DNA of 64,000 nt. Source: Megascapheus bottae. Taxonomy: Eukaryota; Chordata; Mammalia; Rodentia; Geomyidae. Positions 1 to 64,000 of this stretch are shown here, piece by piece. The translations under genes were made by a program, and so were the position numbers. Each line of letters opens with the position of its first letter. Position 1 is the stretch's first letter. The stretch is taken from positions 434,001 through 498,000 of the forward strand of contig JANJXV010000013.1 of assembly GCA_024803745.1 (NCBI GenBank). The letters run 5' to 3'. The notes beneath the pieces are model-generated. The model ran no database searches, was not told the origin of the DNA, and saw only the letters and a program-made list of their open reading frames with translations.

Positions 1-39
1 TTCCTGATTACCTAGATTTGAAATCAGGTCTTGAAGTCA

Positions 40-215
40 GACTATTACTTGGCTAGAACTCTGGTACTCGAGCCATCCCTCAGTCTTTTTTTTTTGCTGG
101 AAATTTTGGCAAATACATCAGATGTTTTTTCTCAATCTGTCTGCAAACCCAAGCCTCCAGCTCTTAGTCCCCTGAGTAACTAATGACCGAGTTGAGCCAT
201 CAGTATTCAGTTCAA
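40..215 (-). repeat. Degraded B1-like SINE
   Basis: Reverse-strand traces of the composite SINE (CTCCAGCTCTTAGTCCCCTG, GAGTTGAGCCATCAGT). Strongly diverged. Confidence 0.4.
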
Positions 216-1354
216 AATACATTTCTTTTTTGGTAGCAAATTGTAGTTTATTTTATTTTATTTTCAAAATGCATTCTTAAATGCTTTGACTTATTTGTTA
301 TATTTTCAGAAAAAAATATACATTCTTTCCCATTGCCAAAGATGTTTGCAGTTGTTCTAAGGAATTAATACTTCTTTCTTTTGTAGGTTGGGAGAGCCCT
401 TAGTTCAAGGCTAGTACTACAGCAACAAACAGAAAAAGGTGAGCTGAAATTAAAATAACTGAAAACATTGGGAAGATAGGTAGAGCAAATTAAATTATTA
501 TATATTTCTAGTGGGACTGTAAAATGAGAAATGAGGTGGCATCAGGCAAAACTGTGATCCTATCCCTCCAAATTATTAAAACAGAAACAAAAATATGAAA
601 TAAGATGTACTGTTTCACAATAGTACAGCTATTCGTATGGGAAACCCAATGTTAGTCAAAATACAAATACAAGTTTCTTTTTTAAAAATCAACCTTCATT
701 CTGAACGAATAAATGTGTAAAGATAGTTAGAAAGCATTATGAGAAAGAGGAAAATGAGGGTGACTTGCCCTAATAGCTAAAACATCTTTAATTGTTCTTT
801 TATCTTAATCCATATGGAATCCTTCTGTTATTAAATATTTTTGTGGAAAAATCATTGGTAATTCTTAAAATGCAAAAAGAAGTAATACTAAATTATTTAT
901 AATGTGTGGTTAGTTCAATTATGGAAAACAGATATTAAAGATGGGGGGATATATTCAAATGATTAGGTGGTCTTATTAAAATAGTCTGATCTAATATTAT
1001 GTTATCTTTAACAATGAATCCCTATATATTTAGTAATTTTTTGTTTTGTTCATGTGTGTGTATGTGTGTGCCTCTGTGTGTCTGTGTATGTCCCTGAAAT
1101 ACTGAAGAACATACTTTAGATTGTAATCTATTCATTCTGTATGTCATTGTTCAGGGCATATGACTCCATCTTAATTTCTTTTTTAAAGTATTCCTAACCT
1201 CCCCCATTGCAGGAAAGAATTTTTTATTCCTGAAACTTATGTGAAAATTTTAAGAGAACAGCTGTCTGTGAGTTTAGATTTCCAGTTGTAAAACATTTTA
1301 GAATACACCCTAGCTAAGTGATAATAGGAAAAAGTAAAATTTAAAAAAAGAAAT
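216..1354. other. No recognised gene or young repeat
   Basis: AT-rich non-coding sequence. Only a weak TG-rich patch (about 1052-1090) is visible. Confidence 0.6.
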
Positions 1355-1553
1355 GGGGACTGGGAGTTTGGCCTAGTGGTAGAGTGCTTGTCTAGCATGC
1401 ACAAAGACCCGGGTTCGATTCCTCAGTACCACATACATAGAAAAAGGCAGAAGTGGTGCTGAGGCTCAAGTGGTAGAGCTCTAGTCTTGAGAAAGCCTAA
1501 GGATAGTGCTCAGGCCCTGAGCCCAAGCCCAGGACTGGCCAAAAAAAAAAAAA
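1355..1553 (+). repeat. IDL-Geo SINE
   Basis: Full dimer with GGGACTGGGAGTTTGGCCTA at the left, tRNA-like B box GGTTCGATTCC, right monomer ending GGACTGGCC, then a 12-A tail. Confidence 0.9.
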
Positions 1554-1866
1554 GAAAGAAATGAATGAATGATTACAGAAGAATAGAATAGTCCTATCCA
1601 TGGTATGGTCTTAGACTATATAAAAGATGCTTTTGATAAAAAATTTTAATTAGGCTATTAATATACTGTAAAATATATTTAAACATTGTATCAATATCAG
1701 TTCCTTCCCTTTTTCTCCTTCTAAGGGCAAAGGCTAAACCTATGCAACCTAGCTAGCTCAGTGTTAATCACTTTTCTGGCTGGTAAATGCACTTATTGAG
1801 TATAGAGGTAAGTCTCACATTATTGGAAGAAGTCCACCACTGTACCCATTAAGAAGTAATCTCTGG
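1554..1866. other. Spacer between SINEs
   Basis: AT-rich non-coding DNA with no recognised feature. Confidence 0.55.
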
Positions 1867-2066
1867 GGGCTGGGAGTTTGGCCTAGTGGTAGAGTGCTTG
1901 CCTAGCATGCATGAAGATCTGGGTTCGATTCCTCAGTACCACATATATAGAAAAAAGCCGTAAGTGGTGCTGAGGCTCAAGTGGTAGAGTTCTAGCCTTG
2001 AGAAAGTCCAAGGACAGTGCTCAGGCCCTGAGCTCAAGCCCAGGACTGGCAAAAAAAAAAAAAAAG
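1867..2066 (+). repeat. IDL-Geo SINE
   Basis: Closely similar to the copy at 1355, full length with 15-A tail. Confidence 0.9.
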
Positions 2067-2077
2067 AAGTAATCCCT

Positions 2078-2306
2078 GGCTGGGCACTGGTGGCTCACAC
2101 CAGTAATCTAGCTACTCAGGAGGATGAGATCGAAGGATTCCGGTTCAAAGCCAGCCCATGCATGAAAATCCATGAGATTCTTATCTCCAAGTAACCACCA
2201 GAAAACTAGAAGTGGCACTGTGGCTCAAAAGGTAGAGCTCTAACTTGAGCTGAAGAGCTCAAGCCCAGGCCTTGAGTACAAGCCCCACAACTAACCAAAA
2301 AAAAAA
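2078..2306 (+). repeat. B1-like/Geo composite SINE
   Basis: Left part GGCTGGGCACTGGTGGCTCA with CTACTCAGGAGG. The right part is GTGGCTCAAAAGGTAGAGCTC, followed by an A10 tail. Confidence 0.88.
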
Positions 2307-2632
2307 GTATTTTTGCATCTTTATTAAAATTTTATCTAAAATGTTCTATTTGAAACCAAATACAGTATAGTCCTTATGATAAGTCAAAAAATAAACCTGG
2401 TATAACAGTGAATATGGAAAATGAAACTCTTCTTTTAAATAAGAGTTTCATTGAGTCTTAGCAGCATCACCTGCACTGTCAGTTGTGCAGTCATACTGAT
2501 AGGTATTAAATTAATTATTTCTTTTTGAGATTTTGCTAGCAGATATTTAAATAAAGTGAGGTACATTTGGAAGAAAAAAATGAAGAAAGGAGGAGGTTTT
2601 AACTAGTACCTCTTAAGAACATGTATAGGAGA

Positions 2633-2818
2633 ATAGCCTAATGGTAGAGTGCTCATCTAGCATACATGAAGCCCTGAGTTAGATTCCTTGGTACCAACCA
2701 CATATTCAGAAAAAGCTCGAAGTGGGGCTGTGGCAGAGCAACTAGCCTTCAACAAAAAGTATCCAAAGATAGTGCCCCGGGCCCTGAGTTCTAGCTCCAG
2801 GACTGGCAAAACAACATG
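2633..2818 (+). repeat. IDL-Geo SINE, diverged
   Basis: Starts GAATAGCCTAATGGTAGAGT and ends GGACTGGCAAAAC. Open frames of about 111 codons here are SINE artefacts. Confidence 0.82.
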
Positions 2819-2819
2819 T

Positions 2820-3132
2820 ATTTTTTTTTTCTTTCTTTGTGTGTGTCAGGGAGGGGGGTGGGTCATGGGGCTTAAACTTGGCCTCGGTGCTGTCCCTGAG
2901 CTCTTCATTCAGCTCAAGGTTACCACCCTACTTCTGTGCCTGGGCATTGTCCCAGAGCTCTTCAGTTCAAGTCTACCACCCTTCCCCAGAGCCAAGCCCC
3001 ACTTCTTGTTTTGTAGAGGTTAATTGGAGATAAGAATCTCAGGTCCTTTTGTGCCTGGGATGACTTTGAACCTTGATCCTCAGATCTCAGCCTCCCAAGT
3101 AGCTAGGATTATAGGTCTGAGTCTTGGGCAAA
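2820..3132 (-). repeat. B1-like/Geo SINE, inverted
   Basis: Begins with a T tract and GTCATGGGGCTTAAAC, and ends CAAGTAGCTAGGATTATAGG. Confidence 0.85.
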
Positions 3133-3149
3133 AACTATTTTTTAATCCC

Positions 3150-3402
3150 TTTTTTTGGGGGGAGGGGAACACAGGTGGTCATTATTGAGGTTTGACCTTA
3201 GAATTCCAGACCTGGGAAATAGGCATACTCTTATTTTGAATTTAGATTCAGTGAGATACAGTGAAAGGTATATTAACTTATTTGCTTACTTATCTTGTAA
3301 GTTCTGGGTCTTTAACTAATTTTACTGCATGGGATGGCTTTGAACCACCATCCTCAGAATTGAAACTTCAGATTGGAGGTATGACCCACTAGCACTCAGT
3401 TT
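3150..3402 (-). repeat. Degraded B1-like/Geo SINE
   Basis: Old copy with GGATGGCTTTGAACCACCATC and a poorly kept Geo part, next to the younger inverted copy. Confidence 0.5.
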
Positions 3403-3599
3403 ATTACTTAAAAAATATATATTTGGACTATTTCTAGAAGGGCCCATTTCCTTGGCTCCTCTTGTCTGAAGCAATCAAGTCACTTTCAGTTTTCAAGTTT
3501 TTAACAAGAAGAAAATGAAATTTAAAGGTAAAAAGGCATATTTGGACATTCATTTTTACTTGTCCATGAAAATTCTTAATAAATATTGTTTCATTTCCT

Positions 3600-4558
3600 C
3601 AAAAGACTAAACATAGAGTCCCCGTATGACCCAGCAATCCCACTCTTGGGCATTTACCCAAATGTCCAGAAATAAGAGCACACTATTATTATTATCATTA
3701 TTATTATTATTACTATTATTATTATTTGCCTGTCCTGGGCTTGAGCTCAGGGCCTGAGAACTGTCCTTGGACTTTCTCAAGGCTAGAGCTCTACCACTTA
3801 AGCCTCAACACCACTTTCAGCTTTCTTCTATATATGTAGTACTGAGGAATTGAACTCAGGTCTTTGTACATACTAGGCAAGCACTCTACCACTAGGCCAA
3901 ACTCCTGGCCCCAAGAGCATACTATTATTTACCACAGTTAATATATGGAACCCACCCAGATGCAGCTCAGTAGATAAATGAATCAAAAATGTGGTATTTA
4001 TATACAGTGGAATTCTATGCTGCCATCAGAAAGAATGACATTGCCCCATTCAAAAGGACTCGGGAAAAAATCATATTAAGTGAAGTAAGCTATACCCAAA
4101 GGAACATAGGCTTAATGGTTTCCTCATTTGTAATAATTAGTACACATCTAGGACTCTCCTAGCAGAGGATCACAGTAGCTCAAAAGCTATGCACGTAAGA
4201 TCATATAGGATGAGACTAAGTGAAATGAACTATACAACATGGAAACAAGAAGTTTATCTTTGTGATTGTTGTTCTTAATGTTCTATGTTATTTCTTTTCT
4301 CTTTTTTCCCCTTATGGTTAATCTCATGTGGTTCCTGTATCTGACTGTGTTACATGGTATATTATATATACATTTACTTATGTGAAATAGGAAAGGGAAG
4401 GGGGAAAACAAGATGATTGGGAGGCAGTGGTGGGAGGGAAACGAGGACAAAAACATGAGAAGAGGTATCAATATGTGAGGAATAATGTACCTACTACCTG
4501 ATGAATGCAACTGTAACCCCTCTATATTACCCCAACAATAAAATAAATAAAAATAAAC
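3600..4558 (+). repeat. L1 3' end, split by an inverted SINE
   Basis: Late ORF2 and 3' UTR sequence (GACCCAGCAATCCCACTCTT, then GGAATTCTATGCTGCCATCA) ending at the AATAAAATAAATAAAAATAAA tail. Interrupted at 3691-3912. Confidence 0.8.
3691..3912 (-). repeat. IDL-Geo SINE with (ATT)n tail and 17-bp target duplication
   Basis: The inverted dimer is flanked by AAGAGCACACTATTATT (3674-3690) and AAGAGCATACTATTATT (3913-3929). Its T tail has become an ATT repeat to 3726. Confidence 0.85.
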
Positions 4559-4809
4559 ATTATGTTACATTTGAAGATACTTTTCTGAATTTCTTTCATT
4601 GTAATCAAGTACTAAAAATGTGACTAATAAATTATCTTGTGAGCATTTTCTTAATTTGTTTAAGTGGGACCTGCATCACTTCTCTATCACTTGTACTATC
4701 TGAGTAAATCTTTTTTGGGTGCTTTTATTAGATATGAAGTATATTTTCTTTGTAGAGAATTGCTGTCATTGCTCTTTGAGGTGGAACCACAGGGTCTAAG
4801 CATACTTAA

Positions 4810-4810
<1 letters not shown>

Positions 4811-4852
<42 letters not shown>

Positions 4853-4863
4853 CATCTATCTAT
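4811..4863 (+). repeat. (CTAT)n microsatellite
   Basis: About 13 tetranucleotide units, the last ones interrupted by CCAT. Confidence 0.95.
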
Positions 4864-5064
4864 TGCATCATGGAGTTATAGTTACAGATAAAAGTTTCAA
4901 AAATATGCAATGGAAATAATTTGGAGTAATTAAAAAATGGTATTTTATTTTTCTGTGTTTGCTTAGAAGCATTTTATGTGCTTTTAGTAAACATTCATTT
5001 TAGTATTATTAAAATATTTGATCATATTTGTGATGTTTATATGAGGTAATGCATAAAACTGTAG

Positions 5065-5280
5065 TAAACTGGGTATTGATCACTAACTCCTGCATTCCTA
5101 GCTACCCAGAAGGCTGAGATTTAATTTTTTAAGCTATTGAGGTAGAGAAATTTGTGATCCTCTTACCTCTGATTAACATCAGAAAAACACAGAAGTAGAA
5201 ATGTATGTTTAAGGGTACAGAAAAAAAAATGCAGAGACAGCTTTCAGGCCTTGAATTCAAAGCCCAAGACTAGCCCAAGA
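5065..5280 (+). repeat. Old B1-like/Geo SINE
   Basis: AACTGGGTATTGATCACTAAC, CCTAGCTACCCAGAAGGCTG, ending AAGACTAGCCC. Well diverged. Confidence 0.65.
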
Positions 5281-5299
5281 TGTGTTGAATTAGTAGTAT

Positions 5300-5677
5300 T
5301 GAGGTACCAGCAATACCTCAATTGATGACCCCCTCAAACTAACCCTGATCTTATATGCTTATTAAACAGTCAGCTTTATAAGATGCTTGCTAAACAGTTT
5401 CACAAGGAGGCAGAAAAGGACAAAAATAGGAAAGAACAGCCAGGCAAGCAAACCCCTGTTCCTGTTTGCTCTGGCAGCTATTTGTGGTTTTTGCCTTTAA
5501 AAAGATTGTGTAAACCCTGAACAGGAACTCCTCCCAGCCTCGCTGTGCCGAGTGTCTGCAGATGAGTTCCTTATCTTCCTTGCCTGGCTAGTATCCTGCA
5601 ATAAAGCTTTGCTATTGCATTTTGGATGCCTCAATCTTGGTGATCTTCACTGTGGGACCCCTCCTCTGGGCACAACA
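5300..5677 (+). mobile_element. Solo LTR of an endogenous retrovirus (4-bp TSD)
   Basis: A 378-bp TG..CA unit bounded by GTAT at 5296-5299 and 5678-5681. It has AATAAAGC near 5610 followed by a short U5-like end closing GGGCACAACA. The 4-bp duplication fits class I retroviruses. No internal region remains, so it arose by LTR-LTR recombination. Confidence 0.75.
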
Positions 5678-5681
5678 GTAT

Positions 5682-6499
5682 AATATCTGAAATCCTAAAG
5701 TCAAACTCCAATGATCCTATATTAACAATGCAAACATCTTTAACTCTCATTTCTCATAGAAATCAGAAACAATATTTTCCATTTATATTTAATTGCTCAC
5801 CTGAAAAACCAGAAAAGTCAGTGACTTCATATTCTTTAATATGATTCTGAACTGGTGACATCATATGTTCTTTTCTTCAGGCTCAACGAGTCTTTTTAAA
5901 AACTGCTTTTGTTGTTGCTATTATCTGAGTCATTTACAACAAAATCAAAATGTGCCAGAAGCTGATTTGGGGGAAATAAACACCAGATGATCTAGAATTA
6001 TGTTGGTTTTATGGTCTTCATGCAGGGAAAGCATCCTCCAGACAGTTTACCTGGCTGCAGTCTGGGCTTCTTTGCAGGCCAAGTAAAGACCTGATCAATA
6101 GAAGCTGTGCCCACATTCTGTGTTGACTGGGTCTAAAGGGTGGCCATAGAGATAATGTAGCTCAGTTTTTACTGGTAGGCTTGAGAAATGTTGGAATTCA
6201 TCTTTCCAAAGGCTGAAAATTAGAATCAATTTCTCCACCTACAAAAGTGAAATTGACAAGTGGTGATGCAATAGTAATCTTTAGTCTAAACATTGGAGAG
6301 TTCATGTTGATAAGACAGAAATAAAGAGCCCTGGCACAGATTGTCTGAGCCTAAAGATAATGTAACTAGATCCTCACCACCTGACTCCATGTCATATCCT
6401 CTTAGAGTTGTGTTGTTCCACTGACTAATCTAAGTAGAATAATCTGAGTCGTTTATAATTTCAAAGGGTGGGTCTTGAGTACATTTAAGACCAAAATAA
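5682..6499. other. Non-repeat intergenic DNA
   Basis: No gene, RNA or young repeat recognised. Confidence 0.55.
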
Positions 6500-6740
6500 A
6501 GCTGGGCACATGGCTCATGCCTATAATCCTTGCTACTTAGGACGCTGAGATCTGAGGATAGTGTTCAAAGCCAGCCCAGGCTTGAAAGTCCAAGAGACTC
6601 TTATCTCCAATTAACCACCAGAAAACCAGAAGTGGTGATGTTGCTCAGTGGGTAGGGCAGTAGCCTTGAGCTGAAGAGCTCAGGAACAGTGCCCAGGCCC
6701 AGAGTTCAAGTCCCATGACCAACAAAAAAGAAAAAGACCA
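6500..6740 (+). repeat. B1-like/Geo SINE
   Basis: AAGCTGGGCACATGGCTCATG at the left, GATGTTGCTCAGTGGGTAGG in the right part, tail CAAAAAAGAAAAAG. Confidence 0.87.
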
Positions 6741-7034
6741 AAATACTCTCAGCCAATTACTTGTTTAAGAAAAGGGTGTGTGACTGAACTTTTACTTGAT
6801 TCATTTAAATATCCTCTGTTTTCTTCTGTTGTGTTGTTTAAACCTCACTCAAAATCTTTGACACCAAGAAACCTTTTTAATATGTCAGATTTACTGGTTA
6901 AAATTCTAAAATTTGACCAGAATCTGTTTATAAGGTACACTAATTTGTGGAATTTGCTTTTGTCTCTTTAGTATCTATATCCTGTAATCAATAAATATCA
7001 AATTCAAATTAACAGTTAAAATTTTAATTCTTGG
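6741..7034. other. AT-rich spacer
   Basis: Contains a 63-codon open frame with no recognisable domain; judged non-coding. Confidence 0.5.
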
Positions 7035-7606
7035 GGACTGGGAGCATGGTCTAGTGGTAGAGTGCTTCCCTAGCATGCATGAAGACCCGGGTTCAATTCC
7101 TCGGTACCACATTCACAGAAAAAGCCAGAAGTAGCGCTATGGCTCAAATGATAGAGTGCTAGCCTTGAGAAAACCCAAGGACAGTGCTTAGGCCCTGAGT
7201 CCAAGCTCTAGGACTGGCCCCCAAAAAATCCTGGGATCAGGAGTTTGGCCTAGTACTAGAGTGCTTGCCTAACATGCACAAAGCCCTAGGTTCAATTCCT
7301 CAGTACCAGAAGTGCCAGAAGTGGCACTGTAGTTCAAGCAATAGAGTGCTAGCCTTGAGCAAAAAGAAGTTCAAACACAGAGCCCAGGCCCTGAGTTCAA
7401 GCCTCAGGACCGGCAAAAAAAAAAAAAAATGGGGAGATTCTTTCTCCATAATAACCAGGGGCCAGGAGTGTAGCCAGGTGGTAGAATGCTCACCTCACAT
7501 ACACAAAGCCGGAAGAGGCACTGTTGCTCATGTGCTAGCCTTGAGCAAAAAGTATCCAAAGACAGTGCCCACGCCCTGAGTTCAAGCCACAGGACTGGCA
7601 AAAACA
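7035..7606 (+). repeat. Three tandem IDL-Geo SINEs
   Basis: Head-to-tail copies at about 7035-7227, 7229-7428 and 7455-7606, the third shortened in its left half. Each ends ACTGGC or ACCGGC plus A tail. Open frames on both strands here are SINE reads. Confidence 0.88.
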
Positions 7607-7747
7607 AACAAACCACAAAAAAAATCAGGAAAAAGTGAGTAGAAGTGGTAAAAGTGCAAATAAGTAAAAATGACATAAAGGCTCCAGGATCTGAATTCAA
7701 AATTTGTTAACAGAAGAATGAAAGATTTAGAAATAATCTGTTCTTGA

Positions 7748-7870
7748 AGGCTGGCTTAGAGACGCACACTTATAATCTGCACTAGGCAGGAAATGTAGAA
7801 AACAGAATCAGAACTAGAGCCCTTCCAAGCAGTGAGAATCTATCTGAAAAACAGCAAAAGTAAAATGCAT
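7748..7870 (+). repeat. Degraded B1-like SINE
   Basis: Weak match (AGACGCACACTTATAATCTG, GAGAATCTATCTGAAAAACA). Confidence 0.4.
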
Positions 7871-8400
7871 CAGCAATAGAGGTTAAATTGTAGAAAACCT
7901 GCTTAGAAAATGCACCTGTATTTAGAAAGAAGAAAAAAGAAAGAGGAAGTAATTTGACTTATTTCAATACTAGTTAAACATGAGTGATATATTGTTTTAC
8001 ATCAGGAATTCATTCCTTAGAATTGTTTTTTTTTCTCAATGTATCGTATCTTGTGTCCACACTAAACTAGATGGAACAATTTATTCTACAGGACTCCTTG
8101 GTTCAATGATAACACTTTAACAGAAGATATAAAAGCTCAAAACATAGCATAGGGCATATGTTCTACAAGAAGCATTTTGTTTGTAATTACAGGAGGTACA
8201 TTAAAAATAAAATATACTATGGTAGTTATATAAACCATTATTATTATATAAACCAAATATTATGACAATGATATACTCTTGTAAGGTAACTCGGTTGATG
8301 AGGAAGAAAGAAGCCACATTTTGAGAGGCTGAACTGGGTGTCTTTATCAGAGAGCCAGGATCTACTGATGGACTCTGGTCTCAAAGACTTTGCAGCCTCT
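7871..8400. other. No recognised feature
   Basis: AT-rich non-coding sequence. Confidence 0.55.
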
Positions 8401-8402
8401 AA

Positions 8403-8640
8403 CCAGGCGCAGTGGCTCACGCCTGCAATCCTAGCTACTCAGGAGGCTGAGAAATGAGGATCAAGGTTCAAAGCCAGCCTGGGCACTAAAGAACATGAGA
8501 TTCATCTCCAATTAATCATTAGAAAATGGGAAGTGGCTCAAGGGGTAGGATGATTGCTTTGAAGTGAAGAGCTCAGGGACAACACCCAGGCCCAGAGTTC
8601 AAGCCCCATGACCTACAAAAAAAAAAAAAAAAGAAAAGAA
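8403..8640 (+). repeat. B1-like/Geo SINE
   Basis: AACCAGGCGCAGTGGCTCAC to a tail of 17 A; TACTCAGGAGGCTGAG retained. Confidence 0.9.
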
Positions 8641-9335
8641 AAGACTTGCCGCCTCAAACAAAGCTTGAACCAAGCTTGAAAGACAAAAACCACATGTTGG
8701 GGGTAGAGATCAAGCCTTTTTCTTTTCTTTTCCATTGTTGCAGAGACACCAATCCTTAACAGGTAGACATTTATAGGAAATAGCACAGGTACAAGCTGAA
8801 ATCTCCATATCGGGAAGTAGCTCAGGGGTCAGCTTAAACCTTCCATAAAAAGATTCACCTCAAATTTCCATTTAGGGGAATCTTAGCAGTTATGCAGAGA
8901 TGATTGAATCAACCCTTTAGGGAGATAATAATGGAAGAGCATGCTCCTGAGCAAAAGCTGACTCTCAAGGTTAAAGAACATGACATCTACAATTCAATGG
9001 ATGGCCTCTCTCAATTCTAGGCATTTCAGTAGTGGATGCTAAGCAAGGCACTGGATGAGTGTGAGAAGTTACCTACACCCAGGCTTCCCACACAATTGTC
9101 TTTACACAATTGGCAGTACAGTAGGTCTCTGTTTAGTAGCACTAACAAACTTATTAGGAAGCATTGTGACAATGGCTATAATATCATTCAGTCATAGAAG
9201 TTTGCTGGTTCCATATAATATTAGGGAAACACTACCATATATGCAGTCTTCTGATAACCTAGGAATATTTATGACATACATGCATTACTATACAAATGAA
9301 TCATCCACTTATTACTAAAATATATGAGAAATAAC
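8641..9335. other. No recognised feature
   Basis: Unique-looking sequence. An 87-codon open frame at 9055-9318 has no domain or splice support. Confidence 0.5.
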
Positions 9336-9339
9336 AGAT

Positions 9340-9440
9340 ATTGGAGATATGGCTTAGTTGGTAGAGGGCAAGCCAATGAGTGAAAGTGTTAGGTACTGAG
9401 TTCAACTTCCAGTCCCAGGCCTGAAGAAAAAGGAGAAACA
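9340..9440 (+). repeat. ID-like fragment
   Basis: GGAGATATGGCTTAGTTGGT with a worn tRNA-like body. May be an ordinary ID element rather than the dimer. Confidence 0.5.
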
Positions 9441-9919
9441 TCAAATAACATATTAAGTATAAAGATGCATATATTAAATATAAAGATGCATCTTTTCAAG
9501 GGTAGAAGTCAGTTTCTAACAAAATAAAACTCAGATCATTTACTTATTTTATATTGGTAGGGTACCAAGAGCTCCCCTTCTCTATACTGTAAGTAATATA
9601 ACAGTAGTATCTGCTGTAGAAATGATATAAATTTAGTGAGTGGTCCTAAGAAGTCAGGGTTTCTCAGATGGACAGAAACAACCCTCAGAACTCTCCCCAG
9701 CAAGTCTCATCTACTGCTCTGAGGAAGCAGCCTAGCTCCTTGTAGGTTTTTTATTGACAGTCACACCTAACTCTTCAAAATTACTAGGCTCGAGCCTAAG
9801 CTAAATCTTGATGAGAGTTCTTCAAAAGAGGTAAAGTTAGTAAATAAAACAAATGTACAAATTTCAATATACATTGTGGGTAATAGCTCTGGTGAAGTAT
9901 GTAAACTGTGTTGAGCATT

Positions 9920-10322
9920 TTTTGTGGGGGTCATGAGGCTTGGACTCGGCCTGGGCACTGTCTCTGAGCTCTTCAGGATAAGACTACCCTACCCCTGGGC
10001 CTGGGCATTGCCCCTGAGATCTTCAGCTCAAGGCCACTGACCTACCTTGAGCCAAGCCCCACTTCTCATTTTCTTTTTTTTTTTATTTTTTTTTTGTAAT
10101 TAGTAAAAGGGTTACATGATATTTGCCAGATAGAAGGTGCATTAATTCACATACATTGATACCCTTTCACATGTCTTGGTACCCGTATCCCTCCCCCCCC
10201 CACACCCCCACTTCTCATTTTCTAAAAGTTAATTTGAGATAAGAGTCTGGAGTCCAGCCTGGGCTGGTTTTGAACAAACGTGATCCTCAGATTACAGGCA
10301 TGAGCTGCTGCACAGCTGTTCA
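9920..10322 (-). repeat. B1-like/Geo SINE split by an L1 end
   Basis: The Geo part lies at 9920-10074 and the B1-like part at 10206-10322; the element continues across an L1 insertion. Confidence 0.82.
10075..10205 (-). mobile_element. 5'-truncated L1 3' end with 18-bp TSD
   Basis: Reverse strand of the TGAATTAATGCACCTTCT L1 tail. Flanked by CCCCACTTCTCATTTTCT at 10057-10074 and 10206-10223. Only 131 bp were inserted. Confidence 0.88.
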
Positions 10323-12039
10323 TGCATTTAATAAAAAATCAAAGTCATAAATCCATGATTGTACCATTCTAAAAGTTCACAAAGCAACCAAAAAGATTCA
10401 ATGAAGATCATTTTGGAAAAAAGAAATGTGCAGAGAAAATGTTTTTTCTTTTAAATTTTATTCAATTGTATTTAATATCCAAATGATGTCACATTAAAAT
10501 ACAGAGGAAGAGAGTTAAGTACAGTATTATTTATTAATTGGACAAGTGCTTTCTGGAATGCAGAATTCCCAGCACTGAAAGGATCTTGATTTATGATTAT
10601 GGGTGGCCCATTCTTCCTGCTGCCTTAATCATGTGGACTTCATAGCTGACATTCTGTCTTCTCACACATGTCAAGCAGTATTCCTTCCCTAAGCAGATAT
10701 TTATCAACAACTTCCTGTGTAAGTGAAACTCAGAACTGCCAAGGTCCAGTCTGCAGTGCTAAGGTGATACCTAATCCACTTCTCCTTCAACGAGAATTGA
10801 AAAGAAATACAGCCAGCTGTGTGATATATGGTCCCTATACCAGGAGCAACACCTGCATCAACCAGAAGTTTGAAATAAACTGAGATTTTGGTAGTCCGTC
10901 TCAGATTTCTCTTGATCAGAATCTGCACTTTGAAAGGTCTCCAGGGGATTCATAACATTCAGAAGCAATGGATTGAAGAATTAGTTTCCATAAAATATGC
11001 AGGCTCCTAAAATGATAGGAAATCGCTTCTTTGCTTATGACCTTGAAACAAATATACAGAAGACATCTCAAGGGCATAGCTCTGGCTGTCCAGGTGTCCT
11101 CTGTCCATGTCCTGAGTATGCTTGCTCTCTCTCTCCACTTGGTTTCAGCCTTTGGTCCTTCTTGATGTTTGCTTCTTTTCTGGCTGCTCACCTAGCACTT
11201 ATATTCTACTCCTGCTACCTGAGCCCCAGAATGCCATAAAAAAGTCAGTGCCACTCTGTCCAAAGTACAAGAGTTGCAAACAAGTCCGAGGTGCTCAGCC
11301 AGATGCAGTACTACAGCCTCTGAAGACACCAGAAGGTTGATCTCATTAGTCGTACAATGTGTGAGATCTCTATCTCTTTTCCCATTTCTAATAAATTCCA
11401 CAAAATTCCAAGAAAAGCTGCCCACCAAGCTGGGAAAGAATGGTATGTAAAGCAAAATCAAATCATATTGAAATTATATTATGATATTGGAGTTATAAAA
11501 GTATGTAATTATACCTGTTCATTTTCACATTAGACTCTCTCCGAGAGAGCAAATGAAACTGCCTTTAAAAAAAAATGTGACAAAGTGAAATCCCATGGTT
11601 TACAGTATACCAGTCAGAATGTAATGAAGAAAATGACCCACACGTGCAATCAATGATCGTATCCTATTTGTAAATCCCAATTCATTATGAAACATACTAT
11701 GTGTATTAAGTTTCACCATTATGTGTTATTTTTAATGCAACTTTGCGATACATTTTCAACTTCATTTCAATTATACATGGTGTATAATATGTTCTGGGTT
11801 TTTTTCATAGCTCCAATGTAATGCTTTATTTTTACAAGTTTAGTTTATCTAATGCATAGATTAGAGATAGATGGCAGGTAACAGATAAGTAGACAAGATA
11901 TACTTTAAGCCATAAATTCGGCATGTTTGTCAAATTTATAGGCTAATAATAAACTAATAAAATTTTAAAAAGAAAGGAAATACAGGTTTGCCTGTTTAAA
12001 CCTAAAGTGACTTTTACTCTTCCTGTATAGAAGTGTTTT
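10323..12039. other. Long low-repeat stretch, function unknown
   Basis: About 1.7 kb almost free of SINEs, downstream of the TRIM 3' end. Several overlapping 70-90-codon frames on both strands at 10668-11461 share no recognised domain. It could be an untranslated exon, an old pseudogene or plain intergenic DNA. Confidence 0.5.
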
Positions 12040-12262
12040 AAGCCAGACATGGTGGCTCATGCCTATAATCCTAGCTGAGATCTGAGGATGACAGTTCAAA
12101 ACCAGCCTGGGAACTAAAGAACTTGAGACTCTGATCTCCAATTACTCACTAGAAAACAGGGAGTGGGGCTGTGGCTCAAGGGGTAGGGTGGTAGCCTTGA
12201 GCAGAAGAGCTCAGGGACAGTGCCCAGGCACAGAGTTCAAGCCCCATGACCCACAACAACTA
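12040..12262 (+). repeat. B1-like/Geo SINE
   Basis: AAGCCAGACATGGTGGCTCA to CCCACAACAACTACAAC; the CTACTCAGG segment is deleted. Confidence 0.87.
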
Positions 12263-12511
12263 CAACAGAAGTGTTTGGAAGTAATCTTTAGGGAAATGCT
12301 ATTACAGAAATGGTTGAAATTTTTTCAAGTTTTCAATCTTGAGATCTGAGCAATTACCACTTTGTAACCTCTGGGTCTGTTCATATTTGAAAATCAGTTA
12401 TGGGGAACTTGCTGAAATACTACACGAGATAACCTTTTCCATAACCTGGCAGGGAAATCAAATAAAAGCACTACATAAAATTAAGATGCAACAATCAATA
12501 TTCTGAGACCT

Positions 12512-12517
12512 TTTATT
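12512..12517 (-). promoter_or_regulatory. Candidate poly(A) signal of the TRIM gene
   Basis: AATAAA on the minus strand, 120 bp past the TRIM stop codon. It lies in non-repeat sequence, so it could give a short 3' UTR. AAUAAA is common in AT-rich DNA, so this is a candidate only. Confidence 0.5.
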
Positions 12518-12636
12518 TGAAATTAAAGCCAATATTCTAAATTTAACATTATGCACACTTTAAAATGGTACAAATCATTGCAAGAAACACAAAACCAGCT
12601 AAAACCAATGAAGTTAAAAACACCCAATCAGTCTTC
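12518..12636 (-). other. Likely TRIM 3' UTR
   Basis: Non-repeat sequence between the TRIM stop and the candidate poly(A) signal. No other element is seen in it. Confidence 0.45.
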
Positions 12637-13169
12637 TTAGGCGCTAGCCTTCCCTTTCTTCTTGTCCTTGTGCTTAAGAACTGGGGCAAAAACAAAGAAA
12701 GGCCTGAGAGGGGAGGAGAAGGAACAGGCGAGGAAACTACAAATTGGGGAATTGTTGGCCACATCCACGAAGTTTATCCTGCCAATCTCATAATCCAGGA
12801 ACACTCCCACAGGGCCTGTGGGCTTCTTTATATACTGAGGTAAAAATGGGGAAGAGATGAACATTTGGCCCTGCTTCTTCTCTGTCACACAGAAAAGTAG
12901 AAAAATACCATCAGAGTCAAGTTGCATATCCTTTCTCATTTTCCAAGAATCATCACAAAATCCAACTGCCCAGTTCACATAGTTTTTCACTTCTACCTCC
13001 CAGTAACATCGGCCTAAAGCACAAGACAGATCTCCCCATGTGAGACAGCCCTCAGATCCTGACTGAGTTTGGGGAACGTCAGGATGGTAGGGGCCGAAGA
13101 TCCGACTTCTTAGTTCTTCAAGCAAAGGCACCGGCCAACTATGTATTTTAGATTCCCAGGAAACACACA
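12637..13169 (-). CDS. TRIM exon 6, PRY-SPRY (B30.2) and stop
   Basis: The acceptor ATTCCTGCAG| ends at 13170. The exon encodes 176 whole codons plus stop, starting VCVSWESK after the split Val codon. B30.2 landmarks in order are the PRY part, YWEVEVKNYVNWAVGF, a long LDSDGIFLLFC strand, PVGVFLDYE and PLRPFF. The open frame runs on to 13311, but the 142 bp before the acceptor are intron. After PFF the protein carries an extra tail containing KHKDKKKGKASA, more basic than the short ends remembered for relatives and a possible nuclear signal. Confidence 0.92.
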
Positions 13170-14979
13170 CTGCAGGAATGATAAGATAGTTGAAATAATT
13201 TTGGAATTTTCTGATGAACTTTAGCTTTCCACAGTTGCCTAGTATAATATGTTTCCACTGGAAAACTGAGTCAGGACAAGAAAAGAACTCTAGAAGTTTA
13301 CTAATATCCAAGGGCTACTGTTACTAAAACAAACAGATGATCACTGATATAGAGAGTTCATAGCCAGTGGCTCACACCCGTAATCCTAACTTCTCAGGAA
13401 GCTGAGATCTGAGGATTAAGGTTCAAAGCCATCCTGGGCACAAAAGAACCTGAGATTCTTATCTCCAATTAACTACTAGAAAACTGGAAGTGGCACTGTG
13501 GCTCAAGGGATAGTGCAGTAGCCGTGAGCTGAATAGCTCAGGCACAGTAGCCAGGCCCAGAGTTCAAGCCCCACAATCAACCAAAAAAAGAAAGAAAAAT
13601 AGATATTTCATAAATTCTCCTGAAACTGGAAAACAGCATGGATATTGTTGACCTGCTTGATTTATGAAAAAGCATGTGGATTGTGGAATTTTTAGTAATT
13701 CAAAATAATTAACAAAAGAAGCTCAGAAAAATCTGTTCTATTTCCTTTGAGAGCATATGATAATTTCACCATAAAAACACATAAATGAGAGTTCAACTAT
13801 ATGATTTTCACAGAGATTAAATGTGTCCTGAGTTAATACTATCACTATGATATAAGAAATGCAGAAGCTGTTAACCATGGTTATGGAAGGGCTAGGATGT
13901 GAGTTACATGTGCGAATATAATTCATGTATTTAGCTTTTGATGGCTTGTAGCATCACCTCACATCATTTTTTTATTTTAAATATATTTTTTATTGTAATT
14001 AATAAAAGGGTTACATGATAATTGCCAGATAGAAGGTACATTAATTCACATACATTGATACCCTTTCACATGTCTTGATACCCATTACCCTTCCTCTACC
14101 CCCCCACATCATTTTTTTATAATGTCAAATTTGTTTATAAAAGCTGTCCATTAGGAAGCAGTGCTGAGCAGCAAACAGTCCACTAAGAAAATTACTAGAG
14201 AAGAATTGGGCACCCCTGAAAGTAGCTGCCTGTTACCTTGGAATTGTTTGAATATACGATTAAATCCAGTGATAGGCCATGCACCAATCTGGGGATTCAT
14301 AGGCAGAGGTATGTGCAGCGCCAGCGCAGACTCACTTCTGTAAAGGAGACTCAGTCATATTTGTGTGAATTTAAATTTTATTGCAAAGGTGATATACAGA
14401 GAACAGTGTTATCCCTTGTCCTCATTTTCTCCCACTTTCCCGTCTTGGCAGATGACATGAGCCCGTAAAGAACCCTATAGACTGTTCTGCAAAGCTATTC
14501 AAGCTGATCAGAAACTGTCTCAAAACAGCATGGTATAAAAGTGACCCACAAAAATCAAAAGCTTAGCCAGGTGTTGGCAGCTCACACCTGTAATCCTAGC
14601 TACTCAGGAAGCTGAGGTCTCAGGATTGAGGTTCAAAGCCAGACAGTGTACAAAAGTCTATGAGACTCTTCAATTAACCACTAGAAAACAAAAAGTGGTG
14701 CTGTGGCTCAAGTGGTAGAGTGCTAGCCTTGAGATGAAGAGCTCAGGGACAGCGCCCAGGCCCAGAGTTCAAGCCACACAAGAACAACAACAAAAAGCTT
14801 ATCTGTATGACAACAATGAGAAAAGCAATGTTGGAATCAGCAATGCAACTCCTTTTGTATTAGCCTCAAAAAAAAAAAGAGGAAGGAAAGGAAAGAAAGA
14901 GATAAAGAGAAAAGGAAGGAAGATAGTTAGAGAGAGAGAGACAGAGAGAGAGAGACAGAGAGAGAGAGACAGAGACAGA

Positions 14980-15045
<66 letters not shown>

Positions 15046-18000
15046 GAATGTAGAAATTAACTTAACCAAAGATGCAAAGGAGGTCCATAAAGAAAACCTT
15101 AAAAACTTGACAAAATGCCAGCTGGCTCACACCTGTAATCTTAGCTACTCAGGAGGCTGACATCTGAAGATTGCAGTTCAAAGCCATCCTGGGCACAAAA
15201 GAGCCTGAGACTCATATCTCCAATTAACCTCTAGAAAATGGGAAGTGGGGCTTGGCTCAAGGGTAGGGCAGTAGTCAAGCTGAAGAGCTCAGGGACAATG
15301 ACCAGGCCCAGGGGGTAGGGTGGTAGCCTTGAGCCAAAGAGCTCAGGGACAACACTCAGGCCAAGTTCAAGCCCCATGATCTACAAAAAACCACCTAACA
15401 AAGTAAATTAAAGCAGATTTAAGGAAGTACATAAACCTCCCATGCTCCTAGGAGAATTTAACATCCTGAAAATGACAATACTTCCCAAGCTACCTACAAA
15501 ATCAGTGCAATACCCATCAAAATCCCAACAACATTTTTTAATGATATAGAAGAAGCAATCCAAAAATTCACCCAGAATGATAGAAAACACCAAATAGCAA
15601 AAACAGTCCTTAGCAGGAAGAACAGTTACACAGCCATACTTATAAAAATAGCTTAGTACTGGTTTATGAACAGGACTAATGGAGGACCAGCGGAATAAAC
15701 TCAAAGGCCATCTAACCTTTGATAAAGGAGCCAAAAACATAAGATGGAAGAAAGACTCAACTGCACTTTTTAAAGCCCAACTCTTCATTACAGTAAACTC
15801 TCTCATGATGGTTCAAATGTTTTCTTTAGGAAATCTCCACACATTTTGAGTGTGCACCAAATGTGCATTTGCTTCATTAAAAATCTGATTTTTTGCTGGG
15901 TGTGGTGGCTCACACCTGTAATCCTAGCTACCCTGGAAGGTGATATCTGAGGATCAAGATTCAAAGCCATCCTGGGCACAAAAGAACCTGAGACTCTTAT
16001 CTCCAATTAACCTCTAGAAAATGGAAAGTGGGGCTTGGCTCAAGGGTAGGGCAGTAGTCTTGAGCTGAAGAGCTTAGGGACAGCACCCAGGCCAAGTTCA
16101 AGCTCCACGACCCATAAAAAAAAAAGAAAGAAAAGAAAAAGAATTTGGTTTTCAACCCCCTACCTAACCACTTTTACCTTAAATTTCAATTTCAATCATC
16201 AAAAAAAGTGTTTTTCTTAGTCTCACAACTGAGGAAATAAGTTCAAACCAGTAGGAAATTTCAGAAGAGCTTTTTGAATATTCCCCCATTCTAGTCCCAT
16301 TGAAATGTTTAGTTTCTTTCATTCATTCATTCTTTCTTCTTTTTTGGCGAGGGGGGGAGGTGCGGTCAGGGGGCTTGAACTCTGGGCCTGGGCCCTGTCC
16401 CTGAGCTCTTCAGCTCAAGGCATCACCCTACACATTAAGCCTCAGTCCTACTTCCCATTTTCTAGCGGTTAATTGGAGATAAGAGTCTCACAGACTTTAG
16501 TGCCTGGGCTGGCTTTGAACTGCAATCTTCAGACCTCCGCCTTCTGAGTAGCTAGGATTAAAGGCATGAGCCACCAAGCCCAGCTGAAATGTTTAGTTTC
16601 CAGGACTCTGTTTCCCTAACTATGGCAGGTAGCCTTTCCATTTGGGGTTGGAAGTCTATATGCTGCAAACCTAAGCTTCAAATCCTGAGTAGTTTTGCTT
16701 TCATTCTGGTACACTATTGAATGATTACAAGGACCTAATATTTCCCACAAAAGTAATGGAAAAAGGTGACTTGAAATATAATTTTCTTCAGAGTTTGAAC
16801 TTTTATATCAGAAAGATAATAGCCTTGTCCAGAGGAAATATAAAAACTCTTTCTTTTTCCTTTTTGAGGAAGGCAGGTCAAACTATATCAAATTCGCTAT
16901 TTTAAATAATCAGGTTAACTTAAGATATGAGCAAGCCAATATCAACCAGAACTTGTGAGGATGAGGCAAATACTTGTAGAGTTAAAGATCAGTCAGTATA
17001 GATGGAGAGCTATCAAAGATAAAAATACTGATAGGTAAGTACTGTTTTATAGCTTGGGCAGAGATGTGCTTTAGAATTGCCTTATACATCACTGTAATAA
17101 TTTTGAGTTTTTGAAAGTAAGGATCAAATTACCTTTCAAACACGTTTCCAAAATTCTGTAAAGAGAAAAGAGAATATTCATATTAATCACAAGTTTAAGA
17201 TTGCCAGCATGTTATTTTTTTATTTCTTTTAACAATTGCAACATAAGAGTGTGCCAATACTTATTTTCTCAGCTGAGTACTGTTGATTCATGTACTTACT
17301 GCTTAGGATAATGAATCATGACAATCACTTGAGCCCAGGCATTTGAGAAGACCTTGCTTAATACAGAGAGAAGCAATTCTAAAAGAACTTTCTCAAGTTG
17401 TGTTTGCTCCAAGATAAGGAGAATCTGACTTTTTCACTTATAAAGACAGGAAATCATTTTGCAAATAAACAATGGAAGACATTAAGTCTCAAAAATCACA
17501 CTTCAACTCCCCTTCCTAATTCCTCACCTCCAGCAGCTGCAGGTCTGGCTTATGACACAGTTCTTTCATTTCAACAAACATTTCTCTCAGGGAAGTCTCT
17601 ACCTTTAGCATGCTGTCTTCATTTTCTGAGAGTTTTTGAAAAGTAGCTAGCTTTTCACACTCGAGTTTCTGTAAATAACTTTCCTTTTTCTTGTACCACT
17701 GCTCACTCAGCTTCCAGTACTCATCGCTGATCAATTTACTCCGTGTGCTCATATAATCCTAAAGACACAAGGGAAAATCTGACACATGAGTCAAGAATGT
17801 TTTCATCCATATCTTCTTAATTTCAGTGCTGTCCTGTGATGTTAATCGAAAACTAAATTCATTAAACTTTAAAAAATTAAGTGCTCCTTGTTTCTTTCTT
17901 TGCTTGTATTGTTACATTTCAATTTACTTATTGCACTGTACTTCATTCAAAACACTGCTTTTGACTAGTTTCCCCACAATACCAACATTTAAAAAAAATC

Positions 18001-19359
18001 AATCAAGCATTAAATATTCATTATTTTCAGTAGCATATTGTAATATGTACATGGAAATAGCCTGCATACAGGCATGTTCTTCTTTTTTTCTGGAAATAAC
18101 AAGTCTTATAGTGATACAGAAGCCTTCTGGTCGGTTGTGGGACTTGAACTCTGGGCCTGGGCACTCCCTGAGCTCTTCAACTGAAGGCTATTGCCCTAAC
18201 CCTTGACAGTGCCACTTCCAGTTTTCTAGTGATTGGAGTCTCATATTTAGTGCCCAGGCTGGCTTTGAACTGCAATCCTCAGATCTCATCCTCCTGAAGA
18301 TTACAGGCTATTTCATGATATTCTTCAGAGCATCTACACTTTGAACTTTTTTTTTAATTGTTGGGGTAATATTTAAAGGACTTACAAGTCCTTTAAGTAC
18401 ATTTGCCAGGTAGTAGGTGCATTACTTCATACATTGATACCTCTTCTCATGTTTTTGTCCCCATTTCCCTCCCTCCGCCCCCTCCCAATCATCTTTTTCC
18501 CCCTTCCCTTTCCTATTTCAAATAAACAAGTATATATACAATATACTAGGTTACAAAGTCAGATAAATACACCTTGAACTTTCACTTCAAATGATCTGTT
18601 ATCTTTTGTTTTGCATTTCCTTCAAAAATATAGGATTCTCTTTATTTTCTGTTTTGATTTTATTATTCAATTTTGTCTCCAATCTAGAGAATGTGGAGAA
18701 TTCTTTTATCTCTGCCGACACTAGTGTCCATTTGGTATTTGTGAAGTAACGTATGATATCTATATCCTCCAAAATATATCTGTTTTTTCAGCACTGAATT
18801 TTTTGCCATTTCTAGGCCTTGAACTGAGGGCCTGAGCACTGTCGATGGACTTTCTCAAAGCTGGACTTTCTCAAAGCTAGAGCTCTACCACTTGAGCCAC
18901 AGCATCACTTCTCCCTTTAAGGAATCGAACCTGGGTCTTTGTACATACTAGGCAAGCACTCTACCACTAAGCCAAACCCCCGGCCCCAGCACTGAATATT
19001 TTTAATCTTATTTTATTGTCAGGGTTATGTTCAGAGGGGTTATAGTCACATATGTAAAGTAGTGAGTACATTTCTTGTCAAATATTGTTACCTTCTCCCA
19101 TGTTGTTCTCCCACTTTCCCTCCAACCCCCCTCTCATGTTGTAAAGTTCATTTACAACATATTGTCTTGTGAGTATTGTTGTTACATTGGTTCACTCTTT
19201 GTCCTTTGTCTCACAATTTTGCTGTTCCCCTTCCCTTCCCTAATTCAAATAAATATATATATAATCACCAGGTACCAAAATCGAATACAGTGACAATAGG
19301 AGATAAACCATAGGTGGAAAGAAAGAAGGAAGGAAAGAAGGAAGGAAGGAGAAAGAAAG

Positions 19360-19405
<46 letters not shown>

Positions 19406-20550
19406 CGCAGAGAGAGAGAGAGGGAAAGGGAGAGGGAGGGAGGGAGGGAGGGAGGGAGGAAAGAATTTCACATAGTACATTAAAAACAACCACAAAGAAA
19501 CACCTCTTGTTTAACTTATGAAAAATTACTTAGAAATTTCATTGCCTTTTTGTGAAAGCCTGTATTTATCTACAAAGTGTGATCCAGGTTTAGTTGAGGA
19601 ATTGGTCAGGTCTGTGGTAATTGATGGTATTAGACAAGCAATGGAAATAGTCATATGGATATTTGAATAACAAAGACCTCTGTTTCTTATTCTACAAACT
19701 GTGTCCCTTTTCATTGTGCTGCCTACTAAAACCACCATAGTCTAAGTTTTATAGTAGGAGCACCAAGTTTCCAAGTTTGTGTTCAGGGGATAACAAGTTT
19801 TTTACTTACCAGCCATGTTTGAATTCTGTTTTTTTGTTGGACTAGATTTCTCTCGTTTTCTTTTTTCTTTTCCCATAACAACTTCATTTGCATTAGAAGC
19901 TTCTTCTGTCAAAGAAAGTTAAATGTGAGCGAAAGAGAAGTTGACCTGGAAATGTTTAGATCTCAATGCTGGATATGACAGCAATGTTAGATAAATGAGC
20001 ATTCATGTCATAGAAGTCACTTACCTTTACCAGAAAGATGGACTTCCAGAGACTTAATGAACATAAAATTAAAATGTTATTTATTTGAAAGATGTTACAC
20101 AGTAGTGGAAGATGATCGTCTTACGTTGTGCCTTCAGACCATTTTTTAAAAGTAAATTCTGTCTTGGTATTAAGTGGTCTAGGTATTTTTCAAGTAGAAG
20201 GTGTGAACCAGTGCTCCTAAAAGACTTCACTACATTGTACATATGCAATCAAGATTGCAGAATCCCCTGCTACCGAAACTTGATCAATTTGGCCTTCATC
20301 CTTTACTTATCAGATTCTCTCCATAATCATCATCATTACCATTCCCACAAAATTGGAGAATCGTAAAGGCAAAAATATAAGGTCTTGCTGGGTGCGGTGG
20401 CTCACCCCTGTAATCCTAGCTACTCAGGAGGCTGAGATCTGGTGGTCAAGGTTCAAAGCGAGCCCAAGCAATAAAGCTTTTAAGACTCATCTCCAATTAA
20501 CCACCAGAAAATCAGAAATGGAGCTGAGCCTCATGACATATATACATATA

Positions 20551-20600
<50 letters not shown>

Positions 20601-21425
20601 CTATGGATTGGGAATGCTCTTTGATCATTTATTCTAGTGTTTTCCACACAGTGTTCTGTGGACTAAGTAATGATTTTTTTTACTCTTTTTTTTTTTTACC
20701 TGTCCTGGGACATGAACTCAGGGCCTGAGCACTGTCCTGGGGCTTTCCTCAAGGCTAATGCTCTACCACTTGAGCCACAGCACCACTTCTGGCATTTTCT
20801 ATGCATGTGGTACTAAGGAATCAAGCCCCAGTCTTTGTGCTTGCTAGGCTAGCACTTTACCAATAGGCCAAACTCCCAGCCCCAGTATTTACTCATTTTC
20901 ATGACCTCAGTGAATCATCCACTGTCACCTTCTCTCTCAGCCATTGCTTACCCTGTATCTCTCTGCAGTCCAGTCAACAGAGCAGTCACCATGAGCTCTA
21001 TGGTCCTCGGTCCTGCAGCACTTAGAGCAGATTTGGTCTTTGACAACCTCACAGTAGAAATTCTTAGCTTGCATATGTATGTCACACCTTTCTTCAGAGT
21101 CAGGTAGAAACATGGATAAGGTCCTTCGGACCATAAATACCCGTGTCCACAAAACCAAATCAGTTTTCAAGTCTGTTTGATTTGATGGCATTTTGCACTC
21201 AGGACAGAGGAAAGGATATTGGGCCTTCTCCCAACAGATGTAGAGACAGGGCCTGCAAAATCTGTGTTCACAGTCTAGAGTGACTGGGTCCATAAAATAG
21301 TTTAGGCAAAGTGAACAATTGAATATTCTGGAGAAGACACTCAAACCTGTATCTCTGCCAAAAGAAAAGTAAATATTATTGCCAGTTTGGACTTCATAAA
21401 AAAATATTTCCACACCCCACAACAT
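12637..21425 (-). CDS. TRIM43/49/64/77-group E3 ubiquitin ligase gene, six coding exons
   Basis: A complete TRIM-type gene (RING, B-box 2, coiled coil, PRY-SPRY). Spliced coding parts, 5' to 3' on the minus strand: 21425-20952, 19905-19810, 17758-17528, 17155-17133, 14337-14237, 13169-12637. Each internal boundary has AG and GT, the phases 0/0/0/2/1 agree across all five introns, and the product is about 485 residues from the upstream ATG, or about 461 if counted from just after the AGA codon at the expected start (the family is roughly 450). TRIM RING domains are E3 ubiquitin ligases acting in the cytosol, with the SPRY domain choosing the target. By remembered comparison the linker (NPQ..AW.ITG) and SPRY (MQLDSDGIFLL, LDYE, ICSFL, PLRPF) look closest to TRIM77, but TRIM43 is a serious alternative, so no symbol is given. 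The first exon lacks a Met at the usual position. This group expands in lineage-specific clusters; mouse Trim43 copies are early-embryo genes. Expression here is unknown. Confidence 0.9.
13355..13597 (+). repeat. B1-like/Geo SINE in TRIM intron 5
   Basis: CATAGCCAGTGGCTCACACC to CAACCAAAAAAAGAAAG. Confidence 0.87.
13976..14104 (-). mobile_element. Short L1 3' end in TRIM intron 5, 16-bp TSD
   Basis: Same L1 tail family as at 10075. Target duplication CACATCATTTTTTTAT at 13960-13975 and 14105-14120. It lies 132 bp beyond the donor of exon 5 and leaves the splice site intact. On the gene's sense strand the L1 runs forward. Confidence 0.88.
14237..14337 (-). CDS. TRIM exon 5 (101 bp), linker before SPRY
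   Basis: Acceptor CTTTACAG| precedes 14337 and donor CCAAG|GTAAC follows 14237. After completing the Arg codon it reads SESALALHIPLPMNP then QIGAWPITGFNRIFKQFQ, clearly the SE-VLLHMPQPVNPEL..PITG linker of this TRIM group. The 101-bp length takes phase 2 to phase 1, exactly what the SPRY exon needs. It was located by its motif and splice sites, not by an open frame. Confidence 0.9.
14566..14797 (+). repeat. B1-like/Geo SINE with TSD
   Basis: AAAAGCTTA flanks both ends (near 14558 and 14794). Lies in TRIM intron 4. Confidence 0.87.
14881..15041 (+). repeat. (GA)n microsatellite
   Basis: GGAA/GAAA-rich start turning into pure GA of about 65 bp, with CAGA interruptions. On the TRIM sense strand it is a long CT tract. 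Confidence 0.95.
15115..15389 (+). repeat. B1-like/Geo SINE with repeated Geo segment
   Basis: The right part is present twice (GGGTAGGGCAGTAG and GGGTAGGGTGGTAG), a local duplication. Confidence 0.85.
15893..16131 (+). repeat. B1-like/Geo SINE
   Basis: GCTGGGTGTGGTGGCTCACA to AAAAAAAAAAGAAAG. Confidence 0.9.
16335..16588 (-). repeat. B1-like/Geo SINE
   Basis: GGTCAGGGGGCTTGAACTCT to GAGCCACCAAGCCCAGCTG; sense with respect to the TRIM gene. Confidence 0.9.
17133..17155 (-). CDS. TRIM exon 4, 23-bp microexon
   Basis: Acceptor CTTTACAG| precedes 17155 and donor AAAG|GTAAT follows 17133, leaving exactly 23 bp, the length of the TRIM microexon at this place. It reads NFGNVFE plus two bases that complete an Arg codon with the next exon. 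This corresponds to the DLGD/NI..R segment joining the coiled coil to the linker. It shifts the phase from 0 to 2, so skipping it would break the frame. Confidence 0.88.
17528..17758 (-). CDS. TRIM exon 3 (231 bp), main coiled coil
   Basis: Acceptor TTTAG| precedes 17758 and donor GAG|GTGAGG follows 17528. The 231-bp length is the family standard for this exon. It encodes 77 residues of heptad-like, Glu/Lys/Leu-rich helix used for antiparallel dimerisation in TRIM proteins. It ends with a KELCHKPDLQLLE segment, closely matching the MCHKPDVELLQ-type motif of the TRIM43/49/64/77 group. A Met occurs at 17752 but lies inside the exon and is not a start. Confidence 0.92.
18128..18312 (-). repeat. 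B1-like/Geo SINE, truncated
   Basis: GGTTGTGGGACTTGAACTCT to ATCCTCCTGAAGATTACAGG. Confidence 0.85.
18343..18572 (-). repeat. L1 3' end
   Basis: GTAGGTGCATTACTTCATAC and CCCTTTCCTATTTCAAATAA are the reverse of the L1 3' UTR seen elsewhere in the window. Confidence 0.78.
18802..18985 (-). repeat. IDL-Geo SINE with TSD
   Basis: CAGCACTGAAT occurs just before the element (near 18790) and just after it (near 18986). Confidence 0.85.
18998..19275 (-). repeat. L1 3' end
   Basis: Reverse of the L1 tail with CTTCCCTAATTCAAATAAAT; a second subfamily variant with a CATGTTGTTCTCCC segment. Confidence 0.7.
19318..19461 (+). repeat. GAAA/GA/GGGA purine repeat
   Basis: Three motif zones: GAAGGAAA, then pure GA, then GGGAGGGA. 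It is a mirror-type polypurine run in TRIM intron 2, a candidate for triplex DNA. Confidence 0.93.
19810..19905 (-). CDS. TRIM exon 2 (96 bp), start of coiled coil
   Basis: This exon is too short for an ORF scan but is fixed by acceptor TTTGACAG| before 19905 and donor CTG|GTAAGT after 19810. The length of exactly 96 bp is that of the second coding exon in this TRIM family. It reads in phase 0 as 32 residues beginning KKLLMQMKLLWEKKKENE, a charged helix continuing from the B-box. It holds no stop and ends in phase 0. Confidence 0.9.
20386..20535 (+). repeat. B1-like part of composite SINE
   Basis: GCTGGGTGCGGTGGCTCACC through AACCACCAGAAAATC; the Geo half is replaced by a TG repeat. Confidence 0.85.
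20553..20600 (+). repeat. (TG)n microsatellite
   Basis: About 23 TG units following TATACATATATG. Confidence 0.95.
20686..20884 (-). repeat. IDL-Geo SINE
   Basis: Lies 68 bp downstream of the TRIM exon 1 donor, in intron 1. Confidence 0.9.
20952..21425 (-). CDS. TRIM exon 1: RING finger and B-box 2
   Basis: Counting from the ATG at 21425-21423, the C3HC4 RING has C37, C40, C52, H54, C57, C60, C74, C77, all present. The B-box 2 pattern C-x2-H-x7-C-x7-C-x2-C-x5-H-x2-H is complete (C114, H117, C125, C133, C136, H142, H145). Both zinc modules should therefore fold. The donor is AGG|GTAAGC with the exon ending at 20952 in phase 0. The start is doubtful: residues before D25 do not look like a TRIM N-terminus, AGA (21354-21356) sits where the family Met is expected, and a good pyrimidine-rich acceptor (TTTTCTTTTGGCAG) ends at 21355. 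The exon may thus begin at 21354 with translation starting in an unseen upstream exon, or the gene may have lost its start. Confidence 0.88.
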
Positions 21426-21472
21426 CCTCTTCTTAGGAATATACTAGTTCTTAAAGCAAGAAGACAGCCTGA

Positions 21473-21620
21473 GGGCCGAGAGTTTGGCATAGTGGTACCA
21501 TATACATAGAAAAAAGCCGTAAGTGGTGCTGTGGCTCAAGTGGTAGAGTTCTAGCCTTGAGAAAGCCCAAGGACAGGGCTCAGGCCCTGAGTTCAAGGCG
21601 TAGGATTGGCAAAAAAAAAG
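21473..21620 (+). repeat. IDL-Geo SINE, internally deleted
   Basis: Left end GGGCCGAGAGTTTGGCATAG jumps directly to GTACCATATACATAG. Sits about 50 bp upstream of the first possible TRIM ATG. Confidence 0.85.
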
Positions 21621-22190
21621 ACAAGCCATGTTGCATGTGACAGAAGGAGGCTAAATGAGAATTCATTCTGATCTTTAATTTGTCAAGTGGAACTTCCAAA
21701 TCTGGTTCCAGCTCCCAACACTTTTCCAATTTTGTTTACTTTTGTCCTCCACCATTATTATGCAGAAAATATAAAATTCTACCCCCTCTTTCAGGCACAA
21801 AAGAATACATTTTTCTTTGCATTAAAAAAAAGTGCCAGTGGAATCCGATCACAAACTAAAATTCTTACTCCACTCTCCTCTCCCATGGAGGGTGTCTCTT
21901 CACTCTGTGTTGCAAGGCTGGTAGGTGTGCTGTACATAAAACTTTTCTTCCTATTGCCATCAGTGTACCTTTTTTTATTTTTGTGCCACAACTAGATGCT
22001 ATGTCTCATGTAGACTTTCAACACTAGTGAATACACTTCTACAAGGGGGTAGCTATTCATGTTAGTATTTCAATATTTCTCAAAGGCAAAAAACACTAGA
22101 AATTAATATTCTGTTTCCTTAGACTCCAGCTTCAATTCTTTTTCACCTATAAAACTGTTTTAGGTTGGGAATGTTTCTCAGTGGGAGATA
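21621..22190. other. Region upstream of the TRIM gene
   Basis: No CpG island, TATA element or 5' exon could be identified. A 102-codon frame at 21687-21995 has no domain. Confidence 0.45.
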
Positions 22191-22209
22191 CTTGCTTAGG
22201 AAAAAATAA

Positions 22210-22524
22210 AGATCCTAACAAGAGCTTTATCTTGTATGACTATTGTTCTTAATGTACTATGTTATATCTCTTCTCTTTTTTTGTCCTTTTGTTAATCTCA
22301 CATTGTTACTGTAGGTGATTTTGTTCCCTGGTATATTGTATATATGTTTATTTGTTTATCTGAAATAGGAAAGGGAAGGGGGGAAATCAAGACGATTGGG
22401 AGGGGGTGGAGGGACAAAACATGAAAAGGGGTATCAATGTATGAGAAGTAATGTACCTACCACCTGGCAAATGTAACTGTAACCCCTCTATACATTACCC
22501 CCAACAATAGAAAATTTAAGAAAA
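22210..22524 (+). repeat. L1 3' UTR end
   Basis: ATTGTTCTTAATGTACTATG, AATAGGAAAGGGAAGGGG, CAATGTATGAGAAGTAATG, ending CAACAATAGAAAATTTAAG. Same tail type as 4558. Confidence 0.82.
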
Positions 22525-22526
22525 AT

Positions 22527-22764
22527 TAAATGCCAGGTGTAGTCGCTTATACCTGTAATTCCAGCTACTCAGGAGGCTGAGATCTGAGGATCAAGGTTCA
22601 AAGCCAGCCCAAGCAATAAAGCCTGTGAGACTCATCTCCAATTAACCACTAGAAAATGGGAAGTGGGACTGAGGCTCAAGGGGTAGAGTGGTAACCTTGA
22701 GCTGAAGAGTTCAGGGACAATGCCCAGGCCCAGAGTTCAAGTCCCATGTCCAACAAAAAAAAAA
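22527..22764 (+). repeat. B1-like/Geo SINE
   Basis: AATGCCAGGTGTAGTCGCTT to CAACAAAAAAAAAACC. Confidence 0.9.
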
Positions 22765-22767
22765 CCA

Positions 22768-22957
22768 GGACTGGGAACAGGGCCTAGTGGTAGAATGCTT
22801 GCCTAGCATGCACGAAGCCCTTGGTTCAATTCCTCAGTACCACATACAGAAAAAGCCGTAAGTGGTTCTGTGTCTCAAGGGTAGAACGTTAGCCTTGAGA
22901 AAGCCCAAAGACAGTGCCCAGGCCCTGAGTTCAAGACCCAGGACTGGCAAAAAAAAT
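22768..22957 (+). repeat. IDL-Geo SINE
   Basis: Directly follows the A tail of the previous SINE. Confidence 0.9.
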
Positions 22958-23565
22958 TATATTTATACAAAACATTCATACATAAGATTGTTTTTCTTGC
23001 ATACCTATAATGCCAGGACTGAGAAATCTTTAGCCAGCAGGGTCATGACTTCAAGGCCACAGTGTTCCACAGAAAAAACTATCCAAACACCCAAAGAATA
23101 ATAATGGTATTACTTTCTTTAAAAGATTGATCAAAAAAAAAGATTGATCAATGTAACTGTAACTCCCCTGCTTGTCATCTTTATAATAGACATAAAGATA
23201 AATAAAAATAATTATGTTCACCGTTGACTTTTAAATGATTTGTCACTAAAGTGAGGCTCTTAAGAATCTATGGTAGATAGGTATACATTAGAAGATATTC
23301 CAAATCATAAAGCACTATGGCTCATTTACCTTCCCCTGGACATAGTTTCAGTATGTTCCTCACAATGTCATTTTCTTAGTACAATGTACAGGGGATTTAA
23401 GGTAAAGAGAATATGCTGGGAAAGAAATTCAAAAACTTAGTTATCATTCTGGATAATGTCATTGAGAAAAAGTTTTAATCAGCTAGTGATGAGAATCAAT
23501 AATTCTAAAATAAACTAACTTTACAGCAAAAAACTATAACTACACAATCACTAAAGGAAAGCCTA
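22958..23565. other. No recognised feature
   Basis: AT-rich. A short direct repeat AAAGATTGATCA occurs twice near 23123-23150. Confidence 0.5.
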
Positions 23566-23567
23566 AA

Positions 23568-23801
23568 CTGGATGCAGTGGCTCAGGCCTGTAATCCTAGC
23601 TATTCAAGAGGCTGACATCTGAGGATCAAGGTTCAAAGCCAATTAGGAACAAAAGGACCTGAGACTCATATCCAATTAACCTCTAGGAAACAGGAAGTGG
23701 GGCTTGGCTCAAGGGTAGGACAGTAGCCTTGAGCTGAAGAGCTCAGGAACAGCCCCCAGGCAGAGTTCAAACCCAGTGACCTACCAAAAAAAAAAAAAAG
23801 C
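23568..23801 (+). repeat. B1-like/Geo SINE
   Basis: AACTGGATGCAGTGGCTCAG to CTACCAAAAAAAAAAAAA. Confidence 0.9.
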
Positions 23802-23804
23802 CTA

Positions 23805-23962
23805 GGCCGGGAGTTTAGCCTAGTGGTAGAGTGCTAGACTAGCATGCATGAAAACCAGGCCTCCAGTCCTTAGTACTACATATATAGAAAAGCTGGAAGT
23901 GGTGCTGTGGCTTAAGTGGTAGAGCACTAGCCCTGAGTTCAAGCCCTAGCTCTGGAAAAAAA
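23805..23962 (+). repeat. IDL-Geo SINE, shortened
   Basis: GGCCGGGAGTTTAGCCTAGT; part of the Geo unit is missing between GAGCACTAGCC and CTGAGTTCAAG. Confidence 0.87.
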
Positions 23963-24409
23963 TAATAAAAAATAATAAAAAGAAAGAAATCCCAGGCTAT
24001 ACTTCAAAATACTGGTATAAATAATGATTTTTAAAAAATAAGCCCTAAAAAGCACAGGGACGCATGTGGTACATAGCTGAATTCCAGCTATTGATTACTG
24101 GCAAGAAACCAAGAATCCAAGTGATTAAGACCTTCTCAAAATAATAAATATGATACCTCAGGTGCAGTCCCCACTAATGAAATGAAAAGATAACATAATG
24201 GGAGAAGCTGAGGTTACTTTGATAAATCACCTTTACATGAGAAGCGCTGTAGAGGACTATGTTGAAGTAGAGAGTATTTCCAAACTATTTGCCCTGACAA
24301 GAAATTAATATGTAAGAAAATGAAAATAGTCGAAAAGTTTAATTTTATAAAATAATTGAGAAATAAAATAAAGTTTTTTAAATATAAAAAGTTCTATAAG
24401 AACATGAAA

Positions 24410-24935
24410 AAAAATCATCATTTCTTATCAGGAAAATGCTATTTAAAATAACCTTCACAAATCACTTAAACCTAGTAAGAATGGGCATATGTAAGAATAC
24501 ACAGAAAGGAGAAGCTTTTTCACTACTGGTAGGAATGTACTTACCTATCCATTTTGGAAAGCAGTATTGAGATTTTTTCCATTTGATTCATCAGTCTACT
24601 TTCGAACATTTATCCAGAGTATACTGGTCTATAGATAAATGCATAAATGATCAGCATTATAATTCACAGCACAAGACAGAGAATCAAGGTAGGTGTTCAT
24701 CACTGAATGAGTAAGTTAACATTTTTATGTGCATTGTATGGTATAGTATGTGTGTGCATGTCTATGTGTCTGTGTCTGTGTGGTCTGAATGGCATATAAC
24801 TCAGCAATAAAAAAAATCTGACTTCTTGTTTGTTACTTGCAATAATAAATAGAATTGGGAAAAGTCAATGGAACTAGGAAACATTACATTGCATGAAGTA
24901 AGCCAGGTATAGAAATGTAAACACCACATATTTCC
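24410..24935 (+). repeat. Ancient L1 3' fragment
   Basis: Diverged end of ORF2 and following sequence (CATTTTGGAAAGCAGTATTG, ACTGGTAGGAATGTAC). Older than the L1 copies listed below. Confidence 0.6.
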
Positions 24936-25289
24936 ATTCCTTTGTGAAAATTTTTTTTAAAAAATCAAATGCAATTGCTTTCTAATTAACAATTGAACAC
25001 TGTCTTCTTGAGTTGAGAAGATTAAAAGAGGGAAAAGAGAAGAATGTTGAATAGCAAAAATTAAATTGTAGTTCATGTAATTTAACAGAAGACATGCTCA
25101 ATGTTTCATTAAATCTCCTAGAGTTTATTACCCTCGTTAAACAGGTGGGCCACATTCAACCCAGTCTTGTAATATGCCAAGTTTAGTCAAAGAAATAGGT
25201 AGTTTCTGTGACAGGCAGGCTTAACCCACATTTTGCCAACCTAGTTACTGTCATCTTCAATAACTGATTTCTAAAAATCCATAAAATTA

Positions 25290-25412
25290 CACAAAAAATT
25301 GTGTGGGGGGAGGGGATGGAGAGAGAGAAATGGGGACAAAAACATGAGAAGGGGAAATCAATGTATGCAAATATAACTGTAACTCCTCTAGACATTACAA
25401 TAAAAAAATAAA
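25290..25412 (+). repeat. L1 3' terminus
   Basis: GGGGACAAAAACATGAGAAG and GACATTACAATAAAAAAAT. Confidence 0.78.

Positions 25413-25415
<3 letters not shown>

Positions 25416-25456
<41 letters not shown>
25416..25456 (+). repeat. (TG)n microsatellite
   Basis: About 20 TG units growing from the L1 A-rich tail. Confidence 0.95.
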
Positions 25457-25457
<1 letters not shown>

Positions 25458-25660
25458 CACTTGGAGCTTCATTTGAAGGCCTGGGCACTATGCCTGATCT
25501 TCTGTATCCAAGGCTAGAGCTCTTCCTCTTGAAACACTGCTCCATTCCAGCTTTTTGATGGTCAATTGGAGATAGGACTATCAAAGACTTTCCTCCCTGA
25601 GCTCCTTCCCTACCCAGATTCCTGAGTAATAAAACTACAGATGTTAGACACATGCCTGGC
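25457..25660 (-). repeat. Diverged composite SINE
   Basis: CACTTGGAGCTTCATTTGAAG, AAGGCCTGGGCACTATGCC, GGTCAATTGGAGATAGGAC. Confidence 0.65.
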
Positions 25661-25814
25661 TCAATTTAGATGCATGCCTGGCTCAATTAAAAATTTTAAA
25701 TGTCAATAATCCTATAACTGATTTTTAGTACTTTACATCATAATTCATTATTAAGAAGTATGATGGCTTAGATGGAATTATTCTTCTAAAATCACACTTG
25801 AATTATATTTTCTG

Positions 25815-26475
25815 ACTTTCTTAACTGGACCCTGAGGGGCACTGAGACACTGCCTTCCAACAGCGGGTGGGGGTGTACGGGAGTCTGCCAGCCAGCATCT
25901 GACTGGCCCAAACCTCAGAGGCGTGCCCGCCTGCTGGGAGCCCCCAGCAAGACAACATCAAGGGGCCCCCCACAGAAAGACTCTCAGCCACAGCAGCTGA
26001 AACACAGCAGGGAACTGAAGGACAGACCAACAGGGGCCAAGAGCTTGACCCCTGAGAGCCAGAAAGGGGAGGCCCTTCCCTCAGAGCCCACATCCTCACT
26101 GGGCTTCACCCCTAGGAAGAGGGAGGAATCCAGTTGGTTTAGCTGAGAGCTCCTAGAAACTCCTAAACCCCAGGCCCTCGGCTGGGCCCTGCCTCTGGGA
26201 ACAGGGTAGGCAAACTAGCCATCTCTGGGCTAGCACAACTTCATCCTATGGCCCACTGAGGGGCCACTGGTTAGGCTGAGAGCCAGCTGTGCAGTGGCAC
26301 ACAGCCTCTGGGAACAGGCTGAACACCTGTAAAAGCTGCAAACTGACCTAGTCAGCAGTGGAACTAATTTGGCTGAGAATCACACATATACACAGATTCC
26401 CAAAACCACCAAGCCCAAACCAAGTAAAGACCCCCACCTACCAACCACAGAACAAACCTACAACAACAGTCCTCC
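25815..26475 (+). promoter_or_regulatory. L1 5' UTR / promoter region
   Basis: GC-rich relative to surroundings, directly upstream of ORF1, and with no SINE inside. L1 5' UTRs carry the internal promoter. No tandem monomers as in mouse L1 are visible. Confidence 0.65.
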
Positions 26476-27359
26476 ATGCCTCGAAAAGTGCAACGACAAA
26501 TTATGACGTATATAAATAATCAAAGTCCCACACAAAGCCCAAAAGGAAACAAGAGTAAAGGAATGAGAGAGATGTCACCATCCCAAGAAATGACACCTGA
26601 AGAGACACGAAACATGACTCTATTCAAGGAGATGATTGTGGACATGACTAAAGAGATTAAAACAGAATTCCAAAAACAATTCCGGGAACATAACCAGGAA
26701 ATTACCAAGGAGCTCCTCAAATTCAAAAGAGAAGTGGAAGAAAAGATTAATATCCTCTCAGAAGACATGATCAGCTCAGTATCCACAATTCAAGCAAAAA
26801 TGGATGCATTAAGCAACAGATTGACTGAAATGGAGAATAAGAATATCCGGAATGGAAGATAGAATGCAAGAGCTGGAACAGAGAATCATCAGTCCGGAAA
26901 AATCAGTCAAAATTCACCAAAGAGAACTCCAGGACCTGTCAGACACAGCCAAGAAATCTAATCTTCATATAATAGGGATAGATGAAGGGGCAGAGTTTAT
27001 CCATAAAGGAATGCAACCCTTATTCACAAAAATCATAGCAGAGAACTTCCCCAATCTTAAAAGGAAATACTCACATTGTTAAAGGTTTCAGAACTCCAAG
27101 CAGGCAAGATCCTAGAAAGTACTTGTCTAGACACATCATAGTAAAAACACTAGACCCGAATACCAAGGAGCTGACCTTAAAAGCTGCAGAAACAAAGAAA
27201 AAGCTATACTACACTGGAAAAAAATTTAGAATAACTACAGACCTCTCCATGCAAACCCTAAATGCAAGAAAAGCTTGGAAAAAATATCATTCATGCCCTG
27301 AAGACCAACAACTGCCAACCCAGACTGATATATCAAGCGAATCTAGCCTTTACATTTGA
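26476..27359 (+). pseudogene. L1 ORF1 (RNA-binding protein), broken
   Basis: Three frames make up one ORF1: 26476-26862 (basic N-terminus and coiled coil, many Glu/Lys/Ile), 26852-27082 (coiled-coil end and RRM start, SNLHIIGIDEG, compare the usual NLRIIGIPEG) and 27123-27359 (C-terminal domain with KAWKKYHSC). At least two frameshifts separate them. The protein would normally trimerise and coat L1 RNA. Confidence 0.85.
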
Positions 27360-27545
27360 GAAACAAGATTCCATTTCAAAGAGAAGCTATATGAATATAT
27401 GCACACTTAACCAGCATTACAAAAAATATTAAATAACCAAGAACAAATTGCAGAACAGCAAGAACCCCCATCAAGAAGCAATCATCTATAAATCACTAAA
27501 CACAAAAGGGGAAAAAAGAAAGAAACTTAGAAGTAAAAATCAATA

Positions 27546-30536
27546 ATGACACAGTACACTGACCACTTCTCCATAATTTCCCTAAATGTGAATGGGCTGA
27601 ACAATCCAATCAAAAAACACAGAACAGCAGACTGGATTATGAAACAAGACTCATCCATATGTTGCCTCCAAGAGGCCCACCTCACTGCCAAAAAGAGAAA
27701 CAAACAACAAGTGAAAGGATGGAAATGAATTTTCCACTCTAATGCACCATGCAAAAAAGCAGGAGTAGCAATCTTAATCTCCGACTAAATTAACTTCTCA
27801 ATAAAATCTGTACATAAAGATAAAGATGGCCACTACATATTAGTAAAGGGTACAATCAATACCCACAATATTATAATTATAGACATTTACTCCCCCAACA
27901 CAGGAGCACCCAAATTTGTCAAGCAAACTCTCTTAGAATTATAGAACAAGATAGACTCAAACACAACCATAGTGGGAGACTTCAATACACCACTCTCACC
28001 AAATGACAGGTCAACTCAACAAAAGTTAAGCAAAGACACCATTGACTTAAATGACACCATAGCCCAGCTGGGCTTAACAGATATACACAGAGTCTTCCAT
28101 CCCATGGTGAAACTTTATACATTTTTCTCAGGAGCACATGGAACACACTCTAAAATAGATCATAGAATAGTTCATACAGAAAACTTAAGCAGATACAAGA
28201 GGAATGATATAATCCCATGCATTCTATCTGATCATAATTGGAGTCAGACTAGTTCCGAACAATGCAGTAAAAGTCAAAAAACATTCAAACATTTGGAAGC
28301 TGAACAACACACTTCTTAATAACTCCTGGGTTACAGATCAGATCAAAGAAGAAATTCAAAACTTTCTTGAATGTAATGACAATCAAGAAACATCACAAAG
28401 GAACTTATGGGACACAGCAAAGGCAGTTCAAAGGGGCAAATTTATCACACTAGGAGTGCATGTTAAAAAGACAGAAGAAGAGCATATAAATAACCTAAAA
28501 AAGAAATTGAAGCACCTAGAGGAGCAAGAAAAAGTTAATTCTAATACAACTAGAAGGACAGAAATAACAAAAATAAAATTAAAAATATCAGATTAAAATA
28601 AGATCCACTATACACAAAATTAATAAATAAAAAAATTGGTTCTTTGAAATAGTCAACAAAAGTGACAGACCTCTGGCAAGATTAATCAAAAAAAGGAGAG
28701 GGGAGACTCAAATAAACAAGATTAGAAACTCCACAGAAACAATCAACAACCGATATCCAAGAAATTCAGTCCATTATGAATAAGTACTACCAGGGCCTAT
28801 ATTCAAAGAAACAAGAAAATCTAGTAGAAATGGATGACTCCTTAAATAAATGTAGGCTACCCGCATTGAAAAATGACGAGGTAAGCAAATTGAACAAATC
28901 AATTTCATACAATGAAATTGCAGAAGCAATCAGGAAATGCCAACCAAAAAGAGCCCAGGTACAGATGATTTCACTGCGGAATTCTACAAGACGTTTAAAG
29001 ATGAAGTAATACCTCTACTCTTGAAACTCTTCCGAGAAATAGAAGCAGAAGGAGCAATACCAAACTCATTTTATGAAGCTAATATTACATTCATCCCCAA
29101 ACCAGGGAAAGACCCAACAAAAAAAGAAAAGTATGGACCTATCTCTCTAATGAACACAGATGCAAAACTCCTCAATAAAATACTAGCCAATAGAATCCAG
29201 AAACAAATTTTAAAAATTATACACTATGATCAAGTAGGCTTCATTCCACAGATGCAAGGCTGGTTTAACATTCGCAAATCAATCAATGTAATACAGCACA
29301 TCAATAGGGCTAAGGATAAGAATCATATAATTTCTCTGGACGTGGAGAAGGCATTTGACAAAATACAATATCCAATCATGTTGAAAGCACTAGAAAAAAT
29401 AGGAATAAGAGGTATATTCCTTAAAATAATTAAAGCTATATATGACAAACCTACAGCCAGTATTATACTAAATGGTGAAAGACTGGAACCATTTACCTTA
29501 AAATCAGGAACTAGACAGGGATGCCCACTCTCTCCATTTCTCTTCAATATACTGCTGGAACTCTTAGCCAGAGCAATAAGGCAAGAAAAGGAGATCAAAG
29601 GGATCCACATAGGGAAAGAAGAAATTAAACTATCTCTATTCACAAATGACATAACTTGAGTGACCCAATAAGCTCCACTCCCAAACTCCTAGAATTAATA
29701 AACCACTTTAGCAAAGTGGCAGGATACAAAATTAACCTTCAAAAGTCAGTAGCCTTCTTGTACACCAACAATACACAAACAGAAGGCCAAATCAAGAAAA
29801 TGATCCCATTCGCAATAGCCCCCAAAAGAATAAAATGCTTAGGAATTAACTTAACCAAAGATATAAAGGAATTATTTAATGAAAACTATAAAAGCCTAAC
29901 AAAAGAAATTAAAGAGGACACCAGGATATGGGAAGATATCCCATGCTCATGGGTAGGGAGAACCAACATAGTGAAAATGGCCATATTGCCAAAATTGGTA
30001 TACAAATTCAATTCAATCTCCATCAAAATCTCAAAGATATTCTTTACTGAAATAATCCAAAAGTTCATATGGAACAAAAAAAGACCTAGAATAGCCAAAA
30101 CAATTCTAGGCAAAAAGAGCGATGCAGGTGGTATTACAATATCAGACTTCAAACTCTACTATAGAGCCATAATAACAAAAACAGCATGGTACTGGCACAA
30201 AATAGACCAGAAGATCAATGGAACAGAATAGAAGATCCAGAAATAGAACCACATACCTATAGTCAACTTGCATTTGACAAAGGAGCCAAAGATATACAGT
30301 GGAACAAACACAGTCTATTCAATTATGGGTGCTGGCAAAACTGGTCAGCCACATGCAGAAAACTAAAAATTGACCCTAGCCTTTTGCCATGCACAAGCAT
30401 TAACTCAAAGACCTCAATATCAGACCAGAAACTGCCACATGATAGAGTAGGAGAGACACTGGAGCTCATAGACACAGGCAAAAGATTCCTGAGACAAGTC
30501 AAGACCAAAGTTACAAAAGCCACATGGTATCCTTAG
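27546..30536 (+). pseudogene. L1 ORF2 (endonuclease and reverse transcriptase), broken
   Basis: The endonuclease part keeps ISLNVNGLNNP and LQEAHL (27546-27728), then a stop. GDFN-type GDFNTPL and the SDH motif are in 27972-28319. The reverse transcriptase is in 28776-29659, with KAFDKI and [11 protein letters not shown]. The catalytic FADD motif reads FTND and is followed by a stop, so the enzyme is dead. The frame resumes at 29656-30231 and 30186-30536. The Cys-rich C-terminus is missing through deletion. Confidence 0.88.
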
Positions 30537-30849
30537 TATGTGTCTATTAGATCCAAACAGTACAAGAGCAAGGACTCAATAGTTGCATACCCAATGCTAT
30601 GGACATGGTACTGGAAATACAAACACAATTACATAGACAGAAAAACTTATTACTCTAAACATAATGTTTTATTACATAGATTAATATGTATCTATGACAT
30701 ATAAACCCTCAGCCTAATTCTGATTATGTTCTAAAATCTAAATGCCAGTGATTGTACATAGAGAGTCCCTTCTTGAATACTTGTTTGTTAAACACGTCAT
30801 TTGAAATATGATATAAAAATCAATGTTAATAAATTCTTCAATAAAAAAA

Positions 30850-30998
30850 ATCCATAAGACTCTTATTGTCAATTAACCACCTGAAAATAGAAGTGGTGCT
30901 CTGGCTCCAATTTGTATAGTACTAGTCTTGAGCCAAAGAGCTCAAGAACAGCGCCAATGCCCTAAGTTCAAGCCCTATGAGTAACAACAACAACAAAA
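30850..30998 (+). repeat. B1-like/Geo SINE, 5' truncated
   Basis: Begins ATCCATAAGACTCTTATTG immediately after the L1 tail. Confidence 0.8.
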
Positions 30999-30999
30999 A

Positions 31000-31074
31000 G
31001 AACAGTAATGCACCTTCTATCTGGTGAATATAATGTAACCCTTCTATTAATCACAATAAAAAATATATGAAAAA
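31000..31074 (+). repeat. L1 3' terminus
   Basis: TAATGCACCTTCTATCTGGTG to CACAATAAAAAATATATG. Confidence 0.82.
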
Positions 31075-31089
31075 AAAGAACAGTAAAAA

Positions 31090-31290
31090 ATACAGCCAGG
31101 AGTGTGGCCTAGTAGTGGAGTGCTTGCCCAGCATGCATGAAGCCCTGGATTCAATTCCTCAGTACCATATACACAGAAAAAGCTGGAAGTGGCACCATAG
31201 CTCAACTGATAAGGGTGCTAGCCTTGAGAAAGCCTAAGGATAGTGCCCAGGCCCCGAATTCAAGCACAGGACTGGCAAAAAGAAAGAAAA
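31090..31290 (+). repeat. IDL-Geo SINE
   Basis: ACAGCCAGGAGTGTGGCCTA to GGACTGGCAAAAAGAAAG. Confidence 0.9.
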
Positions 31291-31332
31291 AAAATTAAAA
31301 AGTAATTTCCTCCTATTTAAGAATACTAATTT

Positions 31333-31555
31333 TCAGCCGGGCACATTGAATTATGCCTATAATCCTGGCTACTCAGGAGGCTGAGATCTGAGGATCAAGG
31401 TTCAGAGCCCTGAACCTTTATTTATCTCTAAATAATCTCAAGAAAATGGGAAGTGGGGATTGGCTCAAGGGCAGTAGCCCTGAGCTGAAGAGCACAGGTG
31501 CTCAGTCCCAGAGCCCAAGCCCCACAACCGGTCAAAAAAAAAAAAAAAAAGAAAA
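31333..31555 (+). repeat. B1-like/Geo SINE
   Basis: AGCCGGGCACATTGAATTAT to a 17-A tail. Confidence 0.88.
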
Positions 31556-31572
31556 AGAAAACTAATTTTGTG

Positions 31573-31752
31573 GAGGCCAGGCTTGTGACCTAGTGGTAGA
31601 GTGCTTGCCTAGCATGCATGAAGCCATGGATTTGATTCCTTGGTAACATACACATCAAAGGCTGGAAGTGGTGCTGTAGCTCAATAGCTCAAGAGGTAGA
31701 GTGCTAGCCATGCCCAAGCACTGAGTTCAAGACCCAGGACTGGCAGAAAGAG
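31573..31752 (+). repeat. IDL-Geo SINE
   Basis: TGGAGGCCAGGCTTGTGACC to GGACTGGCAGAAAGAG; the Geo part is shortened. Confidence 0.85.
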
Positions 31753-31795
31753 AGATAAGATAGATAATTTTGTCCTATTTAAAAATACTTATTTT

Positions 31796-31945
31796 CTGGG
31801 GGCCGGTAGTGTGGCCTAGTGGTAGAGTGCTTGTCTAGCATGCATGAATCCCTGGGTTCAATTCCTTGTTACTACATACACAGAAAAATCCAAAGGTAGT
31901 ACTGTGGCTCAAGTGCCAGAGCACTAGCCTTGAGGGAGAAAAAAA
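31796..31945 (+). repeat. IDL-Geo SINE, 3' truncated
   Basis: GGGGGCCGGTAGTGTGGCCT through CTAGCCTTGAGG; most of the right monomer is lost. Confidence 0.85.
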
Positions 31946-32390
31946 ACTAATTTTCTCTATTTTTAATTTTAAATGTCCCTTTAATGTTAATGTTGTATAC
32001 AAGAATGTTATAATAATTAAGTCTAATTTAATTGCAATACATATATGCATTCAGGACTATTCAAAGAACCTTATTTTCATCTAATAGCAGAGGATCTCTA
32101 TTTTAATTGCCCTCAAACAACTCTGTTCTGAATATGTGAAACTTTTTGACATTGAAGAACAGTAAGAAAAACTGAAAAATATCAAGTAGTTTACTTAGCA
32201 GTAAATGTTCTTTGTGTAACTTAACCCTGAGCATTTTGCATTTTCTATAGGAAGACATGTACGAAAGAAATATTTTCTTTTTTTTTCAAAAGAAATATTT
32301 TCAAACTGTAAAGTATAATGATAATCCCAAGCAGAAGACTGTTCAAAACAATTACTGTGTTTGGGACCAGTCAAAGTTTTCACATTACAA
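31946..32390. other. No recognised feature
   Basis: AT-rich. A short direct repeat GAAATATTTTC occurs twice near 32267-32300. Confidence 0.5.
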
Positions 32391-32391
32391 G

Positions 32392-32612
32392 CACTGATGT
32401 CTCATGCCTATAGTATTGATTACTAATGAGGATGAAAAATGAGAATCATAGTTTAAAACCAGCCTACACAGGTATGTCTGTGAAACTCCTATCTCCAATT
32501 AACCACCCCCCCCCCACACCACCACCACCACCACCACCAAAAGCAAAAATAGTCAATAGGGAGAGCACCCTGACCCTAAATTCAAGTTCCAGGACTGGCA
32601 CACATATACAAA
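32392..32612 (+). repeat. Old composite SINE with a C/(CCA)n tract
   Basis: CACTGATGTCTCATGCCTAT and CTATCTCCAATTAACCACC run into C9 and a CCA repeat (32516-32538); ends GGACTGGCAC. Confidence 0.7.
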
Positions 32613-34085
32613 AAAAATTCACAGTGCCTTATAAATTTTCATGATTTATGATATCAGTGAAGTTATTACAATAGTTGGCTGATATATATTATGGCTTATA
32701 TGTTATATATTATATATGCCATTTGATATATAGTAATATAAAATTGAAAGCAAAAATGTCTGCATACCTATAAAAATTCATATTTTCTAAATAACTAGCA
32801 AACATTTCTATCTTTGCATCAGTCTCCTTTTACGCAAACAGACCATACTATTGTTTTCCTCTTGTTTTTGTCTCTGGATGTTTCCCACCTTCTGTGATCT
32901 AGCTTGGGTTTCCTCTCACTCTTTCTCTCAGTAATGACTCTTACTGTGCCTTCGTAACTTTTTTCATAAATTCCTCAAACATGTACAAATATCTCAATTT
33001 GTTTTGAGGAAGAACAAAACCAGCAACTAAAATCTTTTTTTTCAAGGGCCTCATCCAGCTTCTTTTGTTAGCAATATTATCTGTCAGACTTAACTGATCA
33101 CATGTGATCAAACTTCCTATTCTGAAACCATTATATATCTCATAAAGACCTTTTCTAAATACTACTTAGCTTTATCACTATATTTTTCAACTTCTGTCCA
33201 AACATGATCATATTATCTATCCAAAAATTGTCTGAGTTTTTCTAAAAGCTGTTTGGCAACAGCATTTCTCATGTTCATATTTCTGCCCCAGTGTGAGCTC
33301 AAAATGGACACATTCCATTTCCCGGACCTAAGCTCTTGTTATCCACTCACTGCTTAATTTTTCTCCAGTGACCTCTCTGGTGTACTATAATATGCAGTGT
33401 ACATGTTTGTGAGTGATTTGTTTTCTTCATAACAGTGTATCTATACAGGGACACAATAGCACTTTTCACAGGTGTGAGCCATTACAAAACATATCCTTTA
33501 TCAAGAAGGCTTTACTGAGACTGTTTCATGGTAACACAGATTGTTTGCTATATACACATCTGTACTAGAGCTGCTTACATGCCTCCTTCAAACTTGCTGA
33601 AGTCCTTGGAAATCACAAATGTGGTTTAATTTGCCTCGTCACATTCAAGTTTCAATTTGCATTTCTGATTTAATGGATGAGGAAATGCACAATCCTGTAT
33701 ATTATAAACCTGTTCATGAATACAAGTCCAGCTGTATTTTCTGCACTTCCTGCACTAATCCATGGAAGCTGCTGCTCACAAACCTCTGCAACTCATGTAG
33801 CCTTTCTCAGTTTCACCTCTCATATCTCACAACTCCATGTCATCCATGCTCATATTTTCTCCAGTGTAACAAAGCAGCATGAACTGCATCTTTCTTTGAA
33901 TATCTTTCTTAAAATTCAATATGTTAAACTCCTCGAGAATAAAACTTGAATTTCTTAGAAATTTTGCATTTTATTTAATAACACTGAAAATATATACATA
34001 TAACTGATAAAAATTTATTATTAATTCCAGGGTCATATGTGGATAATATCTTTACAATGAGAGAATTCAAAAACAGGCCAGCCCA
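32613..34085. other. Long stretch without young repeats
   Basis: About 1.5 kb with no recognised gene. Frames at 33619-33949 have no domain. Could hold old L2/MIR-type remnants, not provable by eye. Confidence 0.45.
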
Positions 34086-34094
34086 GGAAGAGGG

Positions 34095-34342
34095 GAGGTA
34101 GTGGGATGGCTCACGCCTGTAATTCTAGCTACTCAGGAGGCTGAGATCTAAGGCTCAAGGTTCAAGCCAGCCTGAGCAATACAAAGCCATGAGACTCTTA
34201 TCTCCAGTTCATCACTAGAAAATGGGAAGTGGGGCGATGGCACAAGGGTAGGGTGGTAGCCTTGAGCTGAAGAGCTCAGGGACAGTGCCCAGGCCAGAGT
34301 TCAAGCCCCATGACCCCCTGCCCCCAGGAAGAAAAAAAAAAA
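34095..34342 (+). repeat. B1-like/Geo SINE
   Basis: GAGGTAGTGGGATGGCTCAC to GGAAGAAAAAAAAAAAC. Confidence 0.88.
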
Positions 34343-34489
34343 CAAGGCCACTACACACATCTCTGAAGGAGAGCAAGGATTAGTGGCCTACCTGTAAATA
34401 ATAGCACAGATAAAGACTTTAGAAAAAGCACAGCACTATCCCTGTTACAAAGCTGAAGATCAAGATTGATGAGACGTGTTAATGCCATC

Positions 34490-34698
34490 ATCTTTTTTTT
34501 TTTTTTTTGCCAATCCTGGGCTTGAGCTCAGGGCCTGAGCACTGTCCTTGGACTTTCTCAAGGCTAGAACTCTACCACTTGAGCCTCACCACTTCCGGCT
34601 TTTTTTTTTCTATATATGTGGTACCAAGGAATCAAACCCGGGTCTTCATGCATGCTAGGCAAGCACTTTAACCACTAGGCCAAACTCCTGGGCTCTGC
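34490..34698 (-). repeat. IDL-Geo SINE
   Basis: T tract, GCCAATCCTGGGCTTGAGC, ending GCCAAACTCCTGGGCTC. Confidence 0.92.
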
Positions 34699-35142
34699 CA
34701 TCATCATCTTATATGAGAGGAATGATGACATCAGCTCTGTGGTATTCTTTCCAAAATGTACAGCCCTCATTCTTGTGGCTCTCAAAATGACGAAAGATTA
34801 AATATAAGGAAACACAAAACTTAAAAGAAAATCTGAGTTTTCCTAGATCAGAAGAAACTGTATAAACTAAATGTGCTATTTCACATGAAATTAAGTTTAG
34901 AAACAGAAGACAATAACAGAAAATTCTATGAAAGCCAAGTCAAGTACAGGTTTAGTTAACAGTTTGGTGCCAAAGTCAGCCTCCTGGTTCAGGTAAGCTC
35001 ATCAAAGTAAGATATAAATATTACAACTGGAAAATGCCATGAGTGCTTGCTATAGGTTGAATTATTTTCTCCCCAGAAACAGTGCTCATTATAATGGTCA
35101 AACACATATTATAATGATCATAAAATTGTCTCAGTAGAGAAT
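34699..35142. other. No recognised feature
   Basis: AT-rich non-coding DNA. Confidence 0.5.
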
Positions 35143-35159
35143 GAAGAACTCATTTTTTA

Positions 35160-35395
35160 TGGTGGGTTATGGGGCTTGCACTCTGGGTCTGGGTGTTGTT
35201 CCTGAGCTCTTCAGCTCTAGGCTACTGCACTACCACTGGAGCCACAGCCTCATTTCCCATTTTCTAGTGATAAACTGGAGATTAAAAGTCTCAGGTTCTT
35301 TAGTGCCTGGGCTGGCTTTGAACCTTGAGCCTCAGATCTCAGCCTCCTAAGTAGCTGGGGTTACAGGTGGTTACAGGGTTACCACCGTGCCTGGT
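35160..35395 (-). repeat. B1-like/Geo SINE with 17-bp TSD
   Basis: GAAGAACTCATTTTTTA at 35143-35159 and 35396-35412, still identical, so a fairly recent insertion. It contains a small internal duplication, GGTTACAGG twice. Confidence 0.92.
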
Positions 35396-35412
35396 GAAGA
35401 ACTCATTTTTTA

Positions 35413-35855
35413 ATAAGCTAGGGTGCATGAACCCACAATCAAGCCATCTTTTAGACTGCAAGATTGTACACCTAATAAGAGGGTAGCAATGGCCCCACCT
35501 TGACACAAAAGTCATTTCTTATTCACTGGTCCTGAACCTTGCACACTCAGAAAGACATGTCTGGTTTATGCCTATGAACACTCATTATTAGCTATGGTAA
35601 AAAGTTTGGGTAGTGGCTAGATGCTATGACATCTTCTGGTGTTGAGATTTTCTTTAAAAGGTCTCAGACATGTTCTTGGCATAGGTCACTAATACTGTGC
35701 CATTGTTCTTCTATACTCAGGGCCTACTGAGACTTGTCACCTGTTAGACTCAATATGAAATCCAAATCCATCAGCCTTCTCTGTTTCTACTACATTCTAC
35801 TTGTCCTTCATCTTCATTTTGATAGCATAAGAAAAGGGAGTATTTAAGAACTGCT
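35413..35855. other. No recognised feature
   Basis: Unique-looking non-coding sequence. Confidence 0.5.
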
Positions 35856-35856
35856 T

Positions 35857-36054
35857 TTGGCCGGAACTGTGCCCTAATAGTCGAATGCTTGCCTACCTAG
35901 GTTTGAAGCCGTAGACTGGATTCCTTGGTACTATATACACAGAAAAAGCTGGAAGTGGTGCTGTGGCTCAAGAGGTAGGGCTCTAGCCTTAAGAAAGCCC
36001 AAGTACAGTGCCCCGGTCCTGAGTTCAAGCTCCACAACTGGCAAAAAAAAAAGG
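35857..36054 (+). repeat. IDL-Geo SINE
   Basis: TTGGCCGGAACTGTGCCCTA to an A10 tail. Confidence 0.87.
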
Positions 36055-36374
36055 AACTAGTTCCATCTGTTCTCACCTTAGCCAGCAACAAGCCAGGAAA
36101 GGAAGAAACAAATGTGGCTCCTTTAAGTGTTCAGTTCTCCCCACTAAAATGATCCCATGCCAAGGAAAGACTCCTATTAGGCCCTGAATAGTCCAATGGG
36201 GATCTGAGAGGTCCTGTCTAACAGCACAATAGGCTAAATTCATGGAAGAAAAAAGACGAAAAGACCTTTGCTGGAAAATCACTTTTATGCTCTGTATAAC
36301 ATTACTAAAAACACAGAAACGTAAGCAGGGAGCAACACTAATGAAAGGTAAAGAAATTAACTTGGTTCAGCACA

Positions 36375-37455
36375 GATAAAAGCATAGATACTAAGGTAGA
36401 AAGACAGCCAATCAACTGGGAAAAGATATTTACCAATGATACATCAGACAAATGCTTAATATCCAGTATCTACAGGGAACTAAAGAAACTAATTCCCCCT
36501 AAACCCAACAAACCAATCATTAAATGGGCAGGGAACTAAAGAGAGACTTATCAAAAGAGGAGGTTAAAATGGCAGAAAAGCATATGAGAAAATCCTTATC
36601 ATCCATGGTTATAAAGGAAATGCAAATAAAAACAACCCTAAGATACCTCATTGCCCCAATTAGAATGGCCAATATTCTGAACTCAGACAATGACAGATGC
36701 TGGCGGGGTTGTGGAGAAAAAGAAACCCTATTGCACTGCTGGTGGGAATGTAAACTAGTTCAGCCACTCTGGAAAGCAGTGTGGAGGTTTCTTAAAGAAC
36801 TAAAAATAGACCTACCCTACGATCCCACCATACCACTCCTGGGTATCGATCCTGAACATCATAACCCAGGATATGATAAGGACACCTGTTCAGCTATGTA
36901 GCTATGTTCATCTCTGCACTATTCACAATAGCCAAGCGATGAAAATAACCCAAATGCCCTACTGCAGATGAATGGATACAAAAACGTGATATATATATAT
37001 ATATATATATATGCACGCACAATGGAATTCTACATAGCCAATAGACAAGATAATAGCATTTGTGGAGAAGTGAATGATTCTAGAGCAAATCATGTTGAGT
37101 GAGATAGGTCAAGACCAAAGGAACAAAAGGTGCATGGTATCCTTAATACGTGGATATTAGATCCAAACAGTCCAACGGTGATGACTCAATATTTGGGTAC
37201 CCAATGTTATGGACATGGTTTTGGAGACATAAACACAACTACAAAGACATAAAAGTTATGACTCTATAGACATGTTTTACTACATAGATTAATATGTATC
37301 TATGACAAATAAACCCTCAGCCTAATTTTCATTATATTCTAAAATCTAAGTGCCAGTGATTATATATAGAGATTCCCTTCTTGAATACTTGTTTGTTAAA
37401 CATGACATTTGAAATATGATGTAAAAATCAATGTTAATAAATTCTTTAATAGAAA
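36375..37455 (+). mobile_element. L1, 5' truncated, with ORF2 C-terminus and 3' UTR
   Basis: Covers the end of ORF2 including the Cys-rich CWRGCG..LLHCWWEC segment (36695-36760), then the 3' UTR and the AATAAATTCTTTAATAG end. It supplies the segment that is missing from the large L1 at 25815. Confidence 0.88.
36989..37012 (+). repeat. (AT)n microsatellite
   Basis: About 12 AT units within the L1 3' UTR. Confidence 0.9.
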
Positions 37456-37469
37456 AGAAACTTCAAAGA

Positions 37470-38212
37470 GATTTAGGAAAAAAAATAGAGTAAGAGTTTG
37501 ATTTTTCCCAGACAAGGGTCTAATACCCCAAAATATACCTAAAGATCAAAAATTAAACCAGCAAAGAGGACCAATGCAATTAACAAATAGGCTAATGACT
37601 TAAGAGATACTTCTCAAAATAAGTAAACATTGCCAGGGCCAGAAGTTTGGCCTAATGGTAAAGTGCTTGCCTAGCATTCACAAAGACCAGGATTTGATTC
37701 CTTGGTATAACATACATAGAAAAAGCCAGAAATGGTGTTGTGGCTCAAGTGGTGGAGCTCTAGCCAAGTGTGGCTCAAGTGGTAGAGCTCTGTCCAAGGA
37801 CAGAGCACAGGCCCAGAGCTCAAGCACTGGGACTGACAGGAAAAAAAAAAGTAAACATTGCCAATAAATATATGAAGAAATCTCAATCTTTCTGGCCATA
37901 AAGGAAATGCAAATCCAAATAACACTGTGATCCACCTCATTCCAGTTAAGGACAATTATCAAGAAAATTAATAATAACAAATACTGACAAAGATGTGGCC
38001 AAAAGGAACTCTATTGTTGATTGGAATGTAAGCTTATTCAATCACTCGGGAAAGCACTAGGGAGGTTCCTTAAAATAACTAAGCATTGAACAATCCATGA
38101 CACAGTAATTCTGCTGCTTTGCATTTATTCAACAGAGCATATAAAAGGATACACTAAAGCTACCAGCACAACTATGCTTATTGTAGGCCATGAAGCAGAC
38201 ATGTAGGGAAAA
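37470..38212 (+). repeat. Older L1 fragment split by a SINE
   Basis: Diverged late ORF2 (37470-37635 and 37849-38212) without the intact reading frame. Confidence 0.75.
37636..37848 (+). repeat. IDL-Geo SINE with duplicated Geo start and TSD
   Basis: The segment TGTGGCTCAAGTGGT.GAGCTCT occurs twice in tandem. The flanks AAGTAAACATTGCCA repeat on both sides. Confidence 0.88.
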
Positions 38213-38344
38213 AAAAATGAGTGGGGCAAACAGCCTCTCTTTTCCACACAAAGTAGCTTTGGAGGGTCAAAGTGTCTACAGGGGGTTTACTGTATTTTCA
38301 GCCTTTAAGATCAAGAAATAAAACAAACAAAAAAGCTATGTTTT

Positions 38345-40066
38345 GCAAAACAAAATATTCTTCCAGCAGTTAATAAAAGACCCCATATAGCAAAAACACG
38401 TCTTAGCACAAAGAACAGTGCAGGAGGAATTTCAATACCAAACTTTAGGCTCTATTACAGAGCAATAATAATCAAAACAGCTTGGTACTGACACAAGAAC
38501 AGGCCTGAAGACCAATGGAATAGAACTGAGGACCCAGATATTAAACCACAGACCTATGGCCACCTAATCTTTGACAAGGGAGCCAAAAAAATAGAATGGA
38601 AGAAAGAAAGCCTCCAACAAGTGGTGCTGGCAGAACTGGTTAAGCACCTGCAGAAAACTAAAGTTGGATCCTTCTTTGTCACCCTGCACTAGGATTAACT
38701 CCAACTGGATCAAAGACCTGGAGGTAAAAGCTGACACACTGAAAACTACAAGAAGGAATAGGAGATACACTAGGCCTCCTTGGCACAGGTCAAAACTTTC
38801 TTAATAAGGACCAAAAATCACAACAAATCAGAGAAAGGCTGAATAAGTGAGACTGCATTAAACTTCAGAGCTTTTGTATGGCAAAGGACATAGCTAGTAA
38901 ATTAATTAGGAAGCCTACAGAGTGGGAGAAGATCTTCACCAATCAAACAACGGACAAAGGCCTCATATCTAAAATATATGAACAACTCAAAAAATTGAAT
39001 CATTCCAAAACTAATCTCCAAGTAACAATCATCCCATTAAAAAATGGGCCAAAGACTTAAAGAGAGTCTTCTCTGAAGAAAAAACAAAAAATGGCCTATA
39101 GACACATGAAGAAATGCTCGACATCTCTGACCATAAAAGAAATGCAAATCAAAACAACTCTAAGATTCCACCTCACTCCAGTTAGAATGTCCAGGATCAA
39201 GAAAACTAATAACAACAGATGCTGGAGGGGATGTGGCCAGGAGGGATCACTACTACACTGCTGGTGGAAGTACAAACTCATTCAACCACTATGGAAAGCA
39301 GTATGGCAGTTCCTCAAAAGACTAAACATATGACCCAGCAATTCCACTACTTGGCATTTACCCAACCATCCAGAAACAAGGACATACTAAATCCACTAGC
39401 ACAACGATGTTCATTGCAGCACTATTTACCATACCAAAGATATGGAACCAACCTAGATGTCCCTCAGTTGATGAGTGGATCAACAAGATGTGGTATTTGT
39501 ACACAATGGAATTTTATGCTGCTGTCAGAAAGAACGACATCCATTTGTTAGGAAATGGAAAGACTTAGAAAAGATCATATTAAGTGAAGTAAGCCAGACT
39601 CAAAGGAAAATAGGCTCGATGGTTTCCTTCATTTGTCATAATCAGTAGAAACGTTGGGCTCTCATAGCAAAGATTTGCAATAGAGCAAAACCTAGGTACA
39701 TAAGGTCATACAGTATGACACTAAATGAAAGGATCTCTAGGATATAGAAACAAAAGCCATATAATGAGTGATTGTTGTCCTTAATGTACTATGTTATCTC
39801 TCATCTCTTTTGCTGTCCCTTGGTTATCTTATATTGTTACAGTATCTCACTCTGTTATCTTGATATACTGGATATATTTGTATTTGGTTATTTGAAATTG
39901 GATAGGGAAGGGGGGAAAACAAGATGAGGGATGGGCGTGGTGGGGAGGGAAATGGGGACCAAGATATGAGAAAGGGTATCAATGTGTGTGAATTAATGCA
40001 CCTTCTATCTGGTGAATATAATGTAACCCTTGTATTAATTACAATAAAAATATATGAAAAAATAAA
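38345..40066 (+). mobile_element. L1, 5' truncated, second 3' UTR type
   Basis: Carries late ORF2 in broken frames (TTGACAAGGGAGCCAAAAAA, the CWRGCG segment at 39220-39240). The 3' UTR ends TGCACCTTCTATCTGGTG...ATTACAATAAAAATATATG. This tail differs from that of the L1s at 25815 and 36375. Confidence 0.88.
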
Positions 40067-40153
40067 AATAAATAAAAGAATGAAAATGCTGTTTGTGAGG
40101 GAGTAGTAGATAGACTTGTGGGATTTCTGATAGCCTCAAAGTTCATTACCCTT

Positions 40154-40215
40154 CCTTTATGTTTATGGAGTTTTGCAATGTACACCTTTATGTTTATGGA
40201 GTTTTGCAATGTACA
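40154..40215 (+). repeat. 31-bp exact tandem duplication
   Basis: Two identical copies, 40154-40184 and 40185-40215, beginning CCTTTATGTTTATGGAG. Confidence 0.95.
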
Positions 40216-40229
40216 GTGGAAATCAGCTA

Positions 40230-40468
40230 CACTTTTTTTTTTCCTCCTCGGTCGTGGGACTTGAACTCTGGGCCTGGACATTGTGCCTGAACTTTTCAGC
40301 TGATGGCTATCACTCTACCCCTTGAGCCACAGTGCCACTTCCAGTTTTCTGGTGTTTAATTAGTTAAGAGTCTCAGTTTTTAGTGCCTGTCCTGGCTTTG
40401 AACCTCCATCCTAAGATCTCAACCTCCTGAGTAGCTAGGATTACAGGTGTGAGCCACCACACCTGGCT
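40230..40468 (-). repeat. B1-like/Geo SINE with TSD
   Basis: CAGCTACACTT flanks both sides (near 40225 and 40469). Confidence 0.9.
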
Positions 40469-40813
40469 CAGCTACACTTTAAGTGAGATGAGCCCATGTT
40501 CTCCAGATTCTCAGTGGCACCAGAAAGATAGGATCCTGAGGCTGAGTTAATGATTCTGAATTTGTTAAGTATAGAGACATAACCTCAATGCCTTTCCCTC
40601 TCCTTTTTGGCCTGTCAGCTATGCATGTCTAGAATTCAACTTGCCATCTGTTCAGAATAAATGCTGTCTGTGTCATGCCTCAATGTACAGTGGTTTGTCC
40701 ATTCTGGGTCTGATGGCTATCTCCTGAAATAAGGAGTAGCAGGTTACAGCTACTTCCCACTACAATTTGTGCATCTCCTGCATTTCCTGAAAGCATTAAA
40801 TTAAAAGATCAAT

Positions 40814-41046
40814 TTAGCCAGGCGCACACCTGTAATCCTAGCTACTCAGGAGGCTGAGATCTGAGGACCATGATTCAAAGCCAGCCCTGGCACTAAAGAC
40901 CGTGAGACTCTTATTTCCTATTAGCCTCTAGAATACTAGAACTGACACTGTGGCTCAAGGGATAGGGTGGTAGTCTTGAGCTTAAGAACTCAGGGGCAAC
41001 GCCCAGCCCCAGAGTGCAAGCCCCATGACAGACAAAAAAAAAATCA
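40814..41046 (+). repeat. B1-like/Geo SINE
   Basis: TTTAGCCAGGCGCACACCTG, flanked by AAAATCAATTTA on the right and AGATCAATTTA on the left, a probable target duplication. Confidence 0.9.
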
Positions 41047-41361
41047 ATTTAAGCCTTTAATCTTCCACTTGAAATTAGCCCATGTTAAAAAAGACTCCAT
41101 TACTAAATAAACAATTATATTTTTTAAAAATGAGAGGGAGGTCAACTAAAGTGGCAAAGTATCCTAGTAATAATCAAGTCAAGCAAGAGCAAGGCCCTGA
41201 GTTGAAATTCTGGCACCAGAAACAAAAGTTTAACCTCCACAAAGAATTGAAACATCAAAGTGAAAAGGTCACTACAGAAGTAGGAAAACACTTTAAAAGA
41301 GCACATACCATGGAGTTGATATACATAACAGACTGAAGAATCTCAAAAGTAAAGCAACAAG

Positions 41362-41553
41362 TGGCCAGGAGTTTGGCCTAGTGGTAGAGTGCTTACCTAG
41401 CATGCACAAAGACCCGGTTTGATTCCTCAGTACCACATACATAGAAAAAAGCCAGAAGTGGTGCTGTGGCTCAAGAGGTAGAGCTCTAGCCTTGAGAAAT
41501 CCAAGGATAGCGCTCATGCCCTAAATTCAAGCCCCAGGACTGTCAAAAAAAAT
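41362..41553 (+). repeat. IDL-Geo SINE
   Basis: GTGGCCAGGAGTTTGGCCTA to GGACTGTCAAAAAAAAT. Confidence 0.9.
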
Positions 41554-41786
41554 AGTAAATTAACAAGATTAAAACAAAAGCAATGCATCTGAGCAGAATT
41601 TAAGTAGTCTGTAAGGACTTGGATGTCAACACTTCAGTTTGTGAATACAAACAATCTTGATCATTGTCATCCTTTTCATTATTCTCTCCCATCTCTGCCA
41701 AACCAACCCATCTCCTTAACTTACCTGCTCCATTTTCAAATATGTATCTTGAATGTTATGACTGCATTAACCCGTATTTCCTCTTT

Positions 41787-41980
41787 TTTAGTTTTTGCCA
41801 GTCCTGGAGCTTGAACTCCGGGCCTGAGCACTGTTGTTGGACTTTATCAAGGCTAGAGCTCTACCACTTGAGCCACAGCACCATTTCCAGCTTTTTCTAT
41901 GTATGTGGTATCGAGGAATCGAACCTGGGTCTTTCTGCATGCTAGGCAAGCCCTACTACTGGGCCAAACTCCTGGCCCCA
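41787..41980 (-). repeat. IDL-Geo SINE
   Basis: Flanked by TATTTCCTCTTT on both sides (near 41773 and 41981), a target duplication. Confidence 0.9.
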
Positions 41981-42156
41981 TATTTCCTCTTTCTATTCAT
42001 CTGCTACCCTTAACCTTGGCCTTCCCCTTCCACTGACAACACATACTTCAACTTCCTGGTTTTCATTTTGTTAAACTATAAGTTGTTCAATGGAGCTATA
42101 CAAAGGGAAATTATCCCTTGTATAATTCATACTTTAGTGAAACAAAAAATTTATTT

Positions 42157-42392
42157 TGCCGGGCACAGTGGCTCATGCCCGTAATCCTACCTACTCAGGA
42201 GGCTGAGATCTGAGGATCAAGTTTCAAAGCCAGCCCAGGCACTAAAGAGCCTGAGACTCTTGCCTCCAATTTATCACTAGAAAATGGGAAGTGGGGTTGT
42301 GGCTCCAGAGGTAGGGTGGTAGCCTTGAGCTTAAGAGCTTAGGAACAACACCCAGGCCCCAAGACCTCCACCCCCCCACACACACACAAAGT
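42157..42392 (+). repeat. B1-like/Geo SINE
   Basis: GCCGGGCACAGTGGCTCATG; the tail is C-rich with CACACACA. Confidence 0.88.
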
Positions 42393-42591
42393 TAAAAGCT
42401 AATACCAAAAATAGCAAATTATAACAAAATATTTCCAATCTCATATTCCCACTTCCTGCTTTACAATGGATTCAGAAGTAGCAAAAAGACTATTTAGGAC
42501 TGCATTGGGAATGAACAGCTGCAGAATTGACATTGTTTTAGAGAGGAAAAAAAAATCACAAAACATCTTGTTTTCATAGACAAGAAGTCCA

Positions 42592-42718
42592 GAGCCGGGT
42601 GTGGTGCCACACACCGGTAATCCTAGCTTTTCAGGAGGCTGAGATCCTAGCCTTGGGCTGAAGATCTCAGGAACAAAGGCCAGCAGAGAGTTCAAGTCCC
42701 ACAACCGACAAAAAAAAA
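42592..42718 (+). repeat. B1-like/Geo SINE, large internal deletion
   Basis: GCTGAGATCCTAGCCTTGGG joins the B1-like part straight to the Geo part. Confidence 0.87.
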
Positions 42719-42979
42719 GCCCAGAATTTGCCAAGGTGATTTGAATAGGGTCTCCTGGTGCTAAAGGGCTAACTATTCCCATTCTCATTAATGGATTTGG
42801 CCAATAACAATTGCTATCATCCATGTGATCACTTGTAGTTTTCCATACAAATATGCAGCAACTCTACTGCTACGCATCTCAAACACTGACCCACAAAGTG
42901 GGTTCACAGTATTATTAAAAAGCTCTGGGAAAAGCACATGGAAACAAAAATTGATCCTGCCCAATGGGACATTCATTAC

Positions 42980-43260
42980 CTAAGGACGCATTTTTCTATA
43001 CCCTTCCAAGACGCTTCTTCTAGAACAACCTTCCGGTGTCATCCTCTGCCTCCACTGTAGCCAATCCTTTATCTCCTCCCCTCTCCTTTGTCTCCTCCCC
43101 TCCCCACCCACATCCAGAAAGGGGAGGAGAAGGGAGAGGCTGAGAAAGCTTTGCTAGTCAGCTGTTCTGGTTAGCTTCTAAAAAGGTATCAATCTCAGGT
43201 GAATTTCAAGTCCAAAAGATCACCTGGTAGCTTATCTGCAGAGTAGTGACAACGGAGGGC
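42980..43260. other. C/T- then G/A-rich segment with inverted repeat
   Basis: Contains GTAGCCAATCC, a CTCCTCCCC-rich run (about 43070-43105) and a matching GGGGAGGAGAAGGGAGAGG run (about 43120-43140). Could be an old promoter or LTR remnant; no gene follows. Confidence 0.4.
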
Positions 43261-43489
43261 TGGGCTTCAAAAACAAGGAGTTTCAATTCAAGGGTAGGAA
43301 GTCTGAATTTCAAACAAATCCTGAGACATCAAACAGGGCTTGTCCTTTGACCATAAAAAAGTTCAGGGAAGATTCTACTGCTAGGTTTCACATGAATGAG
43401 CAAATTGTTAAAGGTCTACAAGAAACCCTGATTGTAGATAACAATCCAGGGTAGGGATTTGTTTCGGAAGCTTATTAAGATTAAACTGG

Positions 43490-43568
43490 GGTAGCCATGA
43501 GTTTGGCCTAGTGGTAGAGTGCTTGTTTAGTAACCATGAAAACCTGGGTTCAATTTCTCTGTACTACA
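43490..43568 (+). repeat. IDL monomer alone
   Basis: GGGGTAGCCATGAGTTTGGC to TCTCTGTACTACA; the Geo half is absent. Confidence 0.8.
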
Positions 43569-43857
43569 GACAAATGATTAGGGATGAACCTTACTGCTAG
43601 GATTCCTTAATTATATGTTTGAGAAGCTGAGACGTCAAACATACCAAAATTATTTCTCTGTTCATAATTAGAAATCATATGCCTTCCTTTCTTGGTCAAT
43701 AAGCATTCAGATATTCCAGGGAGTCCAGGACAATTGGAAAAACACACATGTGAATTTTCCAGGGGCTTTCATTCAGCCAGTCATTGAAAGGATTTGCAAA
43801 CTGTGTAACCTTCTACTCTTTGCCTTCACAAAATAAAACTAATCAAGAAGTAAAGAT

Positions 43858-44075
43858 GGGGCTGGGAATTTGGTCTAGTGGTAAGAGTGCTTGTCTAGCA
43901 TGCATAAAGATCCGGGTTTGATTCCTCAGTACCACATACATATAAAAAAGCTGGCAGTGATTCTGTGGCTCAAGTGGTAGATAGAGTTCTAGCCTTGAGA
44001 AAGCCCAAGGACAGTGCTCAGGCCCTGAGCTCAAGCCCCATGGCTGACAAAAATAATTAATTAATTAATTAATTA
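43858..44075 (+). repeat. IDL-Geo SINE with (AATT)n tail
   Basis: GGGGCTGGGAATTTGGTCTA to ATGGCTGACAAAAAT, then AATT units. The TAGTGGTAAGAGTGC spacing has one extra base. Confidence 0.9.
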
Positions 44076-44644
44076 AAAAGTAAAGATGATATCTGTACCC
44101 AGACTTTACCACCATCTGCAACAGACAGCAGATGCACTGAACATATGTAGATGAAAAGAATAAGATAATGTGGCAGATGACCATATAGAATAATATCCAA
44201 AATAATAAAATGTGTTATTTGTAAACTCATTTATAAATGATAAATTCACGTATTGACCCAAACAAGCTATGGACAGAAGCCCTGTATCACATTATTTTCA
44301 TTCTTATGTGGAAGATAAGCATTAACTCTCCAGGAACGGTGACAAACATCTTTAATCCCAGCTACATGGAGATGGATATACAAGAATCTAGTCTTAGCCA
44401 GGAAAAAGTCCAAAACTAAATCTGAAGAAAAAAGTATATGTAAAACCAAAGAAGCTTTGAACCATAACTCAATTGGATGACCTGAACTCAATCCATGTTT
44501 CCTAAATGGACTAATAAGGAATAAACAAATATAGGCAAACAAAATGTTTATCTCTGAGAAGGGAAAATCAGAGTACATATTATCTGAGCCTGGGAAACAG
44601 CTTGATTGTTATATACAAATATATCATTATAAAAGTATATTTGC
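44076..44644. other. No recognised feature
   Basis: Non-coding. A worn SINE may lie near 44325-44410. Confidence 0.45.
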
Positions 44645-44645
44645 T

Positions 44646-44862
44646 TAGCCAGGCTGGTGGCCCACAACTGTAATCCTAGCTACTCAAGAGGCTGAGATCT
44701 GAGGATCAAGGTTCAAAGCCAATCTGGGCACAAAAGGACCTAAGACTCTTATCTCCAATTAACCTCTAGAAAACTGGAAGGTGGCCTTGAGATGAAGAGC
44801 TTAGGGATTGCATGCCCAGGCCAAGTTCAAGTCCCATGACCCCCTCTCCCGCCACACACAAA
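44646..44862 (+). repeat. B1-like/Geo SINE
   Basis: AGCCAGGCTGGTGGCCCACA to CCCGCCACACACAAAAAG. Confidence 0.87.
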
Positions 44863-44877
44863 AAGTATATTCTCAAA

Positions 44878-45070
44878 GCTGGGAGTGTAGGCTTGTAGTA
44901 GAGTGCTAGCCTAGCATGCACGAAGTCCTGGGTTCCATTCCTTGGTACCACATATACAGAAAAGGCCAGAAATGGCACTGTGGTTCAAATGGTAAAGCAC
45001 TGGCCTTAAGCAGAAAGTGTCCAAGGATAGTGGCCAGGCCTTGAGTTCAAGCCCAAAGACTGGCAAAAAA
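44878..45070 (+). repeat. IDL-Geo SINE (copy 1 of a local duplication)
   Basis: AGCTGGGAGTGTAGGCTTGT to AGACTGGCAAAAAAAGG. Confidence 0.88.
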
Positions 45071-45239
45071 AGGGTTATTCTCATATATTATATACCCAAA
45101 GAGTAACAAGAAATGACTATGTAATTCAAAGGGGTTAGAAGAAAGGATTTCAGATGTTCCCAGCAGGAAAGGTTAATTGAGGTGATGGAAGTGATTAATT
45201 TCCCTGACTGAATATTAAACATTATATAATATATACATA

Positions 45240-45495
45240 TGTCCCATGACCCCCTCTCCCACCACATACAAAAAGTATATTCTCAAAGCTGGGAGTGTGG
45301 CCTAGTGATAGAGTGCTTGCCTGGCATGCACAAAGCCCTGCGTTTGATTTCTTACTACCGCATAAACAGAAAAGGCTAGAATTGGTGCTTTGGCTCAAGG
45401 ATAGAATGTTAGCCTTAAGAAAGTTCAAAGAAAAAAAAAAAGAAAATTCAAAGAGAGTGCCCAGGCCCTTAGTGCAAGCTCCAGGACTGGCAAAA
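45240..45495 (+). repeat. IDL-Geo SINE (copy 2 of a local duplication)
   Basis: Starts with the same SINE-tail and spacer sequence as 44829-44890, then the dimer, whose right half is enlarged by an A-rich insertion near 45430. Confidence 0.85.
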
Positions 45496-45584
45496 ATACA
45501 TACATATATTCATACCCTCATATAACCAACATTTGTGTACATACATGTATACATAATTATATATGAATTAAAAACTGAAAATTG

Positions 45585-45832
45585 GCCAGGTGCAGTGTGG
45601 CTCACTCCTGTAATCCTAGCTACTCAGAAGGCTGAGATCTGAGGATCACAGATCAAAGCTAGCTCAGGCACTAAAGACTGAGAGACTCTTATCTCCATCT
45701 AGAACACAGGAAATGGGACTGTGGCTCCAGGGTAGGGTGGTAGCCTTGGGCTGAAGAGCTCAGAGACACTGCCCAGGTCCAGAGTTCAAGCCCTATAACT
45801 CCAAAACAACAACAACAACAAAACAAACAAGT
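45585..45832 (+). repeat. B1-like/Geo SINE
   Basis: GGCCAGGTGCAGTGTGGCTC to an AAC repeat tail. Confidence 0.9.
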
Positions 45833-45887
45833 AAACAAAACCTGAAAATTGCTGTTGACATGTACTTTATGTTGTATTTCTTTTCAC

Positions 45888-46030
45888 TTTTTTTTTGTCT
45901 GTCCTGAGCTTGAACTCAGGGCCTGAGCGTTGTCCTTGGGTTTTTCTCAAGGCTAGTGCTCTACCACTTAAGCCACAGAACCACTTCCAATTTTTTCGAG
46001 GAATCGAACCGGAGGCTTCATGCATGCTGT
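45888..46030 (-). repeat. IDL-Geo SINE, truncated
   Basis: TTTTGTCTGTCCTGAGCTTG to GGCTTCATGCATGCTG; its left-monomer end is missing. Confidence 0.85.
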
Positions 46031-46244
46031 TGTATTTCTGCGTGCTAACCAGGTACAGAATTTCCTTCTGATTGTTTCCTCAACAATACATTGAGATACT
46101 TTAGGTAACATTGACACATATTAGGTGTCATGAGAATTAAAGTAATTATTTTAAAGTATGCAGGAGCTAGAACATGTGCTACAGTTAGCACTGGCCTTAG
46201 GACCTGAAGGTGTGGAGGGAGGATTGCAATCATTTCTATTGTAT

Positions 46245-46928
46245 TGACCTCTGAAGGTGATGGTGGGGCCTCTCATAGCTCAGCATGCATGTTCCCTAGA
46301 CAACATTAGACCCATTCAGTAGAAGTAGTAAATAATTAGCCACCAATCCCTTCCCTTTGGGACAGTCCCTGGATGCTGAGCTATAACTATATAAGGCAGC
46401 AAGGTTCCCCCAAACCTCACAGGTCCTATAGGTGACCTGAGGTGAAACTCCTTTGATGAGGACATAACCATACAAGGGAACAAGGCTCTCCCAATCTCTA
46501 CAGGTTATATACATCTCCTGGACAATAGCTGGCACTTCTCAAGTGGGTATGTGTGAGAAGGGGTGTGCAAGTCCCTTATCCGGGCTGTGAGTTCAAGTCC
46601 CAAGGCTTGCAAAAAAAAAATTAGAGAGAAAATTATACTCTCCTGCCTGCCTTGCTCACCCAGCCCTAGTCTATCATCAGCCTCTCAGCCCTCTACAAAG
46701 GGAACTTTCTTTGCCTTTTAGCAAGCTCCATCTTCCCTCTCCGCCCTCTCATGACCTCCAGACCAGAGATCATTTACCATTACACTGCCTCCATTTCTGC
46801 TGACCCAACTTGTGCCCTTGAGAATGAGACACAGGCAGGATCCCAGGAACTCCCGTTAGGTTCCCTCCTAGAGGCTAGTCATCCAGGATCTGCAGTTCCT
46901 TACGCTCCAATCTTTTCTCTATCCTGGC
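46245..46928 (+). repeat. Old LTR remnant
   Basis: Similar to 51450-52560 (shared GGTTATAT.. with ACTTCTCAAGTG, and GACCTCCAGACCAGAGAT with CTGCCTCCATTTCTGCTGAC). A SINE tail remnant sits at 46566-46620. Confidence 0.5.
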
Positions 46929-47369
46929 TGTAATGATGACATTCCACCTCTCTGCAGCTGGTCTGGATTCTCTAACTGAGAACGTTGGGTCGGCTCCAAG
47001 TTTGGGAGCATTTAGACCAATGATGAAGGATGGAGCCCTGCCTTATTCCCCAGGGTCAAGCAAAACATCAGGTGCTTGCTCATGCTGACCTTGGTTTCCA
47101 GGGGATAATAACCCCACACCCCAGGTGGGGCATTCCACTGTGGACATAGCCCAGGACATGGCCCTGGGTCTTCAAGAGACCATTACCCATCTTTTAATTT
47201 TTGCTTCCTTGTTAAGCCCTATATAAGCTTACCCCAAAATCCAGTCCCTAGCACAATCTCCAATCCCATGGAAGGTCTGTGCCCCTCACTGTTTCTCAAT
47301 AAATAGTCATTGCCTGTTGATGATCAAGTCTGGCTTATTCCTTTTCCATTCTCCTCCATTTTCTTTACA
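46929..47369 (+). mobile_element. Retroviral 5' LTR
   Basis: The ends TGTAA...TTACA are inverted repeats. Inside are TATATAAGC (near 47220) and CAATAAATAG (near 47300) in the right order and spacing for U3-R-U5. The end is followed after two bases by a primer-binding site. Confidence 0.75.
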
Positions 47370-47371
47370 TT

Positions 47372-47387
47372 TGGTGCCGAATACCAG
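47372..47387 (+). other. Primer-binding site, tRNA-Phe type
   Basis: TGGTGCCGAATACC matches the 3' end complement of tRNA-Phe (TGGTGCCGAAACCC) except for two bases. Such a site is used by IAP-type elements, among others. Confidence 0.65.
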
Positions 47388-48830
47388 CAGTTACTGGGTC
47401 CCCTTCGCTGGGCACCTCAAATCCAGCCTTCTGCTATACCCCCCCACACCCCCCTCTCCCTCACCTGCCTGACTTTCTAAGGCCTTCCTCCATTAGGAAT
47501 GCAGACCTCTCTGAGCTTATTTATAAGCTAAATAGCTGCCTACCTTAAGGTCTTTGCCTCCGACAACAGCACATGCCTTCTGGATGGTGATCCCTCCTGG
47601 CTTGAGATAATTATTGTTTATCTGTGTAAAGAAGGCCTTATCTATTCCCTATCCCTCCTCTCCAAGTCCTAAGACTGTTGGCTTTTGTGTTGGGAGGGGG
47701 TCATGAGACTTGAACTCTGGGCCTGGGGGATGTTCCTGAGCTTTTCAGCTCAAGGCTACCACCCTACCTCTGGGCCTGGGCTTTGTCCCTGAGCTCCTCA
47801 ACTACCACCACACTTGTGGAGCTGCAGCCCTCACTTCCCATTTTCTAGTGATTAATTTGTGACAAGAGTCACCCTTTCTTTAGTGCTGGGCAGGCTTTGA
47901 GCCCAGGTCCTCTGATCTCAGCCTCCTAAGTTAGAATTACAGGCATGAGCCACTGCGCCCAACTCCTGTCCCCAGGCTCTTGCTCCTTCTCCAGGCAGGA
48001 GGCTCAATGGTGGTTTGACCAACTCCACCTATCATCCAAATGCCTTCAAGGCAAGGTAACCAGCCTAGTCCATAATGGAGGCGCCCCTGGCACAGACTCC
48101 AAGACTCCAGAAATCCCTTTTCCTTCCTCTTCTGTCTATGAGGTCCCCAAGACTCCAGGAGTCTCTCCTGTTTGCTGACTCCCTGACACCCTTTAATTAG
48201 GACTTTGTGGACGCCCTCTCCTAATTATCGGGATCCATCAATTTGCCTTCCCAAAGCCCCAGAAATGCCTGGAGCAGCAGAACAGACCCTGAGTCCTACC
48301 AAATTTTCCAAATTGTCTCCCAGAGACATGCCATTGATTTGTTGATAGTCTAATCTTAAGACTGGTATTGACTGATTGACAGTCAAAGAAAACTGACTTG
48401 TTTGTTTATTGACATCTGGCCTCACCAAACAGTGGCCACCATTAGCCTAAATTTGGAACCTTATATTTTCATTTTACGCTTGCTGATTTACACAATTCTC
48501 TGACTAGTCAGCTATGCCTCCACTCCAGAGACCCCCTCTGCTTGTCCTGTTCTGTCCATCAAGTCCTTCTCTGACCTCTGATCCAGAGGTCATTCTTGCT
48601 CTTGTTACCTATTATTTAGAGGAAATGATCAACGCCTTTCACCAGGCCCTTAACCAGTCCAACACAGCCCTAGCTCCTGACTGGTTATGGGCTCACGCTC
48701 CAGATGGAACTGTTCTGGCTTGTGGCCATGGTGTATTCTCTCATGTCATCCATATCAATCAGTCATGCCACCTTGTCAGCCTTTTTCTTCATCCAACCTT
48801 TCTCAACTGACTCATTAACAGAATAGCCCT
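47388..48830 (+). repeat. Degraded retroviral leader/internal region
   Basis: Pyrimidine-rich leader after the primer site. A 98-codon frame at 48514-48810 has no confidently recognised domain. No 3' LTR could be paired with it. Confidence 0.4.
47688..47965 (-). repeat. B1-like/Geo SINE, partly duplicated
   Basis: GTCATGAGACTTGAACTCTG to GCCACTGCGCCC. The GGGCCTGGG..TGTCCCTGAGCT segment occurs twice. Confidence 0.88.
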
Positions 48831-48982
48831 ACCTCAAGACAAGTCGTTTCTTCTCTCAAAGGACAGAAGGGAAACACAATTAAGGGAGGTGTACAAACTG
48901 TCATCTCCCATCCCCACCCCCTCAAGTCCTTCAAACTACTATCCCTATCAATGTTTCTGTAAGTAAAAATGACCCCTTTTGG

Positions 48983-49200
48983 GGACCCGGACTTTGGCCT
49001 AGTGGTATAGTATTTGCCTAGCATGCACAAAGACCTGTGTTGGGTTTGATTCCTTGTTACTACATATCTAAAAAGGCAGAAGTGGCCAGGGGTAATGGCT
49101 CATACCTGTAATCCTAGCTACTCAGGAGGCTGAGATCTGAGGATTACGGTTCAAAGCCAGCCCGGGCATGAAAGGACCTGAGCTCTTATCTCCAATTAGG
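48983..49200 (+). repeat. IDL half with a B1-like SINE inside
   Basis: The IDL monomer (48983-49085, GACCCGGACTTTGGCCTAGT) breaks at GCAGAAGTGG, where a truncated B1-like part (49086-49200) begins. Confidence 0.8.
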
Positions 49201-49853
49201 GTGTTAGCGTGGCCTAACACCCAAAATTAAACTCTAATGTTACATTAAACTCTGAATCTAAATCCAATATGAACACTTCAAAAAACTGACATCAAGCACT
49301 GAAAGTTTCAGCAATTATAATACCTAAGTCAGGTACTGAATATTGTACAAAGATTCTTGGTCAGGTGGCAATACTGACCTCAGCAACCTCACAGTGGTCA
49401 CAAACAGGCCCAGGGGTCTGGGACCCCGTGCACTTGTGGCCCCCAAAGCCTTGAAGAGGTGGCACATAATGGCCTCTCTGTGCTTCATAAGAAAGCTAGG
49501 AGTCCATGGCAGGGCACACAAAGGTTTTAGACAGAGCCATCTTGAGTTTTGAGCCCTGGCAGCAGCAGTTGCCCTAGCAACAGTTGATTACACAAGCAGA
49601 GGTTTCAAGGAAGGGTGGGGGTCACCATTGTTCCCAGCATGAGTTTGCATGCAAAGTCCTCTCTTTGTCCTCCAGGAGAATGGGGAGAAGCATCAGGGCA
49701 ATCCAAGGTTTCAAATATACATGCCTGGGGACAAGTTCTCTGGCAGCAGTAGCTCCAATAGGAGAAAACTAGTCTTGAGGGAAATGAGCTCACTGACAGC
49801 TCCCAAACTTTCTGTTTAAGCCCCTGGATCAGCATGTGCACACGCACGGAAGC
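49201..49853. other. Non-repeat stretch with a palindromic X-box
   Basis: No gene recognised. Open frames up to 100 codons lack domains. Confidence 0.45.
49568..49581. promoter_or_regulatory. RFX X-box-like palindrome
   Basis: GTTGCCCTAGCAAC fits the RFX consensus GTNRCC-N(0-3)-RGYAAC on both halves. No promoter nearby is known, so it may be chance or part of an old LTR. Confidence 0.5.
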
Positions 49854-49854
49854 C

Positions 49855-49862
49855 CGCGCGCG

Positions 49863-49913
<51 letters not shown>

Positions 49914-49944
49914 TAGATAGATAGACAGATAGATAGAGATAAAG
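49855..49944 (+). repeat. (CG)n-(CA)n-(GATA)n compound microsatellite
   Basis: About 8 CG units, about 20 CA units, then GATA units. Alternating purine-pyrimidine over about 57 bp can form Z-DNA. Confidence 0.95.
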
Positions 49945-49989
49945 ATATTTAGATATAGATAGATCCACATTATAGAAATAATTATATAG

Positions 49990-50186
49990 GGGCCGGGAGT
50001 TTGGCCTAGTGGTAGAGTGCTTGCCTAGCATGCACAAAGACCCGGGTTCAATTCCTTGGTACCACATACATAGAAAAAAGCCAGAAGTGGTGCTGAGGCT
50101 CAGGTGGTAGAGCTCTAGCCTTGAGAAAGTCCAAGGACAGTGCTCAGGCCCTGAGCTCAAGCCCAGGACTGGCAAAAAGAAAAAAG
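49990..50186 (+). repeat. IDL-Geo SINE, young, with TSD
   Basis: Near-consensus. ATAGAAATAATTATATAG flanks it on both sides without mismatch. Confidence 0.93.
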
Positions 50187-50246
50187 AAAAAAATAGAAAT
50201 AATTATATAGTTACTATAAATGTATAACTATCTCACAGTATAACAC

Positions 50247-50581
50247 TGTTGTACCCGAATTCCTAGAACCCCGAAAAGACCACCAGAGGCCACAGTCAAA
50301 GCTAAAAAGCAAGGGTCGTTTATTTACGAGTCTAGACTTGGGCCTCTGTGTACCTGTAGTGGACAACACTGGAAGGCCTTGAGCAAGAACTTTACACAGC
50401 TTTTATAGGGGAATTACAATTACCTGATTGGCTATTTGATAACTCAAACCACTGGTCGAATCAGAGCTCAGGTGTCTAACCACTGAGCACCAAGCTGTTA
50501 CCACCTGGGGTTCAAGTACATGGGCCCTAAGCAAGGGGGGAAGGGGTCATTCCCAGAACATGGGACAATCTTGGGACAACA
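50247..50581 (-). mobile_element. Solo LTR, minus strand, 4-bp TSD
   Basis: TGTTG...CAACA ends, flanked by ACAC (50243-50246 and 50582-50585). Reverse strand has AATAAACGACCC near 50320. Same family as 58542-58929 by the shared GACCACC and AGCAAGG.TTTATT block. Confidence 0.75.
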
Positions 50582-50585
50582 ACAC

Positions 50586-51440
50586 TAGACATATATGATG
50601 CATATACATGTATGTATATAGCCATATATTGAAATAAGGTGACTGAGCCTAAATAAGGAAACAGCCATGCCAGTGCTTGCCCAGGTACTGGGGGCTGGTG
50701 GCTTCTTAACCATCATGGCATTTTTTGCTGGAAAGGGGGGGGCGCAAGGGAAGAATTCTTCACTCAGGGTTGGAATGCCTGGTGGCGAAAAGAGACTATT
50801 CATTGAATGCAGATGCCAAGCCTCAGTGTAAGCAGGGAGGGCTCTGTTTATGAGAAAACAAAGCCCTATATATGGAGGTTTGGGGGTCTTCCTGGTGGGG
50901 TAAGGCAAAGCCCTCCTCCCCCAAGGTGATAGGTGGTGCTTGCATCCCTGGAAGGCAGGGATGGGGGGGTACACTTGGATGATAGGTTATTAGACTTGTC
51001 AGTCCAGTACCTGGGACTGAGAATTTTCTGTGACTCAGCCTTCTTGACCTGAGACTATTTAAGTCTTAACTATCTTAGGCACCAGGACACCATGCCATGT
51101 GTCTCTATGTTCAAGGACTGTGTCTTATCTCTTGGTTATTCTCTGGTCACATGACGTCCCATTTTAGCTCTTCATCACAGCTGAATTGACCTGTTGTCGA
51201 TGTATCTGTTGTTTCTGTCATCTCTTGTCTGTTTCCTGACTGTATTGTGTTTCCTGGTTGCTGGACTTTAAGGTGGGAGCCTGCTATGCAGTCACTGGTC
51301 TTTCAACAGACTCCAAGATTCGAACCTGCAAAGAGTGGCTTCTACACATTCTGTAAATTCTCACCTTATAACAATGGTTTATATGTGTTGATAGTGAATG
51401 ATACTGTAGGCCCAGAGGCCTCTTCTCCCATAGCTTAAAC
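50586..51440. other. Unassigned, partly retroviral-leader-like
   Basis: TTTCTGTCATCTCTTGTCTG and GTTTCCTGACTGTATTGTG resemble ERV leaders, but nothing firm was found. Confidence 0.35.
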
Positions 51441-51971
51441 ATGCAGCTTAGCACACCCTTGTCCCAGGCAGTAGAAGGCCCATTTGGTCAAAACAGTAAA
51501 TAATTACTGCTGGTCCAGAGCCCTTTCTCTCTGCCTTCCCTTTACTTTAATGTGTTCTCTCTGCACAAGTGGTACCAGAAACATCAATTAGGGCAGTAAA
51601 TAGCTATCACTCACCCAGCCATAAATCTTCTGCCATGAAAAGGTCCCCAATTCGCACAACCTCCCCAGGAGTCTCTACCTTCTCTCTACCCCCAACCCTA
51701 TAGGTTATATCAGGTCACCTGGGACACCTCAGTACTTCTCAAGTGCTCTGTGAAAGGGAGTCTGCTGGTCCTTTTCCCAGCAATAAACTTTGCTTTCTTG
51801 TGTCTTGTATCCTTGGTGTCCTAGGGACCCAGGAGAGGGCTCAACCCCACCCAGACAACCCAGAGGAGTTCCTGCTGACAGAGTACCATTTCCTGCATCC
51901 AGCAGTGGCTGATCCACCCCCTTTTCAGTGGCAAGAGACCAACCGGGCTAGGATTTCTTGAGGTAAAGGCT

Positions 51972-52205
51972 TGGTACTGCTGGGTGTGGTGGCTAATACC
52001 TGTAACCCTAGCTACTCAGGAGTCTGAGATCTGAGGATCGTGGTTCAAAGCCGGTCGGGGCACTAAAATCCATGAGACTCTTATCTCCAATTAACCACTA
52101 GAAAACCGGAAGTGGTGCTGTGGCTCGAAGGGTAGGGTGGTATCCTTGAGCTGAAGAGCTCAGGGACAGTGACCAGGCCTAGAGTTCAAGCCCCACAAAA
52201 GACAA
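51972..52205 (+). repeat. B1-like/Geo SINE
   Basis: ACTGCTGGGTGTGGTGGCTA to GCCCCACAAAAGACAAAT. Confidence 0.9.
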
Positions 52206-52313
52206 ATTAAAATAAAACTGGGCAGGGGACTATCCCACTGCTTCAAAAGGGGACAGTGTTCTCTCTGCCCTGGGTTAATTGCCGCTAAATTGCCTCCATA
52301 CTCCAACACAGCC

Positions 52314-52326
52314 CCCCCCACACACA

Positions 52327-52371
<45 letters not shown>

Positions 52372-52380
52372 CACACACAC
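52314..52380 (+). repeat. (CA)n microsatellite
   Basis: About 25 CA units with a TATATAT break. Confidence 0.95.
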
Positions 52381-52841
52381 TGCTGAGCTCCAGACTGGAG
52401 ATTATCAGTTAATTGCCTCCATTCCTGCTAACAGCCTTTCAATTTCTGCCTTGGAGAACAAGACTGTGACAAGGTCCCAAAAACCCGCTCTGGGTCTTCT
52501 CTAAAGGCTAACCATTCTGGCCCAAAACTTTTCTCCACCTTTCCACTTACAGTTTTGGCTGGCTAACACCCTGAGCCAGCTTCTCTCTACTGTTACCTCC
52601 TTTGACTGTTCAAGTATCTTTGGGGCTCGACTCGGGTAATAAACCAACTCTTTTCTCTTTCTTCAATCTGCCCACTTCAGAATCTGTATTCTTAATTTCT
52701 CCCTTAAGGCAAACTCCTCTAGCAGGCTGCAAAATAAGGAAATTCTGAACCTTACATATCAATCAATGCTAGGTCAAGCAAACAGTGCTAGTCCTTGATT
52801 CTTGATTTAAAAACCAAAAAAGTAAGATACAAAACAAATTA

Positions 52842-53036
52842 GTAGGCCAGGAGTTTGGCCTAGTGGTAGAGTGTTTGCCTAGCATGCATGAAGACCTGGG
52901 TTCTATTCCTTGGTACCACATATATAGAAAAAGCCAAAAGTAGTGGTGTGGCTCAAGTGGTAGAGCTCTAGCCTTGAGAAAGTCCAAGGACAGTGCTCAG
53001 GCCTGAGGTCAAGCCCAGGGCTGGAGAAGAAAAAAT
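52842..53036 (+). repeat. IDL-Geo SINE
   Basis: TAGGCCAGGAGTTTGGCCTA to GGGCTGGAGAAGAAAAAAT. Confidence 0.9.
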
Positions 53037-53147
53037 AAAGAGTCTCATGGACTTTCATGCCCAGGCTGGCTTTGAACTGTGATCCTCAGATCTCAAGCCT
53101 CCTGAGTAGCTAGGATTATAGGCTTGTGCCAACAGTGCCTGGATTAA
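53037..53147 (-). repeat. B1-like part, inverted
   Basis: GAGTCTCATGGACTTTCATG to GCCAACAGTGCCTGG, directly abutting the previous SINE tail. Confidence 0.87.
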
Positions 53148-53647
53148 TGTTCCATTTTTTTTTAATGATACCTGTTATGATCATAAAGATGTGAAGTTTG
53201 GGCCAGAGAGGAGCAGCCAAGGACCCATATAAGCAAAGCACCCAGAATGAGGGACAGCACTTCTGCTGGCCTTTACCAAGACTGTGGTTTGAGGATCTTT
53301 GGCCATGCAGGAGCTGCTCCTTGTCTGAGAGGACCGATGAGAACCGAGACTCGTCATGCGGCCCCAGTGCTCACACCGGGGCAGGACTGGGGGGTGTTTA
53401 ACATCTGATGGGCAGGCCCTGTTCGACTTCAGGACTAAGAGATAGTGAAGAGGTGAGCTCAGCGGGTGTGCTGGATAGGCAGCAGAGAATTAGGCAAGTG
53501 AGGACTAGAATATAGTAACTAGAATATAGTGTTCATTCTGCTAAGCTATGTTAAATCGCTGGTACTCTGCCACACAATCACTTCTGACTTTATTGTTGGT
53601 TTATTGGAGATAAGAGTGTGACAGACTTTTCTATGAACCAAAGACCT

Positions 53648-53818
53648 CAGCCAGGCACCAATGGTTCATGCCTGTAATCCTAGCTACTCAGAAGCCTGAG
53701 ATCTGAGGATTAAGGTTAAAAGCCAGCCCAGGCACAAAAGGAACTGAGACTCTTATCTCCAATTAACCTCTAGAAAATGGGAAGTGGGGCTTAGCTCAAG
53801 GGTAGGATGGTAACCTAC
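53648..53818 (+). repeat. B1-like SINE, 3' truncated
   Basis: CAGCCAGGCACCAATGGTTC to GGTAGGATGGTAACC; it ends inside the Geo part. Confidence 0.85.
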
Positions 53819-53948
53819 CCTGGCACCCAATGTGGGGAACTAAGAGAGGAGAAAGAACCAAAGAATTAGGACGATAGCTGTGGACTGCTCAAGAGTTCAT
53901 GAACCAGAAACACACTACCAGAACATGCTTCAGCACTGCCAGAGTAAT

Positions 53949-54375
53949 GATGGGGTTAGATCAGAGCCAAAGGGCCAGCTATCTTGAGCCAGTGAGCTTC
54001 TTGCTGACAAAGTCAGGGGTGAAAGTAAAGGAAAAGTATGTGGAGAAACTGGCCCCAAATGTAGAAAAGTATGGTCATTTGCTGTCTCTGCAAGTGGTGG
54101 TGTGTTTGCAGCAGTGGAGAGATTTTGCTTGGCCCAAGGCATGGGAAGACAGATCCCATCAAAAATTCAGACTTTGTGCAATTTAATTTTAATCGTGTTG
54201 GAATCTTCCAGGCTCCTCAACCCACAAATGTACGGCCTGTGCAGGAAGCACTCGTGCAGCAAGGAAATTTGGCTACATGCTTTGAATCTTTGAGGAGCAC
54301 AAGGTTGTGGCCCAAAGTTTTGGACTTTGCACTAGAGAGCAAGGAGATATAACCAGGAATTCTGGGTGTTCCAGG
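53949..54375 (+). pseudogene. Betaretrovirus-type gag matrix remnant
   Basis: An ATG-led frame with an N-terminal MG, then LLTKSGVKVKEKYVEKL, like the KSRGVKVKEK region of class II endogenous retrovirus matrix proteins. The frame breaks after about 95 codons. Matrix domains direct Gag to membranes; this copy is broken by stops. Confidence 0.6.
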
Positions 54376-54411
54376 AGAAAGCAAAAAGATGTGATTAAAA
54401 ACCTTGAGCTT

Positions 54412-54690
54412 AGCAGGGCCTGGTGGCTCACACCTGTAATCCTAGCTACTCAAGAGGTTGAGATCTAAGGATCAAGGTTCAAAGCCAGCCCAGGCACAAA
54501 AGGACCTGAGACTCTTATCTCCAATTAACCTCTAGAAAATGGGAAGTGGGGCTTGAATTCTGGGCCTTGAGCACATCAGTGACAGGGCCTAGGTCCAGGG
54601 GTAGAGCACTAGCCTTGAGCTAAACTGCTCAGGGACAACGCTCAGGCCCAGAATTCAAGCCCCATGACCCACAAAAAAAGAAAAAGAAAA
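54412..54690 (+). repeat. B1-like/Geo SINE with an extra segment
   Basis: AGCAGGGCCTGGTGGCTCAC to CCCACAAAAAAAGAAAAAG. An extra GAATTCTGGGCCTTGAGCAC block sits between the halves. Confidence 0.87.
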
Positions 54691-55225
54691 ACAAACTTGA
54701 GCCTTGGAAAAAAGGACAGAAAAGAAATGTGACAGAAGGCTCTTAGATCTGATGATAAGGAGCATAAAAATGTGAGGTCTTGGAGGATGATGAGAAAGAA
54801 TTCTTATCTAGTCCCTGTGGGGATTAGGGGCCTTACCTCCTCAGACCCCTCAGCCCTCCCTATCCTTGTACCACCCACCTCCCATTCCCCTACTCCCCCA
54901 CCCCCTTGCAGCAATCTGCTCCAACAAGAGGAATTAGAAGCGTACACTGATGTGTTTTTGGTGATGCCTGTTAAATTACAACCAACCAACCCAGAGGAGG
55001 ACAAAAATCCATCAAAAGGCCACTTATATGCCAAGTATGGAGCACTCTGTTCTGGAGTTTAAACAGGTTTTAACTATTTATGAGGCCTATACTCCCACTT
55101 ATGTCCCTTACACTATGAACATTCTATGGACAGGATTGGCAGAGGACAAATATTGAATTCCCCACAACTGGGAAAACTTGGCCAAAATCTACCTAAAACC
55201 CAGTCAATATCTACAGTTTAAAATG

Positions 55226-55500
55226 TGGTAGAGCTGGGCATAGTGGCTCCCACCTGTAATCCTAGCTACTCAGGAGGCTGAGATCTGAAGATCGTGGCTC
55301 TAAGCCAGCTCAGGCAATAAAAAGCATGATTCTCTTATCTCCAAATAATCTCTAGAAAAGGTGAAATGGGTCTATCGCTCAAAGGTAGGGCAGTAGCCTT
55401 GAGCTGAAGAGCTCAGGGACAGCACCCACCCAGGCCCAGAGTTCAAGCCCCATGACCCCCTCAGACTCCCCCCCCCCAAAAAATAAATAAAAATAAATAA
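55226..55500 (+). repeat. B1-like/Geo SINE with TSD
   Basis: TTTAAAATGTGGT occurs before (near 55217) and after (near 55508). The tail is C9 plus AAAT units. Confidence 0.9.
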
Positions 55501-55591
55501 ATAAATTTTTAAAATGTGGTTGAGAGAAGAAGCTGATTGTCAAATTTTAAAAAGTCTGCAGGCCCAGCTTCCCATAGAAATTGAGACACAT

Positions 55592-55843
55592 GCCAGGAAA
55601 GGTGGCTCACGCCTATAAATCCTAGCTACTCAAGAGGCTGAGATCTGAGGATCAAGGTTCAAAGCCAGCCCGGGCACAAAAAGAACCTAAGACTCATCCA
55701 ATTAACCTCTAGAAAAAGGGGAAGTGAGGCTTGGCTCAAGGGGAGGGTGGTAGCTGAAGAGCTCTGAGATAGCGTCCAGGCCCAGTTCAAGCCTCAGGAC
55801 CCACAAAAAAAAAAAAAGAAAGAAAGAAAGAAAGAAAGAAAAA
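55592..55843 (+). repeat. B1-like/Geo SINE with (AAAG)n tail and TSD
   Basis: AATTGAGACACA flanks both sides (near 55579 and 55842). The A tail has turned into AAAG units (55815-55840). Confidence 0.9.
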
Positions 55844-56010
55844 TTGAGACACACCAGCTTATCAGATAAGGAGCTTCTCTGGGAGGAGTTTCATTGGAAC
55901 TTTACAAAAGTAATTTATCAGATGTTCAGAGCAGGGAAAGTGGTAACACAGCTAGGACAAACAGCTATCTCTTCTTCAAAAATCAGGTAGGAAAGCCAAA
56001 AATTTTATGT

Positions 56011-56505
56011 TGATTTGACAGCCTGGCTAAAAGACAATCTTCTTAATATTATATACAAACTGAGTTAAGAGACTAACTTCTCCTAATGTTTATTGCTTAA
56101 CAATGCTAATTCAGTGTCAAAAGGCCTATCAAAGCTGCAAATGGCATCTTGCAAATTATATTAAAGCTTGAAATGCTACTGCTGCACCCATAATTGGACC
56201 CCAAAATAAAATATTTTAAAATGTGTGAGATGTGACAAAAGTCGGAAACATAGAAAGAAATTGTTCAAACAATAAAACTTTGTAGCAAAATCAGAGCTTT
56301 GTTCAAGTTAAATAATCCACCTGGTGTAGAATGGGGGTTGCTAGATCCTTCTATAAACTTATATGACATCTGTAAGTTAACTTATAGTGTCCTCTGTTTC
56401 CCTAATTTTCATTACAGGCCCAGAAGACTAGAAGCCTAAGAGATTTCAAGGATCTATTCATCTCCTAATATGCCTTGTCAGGAACATTCTCCCCCTCCCT
56501 GAATT
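56011..56505 (+). other. Possible retroviral internal remnant
   Basis: Continues downstream of the capsid remnant. Reading frames are short and no domain was recognised. Confidence 0.35.
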
Positions 56506-56712
56506 CTTTTTTTTTTTTTTTTTTTGCCAGTCCTGGGCTTGAGCTCAGGGCCTGAGCACTGTCCTTGGAATTTCTCAAGGCTAGAGCTCTACCACTTGAG
56601 CCTCAGCACCACTTCCGGCTTTTTTCTATGTATGTGGTACCGAGGAATCGAACCCGGGTCTTCATGCATGCTAGGCAAGCACTTTAACCACTAGGCCAAA
56701 CTCCCAGTCCTA
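56506..56712 (-). repeat. IDL-Geo SINE
   Basis: T19 tract, GCCAGTCCTGGGCTTGAGC to CCAAACTCCCAGTCC. Near consensus. Confidence 0.93.
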
Positions 56713-56976
56713 TCTCTCATCTCTTTTGCTGTCCCTTGGTTATCTCATATTGTTACAGTATCCCACTTTGTTACCTGATATATCGGATATATTTGTATTT
56801 GGTTATTTGAAATTGGATAGGGAAGGGGGGAAAACAAGATGAGGGATGGGGTGGGGAGGAGGGAAATGGGGATCAAGACATGTTAAAGGGTATAAATGTA
56901 TGTGAATTAATGCACCTCCTATCTGGCAATATCATGTAACCCTTCTATTAATTACAATAAAAAATATGAAAAAAAA
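56713..56976 (+). repeat. L1 3' UTR end
   Basis: TCTCATCTCTTTTGCTGTCC to ATTACAATAAAAAATATGA; same tail type as 40066. Confidence 0.87.
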
Positions 56977-56979
56977 GAA

Positions 56980-57262
56980 TGTACCTGCATAGTTCCTTGC
57001 CCTAAGGCAACATTTTGTAATTAGGTAACTAAGCAACGTGTGCCTGCTTGTGTTGGTATGCAAACATCCTACCACCTGACCTCCTACCCAGAGCAGTTTC
57101 TTTACCCCAACCCCCTCTTGCCTCTCCTGAAGAGGTATATAAACCCCAGTGTGAAAAATAAAATTTGCAGCTTGATTAGAACTCTTGTCTTGCTGCCTTC
57201 TTTGTGTCTCCTGTCCCTTTCATTCCTCCCTCTAGGTTCTTGGCCCTAGTTGACATCCTGCT
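56980..57262 (+). mobile_element. LTR-like segment
   Basis: GGTATATAAACC (near 57132) and AAAATAAAATTTGC (near 57158) lie in promoter/polyadenylation order, followed by a pyrimidine-rich U5-like run to CCTCTAGGTTCTTGG. Ends are not definable. It could be the LTR of the gag remnants upstream. Confidence 0.5.
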
Positions 57263-57509
57263 GGATGGGACAATGCCTTGTCAACAAAGTTGTCCAACCA
57301 CATTCAAATTTTTTGCTATCCAGGTCTTAATTATCTGTGAAAAGTGCCATTCATTGTTTTTATGTCTTGTCTCATAGTATGTTTTATGTTGTGTGTTTTT
57401 CTAACTCTTGACCACAAGGTTTTTATCATATTGAGAAAAATATAACATCATTTTGCCACTGGAATTGCAGGAGTATTTACAGCCAGTTTTCATTTTTCAA
57501 ATGATTCTT

Positions 57510-57703
57510 TTTCTTTTCTGGTGCCAGTCCTGGGGCTTGAACTCGGGGCCTGAGCATTGTCCTTGGGCTTTCTCGAGGTTGGAGCTGCAGCACCACTTCT
57601 TTCTTTCTTTTTTTTTTTAATGTATGCGGTTCAGAGGGTTTGAACATAGGTCTTTGGGCATGCTAGGCAAGCACTCTACCATTTGGCCAAACTCCCGGCC
57701 CTC
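57510..57703 (-). repeat. IDL-Geo SINE
   Basis: GCCAGTCCTGGGGCTTGAAC to GCCAAACTCCCGGCCC. Confidence 0.9.
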
Positions 57704-57955
57704 TTTTTTTTTTTGTTGGTAAGATCATGAGGCTTGAACACTGGGCCTGTGCACTATCTCTGAGCTCTTTAGCTCAAGGCTAGCACTCCTAACCTTTGAG
57801 CCACAGTGCCACTTCTGGTTTTCTGGTGGTTAACTGGAGAAAAGAATCTCATGGACTTCATTCCCAGGCTGGCTTTGAACCGTGATCTTCAGATCTCAGC
57901 CTTTTCTCAGTAGCTAGAATTATAGGCATGAGCCACCAGTGCCAAGCTAGGCTCC
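57704..57955 (-). repeat. B1-like/Geo SINE
   Basis: T tract, AGATCATGAGGCTTGAACAC to GAGCCACCAGTGCCAAG. Confidence 0.9.
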
Positions 57956-58204
57956 TCATTTTCAAAAAACTAAGTGTGCCTCTAACCCTTGGGCACAAAT
58001 GTATAAACATATTCAAATGATCTGATATTTTAATTCAAAGATATGTCATAATGGCATAAAAACGTTTACTTTAAATGAGAAAAGGACTTGGGAAGTAAAA
58101 ATTGTCTTAAATGTTTGTTTCAAAATAGACAAAAGGCTTTAAAGGTTTAAGTAATTGGTAATGGTTTAGGTATATCTTAAATTTATTAGATAAGAAAACT
58201 TATC

Positions 58205-58422
58205 GGGGCTGGGAGTTCGGCCTAGTGGTAGAGTGCTTGCCTAGCATGCACAAAGACCAGGGTTCGATTCTTCAGTAGCACATACATAGAAAAAAGCCAG
58301 AAGTGGTGCTATGGCTCAAGTGGTAGAGCATTAGTCTTGAGAAAACCCAAGGACAGTGCTCAGGCCCTGAGCCCAAGCCCAGCACTGGCCAAAAGAAAAA
58401 AAGAAAAGAAAAGAAAACATCA
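58205..58422 (+). repeat. IDL-Geo SINE
   Basis: GGGGCTGGGAGTTCGGCCTA to AGCACTGGCCAAAAGAAAA; AAAAG tail units. Confidence 0.92.
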
Positions 58423-58541
58423 ATAAAGTTAATACATAATTAAGTTTGCTGTGATTAAAAGTCTTCTAGCTAACCCAGATTTCAGGGGGAAAACAGTGAC
58501 AGCTTTAAATTCCAAGTGGCCAGGAGAGAAATGGGTATTAT

Positions 58542-58929
58542 TGTAATGCCCAAGTCGTGAGACCACCACCAAGAAGACCACCGAAAGTCAGACACTCCAA
58601 AATGCAAAAGCAAGGATTTATTCAGGGAGGCTGAAGCTTGGGCCTCTTCCTACACACTGACACATGGAGCTTAGGAGGAAGCCCCGAGCTGAAATTTTAC
58701 AAGGCTTCTAAAGGCAAAAGCAACCAGATGTTTGAGTGAGATAAGGTGGGGGTTAGGGACATTCCAGGATGATGGGAGCTAACTGGAAGTTCCCATGCCG
58801 GTTGAGTCCTGATTAGCTGTCTGAGACTAGTGTTATGGCTTGGAAAACAAATGCTGCCCCTGGAATTTATGCGAGTTCTGATCAATTTTAACACAGACAG
58901 GTCAATTTCTGGGACTTATGGGCACTACA
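58542..58929 (-). mobile_element. LTR, minus strand
   Basis: 388 bp with inverted ends TGTAATGCCC...GGGCACTACA. The reverse strand has AATAAATCC near 58618. No clear target duplication. Related to 50247-50581. Confidence 0.72.
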
Positions 58930-59146
58930 ATTCTGTTTCTTTAATTTATGTGCGCTTTTGGGTCACTCATAGTTTATATAAACAACAAGATGGTTGCTGC
59001 TTCAGAATGGGGAGGTGCTTCTTAGCTCCTCAGTCATAAAGTGACTGCAAGTTTCTAAAGGGATTAAATGGAAATCTTCTATGGGAGTGGCTTTTAAAAG
59101 ATGTCAAGGCCCTTCCAATAAATTTCTACTTTAAAACCAAGTTAAG

Positions 59147-59328
59147 GGGCTGGGAGTTTGGCCTAGTGGTAGAGTGCTTGCCTAGCATGCACAAAGACCA
59201 GGGTTCGATTCCTTGGTACCACATACATAGAACAAGCCAGAAGTGGTGCTGTGCTCAAGTGGCAGAGTGTTAGCTTTGAGAAAAAAAAGCCCAGGGACAG
59301 TGCTCAGACCCTAAGTTCAAGCCCCAGG
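59147..59328 (+). repeat. IDL-Geo SINE
   Basis: GGGGCTGGGAGTTTGGCCTA to CAAGCCCCAGGACTC. Confidence 0.92.
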
Positions 59329-59329
59329 A

Positions 59330-59378
<49 letters not shown>
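59329..59378 (+). repeat. (CT)n(CA)n microsatellite
   Basis: TCTCTCTCTC then about 19 CA units, in place of the SINE tail. Confidence 0.95.
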
Positions 59379-59379
<1 letters not shown>

Positions 59380-59380
<1 letters not shown>

Positions 59381-59555
59381 GCCTCGTGGTAGAGTTCTTG
59401 CCTAGCATGTATGAAGATGGAGGTTAGATTCCTCGGTACCACATAAAAAAAAAAAATGTAGGAAGTGGTGCTGTGGCTTCCTTAAGAAAAACCCAAAGAA
59501 CAGCGGTCAGGCCCTGAGTGCAAACCTCAGGATTGGCAAAAAAAAAAAAAAAAGA
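59380..59555 (+). repeat. IDL-Geo SINE, 5' truncated
   Basis: GCCTCGTGGTAGAGTTCTTG to GGATTGGCAAAAAAAAAA. Confidence 0.88.
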
Positions 59556-60085
59556 CTAATTTAATTTAATAAGCTGTTTACCAAGTAGCAACTAAAAACT
59601 GTAACTTGACACTTTTATTAAAAAGGGGGAATAGTGTAGGTCACTGGATGACATTATATACCTTTAATTTAAAAGTTTCCATCCAATGCATCAGTAACAG
59701 ATAAACAGTGAGAGAATCTGGAAAAATCTTAGTCCTCATGTCAACTTATATGGTGGAAGAATGACACTGATACTAACTGAAAACCCAGAACTGTCCAAGT
59801 AATGGGCCAAGGTTAAGCTTATGTATCCACAGGTTCTACAGATTTTTGGCTGCCAGCCTGGAAAATGAAACCCAGAGAAAGGCCCAGGGAAAACAGCTTT
59901 AACCAGATGTGTAGTCATTTCCATCTGGGAACAAAGAAAGACGCTTTCTCAACAAGCTGAGATTTAATTAAAGGACAATGGACAAGAGATTAATACAATG
60001 TCTTTGTTCATAAAGATGATGGCTATTATTCACACCGTAGTGCCTCTTGTACTGTACAAGCCTCTGCTTGGGGGCTTTCTATGCT
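59556..60085. other. Possible retroviral sequence
   Basis: A polypurine run AAAAAGGGGGAATAG (near 59621) resembles a retroviral plus-strand primer site. The rest is unassigned. Confidence 0.3.
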
Positions 60086-60091
60086 GGGTAA

Positions 60092-60328
60092 CCTTTTTTT
60101 TTTGTGGGTCATGGGGCTTGAACTCTGGGCCTAGGCACTGTCCCTGAGTCCTTCAGCTCAAGGCCATTGCCCTATCCTGGAGCCAGAGGCCCACTTCCTG
60201 TTTAGCAAATGGTTAATTGGATATGAGTCTTTGGGCTTTGTAGTACCAGGGCTAGCTTTGAACCTCAATCCTCAGATCTCAGCCTTCTTTGTAGCTAGGA
60301 TTACAGGCCTGAACCACCCGCCTGGCCT
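60092..60328 (-). repeat. B1-like/Geo SINE
   Basis: TTTTGTGGGTCATGGGGCTTG to GAACCACCCGCCTGGCC. Confidence 0.9.
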
Positions 60329-60405
60329 GGGTAGACCTTTATATTTAAATTGTATTGTGATATGTAACAACTCAAGATAGAGTTGGACAAATTAACTGGG
60401 ACCTT

Positions 60406-60662
60406 CCAGACTGGCTTTCCTGGTTTTGGTTCCTTCTGGGCCCTGTAGTCACCATAGTAGGAATCTTTCTGCTGGCTCCTTGCTTGTTTCAATGTTTGTC
60501 CTTTAGCATCCAGCATATGCTAGCTCAGATAGAAACAAACAAACAAAAAATCATGCTATCACAAATCATAAAGATGGGGGAATTATGGGAACCCGTAAAT
60601 GCTGAGCCTCTAACAGAGTATTGGAATGCCATTCTCTGCCTCTCAGGAAGCTGGGAGTGTTG
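60406..60662 (+). pseudogene. Endogenous retrovirus env transmembrane-end remnant
   Basis: One frame gives a Trp-rich stretch, a roughly 25-residue hydrophobic span with GPVVTIVGIFLLAPC, then a charged tail, the shape of the C-terminus of a class I envelope TM subunit. Only this end remains. It runs over a purine-rich tract (60569-60582) into the LTR before its stop, so it is a fragment without entry function. Confidence 0.6.
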
Positions 60663-60997
60663 AGTGACAAAAGAGAGAACAATGGCAATTTGCATTACAA
60701 ACACACTATGCTGCCCTTAAACCAAATGAAGGTCAGAAGCTACTGTGGTTGTGTATTGTTTACCTCTGCTTCCTCAGATAAAGAAGTCCCTCTTTTTGGG
60801 ATCTCATTTATCTGAATGGGTAACTTGAAAGAGATTGCTGACTTGTTTTCTGCTCCTATTCCTCTGTTTGATATTCAATAAATTCCCCGTGAATGGGACC
60901 TTGGAGCCCTGAAAACCATCGGGACCTTGGAGCCCTGAAAACCATCTGAGTCCAGTCTCCTTCTCTGTGCTTGTTGCAGCTGAGGCAGTTTCCAACA
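60586..60997 (+). mobile_element. 3' LTR of the env-bearing retrovirus
   Basis: Starts TGGGAACCCG just after AAGATGGGGGAA (a purine-tract plus-strand primer) and ends TTTCCAACA. AATAAA lies at 60877-60882, followed by a 26-bp tandem duplication in R/U5. Confidence 0.7.
60895..60946 (+). repeat. 26-bp exact tandem duplication
   Basis: GGGACCTTGGAGCCCTGAAA.. twice, 60895-60920 and 60921-60946, within the LTR. Confidence 0.95.
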
Positions 60998-61164
60998 GTG
61001 GTACATGCCTATAAAGGCAATACTATACAGGAGTGCTATTTAGGAGGACTGGATTATGTGGCAAAAATATGAGACTGTAATTTTGAAAGGTCCATTGACT
61101 TAAGTAGTAGAACAAGTAAGTGCAAGATATCCAATGGGAAAAAAGTTGTAGTTTTGCTTTTAAA

Positions 61165-61555
61165 AATTTGCTTCTTCTAGCAGAGGGTTACAATAGCTCA
61201 CAACCTAAATACATAAGACCATATAGGATGAGACTAAATGAAAGGATCTCCAGGATATGGAAACAAGAGCTTTATCTTGAGTGAGTGTTGTTCTTAATGT
61301 ACTAAGTTATTTCTCCTCCCTTTTGTTGCCCTTTGGTTAACCGTACATTGCTATACTGTATGACTTTGTTATCTGGTATATTGCATATGTTTATTTGAAA
61401 TAGGAAAGGGAAGAGGGGAAAATAGAATGATTGGGATGGGGTGGGGGAAAGGAAATGGGGACAAAAACATGAGAAGGGTATCAATGTGTTAGAAGAAATG
61501 CACCTTCTATCTGGCGAATATAACTGTAACGCTTCTATACATTACAATTAAAAAT
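61165..61555 (+). repeat. L1 3' UTR end
   Basis: TCTAGCAGAGGGTTACAATA to CATTACAATTAAAAATTTT; same type as 4558. Confidence 0.83.
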
Positions 61556-61566
61556 TTTGCTTATTT

Positions 61567-61797
61567 GGCCAGGTGCGGTAGCTCACACCTGTAATACTAG
61601 CTACTCAGGAGGTTGAGATCTGAAGATGGAGGTTCAAAGCCAGCCTCGGCACTAAAGACCTTGAGACTCTTATCTCCAATTAATCACTAGAAAAGGGAAA
61701 ATGGTGCTGTGGCTCCGGGGGTAGGGTAGTAGCCTTGAGCTGAAGAGCTTAGGGACAGTGCCTAGGTCAAGCTCCATGACCCACCAATTTTTTTTTT
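61567..61797 (+). repeat. B1-like/Geo SINE followed by a T tract
   Basis: GGCCAGGTGCGGTAGCTCAC to CATGACCCACCAA, then T17. TTTTGCTTATTT flanks both ends. Confidence 0.88.
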
Positions 61798-61811
61798 TTT
61801 TTTGCTTATTT

Positions 61812-62765
61812 GAACTTAAAGAGAGACTTCTCTGGGCCGGGAGTTTGGACTAGTGGTAGAGTGCTTGCCTAGCATGCACGAATACCTGGGTTCAATTCCT
61901 TGGTACCACATACATAGAAATAAGCTGGAAGTGGTGCTGTGGCTCAAGTGGTAGAACACTAGCCTTGAGGAAACTCCAAGGACAGTAGTCAGGCCCTGAG
62001 TTCAAGTCCCAGGACTGGCAAAAAAAAAAAGAGAGAGAGAGAGAGACTTCTCTGAAGAGGAAATAAGAATGGCTTATAGACACATGAGGAAATGCTCAAC
62101 ATCTCTGGCCATGAAATAAATGCAAATCAAAACAACTTTGGGATTCCACCTCGCTCCAGTGAGAATGGCCATTATCAATAAATCTAATAACAACAGATGC
62201 TTGAAGGGAACACGAGTACATTGCTGGTGGGAGTGTAAACTTCTTCAACCACTCTGGAAAGCAATATGGTAATTCCTCAAAGACTAAACATAGAGCTGCC
62301 CTCTGACCCAGCAATCCCACTTGTTGGCATTTCCCCAATTGTCCAGAAACAAGAACATACTAAATTTACTAACACTATGATGTACATTGCATAATTATTC
62401 ACCATAGCTAAGATAAGGAACCAACCCAGATGCCCCTCAGTAGATGATTGAATCAAGAAGATGTGGTACTTATACACAATGGAATTCTATGCTGCCATCA
62501 GAAGGAATGACATCGCCCCATTTGCAAAGAAATGGAAAGACTTGGAAAAAATCATATTAAGTGAAGTAAGCCAGACCCAAAGGAACATAGGCTCAATGGT
62601 TTCCCTCATTTATAATAATTAGCACACATTCAGGCCTCTCCTAGCAGAGGATCACAATAGCTGTGTACATAACATCATATACAATGAGACTAAATGATCT
62701 CTAGGATATGGAAACATCTCAGAAAAATGTATAAGGAACTGATAAAAACATACCAATATCCAGAC
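61812..62765 (+). repeat. L1 3' fragment split by a SINE
   Basis: CTTAAAGAGAGACTTCTCTG continues at 62041 with GAAGAGGAAATAAGAATGGC. Late ORF2 with LLVGV-type frame fragments, then 3' UTR, truncated before the tail. Confidence 0.82.
61835..62040 (+). repeat. IDL-Geo SINE with TSD
   Basis: GAGAGACTTCTCTG at 61821-61834 and 62041-62054. Confidence 0.93.
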
Positions 62766-63445
62766 ATGGAACTCCTCAAGGTAATAATGTGGCAATATTT
62801 AGATGATCAGAAACTCACACTTTCACTATCCTATTAGGCACCAAAAAGATTTTGCTATTGTTCTTATGTTTTTTTAATGAAGAGTGGGATACTTTTTTTT
62901 TTTCCTCCCAGAGTAGTCAACTGGTATAGGAGTATGAAAGATATCTCAGGGAATGTTTTTCTCCCACTTGCCCTCCCCTCCCCCCACCTTCTTGGTGGGT
63001 ATGTTTTTACAGTCAGGGTGTCTGAAGAGCTGACCTTTGTTCCTCTTTGTGTGAAAGGCCTTTATTGAATTGCACCAATGCATGTTTCTTGTAGTTAACA
63101 AACCCCTAGACAGACTGGTGGTTTTCAGGTTTTCACCAAGGCACATCTCCCCTCATCCTTCAATCCTTTTGGACTAGAATTAAATAACATATTAGATTCG
63201 GCCATTATGTTATTTTTTTTCTGGATACTTTTAGAGTAGGATCTAAATTTGTAAAGTCCCAGTGAGTGAGTTTGGGTAGTGATTTGCTTAATTTTTTTCC
63301 AACACTGCTTAAGAGAATCAACTACTTCGTGAAAAGTCTAAACTTTTCTTTGTTTCTTTGCAGGATTTGAAATGTGCACTAGCAAAGCAAGTTTGTTTTC
63401 AGTGCAATGTGCCAAGTTGCTTCTGAAAAATTGAAGAAAATAGAA
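62766..63445. other. No recognised feature
   Basis: Non-coding, with T-rich and C-rich runs near 62890-62990. Confidence 0.5.
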
Positions 63446-63446
63446 C

Positions 63447-63573
63447 TCAAGGCCTGGGCACTATCCTTGGGCTTTCTGAAAGCTAGTGCTCTACCACTTG
63501 AGTCACAGCACCACTTTCAGCTTTGTCTGAGTATGTAGTAAAGAGAAATCAAACCCTGGGTGTTGTACATGCA
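63447..63573 (-). repeat. IDL-Geo SINE, truncated
   Basis: GAACTCAAGGCCTGGGCACT to GGTGTTGTACATGC, diverged. Confidence 0.78.
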
Positions 63574-63672
63574 AAAGTCTTAAATATGGGGATATATTGT
63601 GTAGTCTTATCCTGTGACAGGAGTAAGAGGTATAAAATGAAGAAAGAAAGATTCCATAAGAATAGAAGAATC

Positions 63673-63873
63673 TGGGGCCAGGAGCATAGCCTAGTGGTAG
63701 AGTGCTCACCTCACATACACTAAGTCCTAGGTTCGATTCCTTGGTATCACATGCTCAGAAAAAGCCAGAAGTGGTGCTGTGGCTCAAGTGGCAGAGTGCT
63801 TGAGCAAAAATGTCTCCAAAGACAATGCCCAGGCCCTAAGTTCAAGCCCCAAGACTAACAACAACAACAAAAA
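63673..63873 (+). repeat. IDL-Geo SINE
   Basis: TGGGGCCAGGAGCATAGCCT to AAGACTAACAACAACAAC. Confidence 0.9.
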
Positions 63874-63884
63874 AATAGAAGAAT

Positions 63885-64000
63885 CTTGGGTGGGAGTTTG
63901 GCTTAGTGGTAGAGTGCTCCCCTAGCATGCATGAACACCTGGGCTTGATTCCTCGGTACCACATACATAGAGCCAGAAGTGGTACCATGGTTTTTGTGGT
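63885..64000 (+). repeat. IDL-Geo SINE, cut by window end
   Basis: TTGGGTGGGAGTTTGGCTTA; the right monomer runs off the window. Confidence 0.88.

What the first reader, a model, noticed from the sequence alone, without database searches (positions are those of the whole stretch)
12637..21425. Complete, open TRIM gene hidden among repeats
Six exons with family-standard lengths (96, 231, 23 bp), canonical splice sites, continuous phase and no internal stop give a RING/B-box/coiled-coil/SPRY protein. TRIM43/49/64/77 genes expand and decay quickly between mammals, so an open copy in a geomyoid rodent may be lineage-specific.
Basis: partly seen in the sequence, partly recalled or inferred. Interest (0 to 1): 0.75.

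Follow-up and report, generated by a model that had tools for sequence, protein, structure and literature searches.

The report
Old placental TRIM gene in rodent
A rodent, probably a relative of kangaroo rats, carries an almost fully readable copy of an old placental-mammal ubiquitin-ligase gene that is a sister of TRIM77; its usual start codon is gone, so it looks like an old gene with an unresolved beginning, not a newly born one.

Summary
The exons are real. On the minus strand of 12637-21425 six exons join in one frame with GT-AG introns, with lengths 96, 231 and 23 bp as claimed, and encode RING, B-box, coiled coil and SPRY. The closest protein found is an annotated Dipodomys merriami protein, 72% identical over 94%.

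Two parts of the reading need correction. First, it is not a young copy. In a 77-row tree it sits, with D. merriami, in a 17-row placental clade (elephant, colugo, tree shrew, bat, odd- and even-toed ungulates, carnivores) that is the sister of true TRIM77; placing it inside TRIM43 or TRIM77 proper is rejected. Second, "complete" is overstated: the family start codon aligns with ACA, and the ATG at 21425 lies upstream of a likely splice acceptor, so the first ~24 residues of the model are probably intronic.

Amino-acid changes tend to avoid conserved columns, which argues for past selection. dN/dS and expression could not be tested. Two decayed TRIM43-type exon pieces lie in the same window. 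Verdict: new member of a known kind, modest interest.

The parts
20952..21425 (-). Exon 1: RING (residues 37-77) and B-box (residues 114-145). Likely true exon start is 21354; 21355-21425 is probably intron
21348..21350 (-). ACA codon at the place of the family start codon
   Evidence: alignment: M of Diceros, hippopotamus, dog, whale, sloth in this column
21355..21370 (-). Acceptor-like site ACTTTTCTTTTGGCAG in front of exon 1
   Evidence: read directly
19810..19905 (-). Exon 2, 96 bp, start of coiled coil
17528..17758 (-). Exon 3, 231 bp, coiled coil
17133..17155 (-). Exon 4, 23 bp
14237..14337 (-). Exon 5, 101 bp, linker
12637..13169 (-). Exon 6, SPRY domain, TAA stop at 12639-12637
   Evidence: model, fold matches
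12512..12517 (-). AATAAA, 119 nt after the stop
   Evidence: such a match is not rare in A+T-rich DNA
23364..23371 (-). Candidate 8-nt upstream coding exon ATGACATT before GTGAGG; speculative
   Evidence: one of 9 candidates; outside window-internal repeats
5948..6201 (-). Decayed RING exon of TRIM43 type, with stops and a frame break
62712..62780 (+). Tail of a TRIM43-type coiled-coil exon, 78% identical over 23 residues to D. spectabilis TRIM43-like

Best explanation
The gene is the orthologue, in a probably geomyoid rodent, of an old placental TRIM gene that is the sister lineage of TRIM77 and has no name of its own. It was under selection for much of the time since it split from the D. merriami copy. 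From family knowledge the product would be a RING-type E3 ubiquitin ligase that dimerises through its coiled coil and binds its target with the SPRY face; by analogy with TRIM43 and its kin the best guess for its place is germline, early embryo or infected cells. The old start codon is lost, and translation most likely begins in an upstream exon spliced to the acceptor at 21355. Shown: exons, frame, domains, placement, fewer changes at conserved columns. Inferred: transcription, the new start, ligase activity, target.
For: Continuous six-exon frame with GT-AG introns. Closest protein D. merriami, 72% over 94%; tree 100/100 with it and 100/100 for the 17-row clade. 112 of 446 columns differ from D. 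merriami and lie at fast columns (z 4.9; none of 20,000 shuffles as high), and the window departs at 0 of 36 columns conserved in at least 95% of other rows. Where D. merriami keeps the majority residue, the window departs at 1 of 61 columns of at least 90% conservation against 29 of 157 others, p 0.0007. A neutral simulation to 12.5% amino-acid change left a stop-free frame in 2.7% of 300 runs. RING ligands all present (by eye). The codon differences between window and D. merriami in the alignment are in-frame.
Against: No start codon at the family place. No expression data. At the 70% conservation threshold the avoidance is not significant (12 of 123 against 18 of 95, p 0.073). The stem leading to the two rodents is long (0.53 changes per column), which fits fast adaptive change but also relaxed constraint. 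The SPRY model is only moderate (pLDDT 72). Neighbouring TRIM pieces are dead. D. merriami is the only close relative found, so other geomyoids may lack the gene.
Confidence: 0.6

Rival explanations
1. A recently dead gene: it was functional until lately, then lost its start codon, and has not yet gathered stops or frameshifts.
For: Family ATG replaced by ACA; dead TRIM exon pieces on both sides; no protein of the window itself was listed among the hits, so it may be unannotated.
Against: D. merriami also lacks Met at that column, yet has an annotated protein with a start four residues upstream, so the loss of the old ATG may predate the split and have been compensated; 1 of 61 window departures at columns of at least 90% conservation.
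Confidence: 0.25
2. A working gene that starts at the ATG at 21425, with about 24 extra N-terminal residues.
For: The frame is open from 21425 into the RING, and the base three before the ATG is A.
Against: The added stretch runs through a polypyrimidine tract and acceptor that ends at 21355, and has no counterpart in D. merriami or most relatives aligned.
Confidence: 0.1
3. A young, lineage-specific duplicate of TRIM43, 49, 64 or 77.
For: The group does expand and decay quickly in primates (PMC3228819, passages and section 6 part 1), and the window holds other TRIM pieces.
Against: Falls in an old placental clade; AU tests reject TRIM43, TRIM77 proper and geomyoid TRIM43 as its home. TRIM64, 49 and 51 were not tested by AU but lie outside on starred branches.
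Confidence: 0.03

Closest known systems
Dipodomys merriami protein annotated 'TRIM43-like' (P0001)
   Same: 72% identity over 94%, same domains, shared C-terminal extension ending in ASA, sister in the tree at 100/100
   Different: Annotated start lies four residues before the old Met; 14 extra residues at the exon 2/3 junction in its model; one residue missing in each relative to the other
Placental TRIM77-sister clade (horse, rhinoceros, elephant, dog, pig and others; named TRIM77, TRIM77-like or TRIM43-like)
   Same: Same clade at 100/100, 45-50% identity for the rows cited
   Different: Members have the family Met where the window has ACA; the rodent pair has a long stem branch, 0.53
TRIM77 proper (tarsier, gibbon, hare, colugo and others)
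   Same: Same architecture; sister clade at 99/97
   Different: About 38-42% identity in the rows cited; membership rejected, p 0.0023
TRIM43 (human and siamang; D. spectabilis P0207; Perognathus P0215)
   Same: Same plan. Human TRIM43 ubiquitinates pericentrin and restricts herpesviruses (review PMC11599090, passages)
   Different: A separate clade in which two geomyoids have their own TRIM43; membership rejected, p 0.0034

Membership tests
TRIM/RBCC with SPRY | RING C3HC4 | tested here: met
   Pfam zf-C3HC4_4 3.6e-9, above its cut-off
TRIM/RBCC with SPRY | B-box 2 | tested here: inconclusive
   No Pfam hit at E up to 0.1; the eight ligands C-x2-H-x7-C-x7-C-x2-C-x5-H-x2-H are present by eye (pattern recalled). 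None of the 25 best relatives lists the Pfam B-box PF00643 either
TRIM/RBCC with SPRY | Coiled coil | tested here: inconclusive
   Exons 2-3 align with the family and the TRIM72 chain match spans residues 33-297; no coiled-coil predictor was run
TRIM/RBCC with SPRY | SPRY domain | tested here: met
   Pfam SPRY 3e-13; fold matches to pyrin and TRIM21, E 3e-8 to 1e-7
TRIM/RBCC with SPRY | Ubiquitin ligase activity | not testable with these tools
   Needs a bench assay
TRIM77-sister placental clade | Monophyly with its members | tested here: met
   100/100, 17 rows of 77; 19 rows of 51 at 100/100
TRIM77 proper | Inside the TRIM77 clade | tested here: not met
   AU p 0.0023
TRIM43 | Inside the TRIM43 clade | tested here: not met
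   AU p 0.0034
Intact protein-coding gene | Open frame and splice sites from RING to stop | tested here: met
Intact protein-coding gene | Start codon at the family position | tested here: not met
   ACA in the column of the family Met; a start elsewhere is possible
Intact protein-coding gene | Expression and dN/dS below 1 | not testable with these tools
   No RNA data and no DNA of a relative were available

The most novel reading that the evidence does not exclude
Among rodents, only the geomyoids kept a TRIM77-sister ligase, and there it changed fast and moved its start codon to a small upstream coding exon. One candidate in the window is the 8-nt ATGACATT before GTGAGG at 23371-23364, which would give MTL ahead of the first exon, where D. 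merriami has MDI. It would be a fast-evolving antiviral or germline factor with a new N-terminus directly in front of its RING.
Probability: 0.2. Interest if true: 0.5.

Novelty: new member of a known kind. Interest (0 to 1): 0.3.

Why it matters
The names TRIM43-like and TRIM77-like in public records cover more than one old placental gene. Separating them matters for anyone who infers function from a name, because human TRIM43 is an antiviral factor and this gene is not its counterpart. The case is also a small, testable example of a gene that seems to have outlived the loss of its start codon.

Tried and rejected
Young duplicate of TRIM43 or TRIM77: rejected by AU tests. A SPRY exon that begins after TAACAG near 13315: read by eye it runs into a stop; the acceptor before 13169 gives a gapless fit to relatives at the junction. 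DUX4-type motif (written from recall): 0 matches in the window, 0.6 expected by chance. D. merriami's 14 extra residues: no credible match in the window. Upstream coding exon: 9 candidates between 21360 and 45000, none confirmed. Papers: none holds both TRIM43 and Dipodomys; two hold TRIM77-like, TRIM43-like or the full TRIM77 name, seen in the listing only; 23 hold TRIM77, 20 listed, seen in the listing. PMC5335264, passages only, did not settle the host's SINE type. Other long frames: of 9 scanned, one has a reverse transcriptase domain; the rest have none above Pfam's cut-off. dN/dS: not possible, because only proteins of relatives were at hand. A bacterial promoter/terminator scan is irrelevant to a mammal.

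Full report
What is there. The gene lies on the minus strand. Six exons, 20952-21425, 19810-19905, 17528-17758, 17133-17155, 14237-14337 and 12637-13169, join in one frame; the five introns are GT-AG, the lengths 96, 231 and 23 bp are as claimed, and the joined frame has 485 codons and a TAA stop. Pfam reports RING (3.6e-9) and SPRY (3e-13) but no B-box. The eight B-box ligands are in place by eye, and none of the 25 best relatives lists the Pfam B-box either. Among solved structures the best sequence matches are TRIM72 (residues 33-297), pyrin, butyrophilins and TRIM21; 123 sequences matched and 60 were shown. An AlphaFold2 model of the SPRY exon alone is moderate (mean pLDDT 72, pTM 0.67, below 50 at residues 1-13 and 28-38) and matches pyrin and TRIM21 chains at E 3e-8 to 1e-7 with TM about 0.5.

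What it is. Of 105 proteins found, the nearest is a Dipodomys merriami protein named TRIM43-like, 72% identical over 94%. Next come horse, rhinoceros, hippopotamus, elephant and dog proteins named TRIM43-like, TRIM77-like or TRIM77, at 47-50%. Human TRIM64 is at 36% and gibbon TRIM77 at 38%. Two more searches followed: 123 hits, 120 listed; 541 hits, 120 listed. From these 247 protein ids I chose 76 by hand, plus the window, for a tree; nine rows of the first, 51-row tree were dropped to save room. WINDOW and D. merriami join at 100/100 inside a 17-row clade at 100/100 with elephant, colugo, tree shrew, horseshoe bat, horse, rhinoceros, carnivores and even-toed ungulates. Its sister, at 99/97, is true TRIM77 (10 rows). 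TRIM43 is elsewhere, and two geomyoids have a TRIM43 there (D. spectabilis, Perognathus). Forcing WINDOW and D. merriami into TRIM43, into TRIM77 proper, or next to the geomyoid TRIM43 rows is rejected (p 0.0034, 0.0023, 0.0003; the groups were named after the tree was seen). Colugo has rows in both sister clades, as have cats and toothed whales, so the two split early in placental history. No primate, lagomorph or other rodent row of the tree fell in the window's clade (3 lagomorph and 11 other rodent rows were in it). The protein search works by shared words, sees annotated proteins only, and lists were capped, so absence elsewhere is not proven.

The start. In one search the family start Met aligns with residue T26, codon ACA at 21350-21348. 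D. merriami has Leu in that column and an annotated start four residues further upstream. In the window the only upstream in-frame ATG is at 21425, and between it and the RING lies ACTTTTCTTTTGGCAG, a good acceptor ending at 21355. The horse and pig models also run a few residues upstream of the family Met (QRN-M in horse), which would fit reading through an acceptor at the same place; that is inference. A scan gave nine donors with an in-frame ATG in the right phase. One, ATGACATT before GTGAGG at 23371-23364, has the 8-nt length that MDI would need in D. merriami if its third codon is completed by the first base of the next exon, and lies outside window-internal repeats. It is a lead only.

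Is it under selection? dN/dS could not be computed. Instead I asked whether amino-acid differences avoid conserved columns. Of 461 window columns from D25 on, 446 were usable. In 112 of these the window and D. merriami differ, and these lie at fast columns (mean rate 1.29 against 0.97; z 4.9; none of 20,000 shuffles as high). Changes seen in the window alone also lie at fast columns (30 columns, z 3.3); those in D. merriami alone less clearly (22 columns, z 1.6, p 0.06). Of 36 columns conserved in at least 95% of other rows, the window departs in 0 and D. merriami in 1; of 72 at 90%, 10 and 11, of which 9 are shared; of 112 at 80%, 22 and 22, of which 17 are shared. Where D. merriami keeps the majority residue, window departures are 1 of 61 against 29 of 157 at the 90% threshold (p 0.0007), 5 of 90 against 25 of 128 at 80% (p 0.003) and 12 of 123 against 18 of 95 at 70% (p 0.073, not significant). 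The mirror test for D. merriami gives 2 of 62 against 20 of 148 (p 0.026), 5 of 90 against 17 of 120 (p 0.067) and 5 of 116 against 17 of 94 (p 0.001). A neutral simulation to 12.5% amino-acid change needed 88 substitutions, gave 3.35 stops on average, and left no stop in 2.7% of 300 runs; about nine indels would come with it at an assumed 0.1 per substitution. End branches of the two are alike (0.16 and 0.14). This speaks for constraint during much of the time since the split and cannot exclude a recent death.

Surroundings. None of the six exons overlaps a repeat found within the window; 41% of intron sequence does. A decayed RING exon of TRIM43 type lies at 5948-6201, minus strand, and the tail of a TRIM43-type coiled-coil exon at 62712-62780, plus strand. 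The window thus looks like part of a decayed TRIM cluster in which this gene alone is open. An AATAAA lies 119 nt after the stop.

Mechanism. From family knowledge (recalled), RING plus B-box plus antiparallel coiled coil plus SPRY makes a dimeric ubiquitin ligase that binds its target by the SPRY face. Human TRIM43 does this to pericentrin, is induced through DUX4 and restricts herpesviruses (review PMC11599090, passages). In humans, 11 of 20 full-length genes of the group gave processed testis transcripts by RT-PCR, and 14 of 20 have expression evidence when GenBank cDNA reads are added (PMC3228819, section 6 part 1).

Limits. The host is not identified: geomyoid rests on the nearest protein. 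The host's assembly could not be searched. No RNA data and no DNA of a relative were at hand. The BMC Evol Biol paper PMC2533329 was seen in passages only; it says that clustered TRIM43/48/49/64 loci have paralogues but not orthologues in some mammals.

Noticed in passing
window 5948-6201, minus strand: Decayed first exon (RING) of a TRIM43-type gene, with in-frame stops and a frame break; no further exons of it were found in 1-8000.
   Followed up: partly
window 62712-62780, plus strand: Tail of a TRIM43-type coiled-coil exon followed by GTAATA; the sequence just before it looks like LINE-1 (by recall). Further exons may lie beyond the window's right end.
   Followed up: partly
window 26428-30536, plus strand: LINE-1-like reading frames, with a reverse transcriptase domain at 28916-29656 (Pfam RVT_1, 3e-30).
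   Followed up: no
window 31806-31876, plus strand: ARAGORN calls a tRNA-Ala (agc); it may be a tRNA-derived repeat and was not checked.
   Followed up: no
proteins P0002-P0019 and P0241: Public records give one old placental clade three names (TRIM77, TRIM77-like, TRIM43-like), although the tree separates it from both TRIM77 and TRIM43.
   Followed up: partly
P0001 (D. merriami): Its gene model has 14 extra residues exactly at the exon 2/3 junction, either an extra small exon or a prediction error.
   Followed up: partly
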